Source of the DNA: Anaerobacillus sp. CMMVII
GTDB lineage: Bacteria; Bacillota; Bacilli; Bacillales; Anaerobacillaceae
Reading direction: 5' to 3'
DNA length: 64,000 nucleotides
Assembly (NCBI RefSeq): GCF_025377685.1
Contig: NZ_JACEHK010000001.1
Span: 1 to 64,000 of the forward strand
In this document: positions 1-64,000 of the stretch, in pieces
Numbering within the stretch: the first letter of the stretch is position 1
Layout: every line of letters starts with the position of its first letter
Notes under the pieces: model-generated
What the model was told of the DNA's origin: nothing
Databases searched by the model: none
What the model saw: only the letters and a program-made list of their open reading frames with translations
Made by a program: the position numbers and the translations under genes

Positions 1-835
1 ATTGAGCATAATCCGAATGCAAAGGTCGTTTATTTGTCTTCTGAAAATTACGAATGAGTTTATCAATTCACTTCGAGATAACAAAGCTGTGAATTTCCGC
101 AATAAATATCGAAATGTGGACGTACTTTTAATTGATGATATTCAATTCTTAGCTGGAAAAGAACAACTCAAGAGGAATTTTTCCATACATTTAATGCCTT
201 ACATGATGATAGTAAGCAAATTGTAATTTCTAGTGACCGGCCACCAAAGAAATTCCTACTCTAGAAGATCGCCTTCGATCGCGATTTGAATGGGGTTTAA
301 TCACGGATATTACACCTCCTGATTTAGAGACAAGAATTGCAATTTTACGGAAAAAAGGCAAAAGCTGAAAATCTTGATATTCCGAATGAGGTTATGCTTT
401 ATATCGCAAACCAATTGATACAAATATTAGAGAATTGGAAGGGGCTCTTATTCGTGTCGTAGCCTATTCGTCTTTAATTAATCAAGATATGAATGCTGAT
501 TTAGCTGCTGTTGCACTAAAAGACATCGTTCCTAACTCAAAGCCAAAGGTAATTACAATAAACGATATTCAACGTGTCGTCGGTGATCATTTTAGTATTA
601 AGTTAGATGACTTTAAAGCAAAAAACGCACAAAGAATGTCGCTTATCCAAGACAGATTGCGATGTATCTATCCAGAGAGCTTACTGATTTTTCATTACCG
701 AAAATAGGTAGTGAATTTGGTGGTAGAGATCATACAACCGTCATTCATGCCCATGAAAAAATATCAAAATTGCTGGCAAGTGATATTGAATTCCAAAAAC
801 AAATACAAGAAATTAAGGAACAATTAAAGATATAA
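1..835 (+). CDS. dnaA: Chromosomal replication initiator DnaA (5' end outside window, several frameshifts)
   Basis: DnaA is the AAA+ initiator that binds DnaA boxes and melts the origin. Only the part from mid domain III onward is here: the first codons read [10 protein letters not shown], then the Walker B stretch [15 protein letters not shown], the sensor region, [16 protein letters not shown], and domain IV with [15 protein letters not shown] before a TAA at 833-835. Conserved protein continues throughout, but the frame changes near 46, 168, 250, 354, 416 and 622. Most changes are explained by one or two missing bases in or beside short homopolymers; the one near 354 is an extra G. An essential gene cannot carry six real frameshifts, so I read them as sequence errors at a contig end. 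dnaN follows after the origin region. Confidence 0.93.
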
Positions 836-1081
836 GTTTCAAAATATAACATTCTTTTTGAAGGTAATTGCTTTTTAGTGATTTAACCTTCTAATTTTTT
901 GCGGGAAATTGTTAATAACATTGCTTCAGTTACGCACAACTTATCTACATGTGAATAACTTGTTGTCTCTGATTCTTTTCGACTTATCCACAATTAACAG
1001 GACCTATTACTATTATTACTACTTTTTATTAAAAAAATAATTAAATATAACTATTAAAAATTAAAATTTTTTTTTGATACT
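836..1081. other. oriC: Replication origin unwinding region (dnaA-dnaN spacer)
   Basis: The dnaA-dnaN spacer holds DnaA-box-like 9-mers at 941-949 (TTATCTACA), 950-958 (inverted, TTATTCACA) and 984-992 (perfect TTATCCACA). After the last box come a short spacer and a run of TAC/TTA triplets at about 1004-1023, matching the DnaA-trio element known in B. subtilis. An almost pure A+T stretch follows at 1021-1077 and would be the melted region. Position, box, trio and A+T order all match the B. subtilis DUE. A further DnaA-box cluster upstream of dnaA is expected but lies outside the window. Confidence 0.85.
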
Positions 1082-1094
1082 CAGGAGGTATACG

Positions 1095-2239
1095 ATGCAA
1101 TTTGTTATTAACCGAGATCATTTTGTTCACAGTGTTCAGGCATGTATCGAAAGCAATCTCGTCTAGAACTACGATACCTATTTTAACGGGGATAAAAATT
1201 GTTGCGGACCATGAAGGTGTTACGTTAACAGGAAGTGATTCAGATATCTCGATTGAATGCTTTATTCCCAAAGAAGAAGATGGAGAACAACTTGTAGAAA
1301 TTATTGAAGAAGGCAGTATTGTTCTTCAAGCGAAATTCTTTACTGAAATTGTAAAGAAATTACCTGAGGATAAAATTGAAGTTGTTGTTCAAGACCAATT
1401 TGCGACAACATTACCGTTCTGGATCATCTGTATTTAACCTTAATGGCCTGGATCCTGAAGAATATCCACGTTTACCTCAGATTGAAGAAGATAATTTATT
1501 TCAAATTCCAAATGACCTAATGAAAAATATTATTCGACAAACTGTCTTCGCAGTGTCCACTGCAGAAACACGTCCAATCTTGACAGGTGTAAACTGGCAG
1601 GTCGAAAATAAACAATTAATCTGTACTGCAACAGATAGCCATCGTTTAGCAATGCGAACAGCAACGATTGAAACGAATATCGATGACTTGAGCTTTAGCA
1701 ATGTTGTCATTCCAGGAAAGAGTTTGACAGAACTAAGTAAAATTATTGAAGACAATGTTGATCTTCTTGAAATTGTTGTAACTGAAAATCAAATTTTATT
1801 TAAATCAAAACACCTACTCTTCTTCTCAAGACTTCTTGATGGGAATTATCCGGCTACAAAAAATATGATTCCGGATCATTCAAAGACGGAGATCTTTTTA
1901 GAGACTAAAGGATTTTTACAAGCAATAGAAAGAGCTCTTCTGCTCTCTCGTGATGGTAAGAATAATGTTGTAAATTTTAAAACGCTAGAAAATGGTGTAA
2001 TTGAGATTACATCAGTAACTCCTGAAATTGGTCGAGTAACAGAGAAAATTACAACGAAACAATTGAATGGTGAGGAACTAAGGATTTCTTTTAACGGGAA
2101 AAATATTATCGATGCATTAAAGGTCGTTGATAGTAGTGAAATTAAGATTTCGTTTACAGGAGCAATGAGTCCATTTTTACTTAGACCGGTTGAAAGTGAC
2201 AAAGCATTACACTTATTTTCTCCAGTGAGAACCTACTAA
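1095..2239 (+). CDS. dnaN: DNA polymerase III beta sliding clamp DnaN (two frameshifts)
   Basis: The beta clamp is a ring-shaped dimer that tethers DNA polymerase to DNA and binds many repair and initiation factors. The ATG at 1095 follows AGGAGG at 1083-1088 and opens MQFVINRDHF. Family landmarks include SSRTTIPILTGIKIVA, GSDSDISIE, QTVFAVSTAETRPILTGVNW, ATDSHRLAMR and a C-terminal PVRTY. The reading frame shifts near 1140 and near 1405, each fixed by one added base. With both corrections the length is about 380 residues, normal for the family. A hairpin terminator follows, so dnaA-dnaN likely ends here. The two shifts are probably sequencing errors. Confidence 0.95.
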
Positions 2240-2251
2240 GCCAACAAAAAA

Positions 2252-2288
2252 ATGCTGCCTATACAGATAAGACTAGGTAGCATTTTTC
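2252..2288 (+). terminator. Terminator after dnaN
   Basis: A 10-bp stem (2252-2261 with 2274-2283, one G-U pair) is followed by a short T run. It lies 12 bases after the dnaN stop. Confidence 0.8.
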
Positions 2289-2430
2289 CTGTTTTAAAAC
2301 TAACTTTCTTTTTAAAGATTGAGTTTGTGTTAGTCCCGGGAGTTTAGTACAATATAGTTTAAGGGCAAAATAAGAACGTTAGATTTTTTTCATAAATGTT
2401 TCCTCGAAATAAACGAAAGAAGGTGCGCGG

Positions 2431-2652
2431 ATGGAAACAAATGTAACTGTTTCAACGGAGTTTATTACTCTTGGTCAAATGTTAAAAGAAGTTGGAATTA
2501 TTGATACTGGTGGAATGGCTAAATGGTTTTTGAGTGAACATGAAGTCTACTTAAATAGTGAGCTTGAAAACAGAAGAGGCAAAAAGCTATATAACGGCGA
2601 TCTTATTTCGATTCCTACTCATGGTACTTTTCGTATCGTAGTAACCGACTAG
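2431..2652 (+). CDS. yaaA: S4-domain protein YaaA (RecF-adjacent RNA-binding protein)
   Basis: A 73-residue protein that is mostly one S4 RNA-binding fold, with GGMAKWFLSEHEVYLN and an ENRRGKKLYNGD stretch. It is the conserved small gene between dnaN and recF in Bacillota. S4 proteins bind structured RNA, often ribosomal; the exact role of YaaA is not clear to me from sequence. The ATG at 2431 follows GAAGGTG at a good distance. recF starts 98 bases later, so the two may share a transcript. Confidence 0.9.
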   Translation: METNVTVSTEFITLGQMLKEVGIIDTGGMAKWFLSEHEVYLNSELENRRGKKLYNGDLISIPTHGTFRIVVTD

Positions 2653-2750
2653 TCAATTTTTGAAATATAAGCCTATAACTATAGCGGGCGATTTTCAATT
2701 AACTCTATGATGTATAGCGTTAATTGGATTTACTAAAGTGAGGGAAAGTT

Positions 2751-3865
2751 TTGTATATTAAAGATCTTACTTTAACTAATTATCGTAATTATAAAAAAGA
2801 GCAAGTAACCTTTGAAAACAATGTAAATGTCATATTAGGAGAAAATGCTCAAGGTAAAACGAATGTCATGGAATCTATTTATGTTCTTGGATTAGCAAAA
2901 TCACATCGTACGACGCGGGACAGAGAACTTATTTATTGGGATGAAGAATATGCTAAAATAGAAGGTAGTGTTCAAAAACGAACAGGCCCAATAACCTTAG
3001 AAGTGATCATTTCAACTAAGGGTAAAAAGGTGAAATTAAACCGTTTAGAACAACGGAAATTAAGCGAATATATCGGCGCTTTAAATATTGTCATGTTTGC
3101 ACCCGAGGATTTAAATCTAGTCAAAGGAAGCCCTCAGGTGCGGCGTCGTTTCATAGATATGGAAATAGGACAAATAAATCCTATTTACCTTTATAATTTG
3201 TCGCTCTATCAAAAAATATTACAGCAAAGAAATCATCTTTTAAAAGATTTGCAAAGAAAAAAGGCTGATAATGGATTGCTAGATATATTAACATTTCAAC
3301 TCATTGAACAGGCAGCTAAGGTCATGCATAAACGGTATGAGTTTATTGAAATGCTAGAACGCTGGGCGCAGCCAATTCACCATGATATTAGTAGGGGTTT
3401 AGAAAATCTTGAAATTAAATATAAACCTTCAATTAAGGTATCAGAAACGACAGATTGTCGAAAATAGAAGAAGTCTTGGAAGAAAATTTTTCCAAGATGA
3501 AGACAAAGGAAATTGAGAGAGGAACCTCGTTAGTTGGACCTCATCGCGATGATCTTTTATTTTTTGTCAATGATCGTGATGTTCAAACATATGGCTCGCA
3601 GGGCCAGCAAAGAACAACAGCCCTTTCAGTAAAAATGGCTGAGTTAGAATTAATCTATGACAAAATTGGCGAATATCCAATTCTATTACTAGATGACGTA
3701 CTTTCTGAGTTAGATGACTATCGCCAGTCTCATTTATTAAATACAATTCAAGGAAAAGTCCAAACATTTGTGACAACAACGAGTGTTGATGGTATTGACC
3801 ATCAAACACTAAAGGAAGCTTCGACGTATTTGGTTGACAAAGGGAATATTCAAAAATTGAAATGA
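2751..3865 (+). CDS. recF: DNA replication and repair protein RecF (one frameshift)
   Basis: RecF is an SMC-like ATPase that loads RecA at single-strand gaps together with RecO and RecR. The Walker A motif is GENAQGKT at about residues 31-38. [15 protein letters not shown] lies in the middle, the ABC signature region is [13 protein letters not shown], and Walker B is [12 protein letters not shown]. Translation starts at a TTG (2751) preceded by GTGAGGG. One frameshift near 3447 splits the gene; adding one T in GATTGTCG restores DLSKIEE, and the joined protein is about 371 residues, the usual length. It lies just upstream of remB with a 9-base gap. Confidence 0.94.
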
Positions 3866-3874
3866 GGTGTATAA

Positions 3875-4132
3875 GTGTTTATTCATTTAGGAGGAGACAC
3901 TGTAATTCGTTCCAAAGATGTTATTGCCATTTTAGATCGCCAAGTGAAGGAAACGTCAGAGACTACTGTTGAGTTCTTAGAGTTTTATCAAAAAGAAAAA
4001 AAAGTAGAAGAAATAGCGAAGGATATGACAAAATCTATCGTTATAACAAATGAAAAAGTCTACTTATCCCCTATCTCCTCTTCTACATTAAAACGAAGAG
4101 CCTTATTTGTTACAGATATAGATGAAATATAG
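3875..4132 (+). CDS. remB: Extracellular matrix regulator RemB (DUF370, YaaB)
   Basis: An 85-residue DUF370 protein opening MFIHLGGDTVIRSKDVIAIL. In B. subtilis RemB and its paralogue RemA affect biofilm matrix genes; RemA is a DNA-binding regulator. The start is a GTG at 3875 with GAGGTG five bases upstream. It sits between recF and gyrB exactly as in B. subtilis. The C-terminal half is charged and ends in VTDIDEI. Assignment by family and position is firm; the biological target here is not visible. Confidence 0.9.
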   Translation: MFIHLGGDTVIRSKDVIAILDRQVKETSETTVEFLEFYQKEKKVEEIAKDMTKSIVITNEKVYLSPISSSTLKRRALFVTDIDEI

Positions 4133-4138
4133 TTTAGA

Positions 4139-6173
<2,035 letters not shown>

Positions 6174-6562
6174 GGCGCTTTTCGTAAACTTTGTTCCTAT
6201 TTTCAAACTTAAGGTGTTGCATCCTACGACATGCCTTACTTAACCAAATAATAAGTTAGAAAATATGCCCGTCAAAATTGATGCAAAGTCTTTTACTATA
6301 TAATTGAAAAAAAACAATCTATGCGAAAACACCCATATATAAAAATGTAGAATGTAGAATGTAAATTGTTTGAAGAAAGCTCTATGAAGCAATTTCAACT
6401 TTTTATATTCTACAAAGCTCCATCCAATGAGAAAACATCTAGTAAATTAGAATTAAGAATTAGTTTTATTGGCAAACGGTGCTATTAATAACATTTCTAC
6501 ATTCTAAATTCTACATTATACATTTAGTTTTGTTGGATAAAGGGAATTGGAGGTAAGGCTAG
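6174..6562. repeat. gyrB-gyrA spacer with an inverted heptad repeat
   Basis: No coding sequence is visible. Tandem GTAGAAT-type units at about 6347-6369 are complementary to CTACATTCTA-type units at about 6498-6524, so the RNA or DNA could fold across roughly 130 bases. The gyrA ribosome site GGAGG sits at the right edge. I see no convincing promoter or terminator. Confidence 0.55.
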
Positions 6563-9064
6563 ATGGAAGGTCAATCTAGAGTTAAAGAAATAAATATAAG
6601 TCAGGAAATGAAAACGTCATTTATGGATTATGCGATGAGTGTAATTGTAAGTCGTGCTCTACCTGATGTTCGTGATGGTTTAAAGCCAGTACACCGTCGT
6701 ATTTTATTTGCCATGAATGAGTTAGGAATGACTTCTGATAAAGCATATAAAAAGTCTGCTCGTATTGTTGGGGAAGTAATTGGTAAGTATCACCCACACG
6801 GTGATTCGGCAGTGTATGAAACCATGGTAAGGATGGCTCAAGATTTTAGTTATCGTTACATGCTTGTTGATGGTCACGGTAATTTCGGTTCTGTTGATGG
6901 TGATTCTGCAGCAGCAATGCGTTATACAGAAGCAAGAATGTCAAAAATATCGATGGAAATGGTCCGTGATATCAATAAAGATACCATTGACTATCAAGAT
7001 AATTATGACGGCTCTGAACGTGAACCTAAGGTTTTGCCTGCTCGCTTCCCTAATCTACTAGTTAACGGAGCAACTGGAATTGCCGTTGGAATGGCGACCA
7101 ACATACCTCCACATCAACTAGGAGAGGTAATTGATGGTGTCTTAGCAGTTAGTCATAACCCAGATATTACATTACCAGAATTAATGGAAGTTATTCCTGG
7201 CCCAGATTTCCCAACTGGTGCTGAAATCGTAGGAATTTCAGGGATCCGTCGTGCTTATCAAACTGGTAGAGGTTCGATAGTATTACGAGCAAAAGCATCT
7301 ATTGAAGAGATGGGCGGAGGAAAACAACGGATCATTGTTTCTGAAATCCCTTATCAAGTTAATAAAGCAAAGCTTATTGAAAAAATTGCTGAATTAGTTA
7401 GAGAGAAAAAAATTGATGGCATCACTGATTTACGTGATGAGTCTGACCGTACAGGTATGCGTATTTGCATTGAATTACGACGTGATGTTAATGCCAATGT
7501 ACTTTTAAATAATCTATATAAGCAAACCGCTATGCAAACAAGCTTCGGTATTAATTTACTTGCCTTAGTCGATGGTCAACCTAAGGTATTAAACTTAAAA
7601 GAATGCCTTGAATATTATTTAGAGCATCAAAAAGTTGTCATTAAGCGTCGTACAGCATTTGAATTACGAAAAGCTGAAGCGAGGGCTCATATTTTAGAGG
7701 GATTAAGAATAGCTCTAGACCATTTAGATGCGGTTATCGCCTTAATCCGAGCTTCGCAAACAACTGATATTGCAAGAAATGGCTTGATGGAACAATTCTC
7801 ATTAAGTTATGAACAGGCTCAAGCTATATTAGATATGAGACTTCAACGCCTAACTGGTTTAGAGCGTGACAAGATCGAAAACGAATATGCAGAATTAGTC
7901 GCACGTATTGCAGAATTAAAAGCAATCCTTGCGGATGAAGAAAAAGTCTTAGAAATTATCCGTGAAGAGCTTAGTGAAGTTAAAGAAAGATTTAATGACG
8001 AAAGAAAAACAATGATCTCAATTGACGAAGATAGCTTTGAAGATGAAGATCTAATTCCTAGAACGAATATTATTATTACCCTTACCCACAATGGTTACAT
8101 TAAACGGCTACCAATCTCTACCTACCGTAGCCAAAAACGTGGTGGCCGTGGTATTCAGGGAATGGGAACAAATGATGATGATTTCGTAGAACAATTGTTT
8201 ACAACATGTACTCATCATACACTCTTATTTTTCACAAACAAAGGGAAAGTGTACCGTTTAAAAGGCTATGAAATACCTGAATTAGGTAGAACCGCAAAGG
8301 GAATTCCGATTATTAATTTACTGCAAATCGAACCAGGCGAATATATTAGTGCTGTAATCCCAATTGAAGAATTTAATGAAAATTATTTAATCTTTATGAC
8401 AAAACATGGGGTAACAAAACGTACTGAGTTAAGTTCTTTCGCAAACATTCGTAAAGGTGGTCTTTTTGCAATCAATTTACGTGATGATGATGAACTGCAT
8501 GGAGTTCGATTAACAGATGGCACGAAGCAAATCATCGTAGGTACAAGAAAAGGTATGGCGATACATTTCCATGAAACTGATGTTCGTTTAATGGGGAGAA
8601 CTGCTGGAGGAGTAAGAGGTATCTCTTTAACGGAAGATGATCAAGTTGTTGGTATGGATATTATGGAGGATGGCTATGATGTCTTAACGGTAACTGAAAA
8701 AGGGTATGGTAAGAAAACTCCTATTGAAGAATACCGAATTCAAAACCGTGGTGGTAAAGGGATAAGAACATGTAATATTACCGATAAAAACGGAAATGTT
8801 GTTTCATTACGTGTTGTTTCAGATGAGCATGATTTGATGATTATTTCAGTTGATGGAGTAATTATCCGACTACACGTTCGTGATATTTCAAGAACGGGAC
8901 GAAACACACAAGGTGTTCGCTTAATCAGAATTGGCGAAGGTGAAGGCGTAGCCACAGTTGCTAAGGTTGATATCGATGAAGAAGCAATAGAGGCTGAAAG
9001 TGAAGAACTTGAAGGTCAGGAAGAAGCTGTTGTTGAAGAGCAAAGTGATAGCGAAAATGAATAA
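6563..9064 (+). CDS. gyrA: DNA gyrase subunit A
   Basis: GyrA cuts and rejoins DNA through an active-site tyrosine and wraps DNA on its C-terminal beta-pinwheel. The 833-residue protein has the quinolone region [12 protein letters not shown] (Ser82) and the catalytic Tyr121 in [12 protein letters not shown]. The GyrA box [11 protein letters not shown], needed for wrapping, is present. The tail is acidic and rich in Glu. Ser82 and Glu86 are wild-type, so no target-site quinolone resistance is seen. The ATG at 6563 follows GGAGG. A strong terminator comes 23 bases after the stop. Confidence 0.97.
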
Positions 9065-9086
9065 TTTAATAAAGTAAGCACTCTAG

Positions 9087-9120
9087 ACTTACCTTCATGT
9101 ATGTGAAGGTAAGTTTTTTT
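9087..9120 (+). terminator. Terminator after gyrA
   Basis: An 11-bp perfect stem (9087-9097 with 9104-9114) is followed by a seven-T run. It separates gyrA from the HD-GYP gene, which has its own -10 box TATAAT at 9135-9140. Confidence 0.9.
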
Positions 9121-9185
9121 GGATAATCGTATGTTATAATGGTATAAAATTGAAAAAAGTTTTGTTTTTTTGGGGGAAGGCAGCG

Positions 9186-10262
9186 ATGAAAGTCAAACCA
9201 AATCAACTAATAGTAGGATGTATTTTAGCTAATGATATCCATTGTAATTCAAACCAAATATTAATGCGTAAGAAAACGATCTTAACTGAAGAGTACATAA
9301 ATGTAGTAAAAGCTTTCTTAATTGAAGATATTGAAGTTGAATCTCACATAAGTAATGGAATGACATTTTCTCCCAGAGAAGTTATTCCAACCGATGAAAT
9401 TAATGAAATTGGCGATAGTTGTTCATTTAGGGAACTTTACCTGCAAGCCGTGGTAAGTTATAAGAAATTATTTCAAGGCTGGCAGGCAGGATTAAAAGTA
9501 GATATTTTACCAATAAGAAAAATACTACTATCACTGTTGGATAAATTAGATGAAGCGCCTGATGAAATTATTTCAATTCACAGTTATGCAACTAAAGTTG
9601 ATTATATCTATCACCATGCTGTATCAGTTGGTGCACTTTCAGCATACTTAGGTAGAATGCTAAATCTAACATATGTAGAGCAAATTCAAATAGGATTGGC
9701 TGGATTGATGGCTGATAGTGGCATGTCTAAAACTCCCAATAGCATTATCTATAAAAAGAACTCGTTAACAGCATCAGAATTCGAGGAAATGAAAAGGCAT
9801 CCTATGCTAAGTTATCAGATGATTAAGGATATACCAGGTATTACTGATGGAGTCTTGCTAGGAGTAGTTCAACATCACGAACGTGAGGATGGTAGTGGTT
9901 ATCCGATGGCGGTTACCTCACAAAAATTACACAAGTTTAGCAAGATCATTGCAGTGGTAGATGTATTTCACGCAATGACTTCAGAACGCACTTATAAGTC
10001 TAAGCAATCACCCTATCAGGTAATAGAGTTAATTAGAAAAGACAACTTTGGTAAATTTGATATAAAAATTGTACAAACATTAGAAAGTTTAATAGCCAAC
10101 TTTTCAATCGGAACAAGAGTTAAACTCAATAATGGTGAAGAAGGTGAGGTAGTCTTTTTAGAACCTCAAGATCGGATACGTCCAATGGTACGATCAAAAG
10201 TCAGTGGTGAATTTATTAAACTAGCAAATCGAAGTGATCTTTATATAGATGAAATTATTTAG
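9186..10262 (+). CDS. HD-GYP domain protein with an altered HD motif
   Basis: HD-GYP proteins are usually c-di-GMP phosphodiesterases. Here residues 1-125 form an uncharacterised N-terminal region and about 130-300 form the HD-GYP fold. The GYP signature HHEREDGSGYP (230-240) is intact, and metal-ligand candidates His144, His205, His230, His231 and Asp259 are present. The HD pair itself reads Ala176-Asp177 (LMADSGMSK), so one metal-binding His is missing. Activity may be lost or changed; a receptor role is possible. The ATG at 9186 follows GGGGGAAGG; an upstream TTG at 9150 has no ribosome site. HD-GYP genes near gyrA occur in related bacilli from memory. Confidence 0.85.
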   Translation: MKVKPNQLIVGCILANDIHCNSNQILMRKKTILTEEYINVVKAFLIEDIEVESHISNGMTFSPREVIPTDEINEIGDSCSFRELYLQAVVSYKKLFQGWQAGLKVDILPIRKILLSLLDKLDEAPDEIISIHSYATKVDYIYHHAVSVGALSAYLGRMLNLTYVEQIQIGLAGLMADSGMSKTPNSIIYKKNSLTASEFEEMKRHPMLSYQMIKDIPGITDGVLLGVVQHHEREDGSGYPMAVTSQKLHKFSKIIAVVDVFHAMTSERTYKSKQSPYQVIELIRKDNFGKFDIKIVQTLESLIANFSIGTRVKLNNGEEGEVVFLEPQDRIRPMVRSKVSGEFIKLANRSDLYIDEII

Positions 10263-10269
10263 TAATAAT

Positions 10270-10325
10270 AATTTAGGATTAATAGATGACTTGCTAAGTT
10301 AAGAATATTAATCCTAAATTTCTTT
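10270..10325 (+). terminator. Terminator after the HD-GYP gene
   Basis: A 14-bp perfect stem (10270-10283 with 10307-10320) is followed by TCTTT. It insulates the gene from the rRNA promoters downstream. Confidence 0.7.
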
Positions 10326-10404
10326 AAAACTATTGTGTAATAGTGAATGCTATGGTAAACTTCATTTTACGGTCAAAGAAGAGCTACATTTTAAAGCTAG
10401 AGTA

Positions 10405-10433
10405 TTGACCAAGAGAAGTAAAAGTGATATTAT
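10405..10433 (+). promoter_or_regulatory. rRNA operon 1 promoter P1
   Basis: TTGACC at 10405-10410 and TATTAT at 10428-10433 are spaced by 17 bases. It lies upstream of a second promoter, as usual for Bacillus rrn operons. Confidence 0.75.
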
Positions 10434-10482
10434 ATAAAAGTTGCTGATTTAAGCAATACGATTTAATATTAAAAAAAAGTTA

Positions 10483-10511
10483 TTGACGGAATTAAATTAT
10501 ACTGATATAAT
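10483..10511 (+). promoter_or_regulatory. rRNA operon 1 promoter P2
   Basis: TTGACG at 10483-10488 and TATAAT at 10506-10511 are spaced by 17 bases, preceded by an A tract that could act as an UP element. The leader then carries TTCTTTGAAAACTGAACA at 10541, a boxA-like antitermination sequence shared with the second operon. Confidence 0.85.
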
Positions 10512-10633
10512 TTAATTCTTGTCGTAAACAAACGACATCGTTCTTTGAAAACTGAACACACAGCCAAGCGAATTAAAGAGGTAGTAAAATATCTCGTCAA
10601 TGCAACAAAATTTTTTGAGCTATATCAAACACT

Positions 10634-12190
<1,557 letters not shown>

Positions 12191-12650
12191 TGGAGTTAAA
12201 ACTCTAGTCGATGCTTTTCTTTTAGAAAAGTACGCTGACGCTGTGTTTCAGTTTTGAGAGAATGATCTCTCAATTAAATAGTTAACTGCTCAATATTCAT
12301 TATTGTGCTCCTGCGGTACTCCTTGCGTCGTATCCTCGTCGCAAAGTTGCATGAAGCTAATCAATGAAGCATCACACGATGTGATTGAGGTCAGTGGCTT
12401 TGTTCCTTGAAAACTAGATAACAACTAACACATTTAAGTTTTACCGGAAAGTTTGTAAAAGCTTTTGAGTAAACTTGAGTAGTCAAGAATTCAATTCGAC
12501 GTAAAATCCTTTTAACAGGTAATTTTTCGAAAGAAGCAAGAAGATCGAGGAGCCGATTGAGTCAATCACCGGAGTGTACATAAACCGTACATGAGGATGA
12601 TTGAGGAATGAAGGCGACGAAGATATTCGCCGCTTATTGCGAAAAATTTA
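12191..12650 (+). other. 16S-23S spacer 1, no tRNA genes
   Basis: I see no tRNA, although the matching B. subtilis operon carries tRNA-Ile and tRNA-Ala here. The spacer holds a ~95-base dispersed repeat at about 12310-12406, a boxA-like TTCCTTGAAAACTAGATAAC at about 12401, and a hairpin next to the 23S start (12562-12568 with 12598-12604, inner stem 12575-12579 with 12587-12591). Confidence 0.85.
12310..12406. repeat. Dispersed ~100-base repeat, copy in spacer 1
   Basis: The unit has a CCTCGTCGCAAAG core and a tail resembling GAAGCATCACACGATGTG then GAGGTCAGTGGCTTT. Related copies lie in the other rRNA spacers and twice in tandem at 16100-16310. Confidence 0.75.
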
Positions 12651-15586
<2,936 letters not shown>

Positions 15587-15905
15587 TCCTATAAATAAGT
15601 TTAGAGTGATGAGTGTAGAGTTTTGAGTTGCGTGAGTAACTCAAAGCAGTAAATACCAAATTCTAAATAAACGGATTGAATTTTACTCAAGTCTTAAATG
15701 TGTGTTATCTAGTTTTCAGGGAATGAAAATTTCTTGAAAAATTAAGTAGCTTGATCTTGAATTGAGTTCGTGCGTCTGTGTCTACCAGTGTAGCTTCGAA
15801 GTAAGCTTCCTCGACGCAAAGCAGCATGATGTAAACTCAAAGAAGCATCTCACGATGTGATTGAGGTCAGTAGCTTTTTTGAAGGAATGAACTTTCTTCA
15901 GATAA
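15587..15905 (+). repeat. 23S-5S spacer 1 with heptad palindrome and dispersed repeat
   Basis: No tRNA gene is visible. At 15600-15650 there is a GAGTGATGAGT / AGTAACTCAAAG palindrome. A boxA-like GTGTTATCTAGTTTTCAGGG lies near 15702. At about 15767-15874 there is a copy of the ~100-base dispersed repeat (CTTCCTCGACGCAAAG core, CACGATGTGATTGAGGTCAG tail). Confidence 0.75.
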
Positions 15906-16021
15906 TCTAGTAGCGATAGCGAAGAGGTCACACTCGTTCCCATGCCGAACACGACCGTTAAGCTCTTCAGCGCCGATGGTAGTTGGGGGGTTCCCCCTGT
16001 GAGAGTAGGACGTTGCTAGGT
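15906..16021 (+). rRNA. rrf: 5S ribosomal RNA, copy 1
   Basis: A 116-base 5S gene with GCGATAGCGAAGAGGTCACA and TTAAGCTCTTCAGCGCCGAT; the terminal stem pairs TCTAGTAGCG with CGTTGCTAGG. One base differs from copy 2 in the G-rich arm (GGGGGG against GGGGGT). Confidence 0.96.
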
Positions 16022-16024
16022 AGG

Positions 16025-16055
16025 AAAACACATTCTTTATGGAATGTGTTTTTTT
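16025..16055 (+). terminator. Terminator of rRNA operon 1
   Basis: An 8-bp stem (16028-16035 with 16042-16049) flanked by A and T runs lies directly after 5S. Confidence 0.9.
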
Positions 16056-16364
16056 GTATGTTTATCTATAAGAATTTAAAATAGATTATATGGTTGTGTG
16101 CATCTGCGTCTACAAGCTAAGCTCCGAAGCGGAATTCCTCGATGCAAAGCTGCACGTAGTTTTTCAAAGAAGTAACTCACGATGTGAACGAGGTGAGCTG
16201 CTTTCCTGCGTCTACAAGCTTAGCTCCGAAGCGTGCTTCCTCGTCGCAAAGCTTCACGTTGTTAACCAAAGAAGTATCTCAGGTTGTAAATGAGGTCAGT
16301 TGCTTCTCTGCTTGATTTCACGCTGTAACCTCACTGCAAGCTATAACCAGTGAGGCATTAAACC
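16056..16364. repeat. Two tandem copies of the ~100-base dispersed repeat
   Basis: The unit CTGCGTCTACAAGCT(A/T)AGCTCCGAAGCG begins near 16104 and again near 16206, each ending in GAGGT(G/C)AG(C/T)TGCTT. They match the repeat in the rRNA spacers. No tRNA cluster and no credible gene is present; the open frame here is made of repeat sequence. Confidence 0.75.
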
Positions 16365-17312
16365 TTATCCTTGAAGAAGTAATGCAATATAAAAGGGAAC
16401 TTTTTGTTTAGTTACTTCAAGAAACTCTGTTATGAATGGTAAATCGTTAGATGGGTATTGATGAAATAGCTCGCCCCACCAATCAGTCTCATATCTACAA
16501 ATCATACTTAAATTATATAAAATTAAATAGTGAACCAATAATTCTGGTAAGTATGAATACATTGATCGCTCTGTTGGGAGTTTAAATTGAATTTTGGAGA
16601 GATCAAACTGGATTGGTGAACAAAATAATGGATTTAGCTGTTTTTTAATCTCAAGAAATATTTTTGCCTTTTCTTCTCGACTTTTATTAATCACCAATGG
16701 TGCGTGCTCTGAGACAAGGTGAACAAAACTATCTAGTGATAAATGTAGGTTGTCTAAGATACGGTTGTCCAGAGAATACAATAAGTCCTGCTCTTTAGTT
16801 ATTGGGTAAGCTACCTTTTCATTATAGAGAGAATAAAAAGAAGGATGAAGTTCAGGAATTCGCTTCATTAATTCTCCCATCTTATATTTCTCACCTTCTA
16901 AGTGCTTGATAGTAAACATTTTTTCTGAAAAGTGGGTAACAAGACCATTTTTTTGGATTTTTACTTCATCAAATAAAAATTCGTACTGAACCTTTTTTCG
17001 TTTTCTTGTAGAAACTCCATGTGCTAGTACTTGGGTTGTTTCTGGATAGTTTGGGTCTACGGTTAAAATAGCAGCTTTCATTAGCTGAATCATTCCATAA
17101 AATAACAGCACAGGTTGAAGCTCATAAGGAGCTATGACTGATTGGTCATAATACTTTTTGCCATGTTCTAAATAATAAATCAGCGTATAACTATTTTGAA
17201 AAGCCAGTTTCTCTCCTTCGGGAAAATGTGTATACTTCTTACTTAAATAATTCTGCGTCTGATTTGCAGAATAAAAAGTTCGAAAGTACTTCCAGGGGTC
17301 TAATTTTTCCAT
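16365..17312 (-). CDS. yaaC: YaaC family protein of unknown function
   Basis: A 315-residue protein opening MEKLDPWKYFRTFYSANQTQ. It matches the YaaC family by sequence and by place and orientation: in B. subtilis yaaC is also the reversed gene between the first rRNA operon and guaB. No signal peptide or clear membrane segment is seen, and no catalytic motif is recognised. The start ATG (complement of 17310-17312) is preceded by GAAGAGG on the minus strand. Function is unknown in the family. Confidence 0.88.
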   Translation of the reverse strand: MEKLDPWKYFRTFYSANQTQNYLSKKYTHFPEGEKLAFQNSYTLIYYLEHGKKYYDQSVIAPYELQPVLLFYGMIQLMKAAILTVDPNYPETTQVLAHGVSTRKRKKVQYEFLFDEVKIQKNGLVTHFSEKMFTIKHLEGEKYKMGELMKRIPELHPSFYSLYNEKVAYPITKEQDLLYSLDNRILDNLHLSLDSFVHLVSEHAPLVINKSREEKAKIFLEIKKQLNPLFCSPIQFDLSKIQFKLPTERSMYSYLPELLVHYLILYNLSMICRYETDWWGELFHQYPSNDLPFITEFLEVTKQKVPFYIALLLQG

Positions 17313-17367
17313 ATTCTCTAACCTCTTCGAATAAAGATATTTGAATAATTCGACATCTATTCCATTC

Positions 17368-18897
<1,530 letters not shown>

Positions 18898-18914
18898 CAC
18901 TCAATAATTTCCAT

Positions 18915-18945
18915 TAGACAGGTTCGGTGCCTGTCTATTTTTTTT
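18915..18945 (+). terminator. Terminator after guaB
   Basis: An 8-bp stem TAGACAGG/CCTGTCTA (18915-18922 with 18930-18937) is followed by eight T. Confidence 0.9.
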
Positions 18946-18995
18946 GGTTTAATTATGTTAAAATTACGTTTATGAAGTTGGAGAGGAGTTATAAC

Positions 18996-20348
18996 ATGAA
19001 TAAAAATATAAGCAAAGTAATAATCGCAAGTTTTTTAAGTTTCCTATTACTAATGTCAACATTCAGCTTTCCAGCTCAAACGAAAGCGAACTTTGACACA
19101 AATGCTTACAATGGCATTTTGTTAGACGCAGAAACAGGTAAAATACTATTTCAAAAAAATATCGATGTACTTTTACCAATAGCTAGTATGTCAAAAATGA
19201 TGAGTGAATATCTTGTGCTAGAAGCAATTAATACGGGGCGAATTAAATGGGATCAAACCGTTCCAATTAGTACAGAAGTAGCTGCAGTTTCCCATAATAC
19301 TACTTTATCTAATGTTCACTTACGAATAGATGAACAATATACGGTAAAAGAATTATATGAGTCAGTAGCTATATATTCAGCTAATGGAGCAACTATGGCA
19401 TTAGCGGAATTAATTTCAGGTTCGTACCCAGCTTTTATAAAGCTAATGAATGAAACAGCTAGTAATTTGGGGATGGGCCAAGAAGGACAGGATTTTAAAT
19501 TTGTTAACTCAACTGGTTTACCTAATAAGTATGTACCAGCAAATATGCGTTATGAAGGCACTTCAGAATCTGACGAGAACTTAATGACTGCAAGAGCAAC
19601 TGCAACATTGGCGTTTAAACTAATAAACGATTACCCAGAGGTTTTAGAAACGGCTAGTATCCCTAGAAAGAATTTTAAAGAGGGTACTGCTGACCAAATT
19701 TTTATGGAAAATTGGAACTTCATGTTACCAGAGCTTGTTTATGGTTTTGAGTATACTGATGGTTTAAAAACGGGCTTTACGAATGCAGCAGGATATTGTT
19801 TTACAGGGACTGCACTTAAAAATGGTCAACGAGTGATTACAGTTGTTATGAAAACAGACTCAATAAAAGAGCGTTTCGATGAAACAAAGCGGATGATGGA
19901 CTATGGTTTTAATAATTTTTCAAAACAACAGATTACTCCAGCTGGTTTCCAAATTGAAGGCTTTGAAACATTAGCTGTCTCAAAAGGGAAAGAGCGCGAA
20001 GTTGCTATTTCAACAGCTGAAGACTTAGCTATTATGATGAAAAATGGCGAAGAAGAGCTTTACTCTGTAGAATTTATTTTTGATGAGAGTTTTTTCGATG
20101 AAGAGGGAAAACTAGTTGCGCCACTTGAAAAGGGGCAACAGGTTGGATATATGCAAGTCAATTACCATGGGGATATTAACCATGAGTTTATCATTTCAGA
20201 AGCAGCCGCTAGTGAGCAAGTAGCTGTTATTCTAAATGAGTCAGTAGAAAAAGCTGGTTGGTTCTCGTTAACTATGAGAGCCATTGGTGGATTTTTCTCT
20301 GGGATTTGGACAAGCGTAGCAAATGCAGTAAAAGGGATTTTTTCATAA
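18996..20348 (+). CDS. dacA: D-alanyl-D-alanine carboxypeptidase DacA (PBP5)
   Basis: This low-molecular-weight penicillin-binding protein trims the terminal D-Ala from peptidoglycan pentapeptides. It has a signal peptide (about residues 1-33), the SxxK motif Ser64-Met-Ser-Lys67, an SAN motif near 128-130 and KTG in DGLKTGFTNAAG. The last 25 residues form an amphipathic helix (FFSGIWTSVANAVKGIFS) that would hold it to the membrane outer face. ATG 18996 follows GAGAGGAG; longer in-frame starts lack a ribosome site. Length 450 residues is normal. Confidence 0.95.
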   Translation: MNKNISKVIIASFLSFLLLMSTFSFPAQTKANFDTNAYNGILLDAETGKILFQKNIDVLLPIASMSKMMSEYLVLEAINTGRIKWDQTVPISTEVAAVSHNTTLSNVHLRIDEQYTVKELYESVAIYSANGATMALAELISGSYPAFIKLMNETASNLGMGQEGQDFKFVNSTGLPNKYVPANMRYEGTSESDENLMTARATATLAFKLINDYPEVLETASIPRKNFKEGTADQIFMENWNFMLPELVYGFEYTDGLKTGFTNAAGYCFTGTALKNGQRVITVVMKTDSIKERFDETKRMMDYGFNNFSKQQITPAGFQIEGFETLAVSKGKEREVAISTAEDLAIMMKNGEEELYSVEFIFDESFFDEEGKLVAPLEKGQQVGYMQVNYHGDINHEFIISEAAASEQVAVILNESVEKAGWFSLTMRAIGGFFSGIWTSVANAVKGIFS

Positions 20349-20357
20349 AATAGTTCC

Positions 20358-20454
20358 GAGTTTTGAGTGATGAGTGATGAGTTATTCTAGAAAAGCTTCG
20401 AAGCTTGTACTAGTAACTCAAAACTCTGCACTCAAAACTCATAACTCATAACTT
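20358..20454. repeat. Heptad palindrome between dacA and pdxS
   Basis: The left arm is built of GAGTTTT, GAGTGAT, GAGTGAT, GAGTTAT units and the right arm of ACTCAAA/ACTCATA units, around a centre AAGCTTCGAAGCTT. It is the clearest copy of the heptad palindrome family. Confidence 0.75.
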
Positions 20455-20462
20455 GATATTAC

Positions 20463-20490
20463 TTGATACTTTGGTAAAATGAATTACAAT
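20463..20490 (+). promoter_or_regulatory. Candidate pdxST promoter
   Basis: TTGATA (20463-20468) and TACAAT (20485-20490) are spaced by 16 bases, 60 bases upstream of pdxS. Confidence 0.5.
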
Positions 20491-20549
20491 ATGTATAGTA
20501 AAGCAATTGATAAACTGTAGGATACATAATTTGATAGGAGGAATTACAT

Positions 20550-21434
20550 ATGGTTCAAACAGGTACTGATCGCGTCAAGCGTGGAATGGCTGAAATGCAA
20601 AAAGGTGGCGTAATAATGGATGTTATTAACGCTGAGCAAGCAAAGATTGCTGAAGAAGCTGGTGCAGTTGCTGTCATGGCTCTTGAAAGAGTGCCTTCAG
20701 ATATTCGTGCAGCTGGTGGCGTAGCTCGTATGGCAGATCCTACAATCGTTGAGGAAGTAATGGCTGCTGTGTCTATTCCAGTAATGGCAAAATGCCGTAT
20801 TGGTCATATTGTAGAAGCAAGAATTCTAGAAGCTATGGGTGTAGACTACATTGATGAGAGTGAAGTATTAACTCCTGCTGATGAAGTGTACCACTTATAT
20901 AAACGTGATTTTACAGTTCCATTTGTATGTGGTGCTCGTGACATAGGTGAAGCGGCACGCCGTATTAGTGAAGGAGCTTCAATGATCCGTACAAAGGGTG
21001 AGCCTGGTACAGGAAATATTGTTGAAGCAGTAAGACATATGCGCATGATTCAAGCGCAAATACGTAATATTATTGGGATGTCAACTGATGAATTAATGAC
21101 GGAAGCCAAAAACACTGGTGCTCCATTTGAAGTTTTACTTCAAATCAAAGAAGAAGGGAAATTCCCAGTAGTTAACTTTGCAGCTGGTGGAATAGCAACT
21201 CCAGCAGATGCTGCATTAATGATGCAGTTAGGTGCAGATGGAGTATTTGTTGGCTCAGGTATCTTTAAATCAGAGAGTCCAGAGAAATTTGCGCGTGCAA
21301 TTGTTGAAGCTACAACTCATTACGAAGATTATGAACTAATTGCAAAGTTATCAAAAGGACTTGGTACTCCTATGAAGGGGATTGAGATTTCAAGCTTACA
21401 TCCTTCAGAGCGTATGCAAGAACGTGGTTGGTAA
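20550..21434 (+). CDS. pdxS: Pyridoxal 5'-phosphate synthase, PdxS subunit
   Basis: PdxS builds PLP from ribose 5-phosphate, glyceraldehyde 3-phosphate and ammonia supplied by PdxT. The 294-residue barrel has [19 protein letters not shown] with the Schiff-base lysine, and the phosphate-binding GTGN and [12 protein letters not shown] motifs. The ATG at 20550 follows AGGAGG. pdxT is 80 bases downstream, as in all deoxyxylulose-independent B6 producers. Confidence 0.97.
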
Positions 21435-21514
21435 AATTTCATTGATAAAATCGAAAGGTGTCTAGCTTCAGCCAATTGGCGATGCTTCACACTTTCTTGA
21501 AAGGAAGCATTGAA

Positions 21515-22108
21515 ATGGTTAAAATAGGAGTACTTGCGCTGCAAGGCGCCGTGCGTGAACACGTACAATCTCTGCAGTCACCAGATGTCGAAGTTGTTGT
21601 CGTAAAGAAAGTTGAACAACTTGATGACTTGGATGGGTTAGTTTTACCAGGTGGTGAAAGTACGGCAATGCGACGCCTCATCGATAAATATGACTTTTTC
21701 GAACCATTAAAAGCGTTTGCTAATGCAGGTAAACCAATGTTTGGTACTTGTGCTGGGTTAATCTTAATGGCTAAACAGCTTGTTGGTCAAAACGAAGGTC
21801 ATTTAGAAATCATTGATATGGAAGTCGAGCGCAATGCCTTTGGAAGACAACGTGAAAGCTTTGAGGCTGAATTAATGGTCAAGGGAATCGCTGAGGATAT
21901 TATGGCTGTGTTTATTCGTGCGCCACTAATTAAATCTGTAGGTGATAACGTTGAAATCCTTTCTAAGTATAAAGGTGAGATTGTGGCAGTCCGCCAAGAA
22001 CAATTTTTAGCTTGTTCATTCCATCCGGAGTTGACAAGTGATGCACGTTTCCATCAATATTTTGTTAATATTGTTAAAGAAACCAAAACCAAATGTTTAA
22101 ATGTTTAA
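21515..22108 (+). CDS. pdxT: Pyridoxal 5'-phosphate synthase glutaminase, PdxT subunit
   Basis: PdxT hydrolyses glutamine and channels ammonia to PdxS. The class I glutaminase triad is visible: Cys79 in [10 protein letters not shown] and the His-x-Glu pair in [21 protein letters not shown] is the oxyanion-loop region. I start at ATG 21515 (197 residues) with AAGGAAG upstream; a longer frame back to 21458 adds residues absent from the family. The short gap after pdxS begins with a fragment GGTGTCTAGCTTCAG that resembles a sequence repeated near 30363. Confidence 0.95.
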
Positions 22109-22159
22109 GTGTTGGAAAACCTATAATTAAGTAAATTGGTTATATAAAACATACGGTGA

Positions 22160-22412
22160 AGGGAAATAGTAACATTTGTTTCTTCTACAGAGAGTCGGTG
22201 GTTGCTGTGAACCGATGAAGTGCTTATGTGAATCCGTCCCAGAGTAGATTGCTGAACGAAGAATTCATGCTTCTTCCATTAGGTAGTTCCGGTTCATCTT
22301 CCGTTATTCAGATGCTAAGAGGCAGGAAAAAGCCGGAACGGCTTTTTCCTGCAACTAGGGTGGCAACGCGGGTTAACTCTCGTCCCTTTTATTAGGGACG
22401 GGAGTTTTTGAT
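22160..22412 (+). promoter_or_regulatory. T-box leader controlling serS
   Basis: The T-box core AGGGTGGCAACGCGGG lies at 22357-22372, directly before a terminator: arm 22374-22386 pairs with AGGGACGGGAGTT, followed by T residues up to about 22409. Upstream is a long stem I with AGAG and GGTTGCTGTGAACC elements. A UCC serine triplet at 22233-22235 is a candidate specifier. Uncharged tRNA-Ser would bind and form the antiterminator, switching serS on. Stem I boundaries are approximate. Confidence 0.88.
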
Positions 22413-22434
22413 GTTTTTGGGTTTATTTTTCAAG

Positions 22435-22545
22435 TGAATTTCATAATTACCTAAACTGAGCTATATCAATTTAAATGAAGTCCGAATGTATTTTAAGCAA
22501 CTACATTTAGAACTTAGTAGCGAAAATAATGAATTATGAAATTCA
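22435..22545. repeat. Palindromic repeat R2, copy in the serS leader
   Basis: A 14-base end TGAATTTCATAATT (22435-22448) is inverted at 22532-22545. The middle holds ACTACATTTAGAACTTA. A related copy lies at about 26000-26085. It sits between the T-box terminator and serS, so it is in the serS mRNA. Confidence 0.7.
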
Positions 22546-22584
22546 TCAAAATAGATTAATTAGAATTATGAAGGAGGAAATGCA

Positions 22585-23859
22585 ATGTTAGATGTAAAAG
22601 TATTGAGAGCAAATTTCGAAGAAGTGAAAAAGAAGTTAGAAAATCGCGGTGAGAAGATCTCAGATCTAGACCTCTTTGGAGATTTAGACCGAAAAAGACG
22701 AGAGCTTATAGTCGAGGCAGAACAACTTAAAAGCAGACGTAATTCTGTTTCTCAAGAAGTGGCTAAGCTAAAACGCGAAAAGCAGGATGCAGATCATTTG
22801 ATCAAAGAGATGAAAGAAGTATCAGATATAATTAAAGACCTTGATGAAGAACTACGTATTGTTGAAGGGCAATTAGATGAGATTTTAATGACAATTCCAA
22901 ATATCCCTCACGAAAGTGTTCCAGTTGGATTAACTGAAGATGATAATGTTGAAATTAGGACATGGGGGGAGTTACCGAGCTTCTCATACGAAGCAAAACC
23001 CCATTGGGATGTTGCAACAAATTTGGGGATCTTAGATTTTGAGCGAGCAGCGAAAGTAACTGGAAGCCGTTTTGTATTCTATAAAGGGAAGGGAGCAAGA
23101 TTAGAGAGAGCCCTTATTAATTTTATGATGGACCTACATCAAGATGAGCATGGATACGAAGAAGTACTGCCGCCATATTTAGTAAATCGCACGAGTATGA
23201 CAGGGACTGGACAACTTCCAAAGTTTGAAGAAGATGCTTTTAAAATTAGAGAAGAAGATTATTTCTTAGTACCTACAGCTGAAGTGCCGGTGACAAACAT
23301 GCACCGTGATGAAATTATTGATGGCGACCAGCTTCCAATTGCCTATACAGCGTACAGTGCTTGTTTTCGCTCTGAAGCAGGATCTGCTGGAAGAGATACG
23401 AGAGGATTAATCCGCCAACACCAATTTAATAAAGTTGAGTTAGTACGTTTTGTTAAGCCAGAGGAATCTTATGAACAGCTCGAGCTTTTAACTAGTCAAG
23501 CAGAAAAGGTTCTACAGTTATTACAACTACCTTATCGTGTCTTGAGCATGTGTACAGGTGATTTAGGTTTTACAGCAGCCAAAAAATACGATATTGAGGT
23601 ATGGATTCCTAGCTATGAAACATACCGTGAAATTTCTTCATGCAGTAACTTTGAGGATTTCCAAGCTAGAAGAGCAAACATTCGCTTTAGAAGAGAAGCA
23701 AAAGGTAAAACGGAATATGTTCATACTCTAAATGGTTCTGGCTTAGCAGTCGGACGTACCGTAGCAGCTATATTAGAGAATTACCAACAAGAAGATGGAA
23801 GCGTTGTTGTACCAGAAGTTTTAGTACCATATATGGGTGGTTTAACTTTAATTAAATAA
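22585..23859 (+). CDS. serS: Seryl-tRNA synthetase
   Basis: SerRS charges tRNA-Ser with serine. Residues 1-110 form the long antiparallel coiled-coil arm that grips the tRNA variable arm (many Lys/Glu/Leu). The class II core follows, with motif 2 [21 protein letters not shown] and motif 3 [20 protein letters not shown] split here only by naming. Length 424 residues is standard. The ATG at 22585 follows AAGGAGG. Regulation by the upstream T-box is well supported. In B. subtilis a tRNA-Ser and dck/dgk follow; here they are absent. Confidence 0.97.
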
Positions 23860-23866
23860 ATATTTC

Positions 23867-23901
23867 GAAAACCGTGACACTTTCCTGGCACGGTTTTCTT
23901 T
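23867..23901 (+). terminator. Terminator after serS
   Basis: A 10-bp stem GAAAACCGTG/CACGGTTTTC (23867-23876 with 23889-23898) is followed by a short T run. Confidence 0.85.
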
Positions 23902-23951
23902 GTATGATATGGTTACTTGGTACCATATTTTCCAGTTACAAGGGTGGTTAA

Positions 23952-24875
23952 ATGTTAACAAGAAAACTAGTCAGGTCAATATTTATGTATTTGGTAGTCA
24001 TGGTTTTAATTATCTTGGTCGTCTTAATTCCACGTAACGCTGAGATGACTTTAGTTGATGGTGTGATGGAGTACCAATATAAATTTTCATGGGAGAGTTA
24101 TTACCAAAATGTAAAAATGTATTTTACTAATGTGATAGAAACGAAGAGTCTAGGAGAAACCCAAGGTTGGCAATCAGTGGAGGAAGTTATTATCAGCTAT
24201 ATGCCAGCAAGTCTCAAAGTTATTGGTGCAGCATTTATGATAAGTATGGTTTTCGGTATATATAAAGGTATTTTTGACTTCCGACAATCTGGTAGAAAAA
24301 CTAGTTTCCTAGGTAACGGAACAACATTCTTATTCCAAGCAATACCGGATTTCTTTTTAATTATCCTTACAGTTTTATTTATTATTACATACATGACGTT
24401 CATTCCAATTTTTAGCCAAGGGCAGTGGTATAGCTTTTTATTTCCTTCTATGATTGCTTCGATTTACCCATCAATGTATGTTGCTAGAATCACTTCAGCT
24501 GCTTTGACAAATGAAGTAGGAATGCAATACATACAAGTCGCTAAGGCAAAAGGTTTAACAGAGAAGATGGTATTATATCGCCATGTGTTGCGTAATTGCT
24601 ATGCCTTGATATTATCCCACTGTTCTTCTGTGATGTTATTAATTTTGTCAAATTTACTCATGGTTGAGTTTTTATTAGGATATAAAGGCGCAGCATTCCG
24701 GCTTTTTCAAGCGCTAGATTATTCAAGTGTGATGGTAGCTGGGCAACGCTCAAAGTTTGAAGGAGAACTAGTTATTGGCATCTCTTTATGCTTTTTACTC
24801 ATTGTCCTTTTAAGTAGAGTTATCAGTGAATGGGCAAGTAATCGTCTTGATCCAAGGAGAAAGGAGCAACTATGA
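23952..24875 (+). CDS. ABC transporter permease, DppB/OppB type (orphan pair, first gene)
   Basis: A 307-residue membrane protein with an N-terminal helix, a large extracellular segment (about 30-75) and about five further helices. The cytoplasmic EAA loop that docks the ATPase is visible as YIQVAKAKGLTEKMVLYRHV near 197-216, as in peptide and nickel importers. It overlaps the next gene by four bases (ATGA), so they are co-translated and form the two-subunit channel. No ATPase or binding protein lies beside them; the opp genes 1.6 kb downstream could supply one, or another locus. Substrate unknown. Confidence 0.85.
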   Translation: MLTRKLVRSIFMYLVVMVLIILVVLIPRNAEMTLVDGVMEYQYKFSWESYYQNVKMYFTNVIETKSLGETQGWQSVEEVIISYMPASLKVIGAAFMISMVFGIYKGIFDFRQSGRKTSFLGNGTTFLFQAIPDFFLIILTVLFIITYMTFIPIFSQGQWYSFLFPSMIASIYPSMYVARITSAALTNEVGMQYIQVAKAKGLTEKMVLYRHVLRNCYALILSHCSSVMLLILSNLLMVEFLLGYKGAAFRLFQALDYSSVMVAGQRSKFEGELVIGISLCFLLIVLLSRVISEWASNRLDPRRKEQL

Positions 24876-25764
24876 TTAAGGAGAAGAATTTCTATATAGG
24901 TATGACTATGCTTCTTTTTGTCGTAGCTATGATGGTAATTGGACCTTACCTTCCGTTCGTTGATAAAGAATAACTGAACAAACGCTTCGCATGGAGGATG
25001 GCTTTTCGAGAGCCCCGTTTCCACCATCTTTATCGAACCCCTTTGAACCATTTGGAACCGATACATTAGGGAGAGACTTACTTTCTTTGATTGTCTTAGG
25101 GACAAAGGATACGCTTATACTCGTCTTACTTATTACAGTTATCCGCTATGCAGTTGCTATCCCTTTAGCGCTTAGTGCAATTAAACAAAAGGGGCCAACC
25201 TTTTGGCTATTAACTAGTTGGAACAGTGTATTTTCGGCTTTACCAACCATCTTTTCGGCAGTCATATTAATGAATCTTCCCTTTGTCATCTTTGCTGAAA
25301 ATCGTTTAATAATCGTCATTTTAATTCTGGCATTGATTGAAGTAGGAAGGGTCAGTTACTTAATTCAACAGGAAGGGTTTATGCTTTCAAATGAACTTTT
25401 TGTAGAGGCTGGTATTACGATTGGGAATAGTCAGCTAGGTCTATATTGGAGATACTACTTACCAGCATTGTTGCCATCTATTATAACCAACTTTTTTCTT
25501 GATCTAGGTAAGGTGATGCTTTTGATAGGGCAACTAGGAATTTTTAGTATCTTTATAGAACAAAGTTGGATCCAGTTAGCGAATGTATCAGGGGAATTGC
25601 AAAACAGTAGTTATAATTGGGCGTCGATTCTTGGTGAGTCAAGAGGAACACTAAGAAGAGCTCCATGGATTACCTTTTTCCCCGCTTTAGCCATTACATT
25701 TACGATTATTAGCTTTTATTTCATTGGAGAAGGATTAAGGGCACATTTTACTCGAAGACAGTAA
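24872..25764 (+). CDS. ABC transporter permease, DppC/OppC type (orphan pair, second gene, one frameshift)
   Basis: Partner permease of the preceding gene. It opens MIKEKNFYIGMTMLLFVVAM from ATG 24872, and the conserved FEPFGTDTLGRDLLSLIV motif of OppC-type permeases follows the first helix. A stop at about 24970 breaks the frame; adding one A in AAAGAATAACTG gives KEITEQTLRMEDG and continuous homology to 25764. The shift looks like a sequence error. The EAA-like loop is less typical than in OppC (EAGITIGNSQLGLYWRYYLP). A terminator follows. Confidence 0.82.
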
Positions 25765-25786
25765 TTAAATTAAAGAATTTTTCGAA

Positions 25787-25830
25787 AGATGTTTTGTGTA
25801 ATTATTCATCATACACAAAACATCTTTTTT
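25787..25830 (+). terminator. Terminator after the orphan permease pair
   Basis: A 14-bp perfect stem AGATGTTTTGTGTA/TACACAAAACATCT (25787-25800 with 25812-25825) followed by T residues. Confidence 0.88.
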
Positions 25831-26391
25831 GGTTTAACAGAGCATTCGGTTTAATAGTAAATCAATAAGTTTTTATATAAATACAAAAATATGTATGTAG
25901 CTACCATAATAAAACTTAATGACCTAATTTAAAGGTAATTATTACAAGATTGTTACATATATTTTTTATGTAACAGAGTGGATTTCAAGATTACCTTAAT
26001 CGAGCTCTAGCAATCTAAATGTAGTTGCGAATATATTTTACTTAACTACATTTAGAACTTATTGGTGGAAATAATGAATTATGAATTACACTGAACAATC
26101 TAAATTAATGTTGTTTAGATTAATTTCGCCCAGTTTTTGAATATAAGGGTATATGCATAAAGGATTAAATTTAAAAAACGATAGTTCTCTTTATAGATAA
26201 CAAACATTTATAATTATTCAATTTAGGTAGGTAATGTTTTTCTGATATAGACAAATGTATATCTTAAAAAATCTTTGGTCAGAAAACTATACAGACTAAG
26301 AGATTTTAAACCATCTGTTACTAAAATGTAATGAGGGGAAGACTGATTATTACTAACTAGTTTAGAAAATTCTAAATTAATTGTAATTTTA
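25831..26391. other. A+T-rich gap upstream of opp, with repeat R2 copy
   Basis: About 560 bases with no credible gene. A second copy of palindromic repeat R2 lies at about 26000-26085 (AAATGTAGTT paired with AACTACATTT). I see no known riboswitch; the rest is A+T-rich leader-like sequence before the opp promoters. Confidence 0.6.
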
Positions 26392-26420
26392 TTGACATAT
26401 CATTAAAGGTGGTGTAATAT
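26392..26420 (+). promoter_or_regulatory. opp operon promoter P1
   Basis: Perfect TTGACA (26392-26397), 17-base spacer, TAATAT (26415-26420). Confidence 0.75.
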
Positions 26421-26465
26421 TCAGAATATAATAAATTGTTATTTCTAAAAAACTATTTTAGAAAA

Positions 26466-26494
26466 TTGACTTTTTTGTGAATTTTAATTATATT
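26466..26494 (+). promoter_or_regulatory. opp operon promoter P2
   Basis: TTGACT (26466-26471), 17-base spacer, TATATT (26489-26494). It lies 55 bases before the oppD start. Confidence 0.55.
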
Positions 26495-26548
26495 TAAAAA
26501 GGTTAATAGTTTTATAGGATTTTAAGTAAGGTGGTGAGTAGCAACTGG

Positions 26549-27526
26549 ATGTCTACTTTGTTAGAAGTTAAAAACTTAAAAACCCACTTTTTTTCAAAGG
26601 ATAAAGTGTTTCCTGTTGTTGATGGATTAGACTTTAAAGTTAAAAAAGGTGAGACATTAGCGATTGTTGGTGAATCGGGTTCAGGAAAGAGTATTACATC
26701 ATTATCAATTATGGGTCTTGTTCCAAAGCCAGGTGGCAAAATTGTTGAAGGTGAAATTATCTTTGATGGCACAGATCTAGTCTCTTTAAGTGAGAATGAG
26801 ATGTATAAAGTTCGTGGAAATGATATAGCGATGATCTTCCAAGAACCAATGTCATCACTTAATCCAGTTTTAACAATAGGTGAGCAAATTACCGAGGTAT
26901 TAATCTATCACAAAAAGATTACGAAAAAGGAAGCAAGGGAAAGGGCTGTTGAGCTACTAAAAATAGTTGGCTTTGCTCGTGCTGCAGAAATTTTGGATGA
27001 TTATCCACACCGTTTGTCTGGTGGGATGAGACAAAGAGTTATGATAGCGATGGCGATGAGTTGTGATCCGAAGCTACTAATTGCTGACGAACCAACGACT
27101 GCATTGGATGTAACTGTCCAAGCCCAAATTTTAGAGTTAATGAAGGAATTATCAAAGAAGTTTAGCTCTTCGATTATCTTAATTACGCACGACCTAGGGG
27201 TTGTCGCTGAACTAGCTGATCGTGTATTGGTTATGTACGCCGGGCAAGTAGTTGAAGAGTCAGAGATTGTTCAGCTTTTTGATCGACCGTTACATCCATA
27301 CACTCAAGGATTGCTAAGCTCAGTTCCAAAAATAGAAGAAGATCAAGAACGGTTAACTTCTATTGGAGGGAATGTTCCTTCACCAGATAACTTCCCAAAA
27401 GGCTGTCGTTTTTCTACACGCTGTGAACATGTGATGCAAAAGTGTTTAGAAAGCCAACCTGACTTAATTGAAGTGTATCCAGGCCGCAAGTCGCGTTGCT
27501 TCTTGCATGAGGAAGGAGTTAACTAA
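26549..27526 (+). CDS. oppD: Peptide ABC transporter ATPase, OppD/DppD type
   Basis: One of two ATPases driving an oligopeptide or dipeptide importer. Walker A is GESGSGKS, the signature is LSGGMRQR, Walker B is LLIADEPTTALD, and the switch is LITHDLGVVAEL. The C-terminal oligo_HPY region has RPLHPYTQGLLSSVP and a Cys-rich CRFSTRCEHVMQKC stretch, seen in OppD-family proteins, some of which bind an iron-sulfur cluster. ATG 26549 is preferred (325 residues); GGTGAG lies 10 bases upstream. oppF starts two bases after the stop. Whether di- or oligopeptides are taken up cannot be told. Confidence 0.9.
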   Translation: MSTLLEVKNLKTHFFSKDKVFPVVDGLDFKVKKGETLAIVGESGSGKSITSLSIMGLVPKPGGKIVEGEIIFDGTDLVSLSENEMYKVRGNDIAMIFQEPMSSLNPVLTIGEQITEVLIYHKKITKKEARERAVELLKIVGFARAAEILDDYPHRLSGGMRQRVMIAMAMSCDPKLLIADEPTTALDVTVQAQILELMKELSKKFSSSIILITHDLGVVAELADRVLVMYAGQVVEESEIVQLFDRPLHPYTQGLLSSVPKIEEDQERLTSIGGNVPSPDNFPKGCRFSTRCEHVMQKCLESQPDLIEVYPGRKSRCFLHEEGVN

Positions 27527-27528
27527 AG

Positions 27529-28544
27529 ATGAGCACGGTAACTGATACAAAAGTGAATTCAAAAAAAGACGCTACATCGGATATTTTACTGGAAGTAAAA
27601 GGTTTGAAAAAGTATTTCCCAATAAAAGCTGGGATTTTACAACGAACTGTTGGTCATGTTAAGGCCGTAGACGATGTTAGTTTTTTTATAAAAAAAGGTG
27701 AAACTTTTGGCCTTGTTGGTGAATCTGGTTGTGGTAAATCTACCACTGGTAGAGCAATCATTCGACTTTATGAACCAACAGCTGGTGAAATTTTGTTTGA
27801 GGGAGAAGATATAGCGAATACTCCTGAAAAAGCACTTAGACCCTATCGAAGAGATATCCAAATGGTGTTCCAGGATCCATACTCTTCACTAAATCCCCGC
27901 AAAACTGTGGGCACAATTTTAGAGGAGCCCTTTCGTGTACATAACCTTTATTCGAAAAAGGAGCGAAAGGAAAGAGTAGAACATTTATTAGATCGAGTTG
28001 GACTTAATCCAACACTCAGAGATCGCTATCCCCATGAATTTTCCGGCGGGCAACGCCAAAGGATTGGAATAGCAAGGGCACTAACGTTAAATCCGAAACT
28101 AATAATCGGTGATGAACCAGTATCAGCGTTAGATGTTTCAATCCAGTCGCAAGTGTTAAATATTATGGATGATCTTCAAAAGAGTTTGGGTTAACTTATT
28201 TATTCATTGCCCATGACTTAGCTGTAGTTAAACATATTTCTGATCGGATTGGGGTTATGTACCTTGGTCGGATGATGGAAGTAACGGATAAGCAAACACT
28301 CTACCGAAATCCACTACATCCATACACTCAAGCTTTATTATCAGCGATCCCAAAATCGCATCCAAGTGAGGTAAAGCGCGAGCGAATTATCTTAAAAGGC
28401 GATGTTCCGAGTCCTTCAATTCCGCCGGCAGGCTGTGTATTCCATACACGCTGCCCACAGGCAATGGATCATTGTAAGCAAGCCGTACCTATGTTGAAAG
28501 AGTTAGAGCCTGGTCACTTTGTCGCTTGCCATTTATACGAATAA
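27529..28544 (+). CDS. oppF: Peptide ABC transporter ATPase, OppF/DppF type (one frameshift)
   Basis: Second ATPase of the importer. Walker [10 protein letters not shown], signature [15 protein letters not shown], Walker [15 protein letters not shown]. The frame stops after LQKSLG at about 28194; adding one T (GGGTTAACT to GGGTTTAACT) gives [19 protein letters not shown], the switch region, and continues through the HPY motif [16 protein letters not shown] to 28544. The break is most likely a sequence error because all conserved parts are present. It is followed 70 bases later by the binding-protein gene. Confidence 0.9.
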
Positions 28545-28614
28545 GTATGATGGCAGATTGATAGAGTCCAACTCTACATGAAATATTCAAAATATTCCGA
28601 AGGGGGAAAAGACT

Positions 28615-30282
28615 TTGAAAAAGAAACTGTTAATTTTGTTAAGTATGATTTTCATGCTATCTATCTTTTTAGTAGCATGTGGTGGAGACAAGACATCCAC
28701 TGAAGACCCGAAAGAACCAACGACTCCAGCAGAGGAGCCAAAAGATGAAGAAAAAGAGGAACCAAAAGAAGAAGGCCCAGTACAAGGTGGAAGCATTGTA
28801 TTAGGTACTTCTGGTGAGCCTGTTACTTTTAACGGTAACTACTCTCAAGATTCAGCATCAAGTGATGTAATTGATCTATTATTTGTAGGTTTAGTACGCT
28901 CTAACGAAAATTTAGAGATCGTTCCAAGTGTAGCAGTTGATCACCCAGAAGTTTCTGAAGATGGATTAGAGTGGGTTTATACACTTCGTGAAGGTGTTCT
29001 TTTCCACGATGGAACTGAATTAACTGCAGAAGACGTAGAATTTACTTATAATATCTTCAAGCATGAAGACTATGCTGGTCCACGTGCAGGAAGCTTTTCT
29101 AACGTAGAAAAAATCGAAGCAATCGAAAAATACAAAGTTAAGTTTACATTATCTGAAGCTGATGCTCGTTTCCCAACATTAGCTGGTTATGGTATCTTAC
29201 CTAAGCATATCCTTGGGGATGTTCCTGTTGCTGACTTAGGTGAATATCAAGAGTTCAACCAAAAGAACCCAATTGGTGCTGGTCCATTTAAGTTTGTTAG
29301 CTGGACTCCTGGACAAAACTTAGTAGTAGAAGCGTTTGATGAGTACTTCGAAGGTCGTCCATACCTAGATAAAGTAACATTCCGTTTCGCTTCTGACTCA
29401 AATGCTCTAGTATTATTAATGCAAACTGGTGATATCGATTGGATGATCGCACCACCAGCTGAGTTAGCGACAATTGAAACATTTGATCATGCAAGAGTAT
29501 CTAATACTTTAGCTTTACGTTATGACTATATTGGATGGAACTTACAAAATCCATTATTCCAAGATGTAAAAGTTCGTCAAGCTTTAACACATGCAATTGA
29601 CCGTCAAGAAATCGTTGACACAATCATGGAAGGTAACGCAACAGTAGCGCATGCTCCTGTATCACCGCTTAGCTGGGCGTACAATGACAATGTTCCAAAG
29701 TTTGACTTCGATCCAGAAAAAGCAAAATCTTTATTAGCTGAAGCTGGCTGGGAGCCAGGTGCTGATGGCATCCTTCAAAAAGACGGCCAAAAATTCTCAT
29801 TCACAATTCTTTCTAACGATGGAAACGTAGTTCGTCGTGACATCGGAATTATCGTTCAACAATACCTAGGAAACATCGGTATTGAAGTGAAAGCAGAACA
29901 AATGGAGTGGGGCGCATTCTTAGACAAGATCAACCCTCCAAACTATGACTTTGATGCTGTAGTATTAGCTTGGGGCTTAGCTCTTGACCCAGATCCAAGT
30001 GCAATCTGGCATTCAAAAGAAATCGAAAACGGATTAAACAACATTAGCTACAGAAATGATAAGGTTGACGAAATTTCTGATAGTAATACAAAAATTCTAG
30101 ACCAAACAGAACGTGCAGCTGCACTTGCTGAAGTATGGCAAATCTTAGCTGAAGAGCAACCATACACGTACATGTACTACCCACAACAATTCATTGCATT
30201 AAATAAGAAGATCCAAGGCTTTACTCACCACCCACGTTCAAACAGCTACCAATTAAACGAGTGGTGGATCGACAACAACTAA
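28615..30282 (+). CDS. oppA: Peptide-binding lipoprotein, OppA/DppA type
   Basis: The extracellular receptor of the importer, SBP_bac_5 family, 555 residues. It starts at TTG 28615 after AGGGGGAAAAG. A lipoprotein signal ends LVAC with Cys22, followed by a Glu/Lys/Pro-rich linker (about 25-60). Family motifs include EDGLEWVYTLREGVLFHDGT and NPIGAGPFKFVSW. Codons look more uniform than in neighbours (many TTA, GAA, CCA), as for a highly expressed gene. Two hairpins downstream, before oppB, may make this gene expressed above the permeases. Confidence 0.93.
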   Translation: MKKKLLILLSMIFMLSIFLVACGGDKTSTEDPKEPTTPAEEPKDEEKEEPKEEGPVQGGSIVLGTSGEPVTFNGNYSQDSASSDVIDLLFVGLVRSNENLEIVPSVAVDHPEVSEDGLEWVYTLREGVLFHDGTELTAEDVEFTYNIFKHEDYAGPRAGSFSNVEKIEAIEKYKVKFTLSEADARFPTLAGYGILPKHILGDVPVADLGEYQEFNQKNPIGAGPFKFVSWTPGQNLVVEAFDEYFEGRPYLDKVTFRFASDSNALVLLMQTGDIDWMIAPPAELATIETFDHARVSNTLALRYDYIGWNLQNPLFQDVKVRQALTHAIDRQEIVDTIMEGNATVAHAPVSPLSWAYNDNVPKFDFDPEKAKSLLAEAGWEPGADGILQKDGQKFSFTILSNDGNVVRRDIGIIVQQYLGNIGIEVKAEQMEWGAFLDKINPPNYDFDAVVLAWGLALDPDPSAIWHSKEIENGLNNISYRNDKVDEISDSNTKILDQTERAAALAEVWQILAEEQPYTYMYYPQQFIALNKKIQGFTHHPRSNSYQLNEWWIDNN

Positions 30283-30297
30283 TATGACTGTAAGGAC

Positions 30298-30322
30298 AAG
30301 GGGGACAATTGTCCCCCTTATT
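30298..30322 (+). terminator. Hairpin after oppA (partial terminator)
   Basis: Stem AAGGGGGAC/GTCCCCCTT around AATT (30298-30319), followed by a poor T run (ATTCC). It may act as a processing or attenuating hairpin. Confidence 0.6.
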
Positions 30323-30567
30323 CCTTGTCAGATAAGAAAACATAACTGTTTTTAGTACTTGATGTCTAGCTACAGGCGCCTTGTGCTTTTGTAAATTAAC
30401 ATGAATAAACTGAGGCTCCCGCGGTTGGCGGTAGCCAAGTTTTTCTAATACTTTAAAAAATAACGGTATATAAAGGATTAAAGTATAAGAAAAACTAGGG
30501 CTTTCGCCATTAAAAACTTGGTGATAAGCCAAGTTTTTCTATTAAATTGATGTAAGGGGGTAATGAC
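30323..30567. repeat. oppA-oppB spacer with 15-base direct repeats and a second terminator hairpin
   Basis: AGCCAAGTTTTTCTA occurs at 30433-30447 and again at 30527-30541. A GATGTCTAGCTACAGGCGCC sequence near 30361 resembles a motif repeated in Bacillus genomes. No gene is visible. Confidence 0.65.
30512..30540 (+). terminator. Terminator-like hairpin just before oppB
   Basis: A 10-bp stem AAAAACTTGG/CCAAGTTTTT (30512-30521 with 30529-30538) ends in T residues. It is 30 bases before oppB and would attenuate read-through from oppA. Confidence 0.7.
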
Positions 30568-31515
30568 ATGACGACTTATCTTATTCGCCGATTAGTAATG
30601 ATGATCCCAATTCTATTTGGAATATCAATTATCTCCTTTGCTATTATGTATGCGGCACCTGGAAAGCCTGCAGTCATGAATTTGGATCCAGATATTTCTG
30701 TAGAAGACCGTGAAAAGCAAATGGAAAAGTTAGGTTTAAATAAACCACCTCATGAACAATATTTAATTTGGATGGGGAATGTAGTAAAAGGAGATTTTGG
30801 TACTTCTTTTACAAAGAAACAACCTGTAAAAGATATGATCTTAGATCGATTACCAAACACGTTAATTCTCATGTTGTTTTCAACAATACTAGCAGTCATT
30901 ATATCAATTCCTTTCGGAGTCTTATCAGCTACCAAACAGTACTCTAAATTAGACTACGGAGTTACAATTACTTCATTTTTAGGATTAGCTACACCAAACT
31001 TTTGGTTGGGGTTAATGCTTATCATGTTATTTTCTGTTCAACTCGGTTGGACACCTGTAGGTGGGGTTTCGACTTTAAATGCAGATTTTAGTATCTTAGA
31101 CCGCCTTCATCACTTAATCTTACCAGCAATTGTTTTAGCGACAGCTGATATGGCGGGTTTAACACGCTACACTCGTTCTAGTATGTTAGAAGTTATTAAT
31201 CAAGACTACATTCGTACAGCAAGAGCTAAAGGGTTCCGTGAACGTACGGTTATTTATAAGCATGGTTTACGCAATGGACTTATTCCTATCATTACAATCT
31301 TCGGTTTAATGTTACCAACTTTCATTGGTGGTTCAGTTATCGTAGAATCATTATTTAGTTGGCCAGGAATCGGTAAATTATTTATTGATGCAACCTTTGA
31401 AAGGGACTACCCTGTTATTATGGCAATCACCATGTTTGGTGCTGTATTAACGGTAATTGGTAACCTAATAGCAGATATTTTATATGCTGTTATGGATCCA
31501 AGAATTGAGTACTAG
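30568..31515 (+). CDS. oppB: Peptide ABC transporter permease, OppB/DppB type
   Basis: A 315-residue permease with six predicted helices. The N-terminus [20 protein letters not shown] is typical of DppB. The EAA loop is [20 protein letters not shown] (about 211-230). The C-terminus is [14 protein letters not shown], the family hallmark. It starts at ATG 30568 after AAGGGGG, and oppC follows after 11 bases. It would pair with OppC to form the channel. Confidence 0.93.
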
Positions 31516-31526
31516 GAGGTGGCCGA

Positions 31527-32447
31527 ATGGGAAAACCAGAATTAAATCTACCAAATAAAGTTGGAAACGTGGCCATTGAACAGACGCTTGGGGAACGACG
31601 TTCTCTCTTATCGATTATTGTAGCGAAGTTCTTTCAAAATAAGTTAGCTGTGATTGGACTAGTCTTATTATTTATTATCATTACTAGTGCTTTACTAGCT
31701 CCCTGGATTGCACCACATGATCCAGATTTTCAAAACTTACGGAATCGATTGGCTAAACCAAGTGCGGAATTTTTATTAGGGACAGATCATTTAGGAAGAG
31801 ATATTTTTAGTCGTCTTTTATTTGGTGGGAGAGTCTCTTTATTCGTAGGCTTTGTTGCGATGGTTGGAGCAGTTACAATCGGAACGACAGTAGGAGCAAT
31901 TGCTGGTTACTTTGGCGGTTTAGTTGATGCATTTTTAATGCGACTCGTTGATGTAATCATTTCATTCCCAAATATCTTCTTATTAATAACATTGGTTGCC
32001 GTACTAGAGCCAAGTATTGATAAGTTAATTATGGTATTCGCATTCTTGAGTTGGACAGGGACAGCACGTTTAGTACGAGGAGAGTTCTTAACCTTAAAGA
32101 AGCGTGAATTCGTTTTAGCAGCCCGGACAATTGGGATGTCGAATACACGAATTATCTTCGGACAAATTTTACCGAGTGCATTTGGACCTGTTATCGTAGC
32201 AGCAACACTTGCGGTAGGTGGATTTATTCTAGCAGAATCGGCGTTAAGTTTCCTAGGGTTAGGTGTCCAACCACCAACTTCTACATGGGGGAACATGTTA
32301 ACGTATTCTCAGAGTGTAACGATCTTTAGAACTGCTTGGTGGTATCCAACATTCCCAGGTGTAATGATTTTACTAACAGTATTATCATTTAACTTTGTTG
32401 GTGATGGCTTACGTGATGCTCTTGATCCGCGTGTAACAGAAAAGTAA
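31527..32447 (+). CDS. oppC: Peptide ABC transporter permease, OppC/DppC type
   Basis: A 306-residue permease. After a cytoplasmic N-terminus comes the first helix, then [19 protein letters not shown] and the OppC hallmark [20 protein letters not shown]. The EAA loop is [20 protein letters not shown]. It ends [15 protein letters not shown]. The ribosome site AGGAGGTGG overlaps the oppB end. It closes the operon before a strong terminator. Confidence 0.94.
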
Positions 32448-32460
32448 ATACTTGTTTATA

Positions 32461-32490
32461 AAAAGCTAGCCTTAAAGGTTAGCTTTTTTT
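32461..32490 (+). terminator. Terminator of the opp operon
   Basis: An 11-bp stem AAAGCTAGCCT/AGGTTAGCTTT (32462-32472 with 32476-32486, one G-U) followed by T residues. Confidence 0.85.
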
Positions 32491-32753
32491 TCGTGCTTTA
32501 AAAGCATCTATATGTATGCGATAAAATGATGTTTAAATTGTGGCTGATCAATACTGTGATTTACATAATTTTATTACACAGTTTCACATAATCTTATTTA
32601 GACTATAAGAATACCCTAAGTTATTACTCACTAACTTCACACTTTTTTCACAAACTGAAAATCAAGCAATTTGAGTGGAGTACGCTATAATAAAGGCTTT
32701 TATGACCGTTTTATAGCTACTTGTAAAATCGTTCACATTTCTGTAACAGTAAA
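32491..32753. other. Upstream regulatory region of nrfHA-1
   Basis: No gene is visible. On the minus strand there are motifs near TTTGTGAA, the ResD-site consensus known in B. subtilis: TTTGTGAAA near 32646-32655 and weaker ones near 32580 and 32732. They sit upstream of the FNR box. ResD binding is a weak inference. Confidence 0.35.
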
Positions 32754-32769
32754 AGTGATTTTTATCACA
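32754..32769. promoter_or_regulatory. FNR-type box upstream of nrfH1
   Basis: AGTGA-TTTTTA-TCACA differs from TGTGA-N6-TCACA by one base. Its centre (32761.5) lies exactly 41.5 bases before a start predicted 7 bases after the -10 TATGAT (32791-32796). That is the classical class II activator arrangement, and no good -35 is present. Confidence 0.75.
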
Positions 32770-32790
32770 TTGTGGGAAAGTGTAAAAAAG

Positions 32791-32796
32791 TATGAT
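32791..32796 (+). promoter_or_regulatory. -10 box of nrfHA-1
   Basis: TATGAT, placed correctly for an FNR-activated promoter with predicted start near 32803. Confidence 0.6.
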
Positions 32797-32916
32797 TAAG
32801 ACAAGAAATATTACAACAAAAAAGTTATTGTTCAGCGCTTTAGAAAAAACCGTTGGATATTAAGAGGTTTTATAAATCAACTGCTAAGGGTTTAAAAAAT
32901 GAAAGGAGAGAAACCG

Positions 32917-33432
32917 ATGGGGAAATTGCTTAAAAGACTAGATAAGAAGATTTTGTTGTTTACGTTAGCTGGTGTGTTTGCTGGAATTGTTTTATTTGCA
33001 GGAACTGCCGGGACTTTAAAGGCAACAGATAGCGGAGAGTTTTGTTCTAGCTGTCATATTATGGGTACAGTTTATGAAACATTCGCAAACTCCAACCACG
33101 CATCATTAAGTTGTAATGACTGCCATGCACCGCGAGATAGTGTAACATCAAAGCTTATGTTCAAAGCGAAGGCTGGTATGGGTCATATGTATATGAATAC
33201 AATTGGAGCTAGTAAAATCCCAGATGTACTTCATGCCACAGCTGACTCACAAGAGGTTATTAATCAAAATTGTATTAGTTGTCACGAACCGAGCTTACAA
33301 AATGTGTCTCATGATGTGAAAGATAGTTGTGTGGATTGTCACCGTCAAGTTCCACATATGAAAGGTGACTTTAGACCAGCGGATTGGTTTGAACCAAAAG
33401 AATTTTACTTTGTAGAACCAGGTAGAAAATAA
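32917..33432 (+). CDS. nrfH: Cytochrome c nitrite reductase small subunit NrfH, copy 1
   Basis: NrfH is a membrane-anchored tetraheme quinol oxidase that feeds NrfA. An N-terminal helix (about residues 12-30) serves as uncleaved anchor. Four heme sites follow: CSSCH (43-47), CNDCH, CISCH and CVDCH. The first has the family form CxxCHxM with Met49, the expected heme-1 ligand. ATG 32917 follows AAAGGAGAG; length 171 residues. nrfA starts just after. It is the NapC/NrfH family; the adjacent pentaheme NrfA fixes the NrfH assignment. Confidence 0.94.
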   Translation: MGKLLKRLDKKILLFTLAGVFAGIVLFAGTAGTLKATDSGEFCSSCHIMGTVYETFANSNHASLSCNDCHAPRDSVTSKLMFKAKAGMGHMYMNTIGASKIPDVLHATADSQEVINQNCISCHEPSLQNVSHDVKDSCVDCHRQVPHMKGDFRPADWFEPKEFYFVEPGRK

Positions 33433-33449
33433 TGAAAGGGATGAATAAA

Positions 33450-34904
33450 ATGAGAAGTAATACTAAAAAGCCGTTTCTTTTAATGATCATATCATTTTTC
33501 TTAATGCTTGCATTAGTAGGTTGTGCTAGTTCACAGGCACAAGAGAAAGAACCATTGAATACCGGGTTAGATCCAAAAGAGTGGAATAGTTATGCATTTA
33601 AAGATAAATTCCCGTTACATTGGGAAAGTTTTATGAAGAACATGGTAGATGAAAAAGAGGTAAAACCTAAGAATGATCCTTCAATTGAACCTTACTTACC
33701 AATCTTATGGAACGGTTTCGGTTTTGCTGTTGAGTATAATTTAACTCGTGGTCATACGTATGCCTTTGAAGATCAAATGGAAGTTAGACGTATCACGGAT
33801 AACCCAAATGCAATCTCGGCTTGTATGTCTTGTAAAACAACTTTATTTCCAGCTATGATTGAGGAATTTGGATATGAGAAGGCTTTTGCTATGAACTATC
33901 ATGATGAAGCAATGCCTTGGATTGATAAGATGACAGAACCAACTAAAACAGATGAACTTGGAAATTATGGGCACGCGTCAGTTGGATGTTCTACTTGCCA
34001 TGACCCTGTAACAATGGATTTACGTGTTTCATTGCCACAGTTAACAATTTCTTTAGAAAATATGGGCTATGATATCTCAAAAGCAACACAACATGATATG
34101 CGTTCTCTTGTGTGTGCACAATGTCACGTAGAATATTACTTTGACCCAGCTAATGACCGTCACACAACTTTCCCTTGGGCTAATGGCTTAAGAATGGAAA
34201 ATATGTGGGATTACTACGAAGAGAAGTTTGAAGTCGAAGGGCAATTCCAAGGAGAATATGTGTCTCGTCTAACGAATCAACCAATTTTAAAAGCGCAACA
34301 TCCTGAGTATGAATTATGGAGCTATGGGCCTCACCAATCTGTATCATGTTCAGACTGCCATATGCCTTACCAAAGAGTTGATGGTAAAAAGAAAATTACT
34401 TCACACCGTTGGGGTTCACCATTAAAGACTGTTGAAGAATCTTGCCGTACATGTCATGCTGATAAATCTCCAACAGAAATTAAAGATCGTGTAAAAGATA
34501 TTCAAACAGTTCATAAAGCAGCACTACTTGAGGCTCAAGAAGTTAGCGTACAGGCAACTTATTATGTTAACAGAATGATGACTCGTGAAGTAGACGCAGC
34601 TAAGATTAAAGAAGCTCAACATTTGCTTCGTGAAGGACAATGGTTCTGGGATATTATTGCAGCTGAAAACTCTAAAGGTTTCCACAATCCACAAGGAGCT
34701 ATGGAGTCATTTAGAAGATCAATTTTAGCTTCTTCAAAGGCTATTGAAATTGCGACAATCGAGTTAATGAAGAATGGTGAAGACATTGACGAGTTAAAAC
34801 GTCAAATAGAAATTACAAAGCAAAACGTAGTCAACGAAACAGTCTCTCATCAAAAACACTTACAGGCAATTAATGAGTGGTTCCCGAACCACCGTGATAA
34901 GTAA
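33450..34904 (+). CDS. nrfA: Ammonia-forming cytochrome c nitrite reductase NrfA, copy 1
   Basis: NrfA reduces nitrite to ammonium with six electrons outside the cytoplasmic membrane. The active-site heme motif is CMSCK (125-129), the Lys-ligated form specific to NrfA. Four CxxCH sites follow at about 180, 222, 300 and 332. Catalytic candidates are Arg100 (LTRGH), Tyr229 or Tyr230 (CHVEYY) and His284 (KAQHPEYE). The signal ends LVGC with Cys25, so it should be a lipoprotein. ATG 33450 has AAAGGG 9 bases upstream; upstream ATGs at 33432 and 33441 are less well placed. Length 484. A terminator follows. Confidence 0.96.
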   Translation: MRSNTKKPFLLMIISFFLMLALVGCASSQAQEKEPLNTGLDPKEWNSYAFKDKFPLHWESFMKNMVDEKEVKPKNDPSIEPYLPILWNGFGFAVEYNLTRGHTYAFEDQMEVRRITDNPNAISACMSCKTTLFPAMIEEFGYEKAFAMNYHDEAMPWIDKMTEPTKTDELGNYGHASVGCSTCHDPVTMDLRVSLPQLTISLENMGYDISKATQHDMRSLVCAQCHVEYYFDPANDRHTTFPWANGLRMENMWDYYEEKFEVEGQFQGEYVSRLTNQPILKAQHPEYELWSYGPHQSVSCSDCHMPYQRVDGKKKITSHRWGSPLKTVEESCRTCHADKSPTEIKDRVKDIQTVHKAALLEAQEVSVQATYYVNRMMTREVDAAKIKEAQHLLREGQWFWDIIAAENSKGFHNPQGAMESFRRSILASSKAIEIATIELMKNGEDIDELKRQIEITKQNVVNETVSHQKHLQAINEWFPNHRDK

Positions 34905-34913
34905 TATTATAGT

Positions 34914-34953
34914 AAGAAACTCTCTTCAAATGGTTGAAGGGAGTTTCTTTTTT
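34914..34953 (+). terminator. Terminator after nrfA1
   Basis: A 16-bp stem (34914-34929 with 34934-34949) followed by six T; it separates the two nrf operons. Confidence 0.92.
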
Positions 34954-35047
34954 ATTTTTAAAGTTAGATATAACAACCTTTTCAGTGCTTTTTTCTTTTC
35001 AATTTTATTCAATCTCGTCGCTATATTCATAGTTTTGACACACTTTT

Positions 35048-35063
35048 TGTGATGGATATCACA
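35048..35063. promoter_or_regulatory. FNR-type box, distal, upstream of nrfH2
   Basis: TGTGATGGATATCACA is a perfect TGTGA-N6-TCACA palindrome. No good -10 lies at the class II distance, so its role (activation from afar or another start) is open. Confidence 0.7.
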
Positions 35064-35255
35064 GTCTATATAGAGGGGGGTGGCCCAATTTTTCAGAGGA
35101 ATTGTTAAAAAATATGTAAATTACTATGTTGTTTTTTAGATATTGTGTTATTCGCAGCAGGATATTGGCGGTATATTGAGCTTTGCTACAAAACAAAAGC
35201 TATGGAAACACCCGAGATTCCTTATAGCGCTAGTATTATTTATACTCGCAAAAGG

Positions 35256-35271
35256 TGTGATAAAGTTCACA
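35256..35271. promoter_or_regulatory. FNR-type box, middle, upstream of nrfH2
   Basis: TGTGATAAAGTTCACA is a perfect TGTGA-N6-TCACA match. Its centre is 33 bases (about three helical turns) from the next box. Confidence 0.7.
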
Positions 35272-35288
35272 GTTTGTTCACTAATCAC

Positions 35289-35304
35289 AGTGACATTTCT
35301 CACA
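35289..35304. promoter_or_regulatory. FNR-type box, proximal, upstream of nrfH2
   Basis: AGTGACATTTCTCACA matches with one change. A weak -10 (TAACCT, 35326-35331) is at the class II distance from its centre. Confidence 0.6.
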
Positions 35305-35377
35305 GTGACCAGTAGTAGAAAAAAGTAACCTTAAGGTAGCAAATAAATAATATTGTGTAAAAAAATAAAAGTTGCTG

Positions 35378-35463
35378 TTAAACTAAGTTTTGAATTGGTA
35401 GTAATAAGTCTACCTGGATACGCTTAACGACTTATACCTAGTTTACCGATAGACTTAGTTTAA
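35378..35463 (+). other. Long structured leader of nrfHA-2
   Basis: An 86-base hairpin: TTAAACTAAG (35378-35387) pairs with CTTAGTTTAA (35454-35463), then TTGGTA with TACCGA, then ATAAGTC with GACTTAT. It ends about 16 bases before the ribosome site. It could protect or regulate the mRNA. No known riboswitch is recognised. Confidence 0.55.
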
Positions 35464-35489
35464 TATGTACAATGTAAAGGGGGGAGATC

Positions 35490-35993
35490 ATGAGAAATTT
35501 ATTTCAGAAGATCAATAACAAACTACTTTTATTTACACTAGTTGGGGTGTTTGTAGGAATTGTTTTTTTTGCGGGGACAGAAGGGGCAATTAATGCAACA
35601 GATACACCAGAGTTTTGTGCTTCATGTCACGTCTATGAACATACAATTACAAACTTTGAAAATTCAAATCACTCAGCACTAAAGTGTAATGACTGTCATG
35701 CACCAACAGACAGTAAAATTGCCAAATATACTTTTAAAGGTATAAATGCAATAAGCCACGGTTACGCAACAACAGTTGGTGCAAGCAAGCTTCCTGATGT
35801 TATTCATGCAACAGATAAGTCAAAAGAAATTATCGAAAAAAATTGCGTAAGTTGTCATGAACCAGGATTACAAAATGTTTCACATGATATGAAAGATAGT
35901 TGTATTGGCTGTCACCGTCAGGTACCGCACAATAAGGGTGATTACCGACCAGCCGAGTGGTTTGAGCCAGGAAACTTCAAATTTAATCGATAA
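35490..35993 (+). CDS. nrfH: Cytochrome c nitrite reductase small subunit NrfH, copy 2
   Basis: A 167-residue paralogue of NrfH1 with the same plan: anchor helix (about 12-30) and heme sites CASCH (43-47), CNDCH, CVSCH and CIGCH. The main difference is at heme 1, which reads CHVYEH: the expected ligand Met49 is Tyr49. This may change the redox potential or quinol site. ATG 35490 follows GGGGGGAG. nrfA2 follows directly, so each NrfH has its own NrfA. Nearly the whole C-terminal part (SCHEPGLQNVSHDMKDSC) is shared with copy 1. Confidence 0.93.
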   Translation: MRNLFQKINNKLLLFTLVGVFVGIVFFAGTEGAINATDTPEFCASCHVYEHTITNFENSNHSALKCNDCHAPTDSKIAKYTFKGINAISHGYATTVGASKLPDVIHATDKSKEIIEKNCVSCHEPGLQNVSHDMKDSCIGCHRQVPHNKGDYRPAEWFEPGNFKFNR

Positions 35994-36017
35994 ATAATCA
36001 TGAAAGGGTTGAAACAA

Positions 36018-37463
36018 ATGCGAGTCTTAAATAAAAAGTCACTCTTGTTGGCCTTGGTTTCTATGTTAGTTATGTTTGCTCTAGTGGCATGTAATAGCTC
36101 TAAAGCAGAAGAAAGCATGCCTATGGATACTGGCTTAGATCCAAATGAATACTTAAACACAGCGTTTAAAGATAAATTCCCATTACAGTGGGAAAGTTAT
36201 ATGAAAAATATGGTGAATGAAAAGGAAGTCATCTCAAAGAGTGACCCTTCGCTAGAACCATATCAACCTGCCTTATGGAGTGGTTACGGTTTTTCTCTTG
36301 AGTATAATTTAACAAGAGGCCATACGTATGCCTTAGAAGATCAAATCAATATTAAACGTGTAAATGATAAAACTACGGGTTCATGTTTAACGTGTAAAGC
36401 TACAGTCGTCCCATTATTGTTAAGCGAAGCTGAATTTGGTGAAGGATATTGGGGTGCAAACTTTAATGAAGAAATTTTACCTCGTGTTAAAGAATTAGGT
36501 TTAGGTGGAGAAATGGCTGATTTAGGAGAATGGGGTCACCTTTCCATTGGTTGTTCTGATTGCCATGATCCGGTAACTATGGATTTACGTGTGACACGCC
36601 CATCGTTCACTAGAGCAATGGAACGTAGAGGTGTAGATTTAACGAAAGCAACACATAATGAAATGAGATCGTATGTATGTGGACAATGTCACGTTGAGTA
36701 CTACTTTAAGACAGAAAACAAGGAAGTTACCTTCCCTTGGGATAAAGGTTTAAGAGTTGAGAATATTTATGAATACTTTGAAACGATAGCAAAGGATGAG
36801 GACTTTAATTATGACTGGATCCATAATATTTCAGGAACTCCATCTTTAAAAGCCCAACATCCTGAGTTTGAATTATCAAGTTACGGACCTCACGGAAATG
36901 CAGGGGTAACGTGTTCAGATTGTCATATGCCTTACCAGAGAGTTGATGGTAAAAAGAAAATTTCTTCACACCGTTGGGGTTCACCATTAAAAACAGTTGA
37001 AGAATCATGTCGAAGCTGTCATGCTGACAAATCAGTTACGTACTTAAAAGACCGTGTTGAAGATATCCAAGACCGACACAAAGAAGCTCTATTAGATGCT
37101 CAAGAGTTAAATACGATTTCACACTATTATGTAAACCGAATGATTACAGCTGGTGTTTCTGAAGCGAAGATTAAAGAAGCGCAAGATCATGTTCGAAAAG
37201 CGCAATGGTACTGGGACTTCATCGCAGCAGAGAACTCGTATGGGTTCCATAATCCAGACGGATCAATTGATGCTTTTAGGGTTTCTTCAATTGAATCACA
37301 GGCAGCGATTTTAATAGCTACTGAAGAGCTTGTTAAATTAGGCCATAATATTGAAGAACTAAAACAACAAATCGAAACAACAATGCAGAACATTGTTAAT
37401 GAAGACGATCCATTCAAAAAGCATACACATGCGACTAATGAATGGTTCCCACCACAAAACTAA
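36018..37463 (+). CDS. nrfA: Ammonia-forming cytochrome c nitrite reductase NrfA, copy 2
   Basis: A 481-residue paralogue of NrfA1. The active-site heme motif is CLTCK (123-127), followed by CSDCH, CGQCH, CSDCH and CRSCH. Arg100, the CHVEYY tyrosines and the histidine in KAQHPEFE are kept. The signal ends LVAC with Cys25, again a predicted lipoprotein. ATG 36018 is chosen because AAAGGG lies 9 bases upstream, parallel to copy 1. Identity with copy 1 is high in the heme-4/5 region and lower around residues 120-170. A terminator follows. Confidence 0.95.
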   Translation: MRVLNKKSLLLALVSMLVMFALVACNSSKAEESMPMDTGLDPNEYLNTAFKDKFPLQWESYMKNMVNEKEVISKSDPSLEPYQPALWSGYGFSLEYNLTRGHTYALEDQINIKRVNDKTTGSCLTCKATVVPLLLSEAEFGEGYWGANFNEEILPRVKELGLGGEMADLGEWGHLSIGCSDCHDPVTMDLRVTRPSFTRAMERRGVDLTKATHNEMRSYVCGQCHVEYYFKTENKEVTFPWDKGLRVENIYEYFETIAKDEDFNYDWIHNISGTPSLKAQHPEFELSSYGPHGNAGVTCSDCHMPYQRVDGKKKISSHRWGSPLKTVEESCRSCHADKSVTYLKDRVEDIQDRHKEALLDAQELNTISHYYVNRMITAGVSEAKIKEAQDHVRKAQWYWDFIAAENSYGFHNPDGSIDAFRVSSIESQAAILIATEELVKLGHNIEELKQQIETTMQNIVNEDDPFKKHTHATNEWFPPQN

Positions 37464-37474
37464 ATTGTGAAGAA

Positions 37475-37503
37475 GCGCCGTACACATTTTGTACGGCGTT
37501 TTT
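37475..37503 (+). terminator. Terminator after nrfA2
   Basis: A 10-bp stem GCGCCGTACA/TGTACGGCGT (37475-37484 with 37490-37499) and T run. Confidence 0.9.
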
Positions 37504-37670
37504 GTGTGTAAATGTGTAATGTTGTGGTGTTGTGTTAGTGCATACTAAACTCAATAGTATCAATGTTTTTATGGGGACGTTGAAGTGTCTCTAGTGAAAT
37601 TGTCGTTGAGTTTACCTACCTGTAATCCCACATTGTCACATAAATCATTCACAGTTATTTCACCCTAAAC

Positions 37671-37686
37671 TGTGATTTAAATCACA
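37671..37686. promoter_or_regulatory. FNR-type box upstream of the ccm operon
   Basis: TGTGATTTAAATCACA is a perfect, fully symmetric site. A -10-like TAAAGT at 37708-37713 lies at the class II distance from its centre (37678.5), with predicted start near 37720. Confidence 0.75.
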
Positions 37687-37757
37687 GTTTGAAAACCCCT
37701 TAAATATTAAAGTTTAAGTAGGATTTACAGAGATAAATCAAAAGGGGAGAAACATAT

Positions 37758-38741
37758 ATGAAAAAACTAGTTAGAGGCTTTGTATTGTTAGTAGCTGTCC
37801 TCTTATTACAACTAACGATCTTGCCACCAAATGAAGCATTATCAGACAACCAAGATATGTCATTGACACAGTTAAATATTAAAGTAATGCCTGAATTTAT
37901 TAATCCAGAAGGGTGGGATTATAACATTCCTTCACTTTTAGTAGGGTATCACGGTACATTCGTTAACAACTCTGACTTGCCGTTTACTGGAGAAATAAAA
38001 TTTAGTGCACCTACTCACCTTGAGAGTTTCACTCCAGGATTTGTAGCGAAATTTGAGAATTATGAGGATACAAATCCGGTTGAGGAAGATTATACAGTAA
38101 ATTTAGAAGAAGGCTACTTTTCTTGGATACCTCAAAATCCAATTGCTCCTGGTGAAGAATACTATTTCGTCGTTGAATACTTTGTTGCTGCGATAGAAGG
38201 TGTTGTAGATCGAAGCTTCACATTCGAATATGCTGCTGACTTTGATGTTGAAAATATGAGTATTGATGTTTATGCACCTTATAGAGTAGAAAATTTTAAA
38301 ATTGATAAGGAAGCTGACCTAAACTCAATGACTTTCGGTTTAGAATTTCATATGTACGAATATACAGATGTAAAACAAGGGGAAGTTTACGATCTGACAG
38401 TTTCATATACAAAAGACAATATCGTTACGACAATGGAAGCCTTGAACGACTTCAGTGCTCCGGATGATGATGCACATGCAGGTATGTTCCAACCAGCACC
38501 AACACAAAATAGTGGCTTCCTTAGCACTGAAAATGTAATCATGTTGATTTTAATCCTGGTCTTTGTTGGTGCTTTTGTTTTTCTTATTCTTCGTAAAAAG
38601 AAAGATACACCAAAAGAAGTAATCAAAACACCGAAGAAAATTGTTAATAAAGAAGAAGAGATAAAGAGACTACGTAAAATGTTAGCTGACGGTGCAATTG
38701 ATGAAAAGATGTACAAAGAAAAGCGTGCTAAGTTAGGTTAA
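37758..38741 (+). CDS. Unrecognised extracytoplasmic membrane protein heading the ccm operon
   Basis: A 327-residue protein I cannot assign to a named family. It has a signal peptide (about 1-28), an extracytoplasmic domain of about 225 residues rich in aromatic and acidic residues and beta-like in character, a transmembrane helix (about 259-278), a Lys-rich stretch, and a cytoplasmic end EIKRLRKMLADGAIDEKMY that resembles the short SHOCT-type helical hairpin. There are no cysteines, so it is not a heme c protein. ATG 37758 follows GGGGAG. ccmE starts 19 bases downstream and the FNR box is just upstream, so a role in heme delivery or Ccm assembly is inferred. Confidence 0.75.
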   Translation: MKKLVRGFVLLVAVLLLQLTILPPNEALSDNQDMSLTQLNIKVMPEFINPEGWDYNIPSLLVGYHGTFVNNSDLPFTGEIKFSAPTHLESFTPGFVAKFENYEDTNPVEEDYTVNLEEGYFSWIPQNPIAPGEEYYFVVEYFVAAIEGVVDRSFTFEYAADFDVENMSIDVYAPYRVENFKIDKEADLNSMTFGLEFHMYEYTDVKQGEVYDLTVSYTKDNIVTTMEALNDFSAPDDDAHAGMFQPAPTQNSGFLSTENVIMLILILVFVGAFVFLILRKKKDTPKEVIKTPKKIVNKEEEIKRLRKMLADGAIDEKMYKEKRAKLG

Positions 38742-38760
38742 TTGAGGAGGGGGAACTCAA

Positions 38761-39201
38761 ATGAAAAAGAATACAAAGGTTTTACTTGGAGGAAGTACGG
38801 TCATCTTATCAATATTAATTTTATTAATTGCTGCAACACCAGGAGCAAGTGGAACTGAAATTCCACTTCAAGAGGTTTTAGCAAATCCTGAAAAGTACGA
38901 AGAACGTTATGTGACAACTGAAGGATTTTTAGTTGCAGAATCAATTGATTGGCGTGCTGATGAAATTGAATTACGTTTTGATATTGTTGATAGCGAAGGA
39001 AATGTGTTATCTGTTTTCCACCATGGTGTAAGACCAGATAACTTTTCTGAGGGAGTTATCACTATTTTAGAAGGCTATATCGTACCTGGAGAACCATTCA
39101 ACGCGGAACGTGTAAAAACGAAGTGTCCATCAAAGTATGAAGGTGAAGATCCAAACAATTATGATCCAGAGTTTCATAAAGAGTTATTAAATGATAATTA
39201 A
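38761..39201 (+). CDS. ccmE: Heme chaperone CcmE, CxxxY variant
   Basis: CcmE carries heme covalently from CcmC to CcmF in System I cytochrome c maturation. The 146-residue protein has an N-terminal membrane anchor (about 7-27) and an OB-fold outside. The heme-attachment site of the classical protein is HxxxY; here it is Cys122-Pro-Ser-Lys-Tyr126, the CxxxY variant known from archaea and some bacteria such as Desulfovibrio. The C-terminal tail is acidic. ATG 38761 follows GAGGAGGGG. ccmF is 36 bases downstream. Confidence 0.9.
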   Translation: MKKNTKVLLGGSTVILSILILLIAATPGASGTEIPLQEVLANPEKYEERYVTTEGFLVAESIDWRADEIELRFDIVDSEGNVLSVFHHGVRPDNFSEGVITILEGYIVPGEPFNAERVKTKCPSKYEGEDPNNYDPEFHKELLNDN

Positions 39202-39237
39202 GTCTATTGAAATTGAACCCAAAGAAGGTGGCGCATC

Positions 39238-41217
39238 ATGCATTTGATAGGAAATATATCAATTTATTTAGCACTCGCTTTATCAATTTATGCTTTTGTA
39301 ATTTTTATTTTAGGCATATATAAACAAGATCAAAGATATGTAGATAGCGGAAAGGCTGCAAGTTTAGCAGTATTTATTCTAGCATCAATTTCAATGTTAG
39401 TCCTTTTTACAGCATTAGGTACAAGTCAGTTCCAATTTGAATACGTTGCTTCTTACACAAGTTCTGATTTACCTATTCTTTATAAATTAGCTGCTCTTTG
39501 GGCCGGTAATGCCGGTTCACTACTTCTGTGGACATTCTTTTTAACGATGTATACGGCAATGGTTGTTTACTCAAGAAAAATGAAAAACAATCCAATGACA
39601 CCATATATTGCAGCAATCATGCTTGCAAATACAATTTTCTTCTATTTAATCTTAGGGTTTGTCGCAAAGCCATTTATTCTTTTAGATGTAGTACCGATGG
39701 AAGGCCGTGGATTAAATCCAATGCTTCAAGATCCTGGGATGCTATTACACCCAGTTACATTATATCTAGGATATGTTGGTTTAGCAGTTCCATTTGCATT
39801 TGCTATAGCGGCATTAATTATCAAGAGCGTTGATGCATTCTGGCTTCGTATGACTCGTCGTTGGACGATTATCGCTTGGGTGTTCCTAACATTAGGAAAC
39901 GTTATTGGTGGATATTGGGCATACATGGAGCTAGGTTGGGGTGGTTACTGGGCATGGGATCCTGTTGAAAACGCCTCATTTATGCCATGGCTAACAGTAA
40001 CAGCTTATCTTCACTCAGTTATGATCCAGGAACGTAAAAACATGTTGAAGATTTGGAATATCTCTTTAATTATTCTTTCATACGCTTTAACCTTATTTGG
40101 AACTTTCCTTGTACGAAGTGGGGTACTGACTTCAGTTCATGCTTTCGGAGACTCTAACTTAGGTGCATACTTCTTAATCTTTATGGCATTAGCAGTTATT
40201 TTCTCATTATACGTTTTAATGAGTCGCTACCACTTATTAAAGAAAGACAGTGGCCAATTTGAGTCATTATTATCGAAGGAAAGTAGCTTTTTAATTAATA
40301 ATTTAATCTTAGTTGGTGGTACATTTGCAGTGTTTTGGGGAACAATCTTCCCACTAGTTTCTGAGGCTGTAAGAGGTACGAAGGTAACAGTAGGGATACC
40401 ATTCTTTAATACAGTTATGTCACCAATTTTATTAGCATTAATATTTGTAATGGCGGTTTGCCCGTTAATTGCGTGGCAACGATCGACAGTGAAAAATCTA
40501 AGAGATAATTTCTTAATACCTGCCATCATCAGCTTAGTCATTATTGGTTTGCTAGCTGGCTTAGGAATGAGAGCAGCATATCCAATTATCGCTTATGGAA
40601 TTATTTCATTCATGATTTTAACTCATATTGTAGAATTTTACCGCGGTGTGAAGGCGAGAAGAAAAGTAACCAAAGAGGCTTATCCAATTGCACTTTACTG
40701 GTTAATGGTAAAAAATCGTCGCCGTTATGGTGGTTATATTGTTCACTTCGGGATCGCCCTAATGGCAATTGGTATTGTCGGATCAAACTTTGATGTTGAA
40801 ACGATGAAAACAGTACAAAAGGGCGAGAAGATTGAAATTGCGGACTACGTACTAACGTATGAATATCTTGCACAACGAACTGAAGGAATTAATGATATCG
40901 TCTTTGCTAATATCCATGTATCCAAGAATGGTAAGGATATGGGATACGTACAGCCAGAAAGGATTTTCTATGGTAGCTGGGAAGAACCTTCTACTGAAGT
41001 GGCGGTACTTGGTAATTTAAGTGAAGATTTATACGTAGTATTAAGTGCTTGGGAACGTGATGAGCGTGCGACATTTGTAGTTAAAGTAAATCCGCTAGTT
41101 AAATGGGTTTGGATTGGAAGCTTCGTCCTTGTAATTGGCTCAGTATTTGCAGTTTGGAATGGCAAATTTGGACATATCACGCCACGTTACACTGGACCAC
41201 AAAGGAAGGTGTCTTAA
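39238..41217 (+). CDS. ccmF: Cytochrome c heme lyase subunit CcmF
   Basis: CcmF takes heme from CcmE and attaches it to apocytochrome. The 659-residue protein has many transmembrane helices and the WWD motif WGGYWAWDPVENASFMPW (about 234-251). Candidate heme-ligand histidines are His171 (LLHPVTLYLGYVG) and one in TAYLHSVMIQERK. A large outer loop follows the last but one helix (about 520-620). Length and order are typical of CcmF rather than the shorter System II CcsA/ResC. ATG 39238 follows AAGGTGG. ccmH starts at the stop codon. Confidence 0.95.
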   Translation: MHLIGNISIYLALALSIYAFVIFILGIYKQDQRYVDSGKAASLAVFILASISMLVLFTALGTSQFQFEYVASYTSSDLPILYKLAALWAGNAGSLLLWTFFLTMYTAMVVYSRKMKNNPMTPYIAAIMLANTIFFYLILGFVAKPFILLDVVPMEGRGLNPMLQDPGMLLHPVTLYLGYVGLAVPFAFAIAALIIKSVDAFWLRMTRRWTIIAWVFLTLGNVIGGYWAYMELGWGGYWAWDPVENASFMPWLTVTAYLHSVMIQERKNMLKIWNISLIILSYALTLFGTFLVRSGVLTSVHAFGDSNLGAYFLIFMALAVIFSLYVLMSRYHLLKKDSGQFESLLSKESSFLINNLILVGGTFAVFWGTIFPLVSEAVRGTKVTVGIPFFNTVMSPILLALIFVMAVCPLIAWQRSTVKNLRDNFLIPAIISLVIIGLLAGLGMRAAYPIIAYGIISFMILTHIVEFYRGVKARRKVTKEAYPIALYWLMVKNRRRYGGYIVHFGIALMAIGIVGSNFDVETMKTVQKGEKIEIADYVLTYEYLAQRTEGINDIVFANIHVSKNGKDMGYVQPERIFYGSWEEPSTEVAVLGNLSEDLYVVLSAWERDERATFVVKVNPLVKWVWIGSFVLVIGSVFAVWNGKFGHITPRYTGPQRKVS

Positions 41218-41711
41218 GTGAAAAAAGTTATTGCTACTTTGACACTACTTTACTCATATCAGTGATCCCCGCATATGCCGGGGATCAATATGACTACAAG
41301 TCAGCGGAATTTAAAGAAGTTGCCTCGCAGTTTATGTGCATGTGTGGATGTGGTCAAGACCACTTCGAATGTAATATGCAAGGCTGTGGATTAAATGACT
41401 CATTTAAAGTTGAAATTAAAGAAATGATGGATGATGGTTTAACAAAAGATGAAATTAAGGATTATTATATCGGGATGTATGGTGAAGAAATCTTAACCGC
41501 ACCAGAAAAAAAAGGTTTTAGTCTTACAGCTTGGATTTTGCCGTTTGCAGTACTTGGAATTGCGGGTGTTGGAATTATCTTCGTCATTCGGAAATGGGTA
41601 GCAAGTAATAAAGAAGAGGTTTCACTTTTTGACGAACGTACAGAGGAAGAGCAACTAGAAGATGAAATAGTAAAGTCAATGATTGATGAAGAACGAAAAA
41701 AGTATTTCTAG
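41218..41711 (+). CDS. ccmH: CcmH-family protein with a five-cysteine cluster (one frameshift)
   Basis: CcmH acts with CcmF, holding the apocytochrome CxxCH thiols. The GTG at 41218 opens MKKVIATLTLL; one missing T near 41252 must be restored to give LLLISVIPAYAGDQYDY, a cleavable signal peptide. The usual LRCxxC motif is replaced by CMCGCGQDHFECNMQGC, five cysteines in 17 residues. A transmembrane helix (about 103-121) and a charged cytoplasmic tail follow. CcmH homologues with extra Cys occur in other Gram-positive lineages from memory. The cluster could bind metal or shuffle disulfides. Confidence 0.85.
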
Positions 41712-41724
41712 GATGTGAATGGTT

Positions 41725-42081
41725 ATGTCAATCGTGTTAGGTATACTACTAGTAGCATTCTGTCTTTATATCGTAGTCACTCCATTGTTGAGAAAGCACA
41801 ATACTCAACTAGCGGTAAAAATGACGGATGATACGGATGAAATTTCACTAAAAAGTATCTACGCCACTTTAAATGAGTTAGAAATGGACTTTCATATGAA
41901 GAAGCTCTCAGATGAAGATTACCAAAAGCTTAAAAATCAATATGAAGGTTATGCAGCCGAACTATTAGAGAAACAGAAGAAAAAAACTAGTAAGACATCT
42001 AATGATAGTCTTGTTAAGGATATCGAGGCGGAAATCGAAGAAGAATTAGCAAAGCTTAGAAAAGAGAGAGGGGAAAAGTAA
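41725..42081 (+). CDS. Small CcmI-like membrane protein A
   Basis: A 118-residue protein with one N-terminal helix (about 2-20) and a charged coiled-coil tail. The segment SIYATLNELEMDFHMKKLS followed by DEDYQKLKNQYEGYAAELL resembles the cytoplasmic region of CcmI (LRALRELEFDYxxGKLSxEDY). CcmI normally delivers apocytochrome to the heme lyase through a large outer domain, which is missing here. I use ATG 41725 because AGGATG lies 9 bases upstream; ATG 41719 is possible. The next gene starts one base after the stop. Confidence 0.75.
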   Translation: MSIVLGILLVAFCLYIVVTPLLRKHNTQLAVKMTDDTDEISLKSIYATLNELEMDFHMKKLSDEDYQKLKNQYEGYAAELLEKQKKKTSKTSNDSLVKDIEAEIEEELAKLRKERGEK

Positions 42082-42082
42082 C

Positions 42083-42478
42083 ATGGTTGGACTAATTTTA
42101 GCTTCAGCTATTACAAGGTCTACCCCGTCTTTCCATAACCCTGGTCATCTACGAATGTGGTATTCTTCACCGCTAAGAAGCTTTGATCCACACTTGGTTA
42201 CTGCTATTTTAGTCTTAATTCTAGTTGCAGGTGTTGGTTGGTTTGTCTATTTTCAATTGAAGCACCGTGCTTCAGAAGAAAAGGTAGAAGCTAATCCAGA
42301 AGAAAAAGTATTTCAAGAATTAGTTGTAAAACAAAAAGTAATCTTAAATAAGTTATTGGAACTAGAAGAGATGCATAAAGCTGGGGATATAGCTGATCAA
42401 GAATTTGAAAAAAAAGCATCTCTTTATCGTGAACATCTCGTAAAGGTAAAAGTGGAATTACAAAGGTTCATGGACTAA
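42083..42478 (+). CDS. Small CcmI-like membrane protein B
   Basis: A 131-residue protein with one transmembrane helix (about 38-57) and a helical tail with LNKLLELEEMHKAGDIADQE, again like the CcmI/SHOCT-type helical hairpin. The first 37 residues (SAITRSTPSFHNPGHLRMWY) look unlike a normal signal or domain. Since frameshifts are common in this window, that part may be mis-framed. AGGGG precedes ATG 42083. Position between CcmI-like A and ccmA suggests a Ccm role. No firm function. Confidence 0.7.
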   Translation: MVGLILASAITRSTPSFHNPGHLRMWYSSPLRSFDPHLVTAILVLILVAGVGWFVYFQLKHRASEEKVEANPEEKVFQELVVKQKVILNKLLELEEMHKAGDIADQEFEKKASLYREHLVKVKVELQRFMD

Positions 42479-42490
42479 AGGAGAGGGCCT

Positions 42491-43193
42491 ATGATAGAGA
42501 CAAAAGGACTCATAAAAACGATCGGCGATAAGATGATCCTTCGCGGAAATCAACCTTTCTATAAAAAAGGGTGAATCTGTGGCAATATTAGGACCTAATG
42601 GTGCTGGAAAAAGCACAATCCTTAAAATTATCGCCGGTCTTATAAAAGCAACAGATGGGGAGATAAAAATAGATGGTATGGACTTTAAAAAAGATTCATA
42701 CGAAATGAAACAAAAGATTGGTTTTTTAGCTCATAACAGTTTTCTATATGATCATTTAACACCATTAGAAAATTTAAAATTCTTTGGGAAGCTGTATGGT
42801 GTCAAAGATGTGGAAACGAAAGCGAAACAACTCGTTGATGAAGTTGGCTTAGGTTTCTTTATCCATGACCCAATCCGCTCCTTCTCAAGAGGTATGTTAC
42901 AAAGAATTGCTATCGCTAGAGCGATTATTCATGATCCGGAAATACTACTCTTTGATGAGCCGCATACCGGGTTGGACCAACAAGCTATCAAAATTCTTAA
43001 CCAAGTAATTCTAAAGATGAAAGCAAACGGGTCAACTGTCATTATGGTTACTCATGATTTTCAACAAGCGGTCGAAACGTGTGATCGAGTGCTTATTTTT
43101 AGAAATGGAAAACTCGTAGAAGACATTAGCAATGTTGCTAAAGACCTTGAGTTTGTGAAGGAAAGATATGCAGAACAGGTGGCAAGCCGATGA
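42491..43193 (+). CDS. ccmA: Heme exporter ATPase CcmA (one frameshift)
   Basis: CcmA is the ATPase of the CcmABCD complex that releases holo-CcmE from CcmC. ATG 42491 follows AAAGGAGAGGG. Near 42543 an extra G breaks the frame; removing it gives LREINLSIKKGESVAILG. Walker A is GPNGAGKST, the signature is FSRGMLQRIAIARA (Ser-Arg-Gly in place of Ser-Gly-Gly, common in CcmA), and Walker B is ILLFDEPHTGLD. It overlaps ccmB by four bases (ATGA). The shift is likely a sequence error. Confidence 0.9.
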
Positions 43194-43873
43194 ACAATTT
43201 ATTCAAAGCAGCCTTTATCATAGCCGGGAAGGATCTCTATTCAGAGTGGAAGACAAGACAAGTCGTTACTACAATGTTGATATTTTCAGGGTTAGTCATT
43301 GTTACCTTTTCATTTGCTTTTGATCCATCTAATAATGCTGTTAAAGCGATTATTCCAGGTTTGATTTGGGTCATTACAATATTCTCAGCCATTTTAGGAT
43401 TAAACCGTTCTTTCCAATCAGAAACTAAGAATGACAATCTATATGGGATGATTGTTTCGCCAACGGACCCATCAAGTATCTATTTAGGAAAAGTAATTGC
43501 TAATTTTGTCTTAGTATTAATTGTTCAACTCATATCGATACCGGTTTTATTTCTTCTATTCGACTTTCGATTTTTAGGTCATCTGCCGTTATTTCTAGGT
43601 GTTGTTCTTCTAGGTACGTTTGGCTTTATTAGTGTCGGGACGTTTTTAGCAGGCTTAGCAGCAAACTCGAGAAGTAGTGAGATGCTCTTACCAATTTTGT
43701 TATTCCCGCTTGTCAGCCCTATCATTATTGCAGCAGTTCAGGCAACGAGAATTCTTTTAGTAGATTTAGAGCAAATTGCAAGCGCAATTTCTTGGATGCA
43801 GCTAATGGGTGCTTACAACTTAATCTTTTTTGTCTTATGTTTCATCCTTTTTGAATATGTACTGGAGGTGTAA
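43190..43873 (+). CDS. ccmB: Heme exporter membrane protein CcmB
   Basis: A 227-residue protein with six predicted helices, the membrane partner of CcmA. The N-terminus AAFIIAGKDLYSEWKTRQVV and LGLNRSFQSETKNDNLYGMI fit the CcmB family. The start overlaps the ccmA stop, and ccmC starts three bases after the stop, so ccmABC are tightly coupled. Confidence 0.92.
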   Translation: MNNLFKAAFIIAGKDLYSEWKTRQVVTTMLIFSGLVIVTFSFAFDPSNNAVKAIIPGLIWVITIFSAILGLNRSFQSETKNDNLYGMIVSPTDPSSIYLGKVIANFVLVLIVQLISIPVLFLLFDFRFLGHLPLFLGVVLLGTFGFISVGTFLAGLAANSRSSEMLLPILLFPLVSPIIIAAVQATRILLVDLEQIASAISWMQLMGAYNLIFFVLCFILFEYVLEV

Positions 43874-43876
43874 TAA

Positions 43877-44614
43877 ATGAAGCTTATTAACGATGATTTA
43901 ACGGCTATACCAGAAGAAACAATGCTTCATAGAGTTTTAATGTATCTTAGTATCCCAATGGTGCTAGTAGCCCTCTATTTAGCATTTATTTATACACCTA
44001 TTGAGGTAAAAATGGGAGTTGTTCAAAAAATCTTCTATTTCCACGTTGCCTCTGCTTGGGTTGCATTCTTTGCATTCTTTATTGTTGCAGTGTTTAGTAT
44101 TATGTACCTTGTGAAAAGGAAGCGTATTTATGACATTATTGCTGGTGTATCAGCAGAAATTGGTGTTGTTTATACTGCAATTGTATTAACGACTGGACCA
44201 ATTTGGGGTCGTTCTGCCTGGAATACTTGGTGGTCTTGGGAGCCAAGACTTACAACAACTTTAATCCTATTTTTCATGTACATCGCCTACATTATGATCC
44301 GTCATATGGACGGACCTTGGGAAAAGAAAGCACGTCTTGGGTCAGTATTTGGAATTATTTCTTTTATAAATGTGCCAATAGTCTTCATGTCAATTCGTTG
44401 GTGGAATTCGAAGCTTCACCCAGTTGTATTGGGAGAGGGAGCAAGTGAATCAGGTGGTGGTCTAGAGCCATCAATGTTATTTGCTTTAATCTTTACCGTG
44501 TTTACGATGACTGTATTATACTTTGTCTTTTTACAAAAAGGTGTTTATATTGAAAGATTAAAAATTCAAGCTGAACGTTTAAAAGAAAAATTTCAAGAAA
44601 AATTAGCTGGATAG
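43877..44614 (+). CDS. ccmC: Heme-handling protein CcmC
   Basis: CcmC loads heme on CcmE at the outer membrane face. The 245-residue protein has six helices and the WWD motif GPIWGRSAWNTWWSWEPRL (107-125). Heme-ligand candidates are His56 (IFYFHVASAW) and a second His near 189 (NSKLHPVVLGEG). ATG 43877 follows GGAGGTG. The short ccmD follows after 13 bases, as is usual. Confidence 0.94.
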   Translation: MKLINDDLTAIPEETMLHRVLMYLSIPMVLVALYLAFIYTPIEVKMGVVQKIFYFHVASAWVAFFAFFIVAVFSIMYLVKRKRIYDIIAGVSAEIGVVYTAIVLTTGPIWGRSAWNTWWSWEPRLTTTLILFFMYIAYIMIRHMDGPWEKKARLGSVFGIISFINVPIVFMSIRWWNSKLHPVVLGEGASESGGGLEPSMLFALIFTVFTMTVLYFVFLQKGVYIERLKIQAERLKEKFQEKLAG

Positions 44615-44627
44615 GGAGGAATAAATA

Positions 44628-44756
44628 ATGACTTATTTATGGGCCGCATACTCAATCATATTCTTAATGATCGCTAGTTACTTGTTTGTGTTAGGAAAAC
44701 GTCAAAAGGCAATCGCTAAACAACTGCAATTCTTACAAGAATTAGATAAACAGTAA
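44628..44756 (+). CDS. ccmD: CcmD, small membrane subunit of the CcmABCD complex
   Basis: A 42-residue protein opening MTYLWAAYSIIFLMIASYLF, with one transmembrane helix and a basic, Gln-rich cytoplasmic tail. Size, topology and position right after ccmC fit CcmD, which helps release heme-loaded CcmE. GGGAGGA precedes ATG 44628. It is below the usual gene-finder length cut-off. Confidence 0.85.
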   Translation: MTYLWAAYSIIFLMIASYLFVLGKRQKAIAKQLQFLQELDKQ

Positions 44757-44792
44757 TGTATAATACCCGTATTTTTACAGGGGGAGTTATGA

Positions 44793-45305
44793 ATGAATAA
44801 AAAAATAATTCAAATGGTTGTTTTAGTATTTGTAATCGGTATGTTAGTAACTATGGTCTTGGGACTGCGTTCGCAAGGTGGAGCAGTAGGAATTGGTGAC
44901 GAGGCTTACGATTTTGAGATGGAAGACCTAGAGGGGAATACTCATCGCTTATCGGACTATCGGGGAAAGGTAGTCATGTTAAACTTTTTTGCGACATGGT
45001 GTACAGCTTGTGTAGCTGAGGCTCCTGAACTTGAGCGTTTTAATGAAGAGTTTAAAGATGAAGTAGCTCTATTTGTTGTCGTAAAAGGCGAAACCAAAAA
45101 TACTGTAAGAAAATATGTAGAAGAGAAAAATTCAAAGAAAACCTATGTTTTCGACTTTACGAATAGTGTCTCAAGGAAATTTGGTGTGATCGGTCAACCA
45201 GAAACGATTGTCATTAACGAGGACGGAATAATTGTTGACCATTTTATTGGCGGCGTTTCAAGAGACTTTTTAGGTGTAGTATTAAATGATATTAAAGGTA
45301 GATAA
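44793..45305 (+). CDS. Membrane-anchored thioredoxin-like protein (ResA/CcmG type)
   Basis: A 170-residue protein with an N-terminal anchor (about 5-24) and an external thioredoxin fold. The active site is Trp69-Cys70-Thr-Ala-Cys73 in NFFATWCTACVAEAP, and the cis-proline loop is IGQPETIVI. ResA and CcmG reduce the apocytochrome CxxCH disulfide before heme attachment. At the end of a ccm operon the CcmG role is likely; the sequence resembles ResA of B. subtilis too. AGGGGGAG precedes ATG 44793. Confidence 0.88.
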   Translation: MNKKIIQMVVLVFVIGMLVTMVLGLRSQGGAVGIGDEAYDFEMEDLEGNTHRLSDYRGKVVMLNFFATWCTACVAEAPELERFNEEFKDEVALFVVVKGETKNTVRKYVEEKNSKKTYVFDFTNSVSRKFGVIGQPETIVINEDGIIVDHFIGGVSRDFLGVVLNDIKGR

Positions 45306-45310
45306 TAATG

Positions 45311-45348
45311 GAGGGGTGAATTTCTAGATGAGTTCATCTCTTTTTTTG
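45311..45348 (+). terminator. Terminator of the ccm operon
   Basis: A 10-bp stem with G-U pairs (GAGGGGTGAA at 45311-45320 with TTCATCTCTT at 45333-45342) followed by T residues. Confidence 0.65.
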
Positions 45349-45364
45349 TTTACGCTTATTACAA

Positions 45365-45497
45365 GGCTGTTTTCGGAAACTTTGTGGCTTTTAGGTCGTC
45401 TTTTGAGAATAAATAAGCTTCACGCTTTACGTGAAGAACCAAGCATTCGCTTGGTTACCACCTAAAAGCTAATAGCAACAATCTTTTAGAAAAGAGC
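45365..45497. mobile_element. MITE-like element, copy 1
   Basis: The left end is GGCTGTTTTCGGAAACTTTG and the right end, read inverted, GCTCTTTTCTAAAAGATTGT. Inner hairpins include CTTCACGC/GCGTGAAG-like and ACCAAGC/GCTTGGT pairs. An inverted, longer relative lies at 61780-61961. It encodes no protein. The remaining gap to tadA (to 45649) shows nothing else. Confidence 0.7.
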
Positions 45498-45649
45498 GTG
45501 CAAAAATCACCGTTCTACAAAAGTTTTTGGGCTTCTTTTCAACTCTAAGCGGATAATGATAGATCTAGTGCTTTGTTAATTAACGAAAAATAAATTAAAA
45601 TAAATTAATTAATGAAATTCTTGAATAGATAAATTGGAGGTACATAAGA

Positions 45650-46144
45650 TTGGTTGATGATTTCGTCTTTATGAGATTAGCTATAGAAGAGGCCAAGAAA
45701 GCTGAAGCGATAAGAGAGGTTCCAATTGGCGCAGTCATCGTGAAAGATGGTGTGGTTATTGCCTCCGCTTATAATCTTAGAGAAAGCGATCAGCGAGCAG
45801 TAGCTCATGCTGAGTTACTAGCCATCGATGAAGCTTGCCAAAAGCTTGCTACATGGCGCTTAAGTGATTGTACCCTCTATGTTACATTAGAGCCTTGTCC
45901 AATGTGCGCTGGCGCAATTATTCAATCGCGTATTGATCGGGTGGTTTTTGGTGCATCTGACCCAAAAGCAGGTTGTGTAGGTTCAATCTATAACCTTCTG
46001 ACAGAACCGAAATTTAACCATCAATGTGAAGTTGAAAAGGGTATTATGGCTGAAGAGTGCGGTGAAATGCTAACTACCTTTTTCCGGGAGTTACGAAAAA
46101 AGAAAGGGAAGAACTTGTCAGACTCCGAAGTAAGTGAAACTTAA
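45650..46144 (+). CDS. tadA: tRNA-specific adenosine deaminase TadA
   Basis: TadA converts the wobble adenosine of tRNA-Arg(ACG) to inosine. The zinc site is His53-Ala-Glu55 plus Cys83 and Cys86 in EPCPMCAGAI. The start is TTG 45650 with GGAGG 9 bases upstream. Length 164 residues is normal; the C-terminal Lys-rich tail is typical. It precedes the SRP RNA as in B. subtilis. Confidence 0.96.
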   Translation: MVDDFVFMRLAIEEAKKAEAIREVPIGAVIVKDGVVIASAYNLRESDQRAVAHAELLAIDEACQKLATWRLSDCTLYVTLEPCPMCAGAIIQSRIDRVVFGASDPKAGCVGSIYNLLTEPKFNHQCEVEKGIMAEECGEMLTTFFRELRKKKGKNLSDSEVSET

Positions 46145-46268
46145 TTTTGTAGAAAACAGGGTGTGTTTCATTACGTAGTTTCACTAACGATACATTACTA
46201 CAAATTCACATTTTTTTAGGATGTTCCAAGGTTTTCATGTATTGCCTATAACAAGTCTATTGCTACTA

Positions 46269-46297
46269 TTGATTTTTCATTTGAAAGAGGCTATACT
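46269..46297 (+). promoter_or_regulatory. SRP RNA promoter
   Basis: TTGATT (46269-46274), 17-base spacer, TATACT (46292-46297). The RNA would start near 46304 and be processed to the mature end. Confidence 0.7.
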
Positions 46298-46342
46298 AAA
46301 TTATGCGTCACATTAGGACGCGTTAAAAACCGTTTATAAATT

Positions 46343-46613
46343 TGTCGTGCTAGGTGGGGAGGTAGCGGTGCCCTGTACTCGCAATCCGCTATAGCGAGAC
46401 GGAATCCCTTCCCTAGGTCTTGGTATCGTAGGGTCTGCCCTAAGTAAGTAGTGTTGACATTTGGGTTCTACGCAACGGAAACCCATGAACCCTGTCAGGT
46501 CCGGAAGGAAGCAGCAGTAAGTGGATCATTCCGTGTGCCGTAGAGTCGCCTGAATCGAGCTAACTGCTTAGGTAACGCCTGGGGTACCTTGATCAAAGGA
46601 AGGTGCACGGCAT
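46343..46613 (+). ncRNA. ffs: Signal recognition particle RNA (scRNA, large Bacillus type)
   Basis: The RNA scaffold of SRP that targets secreted and membrane proteins. It has the Alu domain start TCGTGCTAGGTGGGGAGGTA and the S-domain core GTCAGGTCCGGAAGGAAGCA, and closes with GGTGCACGGCA. About 270 bases, as in B. subtilis scRNA (also called scr). Ends are set by pairing of TCGTGC with GTGCACGG and are approximate. Confidence 0.96.
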
Positions 46614-46625
46614 CAAATTTATATA

Positions 46626-46658
46626 AGAAGCAATTCCTTAAAGGAATTGCTTCTTTTT
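46626..46658 (+). terminator. Terminator of SRP RNA
   Basis: A 12- to 14-bp stem AGAAGCAATTCC/GGAATTGCTTCT with five T. Confidence 0.92.
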
Positions 46659-46781
46659 ATTTGCTTTATAGACTTTGAAATATAGTAGTTGAAAAGGTAT
46701 AATGGTATTTAGTACATTATTTTTTTTTACTTAGGAATAGCCATTAGTATATTGAGTTTGTCTAAAAATGGAGGTGAAGAG

Positions 46782-48460
46782 ATGAGTTATCAAGCATTAT
46801 ATCGAGTGTGGCGACCAAAGCAATTAAGCGACGTTGTCGGACAAGAACATATTACGAAAACATTTAAAAATGCTTTAATTCAAGAAAAGCTCTCTCATGC
46901 CTATCTATTTACTGGACCACGTGGTACGGGAAAAACTAGTGCCGCAAAAATTATTGCGAAAACTGTTAACTGTCACGAAGCACCTGTTGCGGAACCTTGT
47001 AATAAGTGTGAAGCATGTCTTGGTATTTCAGATGGTTCAGTTGTTGATGTGATTGAAATTGATGCAGCTTCAAATAATGGAGTAGACGAAATTAGAGATA
47101 TCCGTGACAAGGTCAAATTTGCACCAAGTAGCGGGATTCGCTTTAAAGTATATATTATTGATGAAGTACATATGTTATCTACCGGAGCCTTTAATGCATT
47201 ACTAAAAACATTGGAGGAACCACCGAAACATGTCATTTTTATTTTAGCGACAACAGAGCCTCATAAAATTCCATTAACAATCATATCAAGATGTCAACGT
47301 TTTGATTTTAAACGAATTACAAGTCAGGCGATGATTGGTAGGATGGAATTTATTTTAAGTCATTATGAAACAAAGGTGTCTGATGAAGCCTTAGCAATGA
47401 TTGCTAGAGTTTCCGAAGGTGGTATGAGAGATGCGTTGAGCTTGCTAGATCAGGCGATCTCATATTGTGATGATGGAGTTACTTTAGATGATATCCTGAC
47501 AATAACTGGAGCGGTCTCTCAAGGATTATTAACCGAAGTTGCGCAAGCTTTATTGACAAGTGATGTTGTTAAAGCGTTACAAGCTGTAGACACCTTAATT
47601 TTAGCAGGTAAAGATCCAACACGCTTTATAGAAGATTTTATCTTTTATTATCGAGACATGCTTCTATACAAAACTGCACCAGAGCTTAATGAAGCTTTAG
47701 ATAGGGTTTCATTAGACGACGAGTTTATTTCTATAAGTAAGAAACACCGACAAAATGGATTTATAGTACGATTGAAATACTCAATGGAATACTCCAGGAT
47801 ATGAAATGGTCTAGTCATCCGAAAATATTCATTGAAGTAGCGATCGTGAAAATTTGCAATAGTAAAGCTGAGACCGAAAAAGAAACTAGTGATACACACG
47901 AATCTTTGTTGAAGAAAATTCAAATCTTAGAGCAGAAGCTAGATAATATTGGCTCAATTGGGCATCAGGAGCAAGGGAAAGTTGAAGCTCCAAAGAAAAA
48001 TCAGGGGCAATTTAGTCTTAAAACAGGGAAAAATGGAATAAGTAGTGGACAAGTAAAAGAAATGCTCAAACAAGCATCTAAACAAGACTTGCAGCGGATT
48101 ACTAGTAATTGGGGACAGGTTATGGATCTAGTAAAAAAACAAAGTGTCCCTGCGCATGCTTGGTTGTCAGACAGTAAACCCGTTGCAGCATCAAAAACAA
48201 TGATATTACTTGCTTTCCAAAATGAAATGCATCGCGATATGGTTGATACAAAATTTCGTACTGTAGTTGAACAAGGGATAGCTGAAGTATTTCCTGAGGC
48301 ATTTAAAATTTTGACATTACTAACGAACCAGTGGGAGAATGTGAAAGAGGAATTTGTTCGCGATCAACGGGGAGAAACAACATCTTCTAATGAAGGTGAT
48401 CCACTCGTTGAAGAAGCTTTGAAGTTAGTAGGTTCAGATTTAATAGAAATAATCGAATAA
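46782..48460 (+). CDS. dnaX: DNA polymerase III subunits gamma/tau DnaX (one frameshift)
   Basis: DnaX is the clamp-loader ATPase. Walker A is GPRGTGKT (45-52), a zinc site has CNKCEAC, and the DEVH-like YIIDEVHMLS and SRC-motif IISRCQRFDF follow. ATG 46782 follows GGAGGTG. After about residue 320 the frame is lost near 47743; adding one A (AAGAAACACC to AAGAAAACACC) gives KKTPTKWIYSTIEILNGIL and leads smoothly into the C-terminal tau region ending at 48460. Joined length is about 560 residues, like the single full-length DnaX of B. subtilis. No slippery heptamer is present, so I treat it as a sequence error. Confidence 0.93.
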
Positions 48461-48479
48461 TGAAAGCGAGGAAACTTAA

Positions 48480-48791
48480 ATGAAAAACATGGGAAATATG
48501 ATGAAACAAATGCAAAAGCTACAAAAGCAAATGGCACAAGCGCAAGAAGAGCTTAAATCAAAAACAGTCGAAGCCACAGCTGGTGGCGGCATGGTAAAAG
48601 TAATTGCGACTGGAGAAAAGAAAATCCTAGAAGTAATTATTAAAGAAGAAGTTGTAGATCCAGAGGATGTTGAAATGCTTCAAGACTTAATTTTAGCAGC
48701 AACAAATGAAGCTCTAAAAATGGCCGATGACCTAATTAATCAAGATATGGGCAAGTTTACAAAAGGCATGAATTTACCAGGAATGTTCTAA
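48480..48791 (+). CDS. ebfC: YbaB/EbfC nucleoid-associated protein
   Basis: A 103-residue DNA-binding protein (YaaK in B. subtilis). The N-terminus is Met/Gln/Lys-rich ([20 protein letters not shown]), the core is [17 protein letters not shown], and the end is GMNLPGMF. It always lies between dnaX and recR in Bacillota and may help shape the nucleoid. AGCGAGG precedes the ATG. Confidence 0.95.
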
Positions 48792-48884
48792 GCTAATTCA
48801 GCATAATATTTTTGGTGTTATCAAACTTTGAATGTTTATCTATTCTACTTAGCCAGGTGATGGTTAAATAACAATAACCTGTTA

Positions 48885-48922
48885 AGAGCTGCTTTCTAGG
48901 TCATTATCCCGGAAGCAGCTCT
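48885..48922 (+). other. Hairpin between ebfC and recR
   Basis: AGAGCTGCTT (48885-48894) pairs with AAGCAGCTCT (48913-48922). There is no T tract, so it may be a processing or stability element, not a terminator. Confidence 0.5.
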
Positions 48923-48965
48923 TGTCTAACTAGTCTGATGAAACATTTCCTAGGAGGAAACGTTG

Positions 48966-49562
48966 TTGCAGTACCCTGAACCGATATCCAAACTTATTGA
49001 AGGATTTATGAAATTGCCAGGAATCGGCCAAAAAACAGCGAGTCGACTGGCTTTTTTCGTATTAGATATGAAAGAAGATGATGTTTTAGACTTCGCGAAA
49101 GCATTAGTAAATGCAAAGCGAAATTTAACATATTGTTCTGTATGTCATAATATTACTGATTCAGACCCATGCTATATTTGTGAAGATCAAAAGCGAGACA
49201 AAACGATTATCTGTGTTATCCAGGATGCAAAAGACGTTATTGCTATGGAGAAAATGAGAGACTATCATGGTCTTTATCACGTCTTGCAAGGTGCAATTTC
49301 ACCGATGGACGGTATAGGCCCAGAAGACATAAAAATACCAGAGCTCCTAAAAAGGCTGCAAGATGATACGATCCAAGAGATTATTTTAGCGACTAATCCT
49401 AATATAGAAGGAGAAGCTACTGCTATGTATATTTCTCGTTTAGTGAAACCTACAGGAATAAAAGTGACAAGGATTGCTCATGGTCTTCCTGTTGGTGGAG
49501 ATTTAGAATATGCAGATGAAGTGACACTTTCAAAAGCTATTGAGGGTCGGAGAGAATTATAG
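48966..49562 (+). CDS. recR: Recombination mediator RecR
   Basis: RecR works with RecF and RecO in gap repair. It has a helix-hairpin-helix ([13 protein letters not shown]), a zinc site CSVC...CYIC (about 57-72), a Toprim domain ([16 protein letters not shown]) and the Walker-B-like C-terminal [21 protein letters not shown] start at TTG 48966, 8 bases after AGGAGG, giving 198 residues like the family; TTG 48963 is the alternative. Confidence 0.96.
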
Positions 49563-49580
49563 TAGTAAAGGAGTAAAAAT

Positions 49581-49802
49581 ATGCTTTTTAAGAAAAAGGG
49601 TAAGCTTAGAAAAGCTGAAAACAAAAGACTTATTGAGCAAATAGAAATACAAAAGCATTTATTGATGAATCAAAAAGAATTAGTTGGAAGAAGTGTAGAT
49701 CCTTCTGAAGATGTTCTATTAAAGTTAAAGGTCACTGAAGCTAAATACTTATTTATGTTAAAAGAAGCAAGAGTAAGGAAAACGAACATGGAAAAATCTT
49801 AA
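49581..49802 (+). CDS. yaaL: YaaL family protein (DUF2508)
   Basis: A 73-residue, highly charged helical protein opening MLFKKKGKLRKAENKRLIEQ. It is conserved between recR and bofA in Bacillus, with no known function. AAAGGAG precedes ATG 49581. The final codons lie inside the stem of the downstream terminator. Confidence 0.88.
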   Translation: MLFKKKGKLRKAENKRLIEQIEIQKHLLMNQKELVGRSVDPSEDVLLKLKVTEAKYLFMLKEARVRKTNMEKS

Positions 49803-49829
49803 AATTAGATTTTTCCATGTTCTTTTTTT
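49784..49829 (+). terminator. Terminator overlapping the yaaL 3' end
   Basis: A 16-bp perfect stem (49784-49799 with 49807-49822) and seven T; its 5' arm codes for the last residues of YaaL. Confidence 0.92.
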
Positions 49830-49892
49830 ATTGAAACGGTAATAGGATTCTAATGAGGGCTTGTCAATAAAATGGTGGGGGTTGAGTGAATA

Positions 49893-50156
49893 ATGGATCC
49901 AATTATTGTTGTTACATTATTAGGTGGAGTAATTTTTTTGTTGTTGGTATTAGGTGCGCCAATGAAACCATTGCGTTTTATTGGACAAGGAATGATTAAA
50001 CTAATCATAGGTGCGCTTTTTTTATTTTTCCTCAATGCTTTTGGAACGGTGTTTGATTACCACCTTCCAATCAATCTCGTAACTGCTTCTGTGTCCGGGT
50101 TTCTAGGAATACCAGGTTTGATTGTACTTGTTGCTATTGACCTATATATACTATAA
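49893..50156 (+). CDS. bofA: Pro-sigma-K processing inhibitor BofA
   Basis: BofA holds the SpoIVFB protease inactive in the outer forespore membrane until sigma-K is needed. The 87-residue protein has two or three hydrophobic segments, GAPMKPLRFIGQGMIKLIIG in the middle and FLGIPGLIVLVAIDLYIL at the end. GTGGGGG precedes the ATG. It shows that the host encodes the sporulation programme. Confidence 0.94.
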   Translation: MDPIIVVTLLGGVIFLLLVLGAPMKPLRFIGQGMIKLIIGALFLFFLNAFGTVFDYHLPINLVTASVSGFLGIPGLIVLVAIDLYIL

Positions 50157-50283
50157 AAAAGAAGTTACCATGTATTCCCATTTAATGAAAGTGTTTATGG
50201 ACTTGCACATTGGGTATATACATGGTATATTGTTAAAACATTCTTCGCGACAATATTCGTCAAAAAAACGACAAAAAAGTCGG

Positions 50284-50312
50284 TTGACAAACAAAAGTGA
50301 AGGTGTTAATAT
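50284..50312 (+). promoter_or_regulatory. rRNA operon 2 promoter P1
   Basis: Perfect TTGACA (50284-50289), 17-base spacer, TAATAT (50307-50312). Confidence 0.85.
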
Positions 50313-50363
50313 ATTATAAGTCGCAACAAACAATTTATGAAATCGCAACTTTGAAACAAGTTG

Positions 50364-50392
50364 TTGACAACAGAACGTTATTGTGATAGAAT
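50364..50392 (+). promoter_or_regulatory. rRNA operon 2 promoter P2
   Basis: Perfect TTGACA (50364-50369), 17-base spacer, TAGAAT (50387-50392). Confidence 0.82.
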
Positions 50393-50521
50393 AAAATTCT
50401 TGCTGCTGAAAAACGGCACAGGATAATTGTTCTTTGAAAACTGAACACACAGCCAAGCGAATTAAAGAGATAGTAAATATCTCGTCAATGTAACAAAATT
50501 TTTTGAGCTATTTCAAACACT

Positions 50522-52078
<1,557 letters not shown>

Positions 52079-52539
52079 TGGAGTTAAAACTCTAGTCGAT
52101 GCTTTTCTTTTAGAAAAGTACGCTGACGCTGTGTTTCAGTTTTGAGAGAATGATCTCTCAATTAAATAGTTAACTGCTCAATATTCATTATTGTGCTCCT
52201 GCGGTACTCCTTGCGTCGTATCCTCGTCGCAAAGCTGCATGAAGCTAATCAATGAAGCATCTCACGATGTAATTGAGATCAGTTGCTTTGTTCCTTGAAA
52301 ACTAGATAACAACTAACACATTTAAGTTTTACCGGAAAGTTTGTAAAAACTTTATGAGTAAACTTGAGTAGTCAAGAATTCAATTCGACGTAAAATCCTT
52401 TTAACAGGTATTTTTTTGAGAGAAGCGAGTAGTTCGAGGAAACGAGCGAGTCAATCGCCGGAGTGTACATTAACCGTACATGAGGACGATTGGTGAGTGA
52501 AGTTGACGAAGAAATGCGAAGCTTATCGCAAAAAAATTA
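52079..52539 (+). other. 16S-23S spacer 2, no tRNA genes
   Basis: The first two thirds match spacer 1 closely, including the dispersed repeat at about 52198-52291 with a few changes. The last ~130 bases diverge, yet the hairpin near the 23S start is kept by paired changes (CAATCG at 52452-52457 with CGATTG at 52487-52492). Confidence 0.85.
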
Positions 52540-55475
<2,936 letters not shown>

Positions 55476-55794
55476 TCCTATAAATAAGTTTAGAGTGATG
55501 AGTGTAGAGTTTTGAGTTGCGTGAGTAACTCAAAGCAGTAAATACCAAATTCTAAATAAACGGATTGAATTTTACTCAAGTCTTAAATGTGTGTTATCTA
55601 GTTTTCAGGGAATGAAAATTTCTTGAAAAATTAAGTAGCTTGATCTTGAATTGAGTTCGTGCGTCTGTGTCTACCAGTGTAGCTTCGAAGTAAGCTTCCT
55701 CGACGCAAAGCAGCATGATGTAAACTCAAAGAAGCATCTCACGATGTGATTGAGGTCAGTAGCTTTTTTGAAGGAATGAACTTTCTTCAGATAA
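55476..55794 (+). repeat. 23S-5S spacer 2 with heptad palindrome and dispersed repeat
   Basis: It looks identical to spacer 1 in layout: the GAGTGATGAGT palindrome near 55492-55540 and the ~100-base repeat at about 55656-55763. No tRNA. Confidence 0.75.
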
Positions 55795-55910
<116 letters not shown>

Positions 55911-55943
55911 AAAAAAACACATCCAATTTGGATGTGTTTTTTT
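55911..55943 (+). terminator. Terminator of rRNA operon 2
   Basis: A perfect symmetric hairpin (AAACACATCC/GGATGTGTTT) with A and T runs on both sides, so it could work on both strands. Confidence 0.93.
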
Positions 55944-55990
55944 GTGTGCAAACTTAAAAGAGATCTATGCTTTCTGACTAGAGAAATAAA

Positions 55991-56168
55991 GTGGACATAT
56001 AATCCTCTATTAGGTAGGATTTTGTGGTTTTCCTATTTTTGAGGACATACGGTACCTTATTTCCTCAGGATTCATTAAAATACATGTCCGAATGCAATAA
56101 AAGTGATCGTATGTCCTCGAAATATCAAAAAGGACTATATTGGCTAAAATAGAGGAACCTATGTCCAC
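55991..56168. repeat. 178-base nested palindromic element
   Basis: The outer arms GTGGACATATAATCCTCTAT (from 55991) and ATAGAGGAACCTATGTCCAC (to 56168) are inverted. Inner arms GAGGACATACG (56041-56051) and CGTATGTCCTC (56108-56118) are also inverted, and a central ACATGTCC adds a further GGACAT-type core. No gene is inside. It looks like a MITE or a structured repeat. Confidence 0.7.
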
Positions 56169-56260
56169 TAAATTTAAATTTTAACTTTACGCAATCCAGA
56201 GATAGCAGTTGCTTTACAACTGACTAGTGTATAAGATCCAGAAGGTCTTCCTCGTTGTAA

Positions 56261-56292
56261 AAACAAAAAATAGACCTCTTAAAAAAGGTCTG
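56261..56292 (-). terminator. Terminator of csfB (minus strand)
   Basis: On the minus strand AGACC and GGTCT close a hairpin, followed by ATTTTTTG. It lies directly after the csfB stop. Confidence 0.75.
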
Positions 56293-56487
56293 TTAGGAAA
56301 TATTTAATAAAGAGTGCTTTAGTTTTCTTAATTTTTGTAGATAGTATCGGTAAAATTCATCAGTTACTTCTGAACTAACAATCTCTCGTTCACATGCTTC
56401 ACAAATGTAGATATCACAAATATGAATCCCTGATTCTTGTTTTTGCTCACAAACTGAACATTTCTCTAAGTTAAGCCCTTCATTCAT
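56293..56487 (-). CDS. csfB: Anti-sigma-G factor Gin (CsfB)
   Basis: Gin inhibits sigma-G (and sigma-E) during sporulation. The 64-residue protein has two zinc-knuckle CxxC pairs, CSVC and CEAC, followed by a basic helix KLRKLKHSLL. GGAGGTG precedes the start on the minus strand. In B. subtilis csfB also lies just after this rRNA operon, although there the gene order continues with xpaC and yaaN, which are missing here. Confidence 0.9.
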   Translation of the reverse strand: MNEGLNLEKCSVCEQKQESGIHICDIYICEACEREIVSSEVTDEFYRYYLQKLRKLKHSLLNIS

Positions 56488-56508
56488 AATTGTTCACCTC
56501 CATAGCTC

Positions 56509-56537
56509 ATTCATTTCCAATGAAAGGTAAACTATAC
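56509..56537 (-). promoter_or_regulatory. Candidate sigma-F promoter of csfB
   Basis: On the minus strand GTATA (56533-56537) and GGAAATGAAT (56509-56518) are spaced by 14 bases, near the sigma-F consensus. B. subtilis csfB is sigma-F dependent. Confidence 0.4.
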
Positions 56538-56852
56538 ATAAAAAATTCTGAATTTCTGAAAATAGTTCCTTAAAGAATAGTATGGTTTCAAGAGTTTAAT
56601 GGGACAAATACTTATTTACTTTGCGCACTCGCTTTCTTATCTATATGCCATCAGTTAACTGATTGTGTATGTCTTTGTGAACTACCCGCCACTTATTTTT
56701 CTAACGAAAATTTGAAGTGGGGGTCTTCTGGCCAAACATGATAAAAGTACAAATTAAGAAAAATCATTTTAAAACCAATTGTTTAGTTGGTTAGTAAATT
56801 TCGTTATAATAGAACAGTGTTTGAAAATACTCGACCGCAAAGGAAGAAAATA

Positions 56853-58283
56853 GTGAATCAAAATAATTTACCACTTTATGAAGCTCTGTGGAGTTTTCGC
56901 AATGAAAATCCAATTTCTTTACATGTTCCTGGACATAAAAATGGGTTAGTTTTTCCTAGCCAAGCGAAGGAGTTATACCAATCTATATTATCAATTGATG
57001 TTACAGAATTGTCAGGTCTAGATGATTTGCATCATGCATCAGGAGTTATTAAACAAGCAGAAGATTTAACTGCCAATTTATATGGGTCTAAGAGCTGTTA
57101 CTTTCTTGTAGGTGGCTCTACAGTTGGAAATATAGCGATGATTATGGCTACTTGTGAAGCAGGTGATACCGTACTTGTTCAGAGAAATAGTCATAAGTCA
57201 GTTATCAATGGTTTAAGGCTTGCGAAAGTAAAACCAATTTTTATTGAGCCTGACTTTGATGTTGATGCACAAATTGCGACCACTATGGATGATGCGAGCG
57301 TTATTGAAGCGATAAATAAGTACCCAGAGGCAAAAGCTATATTCATGACAAGGCCAAATTATTATGGATATACAAAGGAAATAGATAGAATTGTTAGCAT
57401 TGCGCATGAGCATAATATGGTCGTGCTAGTTGACGAAGCGCATGGCGCTCACTTTGGACATCCTTCTTCGCTATTTCCAAAGTCTGCAATTCATTCTAAG
57501 GCAGATATCGTAGTTCAGTCAGCTCATAAAACACTACCAGCGATGACCATGTGTTCTTTTTTACATTTCAATAGCCAATTGGTTGACGAAAATAAACTTA
57601 AGTATTATTTGCAACTATTTCAATCTAGTAGCCCCTCTTATCCATTACTTGCTTCACTTGATTTAGCCAGGTTTTATTTAGCGAATTTGTCAAAAGTGGA
57701 GCTTTTATTAACATTAGAAAAAATTAATGAGTTTAAAAAGTACTTAAACCAAATTCCACAACTAAAAGTAGTTGAAAATGAACATTTTCATGTAGATCCA
57801 TTAAAGGTTACAGTTCAGTCTTGCTGTGAACTTAATGGGTTTGAGGTACAGAAGCTTTTAGAGGAGGAAGGTATTTATACTGAAATGGCAGATTTACATA
57901 ATGTCCTATTTGTTTTGCCTTTATCAATAGTGACAGATCTCCTTTCTATTGGTGAAAAGATTGCAAATAAACTAAAAGGCAAATCTCTAGAACAAAAATC
58001 AGTAAAAGTAGCTAACGAATCTATAAATAAGATCTCAAGCTTAGCACTTTCCTATGAACAAATGGAAAATGTAGAGGTAGAAATAATAGCAATAGAAGAT
58101 TCGAAAGGGAAGATTATTTCCGAAGAAATCATTCCCTATCCACCTGGTGTTCCGTTATTAGTCCGGGGAGAAAGGATAGAAAATAATCATATTGAGCAAT
58201 TGTTTGCTTTAAGAAAATCAGGTGCTTACTTTCAAGGAGCTGATGTTTTTAAAAAAGGAATGAAAGTCTTTAAAAATGTATGA
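56853..58283 (+). CDS. yaaO: Orn/Lys/Arg-type PLP decarboxylase YaaO
   Basis: A fold-type I decarboxylase of the short Gram-positive class (476 residues). The N-terminus has FHVPGHK-like LHVPGHKNG, an Asp-Glu-Ala-His motif DEAHGAHFGH, and the PLP lysine in SAHKTLPAMT. Substrate could be arginine, lysine or ornithine; sequence alone does not decide. I use GTG 56853 after AAAGGAAG; an upstream TTG at 56787 would overlap a TATAAT box (56805-56810) likely to be this gene's promoter. tmk follows after 15 bases. Confidence 0.88.
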   Translation: MNQNNLPLYEALWSFRNENPISLHVPGHKNGLVFPSQAKELYQSILSIDVTELSGLDDLHHASGVIKQAEDLTANLYGSKSCYFLVGGSTVGNIAMIMATCEAGDTVLVQRNSHKSVINGLRLAKVKPIFIEPDFDVDAQIATTMDDASVIEAINKYPEAKAIFMTRPNYYGYTKEIDRIVSIAHEHNMVVLVDEAHGAHFGHPSSLFPKSAIHSKADIVVQSAHKTLPAMTMCSFLHFNSQLVDENKLKYYLQLFQSSSPSYPLLASLDLARFYLANLSKVELLLTLEKINEFKKYLNQIPQLKVVENEHFHVDPLKVTVQSCCELNGFEVQKLLEEEGIYTEMADLHNVLFVLPLSIVTDLLSIGEKIANKLKGKSLEQKSVKVANESINKISSLALSYEQMENVEVEIIAIEDSKGKIISEEIIPYPPGVPLLVRGERIENNHIEQLFALRKSGAYFQGADVFKKGMKVFKNV

Positions 58284-58298
58284 AGTGAGGAGCATATA

Positions 58299-58931
58299 AT
58301 GAATCAGAATTTTATTAGTTTTGAAGGCGGAGAAGGCGCTGGTAAAACCACTGTTATTGAGGCTTTAGCTAGATTCTTAAAAGAAGAGGGATATAATTTT
58401 ATTACGACTCGAGAACCTGGTGGTATTCAAATTGCCGAAAGTATTCGGGAGATCATTTTGGATACGAAACATACAGCAATGGATGGTAGGACAGAGGCGT
58501 TATTATATGCGGCAGCAAGAAGACAACACTTAGTTGAAAGGATTATTCCGTCGTTACAGGCTGGAAAAGTTGTTCTTTGTGACCGTTTTTTAGACAGTAG
58601 TTTAGTCTATCAAGGAATGGCTAGAAATATTGGCTTAGATGAGGTATTGGTCATTAATAACTTTGCAATTGAAAACTGCATGCCAAAGCTCACGTTTTAC
58701 TTTGATATTGAGCCAGAAAAGGGATTAGCGAGAATTGCAAAAAATAAAGACCGCGAAATAAACCGACTTGATAAAGAAAATTTAGATTTTCATTATAATG
58801 TACGAAACGGTTATTTAAAGCTATTAACGATGTTTCCAGAAAGAATAGTGAAAATTAATGCAGATAGACCGTTAGAAGAAGTCGTTGCCGAGACAACGGC
58901 AAAAATAACCGAATATTTAAAGCAAGTTTAA
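58299..58931 (+). CDS. tmk: Thymidylate kinase
   Basis: Tmk phosphorylates dTMP to dTDP. The P-loop is [10 protein letters not shown] (about 8-17), the DR motif is [14 protein letters not shown], and the lid region follows near 140-155. Length 210 residues is normal. TGAGGAG precedes ATG 58299. A terminator follows. Confidence 0.96.
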
Positions 58932-58938
58932 TCATCGA

Positions 58939-58968
58939 AAAAAACCTTCAGATTGTTGAAGGTTTTTT
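58939..58968 (+). terminator. Terminator after tmk
   Basis: AACCTTCA pairs with TGAAGGTT, flanked by A and T runs. Confidence 0.88.
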
Positions 58969-59123
58969 ATAAGTATGGAACCTTTAATTATTCCTAAGCC
59001 AATTTTGTCTATAATTCAATTTTTCTAATAATCAAAATTACATAGATAGGTTCTTTATAGGACATCTGTTATAATAGGATAAATAAAGCTTAAAAGACTA
59101 AAGGATAGATATTACTATTATAG

Positions 59124-59465
<342 letters not shown>

Positions 59466-59476
59466 GTGCGGTTAAA

Positions 59477-60463
59477 ATGACTTGGAGAAAGTTATCTGAA
59501 ACACAAGGAAAAGTAGTAAAAATAATTACAAATAGTATTCGTAAAGAGCGCTTATCACATGCTTATTTATTCGATGGTCCAAAGGGAACCGGAAAGCGTG
59601 AAGTAGCGTTGCAGCTGGCAAAAACATTCTTTTGCGAGAAAAAAGATCAATTTGAACCATGTGAGGTTTGTTCTGACTGTAAGAGAATTGCTTCTGGTAA
59701 TCATCCAGATGTTCATATTATCCAACCAGACGGACAAACGATAAAGATAGAACAAATTCGCCAATTAAAAAAAGAGTTTTCGTATCGTGGTATGGAATCG
59801 GTACGGAAGTTTTATATTATTGAAGATGCTGAAAAGATGACAACTAGTGCTGCAAATGGACTATTAAAATTTTTAGAGGAGCCAGATGGGCAATCAATAG
59901 CAGTATTAACTACAGTCGAGGTGCATCGGATCTTACGTACAATTTTATCTAGGACGCAAATTATTTCATTTGTCCCACTGACACCATTACAATTGATGGA
60001 GAATCTTGAAAAGGATGGTATACCAAAGCCAATTTCCAAGCTATTAGGTCAGTTAACTAATGATTTGGATGAAGCTTACCAACTTTACCATGATGATTGG
60101 ATTGCACAAGCTAGAGGCATAGTGATACAATTAGGGGAAGAAGTGTGCACAAGACCACATCAGGTCATGCTCACTTTGCAAGAAAGTTGGTTACCCCATT
60201 TTAAAGAGAAAAACCAATTAAATATGGGATTAGATATACTGTTACTTTGGTACCGTGATGTACTCCGGACCTTATTAGCAACTGACGATCAACTAATCTT
60301 TGTTGATCAGATCGATAAATTAGAACGACATGCATTAAAGAGCTCACAGCGAAAAGTTAGTCAGCATATGGCTGATATTCTAGAAGCGAAGAGACGTCTA
60401 AATGCAAACGTAAATCCTCAACTCTTAATGGAACAATTAATGCTGAGGTTACAGGAGGGATAG
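59477..60463 (+). CDS. holB: DNA polymerase III subunit delta prime HolB
   Basis: HolB is the stator of the clamp loader. It has a degenerate P-loop GPKGTGKR, a zinc site CEVCSDC, and the SRT motif in ILSRTQIISF. Length 328 residues is typical. ATG 59477 lacks a strong ribosome site (TTTAGGTGCGG is upstream). ricT follows after 6 bases. Confidence 0.94.
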   Translation: MTWRKLSETQGKVVKIITNSIRKERLSHAYLFDGPKGTGKREVALQLAKTFFCEKKDQFEPCEVCSDCKRIASGNHPDVHIIQPDGQTIKIEQIRQLKKEFSYRGMESVRKFYIIEDAEKMTTSAANGLLKFLEEPDGQSIAVLTTVEVHRILRTILSRTQIISFVPLTPLQLMENLEKDGIPKPISKLLGQLTNDLDEAYQLYHDDWIAQARGIVIQLGEEVCTRPHQVMLTLQESWLPHFKEKNQLNMGLDILLLWYRDVLRTLLATDDQLIFVDQIDKLERHALKSSQRKVSQHMADILEAKRRLNANVNPQLLMEQLMLRLQEG

Positions 60464-60469
60464 TGTATA

Positions 60470-61303
60470 GTGCATCAGGTAGTGGGTGTTAGATTTAAAA
60501 AAGCGGGAAAAATATATTATTTCTCCCCTGAAGATATAGATGTACAAAAAGGTGAGCTAGTAATCGTTGAAACTGCTCGAGGAATTGAGTTTGGTAAGGT
60601 TGTCATAGGAAGAAAAGTTGTTGGCGATCAAGACGTTGTATTTCCTCTAAAAAAGGTGGTCCGTGTCGCTAATGAAAAGGATCGGACAACGGTCGAAGAA
60701 AATAAGGCTGCAGCGAAAGAAGCATTTGAAACTTGCTTAGCGAAAATACACGAGCATAACCTTGATATGAAGCTTGTAGACGTAGAATACACGTTTGATC
60801 GAAATAAAGTACTATTCTATTTTACAGCTGATGGTAGGATTGATTTTCGTGAGCTAGTGAAGGATTTAGCTGCAATTTTTAGGACAAGAATAGAGCTTAG
60901 ACAAATCGGTGTTAGAGATGAAGCGAAAATGTTAGGTGGAATTGGACCATGTGGTCGAATCTTATGTTGCTCATCTTTCCTCGGTGACTTTGAGCCAGTG
61001 TCTATTAAAATGGCGAAAGATCAAAGCCTGTCTTTAAATCCAACAAAAATCTCTGGTCTTTGCGGCAGACTAATGTGCTGTTTAAAATATGAAAATGATA
61101 ATTATGAATCTGCCAAGCAAGAGCTTCCTGATATCGGAAAATCAATTGTAACAGCACATGGAAAAGGTCGTGTCATTGGTTTAAATATTTTGGAAAAGCT
61201 AGTACAGGTTGAGCTTGTCGATGCACGTATTATGGAATATACATTAGATGAGCTAATGAAAGAAGGAGTATTACCTACTCATACCACAAATATTGAGGTG
61301 TAA
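60470..61303 (+). CDS. ricT: RicT (YaaT), RNase Y specificity complex subunit
   Basis: RicT forms the iron-sulfur-containing RicAFT (Y) complex that adjusts RNase Y cleavage and sporulation phosphorelay in B. subtilis. The 277-residue PSP1 protein has conserved cysteines in [18 protein letters not shown] and [15 protein letters not shown], the expected ligands. GTG 60470 follows AGGAGGG at 10 bases. yabA follows with a small gap. Confidence 0.95.
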
Positions 61304-61310
61304 AGTTAAC

Positions 61311-61661
61311 GTGGATAAAAAAGGGGTCTTTTCACGAGTAAGTCTTATGGAAGAAAAAATAGGTGGCCTTTATCGTGAATTAGGGGAGTTAAAAGAGCAT
61401 TTAGCCCTCCTCTTAGAAGAGAATCAACATCTTAAGATTGAAAATGACCATCTACGTTCTCGGATCGAAAAAGCATCTGAACAAGAGGAAGAAGAAGTAA
61501 AGGTAAAAAAAGTAGAAGATGAAAAAATTGATATAGGAGAAGGTTATGATAACCTAGCTCGACTTTATCAAGAAGGATTTCACATTTGTAATCTTCATTA
61601 CGGAAGTATCCGTAAAGAAGGAGACTGTTTATTTTGCTTGTCGTTCTTAAATAAAAAATAG
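61311..61661 (+). CDS. yabA: Replication initiation control protein YabA
   Basis: YabA binds DnaA and DnaN and limits initiation. The 116-residue protein has an N-terminal leucine-zipper-like coiled coil (about 5-55), an acidic linker, and a C-terminal zinc domain with HICNLHYG and [14 protein letters not shown] 61311 gives MDKKGVF, matching the family start, with GAGGTG 10 bases upstream; the longer frame from TTG 61293 overlaps ricT and is less likely. Confidence 0.94.
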
Positions 61662-62059
61662 TTGGAGGTGGACCTCTTTGGTCTATCTCTTTTTATGTTT
61701 CATATTTTTAATTACTCTCTAATCCTTTGGCAAGGTGTGACTTTAGCAATATGCTATATATAATTTGTTTTTTGAAGTAGGCTCTTTTCTATCAGATTGT
61801 TGCTATTAGCTTTTAGGTCGTACCCAAGCGAATGCTTGGTTCTTCACGCCTTGCGTGAAGCTTTTGAGAATAAATAAGCCATTGGGACAAATAAATTTGT
61901 CCCAAAAAGCTTATTTATTCTCAAAAGAAGACCTAAAATCCACAAAGTTTACGAAACAGCCATGAAGTAACATAGAAAATTGAAAATTAAACGTCCTGGA
62001 AACGGTTAGTATTCATTTGATATAATCAATTTTATTACAGCAACTCGAGAGGATATTTT
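61662..62059. other. yabA-yabB spacer
   Basis: About 400 bases without a gene. The main content is the MITE-like element at 61780-61961. The promoter of yabB would lie after it, but none stands out. Confidence 0.6.
61780..61961. mobile_element. MITE-like element, copy 2
   Basis: It is the inverted relative of 45365-45497: read backwards it begins GGCTGTTTCGTAAACTTTGT and ends TAGAAAAGAGCC. It has an extra hairpin with TTTTGAGAATAAATAAGC and its complement. TGAAGTA flanks both sides (61773-61779 and 61963-61969), a possible target duplication. Confidence 0.7.
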
Positions 62060-62797
62060 ATGGTGAAGATAGAGCATGATGAACGGGTTGATTACTTACC
62101 AAACGAAAAGTTAAAAATAATCCAAAGTCCCAATGTATTTTCTTTTTCAATGGATGCAGTGCTTTTAGCGAAGTTTTGTTATGTACCAATTCAAAAAGGA
62201 AAAATTGTTGATCTCTGTACTGGGAATGGTGTAATCCCACTCTTGTTAAGTGAGCGGAGCAAGGCAGAAATAGTTGGCGTAGAGATCCAAGACCGACTTT
62301 ATCAGATGGCCATTCGTAGTTCCGAATTAAATAAACGACAAGAACAACTTCAATTTATAAATGATGATATAAAAAACGCCATTGAGACTCTAGGTAAAGG
62401 AATTTTTGATCTAGTGACATGTAACCCTCCGTATTTTAAGACAGTATCGGAGAAAATATGGAATGAGAACCAACATTTTGCTATCGCAAGACACGAGATT
62501 TATTGTAGCTTAGAAGATGTTATTCGTATAAGTAGTGAACTAGCCAAAGAAAAAGGAAAGGTTGCGCTTGTCCACCGCCCTGAACGATTAATTGATATTA
62601 TTACAATCATGAAAAAATACCGACTAGAACCAAAACGAATTCAGTTTATTCATCCCAAGATGGGAAAAGAAGCAAATATATTATTAGTAGAAGGAATAAA
62701 AACGGGTAATTCAGCCGTAAAAATATTACAACCGTTATTTGTCTATAATGAGAATAATACGTATACGGATGAATTTAAGGAGATTTACTTTTCTTAG
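62060..62797 (+). CDS. yabB: tRNA1(Val) adenine-N6-methyltransferase-like protein YabB (TrmN6 family)
   Basis: A 245-residue SAM-dependent methyltransferase. The SAM motif is [15 protein letters not shown] and the N6-adenine catalytic motif is NPPY in [10 protein letters not shown]. The family modifies A37 of tRNA-Val in E. coli and other tRNAs in Gram-positives. CGAGAGG precedes ATG 62060. In B. subtilis the small GIY-YIG gene yazA follows; it is missing here. Confidence 0.92.
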
Positions 62798-62911
62798 TAA
62801 ATGAGGAATACAGCCTAGTGCTATAGCTTGTAATTCTAACACCGAAAGCAACAAAGCAATTTTTTGAGAGCAAAAAGGAATCGTAAATTATTGGGGAGGG
62901 TAAAATGATTC

Positions 62912-63790
62912 ATGTGGATACAAAAAAGCTTTCGTAATGAAGAAGAAGGAGTTTTATATTTAGTTCCTACACCGATTGGTAATTTAGAGGATATTACGTT
63001 TCGAGCGTTAAATATTTTAAAAGAGGTTGATCTGATTGCAGCTGAAGATACAAGACAAACGAAAAAACTTTGCAATCATTTTGAAATAGCAACAAAGCTT
63101 GTTAGTTACCATGATCATAATAAACAGACAAGTGGCTTAAAGTTAGTAGAGGAAATTAAGGCCGGAAAAAAGATAGCTTTAGTTAGTGATGCTGGAATGC
63201 CAGCAATTTCAGACCCTGGTTATGAATTGGTTGTTAGTTGTATTGAAGAAAAAATATCAGTGATACCGTTACCAGGGGCGAACGCTGCATTGCCAGCTCT
63301 TGTAGCCTCAGGCTTTCCAACCGACGATTTTTATTTTTACGGATTTTTGCATAGACAAAAGAAGGATAAGAAAAAGCAACTAGAAAATTTAAAAAACATG
63401 CAGTGTCCGATCATCTTCTATGAATCCCCCCATAGGTTAAAAGAAACATTGAACTTAATGTTAGAGCAATTAGGTGATAGAAGAATATCAGTTTGTCGTG
63501 AACTAACCAAGAAATTTGAAGAGTTCATTAGAGGAAATATAACTGAAATAATCAGTTACTATGAAGAAGAGGATCCGCGAGGAGAGTATTGTTTAATTTT
63601 AGAAGGTGCTCTTGAAGTACTAGCTGATAGCGATAACCTTTGGTGGCAGGACCTTTCGATAGAACAGCATATTGATCATTATATAGCTATACAACTTTCA
63701 TCTAAAGAGGCAATTAAACAAGTAGCCAAAGATCGTAATCTACAAAAGAGAGAAGTATATCAGATTTATCATAATTCAGAGCAAAAATAA
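62912..63790 (+). CDS. rsmI: 16S rRNA (cytidine-1402 2'-O) methyltransferase RsmI
   Basis: RsmI methylates C1402 in the ribosomal decoding centre. The 292-residue tetrapyrrole-methylase-fold protein shows LVPTPIGNLEDITFRAL, EDTRQTKKLCNHF, LVSDAGMPAISDPGYE and LPGANAALPALVASG. GGGGAGGG precedes; ATG 62912 is the first codon that gives a full frame. The abrB gene lies convergent downstream. Confidence 0.96.
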   Translation: MWIQKSFRNEEEGVLYLVPTPIGNLEDITFRALNILKEVDLIAAEDTRQTKKLCNHFEIATKLVSYHDHNKQTSGLKLVEEIKAGKKIALVSDAGMPAISDPGYELVVSCIEEKISVIPLPGANAALPALVASGFPTDDFYFYGFLHRQKKDKKKQLENLKNMQCPIIFYESPHRLKETLNLMLEQLGDRRISVCRELTKKFEEFIRGNITEIISYYEEEDPRGEYCLILEGALEVLADSDNLWWQDLSIEQHIDHYIAIQLSSKEAIKQVAKDRNLQKREVYQIYHNSEQK

Positions 63791-63853
63791 AGGCCACCCC
63801 ATAAGTAGTATAAGCTCTTCAATCTGCGAGCTTATACTGACTTGGGATAGCCT
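63791..63853. terminator. Bidirectional terminator between rsmI and abrB
   Basis: A long stem: AGTATAAGCTC (63807-63817) pairs with GAGCTTATACT (63828-63838), extended by AGGC/GCCT at the base. There is only a weak T-rich tail. Confidence 0.65.
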
Positions 63854-63872
63854 TGTCTATATTTATATATTA

Positions 63873-64000
63873 TTATTTTGCTGTTTTTTCAACAAAATTT
63901 TGTAATTCAGTGATAATTTCTTGAGCACCACTTGGGCTTAAGATAATTTTACCACCAGCTAAAGATAAATTATCGTCATTTACTTCACCAGTAACTTGGC
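63873..64000 (-). CDS. abrB: Transition-state regulator AbrB, C-terminal part (cut by window end)
   Basis: The minus strand reads GEVNDDNLSLAGGKIILSPS and ends ELQNFVEKTAK before a stop. This is the C-terminal oligomerisation half of AbrB, which represses many post-exponential genes. The N-terminal DNA-binding domain lies outside the window. Position and convergent orientation after rsmI match B. subtilis. Confidence 0.9.
   Translation of the reverse strand, partial: QVTGEVNDDNLSLAGGKIILSPSGAQEIITELQNFVEKTAK

Follow-up and report, generated by a model that had tools for sequence, protein, structure and literature searches.

An nrfHA-ccm link was printed in 2012 for Bacillus azotoformans, in which one nrfHA copy adjoins ccmEFHABC and six of the eight System I proteins were counted (PMC3475470). 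System II, extra operon proteins, regulation and distribution are not taken up for this organism in the available part of that paper. Carriers of System I*, the variant with a Cys-type CcmE, include firmicutes, and CcmH is described as kept in roughly one third of the carriers (PMC3601427). In Escherichia coli, the System I branch for CxxCK, NrfEFG, is linked to the nrf operon, and NrfE is present beside CcmF (PMC3601427, PMC12285233). According to a 2025 review, CcmF and CcmI of Shewanella may together handle CxxCK as well as CxxCH; the review, in its available part, has NrfHA matured by System II, names Wolinella NrfI as the only confirmed CxxCK-recognising protein in System II organisms and calls the way in which others do so unknown (PMC12285233). 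The presence of nrfAH has also been reported in an Anaerobacillus (PMC10373932).

The window, i.e. the whole stretch of 64,000 nucleotides of Anaerobacillus sp. CMMVII that was analysed, contains two tandem nrfHA operons followed by U327-ccmE-F-H-I-U131-A-B-C-D-G, as determined from open reading frames and family scans (Table 1). The locus resembles the B. azotoformans cluster in the linkage of nrfHA to System I and in the order E-F-H-A-B-C; however, it has two nrfHA copies instead of one, as well as ccmD-, ccmI- and ccmG-like genes (PMC3475470). The full ccm set beside two nrfHA operons, as claimed in a preliminary description of this DNA, was borne out, and all of the ccm genes named there were found; its list did not include U327 and U131, two conserved members of the operon.

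Table 1. Coordinates of the nrf-ccm locus and of the Fnr-like sites in the window
Feature	Position	Strand	Basis and remarks
Two Fnr-like palindromes upstream of nrfH1	32722-32737, 32754-32769	+	motif scan; 1 mismatch each
nrfH1, tetraheme quinol dehydrogenase subunit	32899..33432	+	family scans; 4 CxxCH
nrfA1, predicted pentaheme nitrite reductase	33432..34904	+	family scans; CMSCK + 4 CxxCH
Three Fnr-like palindromes upstream of nrfH2	35048..35304	+	motif scan; 1 mismatch at 35289, none at 35048 and 35256
nrfH2	35490..35993	+	family scans
nrfA2, predicted pentaheme nitrite reductase	36000..37463	+	family scans; CLTCK + 4 CxxCH
Fnr-like palindrome (perfect) before the U327-ccm operon	37671..37686	+	motif scan
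U327, conserved, no family assigned	37758..38741	+	no family at 1e-3; conserved at ccm loci
ccmE, Cys type (CPSKY)	38761..39201	+	PF03100 66 bits; motif
ccmF, heme lyase	39238..41217	+	family scans; WWD region, conserved His
ccmH open frame, CxCGC type, no LRCxxC	41103..41711	+	PF03918 77 bits; 5' end seems to lie in another frame in the assembly
ccmI, N-terminal part only	41719..42081	+	TIGR03142 27.5 bits (cut-off 29.3)
U131, small conserved membrane protein	42083..42478	+	no family; contains FHNPGHLRMW, a single TM stretch and a helical, charged tail
ccmA open frame	42579..43193	+	family scans; N-terminal part, from ~42492, in a different frame in the assembly
ccmB	43190..43873	+	PF03379 104 bits
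ccmC	43877..44614	+	PF01578 85 bits; TIGR01191 133 bits (cut-off 186)
ccmD-like, 42-aa membrane protein	44628..44756	+	small ORF, assigned by place
ccmG/resA-like thioredoxin (WCTAC)	44793..45305	+	best model ResA 110 bits (cut-off 170)

Both window NrfA proteins carry CxxCK plus four CxxCH motifs and exceeded the PF02335 cut-off, and CxxCK is the first motif in all 39 full-length Bacillales NrfA. Four CxxCH motifs were found in 38 of 38 NrfH homologues; the window NrfH scored 123 and 117 bits against TIGR03153 (below the cut-off of 134). With a CxxCK-type NrfA and a tetraheme NrfH, the window NrfHA are predicted to be ammonia-forming nitrite reductases. Pfam models for NapC/NirT, NrfA, CcmE, CcmF_C, CcmH, CcmB and Cytochrom_C_asm all matched above their cut-offs in the window. 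The NCBIfam Nrf and Ccm models also matched, none of them at the curated cut-off, and the proteins are therefore read as divergent members.

In CcmF, the WWD region and His 171, 259, 301 and 503, which we take to be the heme-handling His of E. coli, are invariant in 16 aligned rows. The heme relay CcmABC(D) is present, with Pfam matches over the cut-off for B and C plus the A and D-like ORFs. CcmA, at 120 bits against TIGR01189 (cut-off 132), is set apart from other ABC ATPases chiefly by its position, and the ccmD-like ORF is assigned by comparison with a Metabacillus plasmid in which a protein annotated 'CcmD family' lies between ccmC and the thioredoxin gene. None of three features of canonical E. 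coli-type System I, namely an LRCxxC CcmH, a TPR-bearing CcmI (or C-terminal part of CcmH) and a His-type CcmE, was found. The LRCxxC type ([LF]RCxxC) occurs in 0 of 37 CcmH homologues, with CxCGC in ten; the window CcmI has no TPR domain (no Pfam family at 0.05), and its homologues are 97-133 aa long; and CPxxY is present in 33/33 CcmE of Bacillales loci. Judged by these motifs, the operon encodes the known System I*, with a CcmI lacking TPR, a CcmH lacking LRCxxC and two conserved extra proteins. It matches System I* in the CPSKY of CcmE, but differs from the general account of that system in having CcmH together with CcmG, an N-terminal-only CcmI, a CcmH without LRCxxC and the two extra proteins (PMC3601427). 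As in E. coli, System I-type lyase genes are linked to nrf; in contrast to E. coli, one CcmF was found in the whole genome and no TPR-bearing NrfG/CcmI part in the operon (PMC3601427, PMC12285233).

In the given sequence, ccmH and ccmA each have a 5' portion that lies in a different frame from the remainder, and these breaks near the 5' ends might mean that the cluster has begun to decay or no longer works in this genome. However, the same kind of split affects dnaX and (by reading of the translations) recF in the window, the frames of CcmA and CcmH are longer in relatives from the genus, and the remaining ccm frames are intact. The breaks are therefore probably sequence errors, and decay was rejected as a very improbable reading.

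U327 is present at 30/31 main-clade ccm loci and at two of two further loci; the flanks covered around ccm in other Bacillota were 1.5 kb. Its predicted layout comprises an N-terminal helix, an extracytoplasmic beta part, one TM helix and a SHOCT-like hairpin (AlphaFold2 model, mean pLDDT 83). When U327 was searched against protein families, all matches were either unrelated or weak ones to SHOCT, the latter being seen in 10 of 25 members. A fold search returned beta domains of the oligosaccharyltransferase complex (chains presumably corresponding to ribophorin I/Ost1) and M1 aminopeptidases; because the TM-scores were low, no function was read from these matches, and the idea of U327 as an enzyme was rejected.

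The Fnr-like motif, TGTGA-N6-TCACA with at most one mismatch, occurs six times in the 64 kb against 1.9 expected, a number reached in 2 of 100 shuffles. Each of the six palindromes, of which three are perfect, precedes nrfH1, nrfH2 or U327, which agrees with the earlier claim of an FNR-type site common to the nrf and ccm operons. In 41 stretches, the regions upstream of nrfH and U327 (or ccmE) contained 62 sites per 29,412 bases, compared to 49 per 791,248 in the remainder, and 27 of 31 U327 genes are preceded by such a site. Sites were absent at two loci of one family with nrfHA (f17; L081, L085), at L084 and L086, at three loci starting with ccmE (L076, L080, L087), and, where nrfHA is distant from ccm, at the copies in L091, L107, L108 and L110; the copy in L100 has one. 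The genome encodes a regulator (L331) with a C-terminal CxxCx4C cluster, which we assume to be the mark of Bacillus Fnr.

A search of the genome for resB, resC and ccdA, proposed in the preliminary description, revealed clustered resA, resB and resC, with an intact WWD region in ResC and a ResA-like ORF before resB, and two DsbD/CcdA-type proteins (PF02683). The genome thus has both System I* and System II. Loss of System II was rejected, since ResB was found. Eight PF13442 proteins with one CxxCH each were also found. ResB is present in 31/32 CcmF-positive genomes of the order and in 20/21 CcmF-negative control genomes, and System II has therefore not been replaced. That description had set its division of labour against absence of System II together with vertical, clade-wide inheritance of ccm; inheritance proved largely vertical and clade-wide, and absence of System II was not found.

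The distribution of both gene sets was examined in a draw of 397 genomes of the order. CcmF exceeded the cut-off in 32 genomes and NrfA was present in 29, each of which also had CcmF. The association gave p 8e-14 by genus and 6e-7 by family (47 families, inferred from the numbering of genome labels), values that are indicative given the related taxa. This near-constant joint occurrence suggests that the extra heme-attachment machine is there to build the multi-heme nitrite reductases. The fetched stretch contained nrfA at 27/31 main-clade ccm loci; counting two named loci, nrfA was not in the examined stretch at 6/33. Loci of this kind are those of G022, G169 (nrfHA on another contig), G275 (short contig), the second ccmF locus of G219 and, further, those of Neobacillus cucumis and Bacillus sp. 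DNRA2. A scan of genome contigs covered at least 594 stretches, of which 80 were kept, two of them Bacillales by title. Three CcmF-positive genomes lack NrfA (G022, G123, G272), and in two of them CcmF groups with a plasmid-type ccm lineage, whose occurrence without nrfA is an exception to the linkage.

Co-occurrence does not separate attachment at CxxCK from a general multiheme demand. System I* might serve multiheme cytochromes generally, through load or low heme under anaerobiosis, with CxxCK hemylated by either system. In G022, ccmE-F-H-I-C lies beside a gene for a five-CxxCH protein without CxxCK, and there is no NrfA in the genome. Among the two multiheme families surveyed (PF02335 and PF13435), PF13435 proteins occur in four of the 397 genomes, all CcmF-positive and three from the window's own genus, and low heme availability is said in a review to favour System I (PMC9145763). 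The suggestion that the machine may serve NrfHA, made in the preliminary description, is therefore supported in that NrfA never occurs without CcmF in the order draw, but is too narrow with respect to the other multiheme cytochrome and the plasmid-type ccm. A general role is nevertheless rather unlikely in view of the other Bacillota, where CcmF-negative genomes often have an extra ResBC at nrfA. The ResBC pair adjoins nrfA at 11/21 loci from CcmF-negative genomes versus 0/16 from CcmF-positive ones (p 6e-4), or in 7/14 versus 0/10 families (p 0.019), a pattern that suggests a particular difficulty of heme attachment at NrfA rather than load alone. At the other 10/21 loci no ResBC lies beside the copy examined, so a neighbouring dedicated lyase is either not needed everywhere or located elsewhere.

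These counts derive from 47 genomes of a phylum draw that have a near-full NrfA match above 180 bits (the window's own genome excluded). Of these, 39 were used for context, without G425, G447, G479, G483, G491, G590, G615 and G635; the set comprised 21 CcmF-negative loci and 16 CcmF-positive loci from 15 genomes, and the 2x2 count was made without three loci of one family (f78) with a divergent CcmF. Usually one locus was examined in genomes with several nrfA, and some stretches were short (L284, 4.8 kb; L286, 4.2 kb; L261, 7.0 kb). G414, whose match fell below the cut-off, was scored CcmF-negative despite a CcmF-like ORF of 589 aa at its locus, and G514 is 81% complete.

In both the CcmF tree and the NrfA tree, a single main clade of Bacillales lies next to other Bacillota, and the subgroups are similar; the CcmF tree was built without 16 of 145 rows from other phyla, and the f78 CcmF falls outside the Bacillota clade with weak support. 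With CcmF present in all seven collection genomes of the window's own family (one genus) and matching Bacillales clades, an old nrf-ccm linkage, largely co-inherited within the phylum, fits better than recent import from a distant donor. Thus, of the earlier alternatives 'gained or kept', the second is the more fitting, while a recent gain is not supported or needed; recent transfer from another phylum was rejected because both proteins cluster next to other Bacillota. One common origin for all ccm of Bacillales was likewise rejected, as the plasmid-type CcmF forms a separate branch, yet one clade was not rejected statistically (p-AU 0.129). The ResB tree places G030, which has two ResB (one used), otherwise than the CcmF and NrfA trees.

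The subgroups common to both trees and the similar palindromes before many of both operons would also be expected if ccm and nrfHA were passively co-inherited as one anaerobic-respiration island under common regulation, and System II sufficed. NrfA distances in fact follow ResB at least as well as CcmF (r 0.70 versus 0.54; partial r between NrfA and CcmF 0.29), so special NrfA-CcmF co-evolution is weakly seen, in a comparison that mixes two copies (in G003, ccm is adjoined by an nrfA of the NrfA1 type). Passive co-inheritance is nonetheless improbable, given that NrfA never occurs without CcmF in the order genomes (29/29), even where the two are unlinked (G169), and that ccm is retained in nine families of the order draw.

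We therefore favour, with some reservation, the explanation that System I* is kept beside System II to build multiheme cytochromes, chiefly NrfHA, and especially to place the catalytic heme at the NrfA CxxCK. Its observed basis is gene content, the promoter motif, co-occurrence, a System II with an intact ResC motif and the similar trees; distribution and shared promoter motifs support a division of labour between the systems. We infer the biochemical steps, the regulator, the clients and the role of U327 and U131 as follows. Under anaerobiosis, an Fnr-type regulator would turn on both nrfHA operons and the U327-ccm operon jointly. CcmABCD would put heme on the CcmE cysteine, and CcmE would hand it to CcmF, which CcmH, CcmG and the stripped CcmI would assist in attaching heme to apo-NrfH and apo-NrfA. 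The lineage-specific U327 and U131 may replace the missing TPR chaperone (the C-terminal part of CcmI or NrfG), and ordinary one-heme cytochromes would be matured by ResABC/CcdA.

More tentatively, and with less confidence than in the above, bacilli may operate two assembly lines within a single membrane, with one-heme cytochromes made by System II and CxxCK/multiheme clients by a rebuilt, dedicated System I*, in which U327 (with U131) would act as a new extracytoplasmic chaperone instead of the TPR protein. Across Bacillota, the synthase module at nrfA (CcmF, ResBC or a CcmABCE-ResBC hybrid) might then be a swappable cartridge. As in Wolinella, a heme synthase is linked to nrfHA; NrfI is a System II protein, whereas System I takes that place in the window and ResBC lies beside nrfA in some other Bacillota. 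The Bacillales answer to CxxCK recognition is probably System I. Since they combine the two machines with a single CcmF, several NrfA and two uncharacterised operon proteins, these bacteria would be clean test systems, and the natural swaps of ResBC or CcmF at nrfA may offer a handle on what lets a heme synthase accept CxxCK.

ORF calls and family scans bore out the gene list that the preliminary description had given for the nrf and ccm region: two nrfHA pairs are followed by a single co-directional gene run. Both NrfA proteins carry one CxxCK and four CxxCH motifs, and both NrfH proteins four CxxCH. The window Nrf and Ccm proteins exceed the Pfam cut-offs where these are given, and the curated cut-off of no NCBIfam Nrf or Ccm model was reached, which marks them as divergent members. 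A third nrfHA is located on contig C15 of the same genome. The NrfA tree, in which the copies all come from this genus, indicates that the two window pairs are duplication products.

Coordinates of the genes and clusters discussed (plain positions refer to the window; L numbers denote compared stretches)
Feature	Location	Remarks
ccm gene run	37758-45305	U327, ccmE, ccmF, ccmH, ccmI, U131, ccmA, ccmB, ccmC, ccmD, CcmG/ResA-like thioredoxin
U327	37758-38741	conserved, no assigned family
ccmI		N-terminal part alone; between ccmH and U131
U131	42083-42478	conserved, no assigned family
ccmD		42 aa; between ccmC and the thioredoxin gene
ccmH and ccmA	41103-43193	5' parts out of frame
dnaX	46752-48460	split between frames (family scan)
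recF	2751-3865	split between frames (reading of translations)
ABC ATPase	27529-28544	apparently also split between frames (by reading)
U131 fusions	L084:7343-8338, L086:7670-8674	
ccmE-F-H-I-C of genome G022	L076:5818-11833	
Plasmid ccm operons	L191:13547-20523, L192:13547-20522	Metabacillus sp. B2-18 and Cytobacillus firmus M7
Hybrid clusters, family f68	L262:1215-7221, L289:1204-7360, L291:2211-8323	

The breaks in ccmH and ccmA could signify decay of the ccm operon. This is disfavoured by the similar splits in dnaX and recF and by the longer CcmH and CcmA frames of relatives; the breaks look like sequence errors, since dnaX and recF are affected too, and the pattern suggests small indel errors in this assembly.

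The operon departs from textbook System I in having Cys at the CcmE heme site (33/33 loci; CPSKY in the window), in lacking [LF]RCxxC in all 37 CcmH proteins, and in CcmI homologues of 97-133 aa, the window CcmI being without detectable TPR. PMC3601427 describes a System I* whose CcmE has CPSKY and counts firmicutes among the bacteria that carry it. U327 was found in 30/31 and U131 in 27/31 loci of the main Bacillales CcmF clade, 27 of these 31 having nrfA inside the stretch. Both proteins are encoded at the ccm loci of Neobacillus cucumis and Bacillus sp. DNRA2, with nrfA not within the stretch in either case (0/2). At 78 other ccm loci among the matches listed, many of them short stretches, U327 had no match and U131 two weak ones. 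The U327 structure prediction (mean pLDDT 83, pTM 0.62) points with fair confidence to a membrane anchor, a beta region outside the cytoplasm and a hairpin resembling SHOCT; its PDB matches are beta domains with low TM-score. At two loci where ccm is not linked to nrfA (L084, L086), U131 is fused to a U327-related extracytoplasmic domain (hhalign probability 96%, small alignments). In genome G169 a short U327 adjoins nrfHA while ccm lies elsewhere, a hint that U327 may have a role towards NrfHA. That U327 and U131 replace the TPR chaperone is our guess.

The proposed FNR-type site common to the nrf and ccm operons was recovered with a palindrome model (TGTGA-N6-TCACA, one mismatch allowed). 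The window contains six such sites compared to 1.9 expected in 64 kb, a number reached in 2/100 shuffles, and all six are located upstream of nrfH1, nrfH2 or U327. The count was extended to the window plus 40 related stretches, the upstream regions being the 400 bases that precede each nrfH and U327 (ccmE where U327 was not found). It gave 62 sites in 29,412 upstream bases versus 49 in 791,248 bases elsewhere, a comparison whose p-value overstates independence because the stretches are related. At least one site precedes 27/31 U327 genes. Many nrfH genes, mostly those 3' of the ccm operon, have no upstream site, as do three loci starting with ccmE; at L081 and L085 the site is absent from both operons. 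For nrfHA copies away from ccm, one site was present in L100 and none in L091, L107, L108 and L110. The window's genome encodes a regulator, L331, with a C-terminal cysteine cluster.

A search of the full genome found System II: contig C10 carries a cluster of a ResA-like ORF, resB and resC (the ResC retaining its WWD region), then resD and resE (by reading), and two DsbD/CcdA-type proteins are encoded in the genome. Eight PF13442 proteins have one CxxCH each, and PF13435 had no match in this genome. Among 397 genomes of the order, NrfA (PF02335) was found in 29 and CcmF (CcmF_C over cut-off) in 32, with a 33rd match sub-threshold. All 29 NrfA-positive genomes, representing 11/11 genera and 7/7 families with NrfA, are among the 32. 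ResB is present in 31 of these 32, the exception being G001 (90% complete, 6% contaminated), and in 20/21 CcmF-negative controls; the B. subtilis control genome had no match to the CcmF or NrfA families. Multiheme PF13435 proteins occur in four of the 397 genomes, all CcmF-positive and three of the window's genus. Three CcmF-positive genomes lack NrfA. In G022, ccm genes are preceded by a five-CxxCH protein (MtrC/C554-like), and neither ccmB nor a close ccmA was found in the stretch. The CcmF of the other two (G123, G272) groups with plasmid CcmF of Metabacillus sp. B2-18 and Cytobacillus firmus M7. Both plasmid copies adjoin copper-resistance genes and a protein annotated as cytochrome c oxidase assembly protein, with nrfA annotated nowhere in the 30-kb stretches.

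In a sample of 259 genomes of the phylum, NrfA without CcmF is frequent. A ResB-ResC pair lies beside nrfA at 11/21 loci from genomes without CcmF over cut-off versus 0/16 from CcmF-positive ones (p 6e-4; by family 7/14 versus 0/10, p 0.019), a count excluding three f78 loci with a divergent CcmF beside nrfHA. Three of the 11, from family f68, are hybrids in which ccmA-B-C-E precede resB-resC beside an nrfA with CxxCK. Their CcmE is of the Cys type and CcmF_C had no match in their genomes; these clusters thus combine the heme relay of System I with a synthase of System II. A fourth f68 genome, G414 (L254), has a CcmF-like protein at the corresponding place; this locus apart, the remaining 10/21 have neither synthase type beside the nrfA copy inspected. 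From the ResBC/CcmF distribution and the f68 loci, it appears that synthases of the two systems replace one another beside nrfA.

A FastTree of CcmF was built from 129 of the 145 sequences found, with other phyla cut back to 60. In it the 33 rows of the main Bacillales group form one clade (100) within a Bacillota clade (66 rows, 99), with the plasmid type (4 rows) apart and the f78 proteins weakly placed outside Bacillota. IQ-TREE on 62 rows supported the main group (100) and Bacillota (94), and a single clade for all Bacillales CcmF was not rejected (p-AU 0.129). In the NrfA tree (84 rows), 39 Bacillales rows and one actinobacterial row lie on one side of a branch (100). The NrfHA of L185, from an actinobacterial MAG (Nitriliruptoraceae), falls inside the Bacillales NrfA clade, is encoded divergently from a ccm set, and was possibly transferred. 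Subgroups f17+f25, f13/f18/f47 and f1/f26 appear in both trees. Distances in 19 genomes correlated for ResB-CcmF (r 0.52), ResB-NrfA (0.70) and CcmF-NrfA (0.54; partial r given ResB 0.29), none of the three values being reached in 2000 permutations; NrfA thus tracks ResB no less closely than it tracks CcmF. Our reading is that CcmF and NrfA were both inherited mostly vertically, with some shuffling.

The linkage was noted in B. azotoformans in 2012 (PMC3475470), and searches of open-access papers for NrfA and System I in Bacilli brought up none that we recognised as closer. PMC3601427 states that CxxCK is served by a dedicated lyase in both systems (NrfEFG or NrfI); a 2025 review (PMC12285233) assigns NrfHA to System II and describes CxxCK attachment there as unknown outside NrfI. 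Genome comparison indicates that nrfHA-ccm linkage is real, old and widespread. The preliminary description had proposed that Ccm was gained or kept for multiheme NrfHA while System II serves the remaining cytochromes. Its linkage part stands, joined by order-wide co-occurrence, shared sites and the presence of System II; the split itself is the best reading of the genomic data, and we consider it somewhat probable that labour is divided between the two maturation systems. CxxCK attachment would then be the likely reason for the two-system split.
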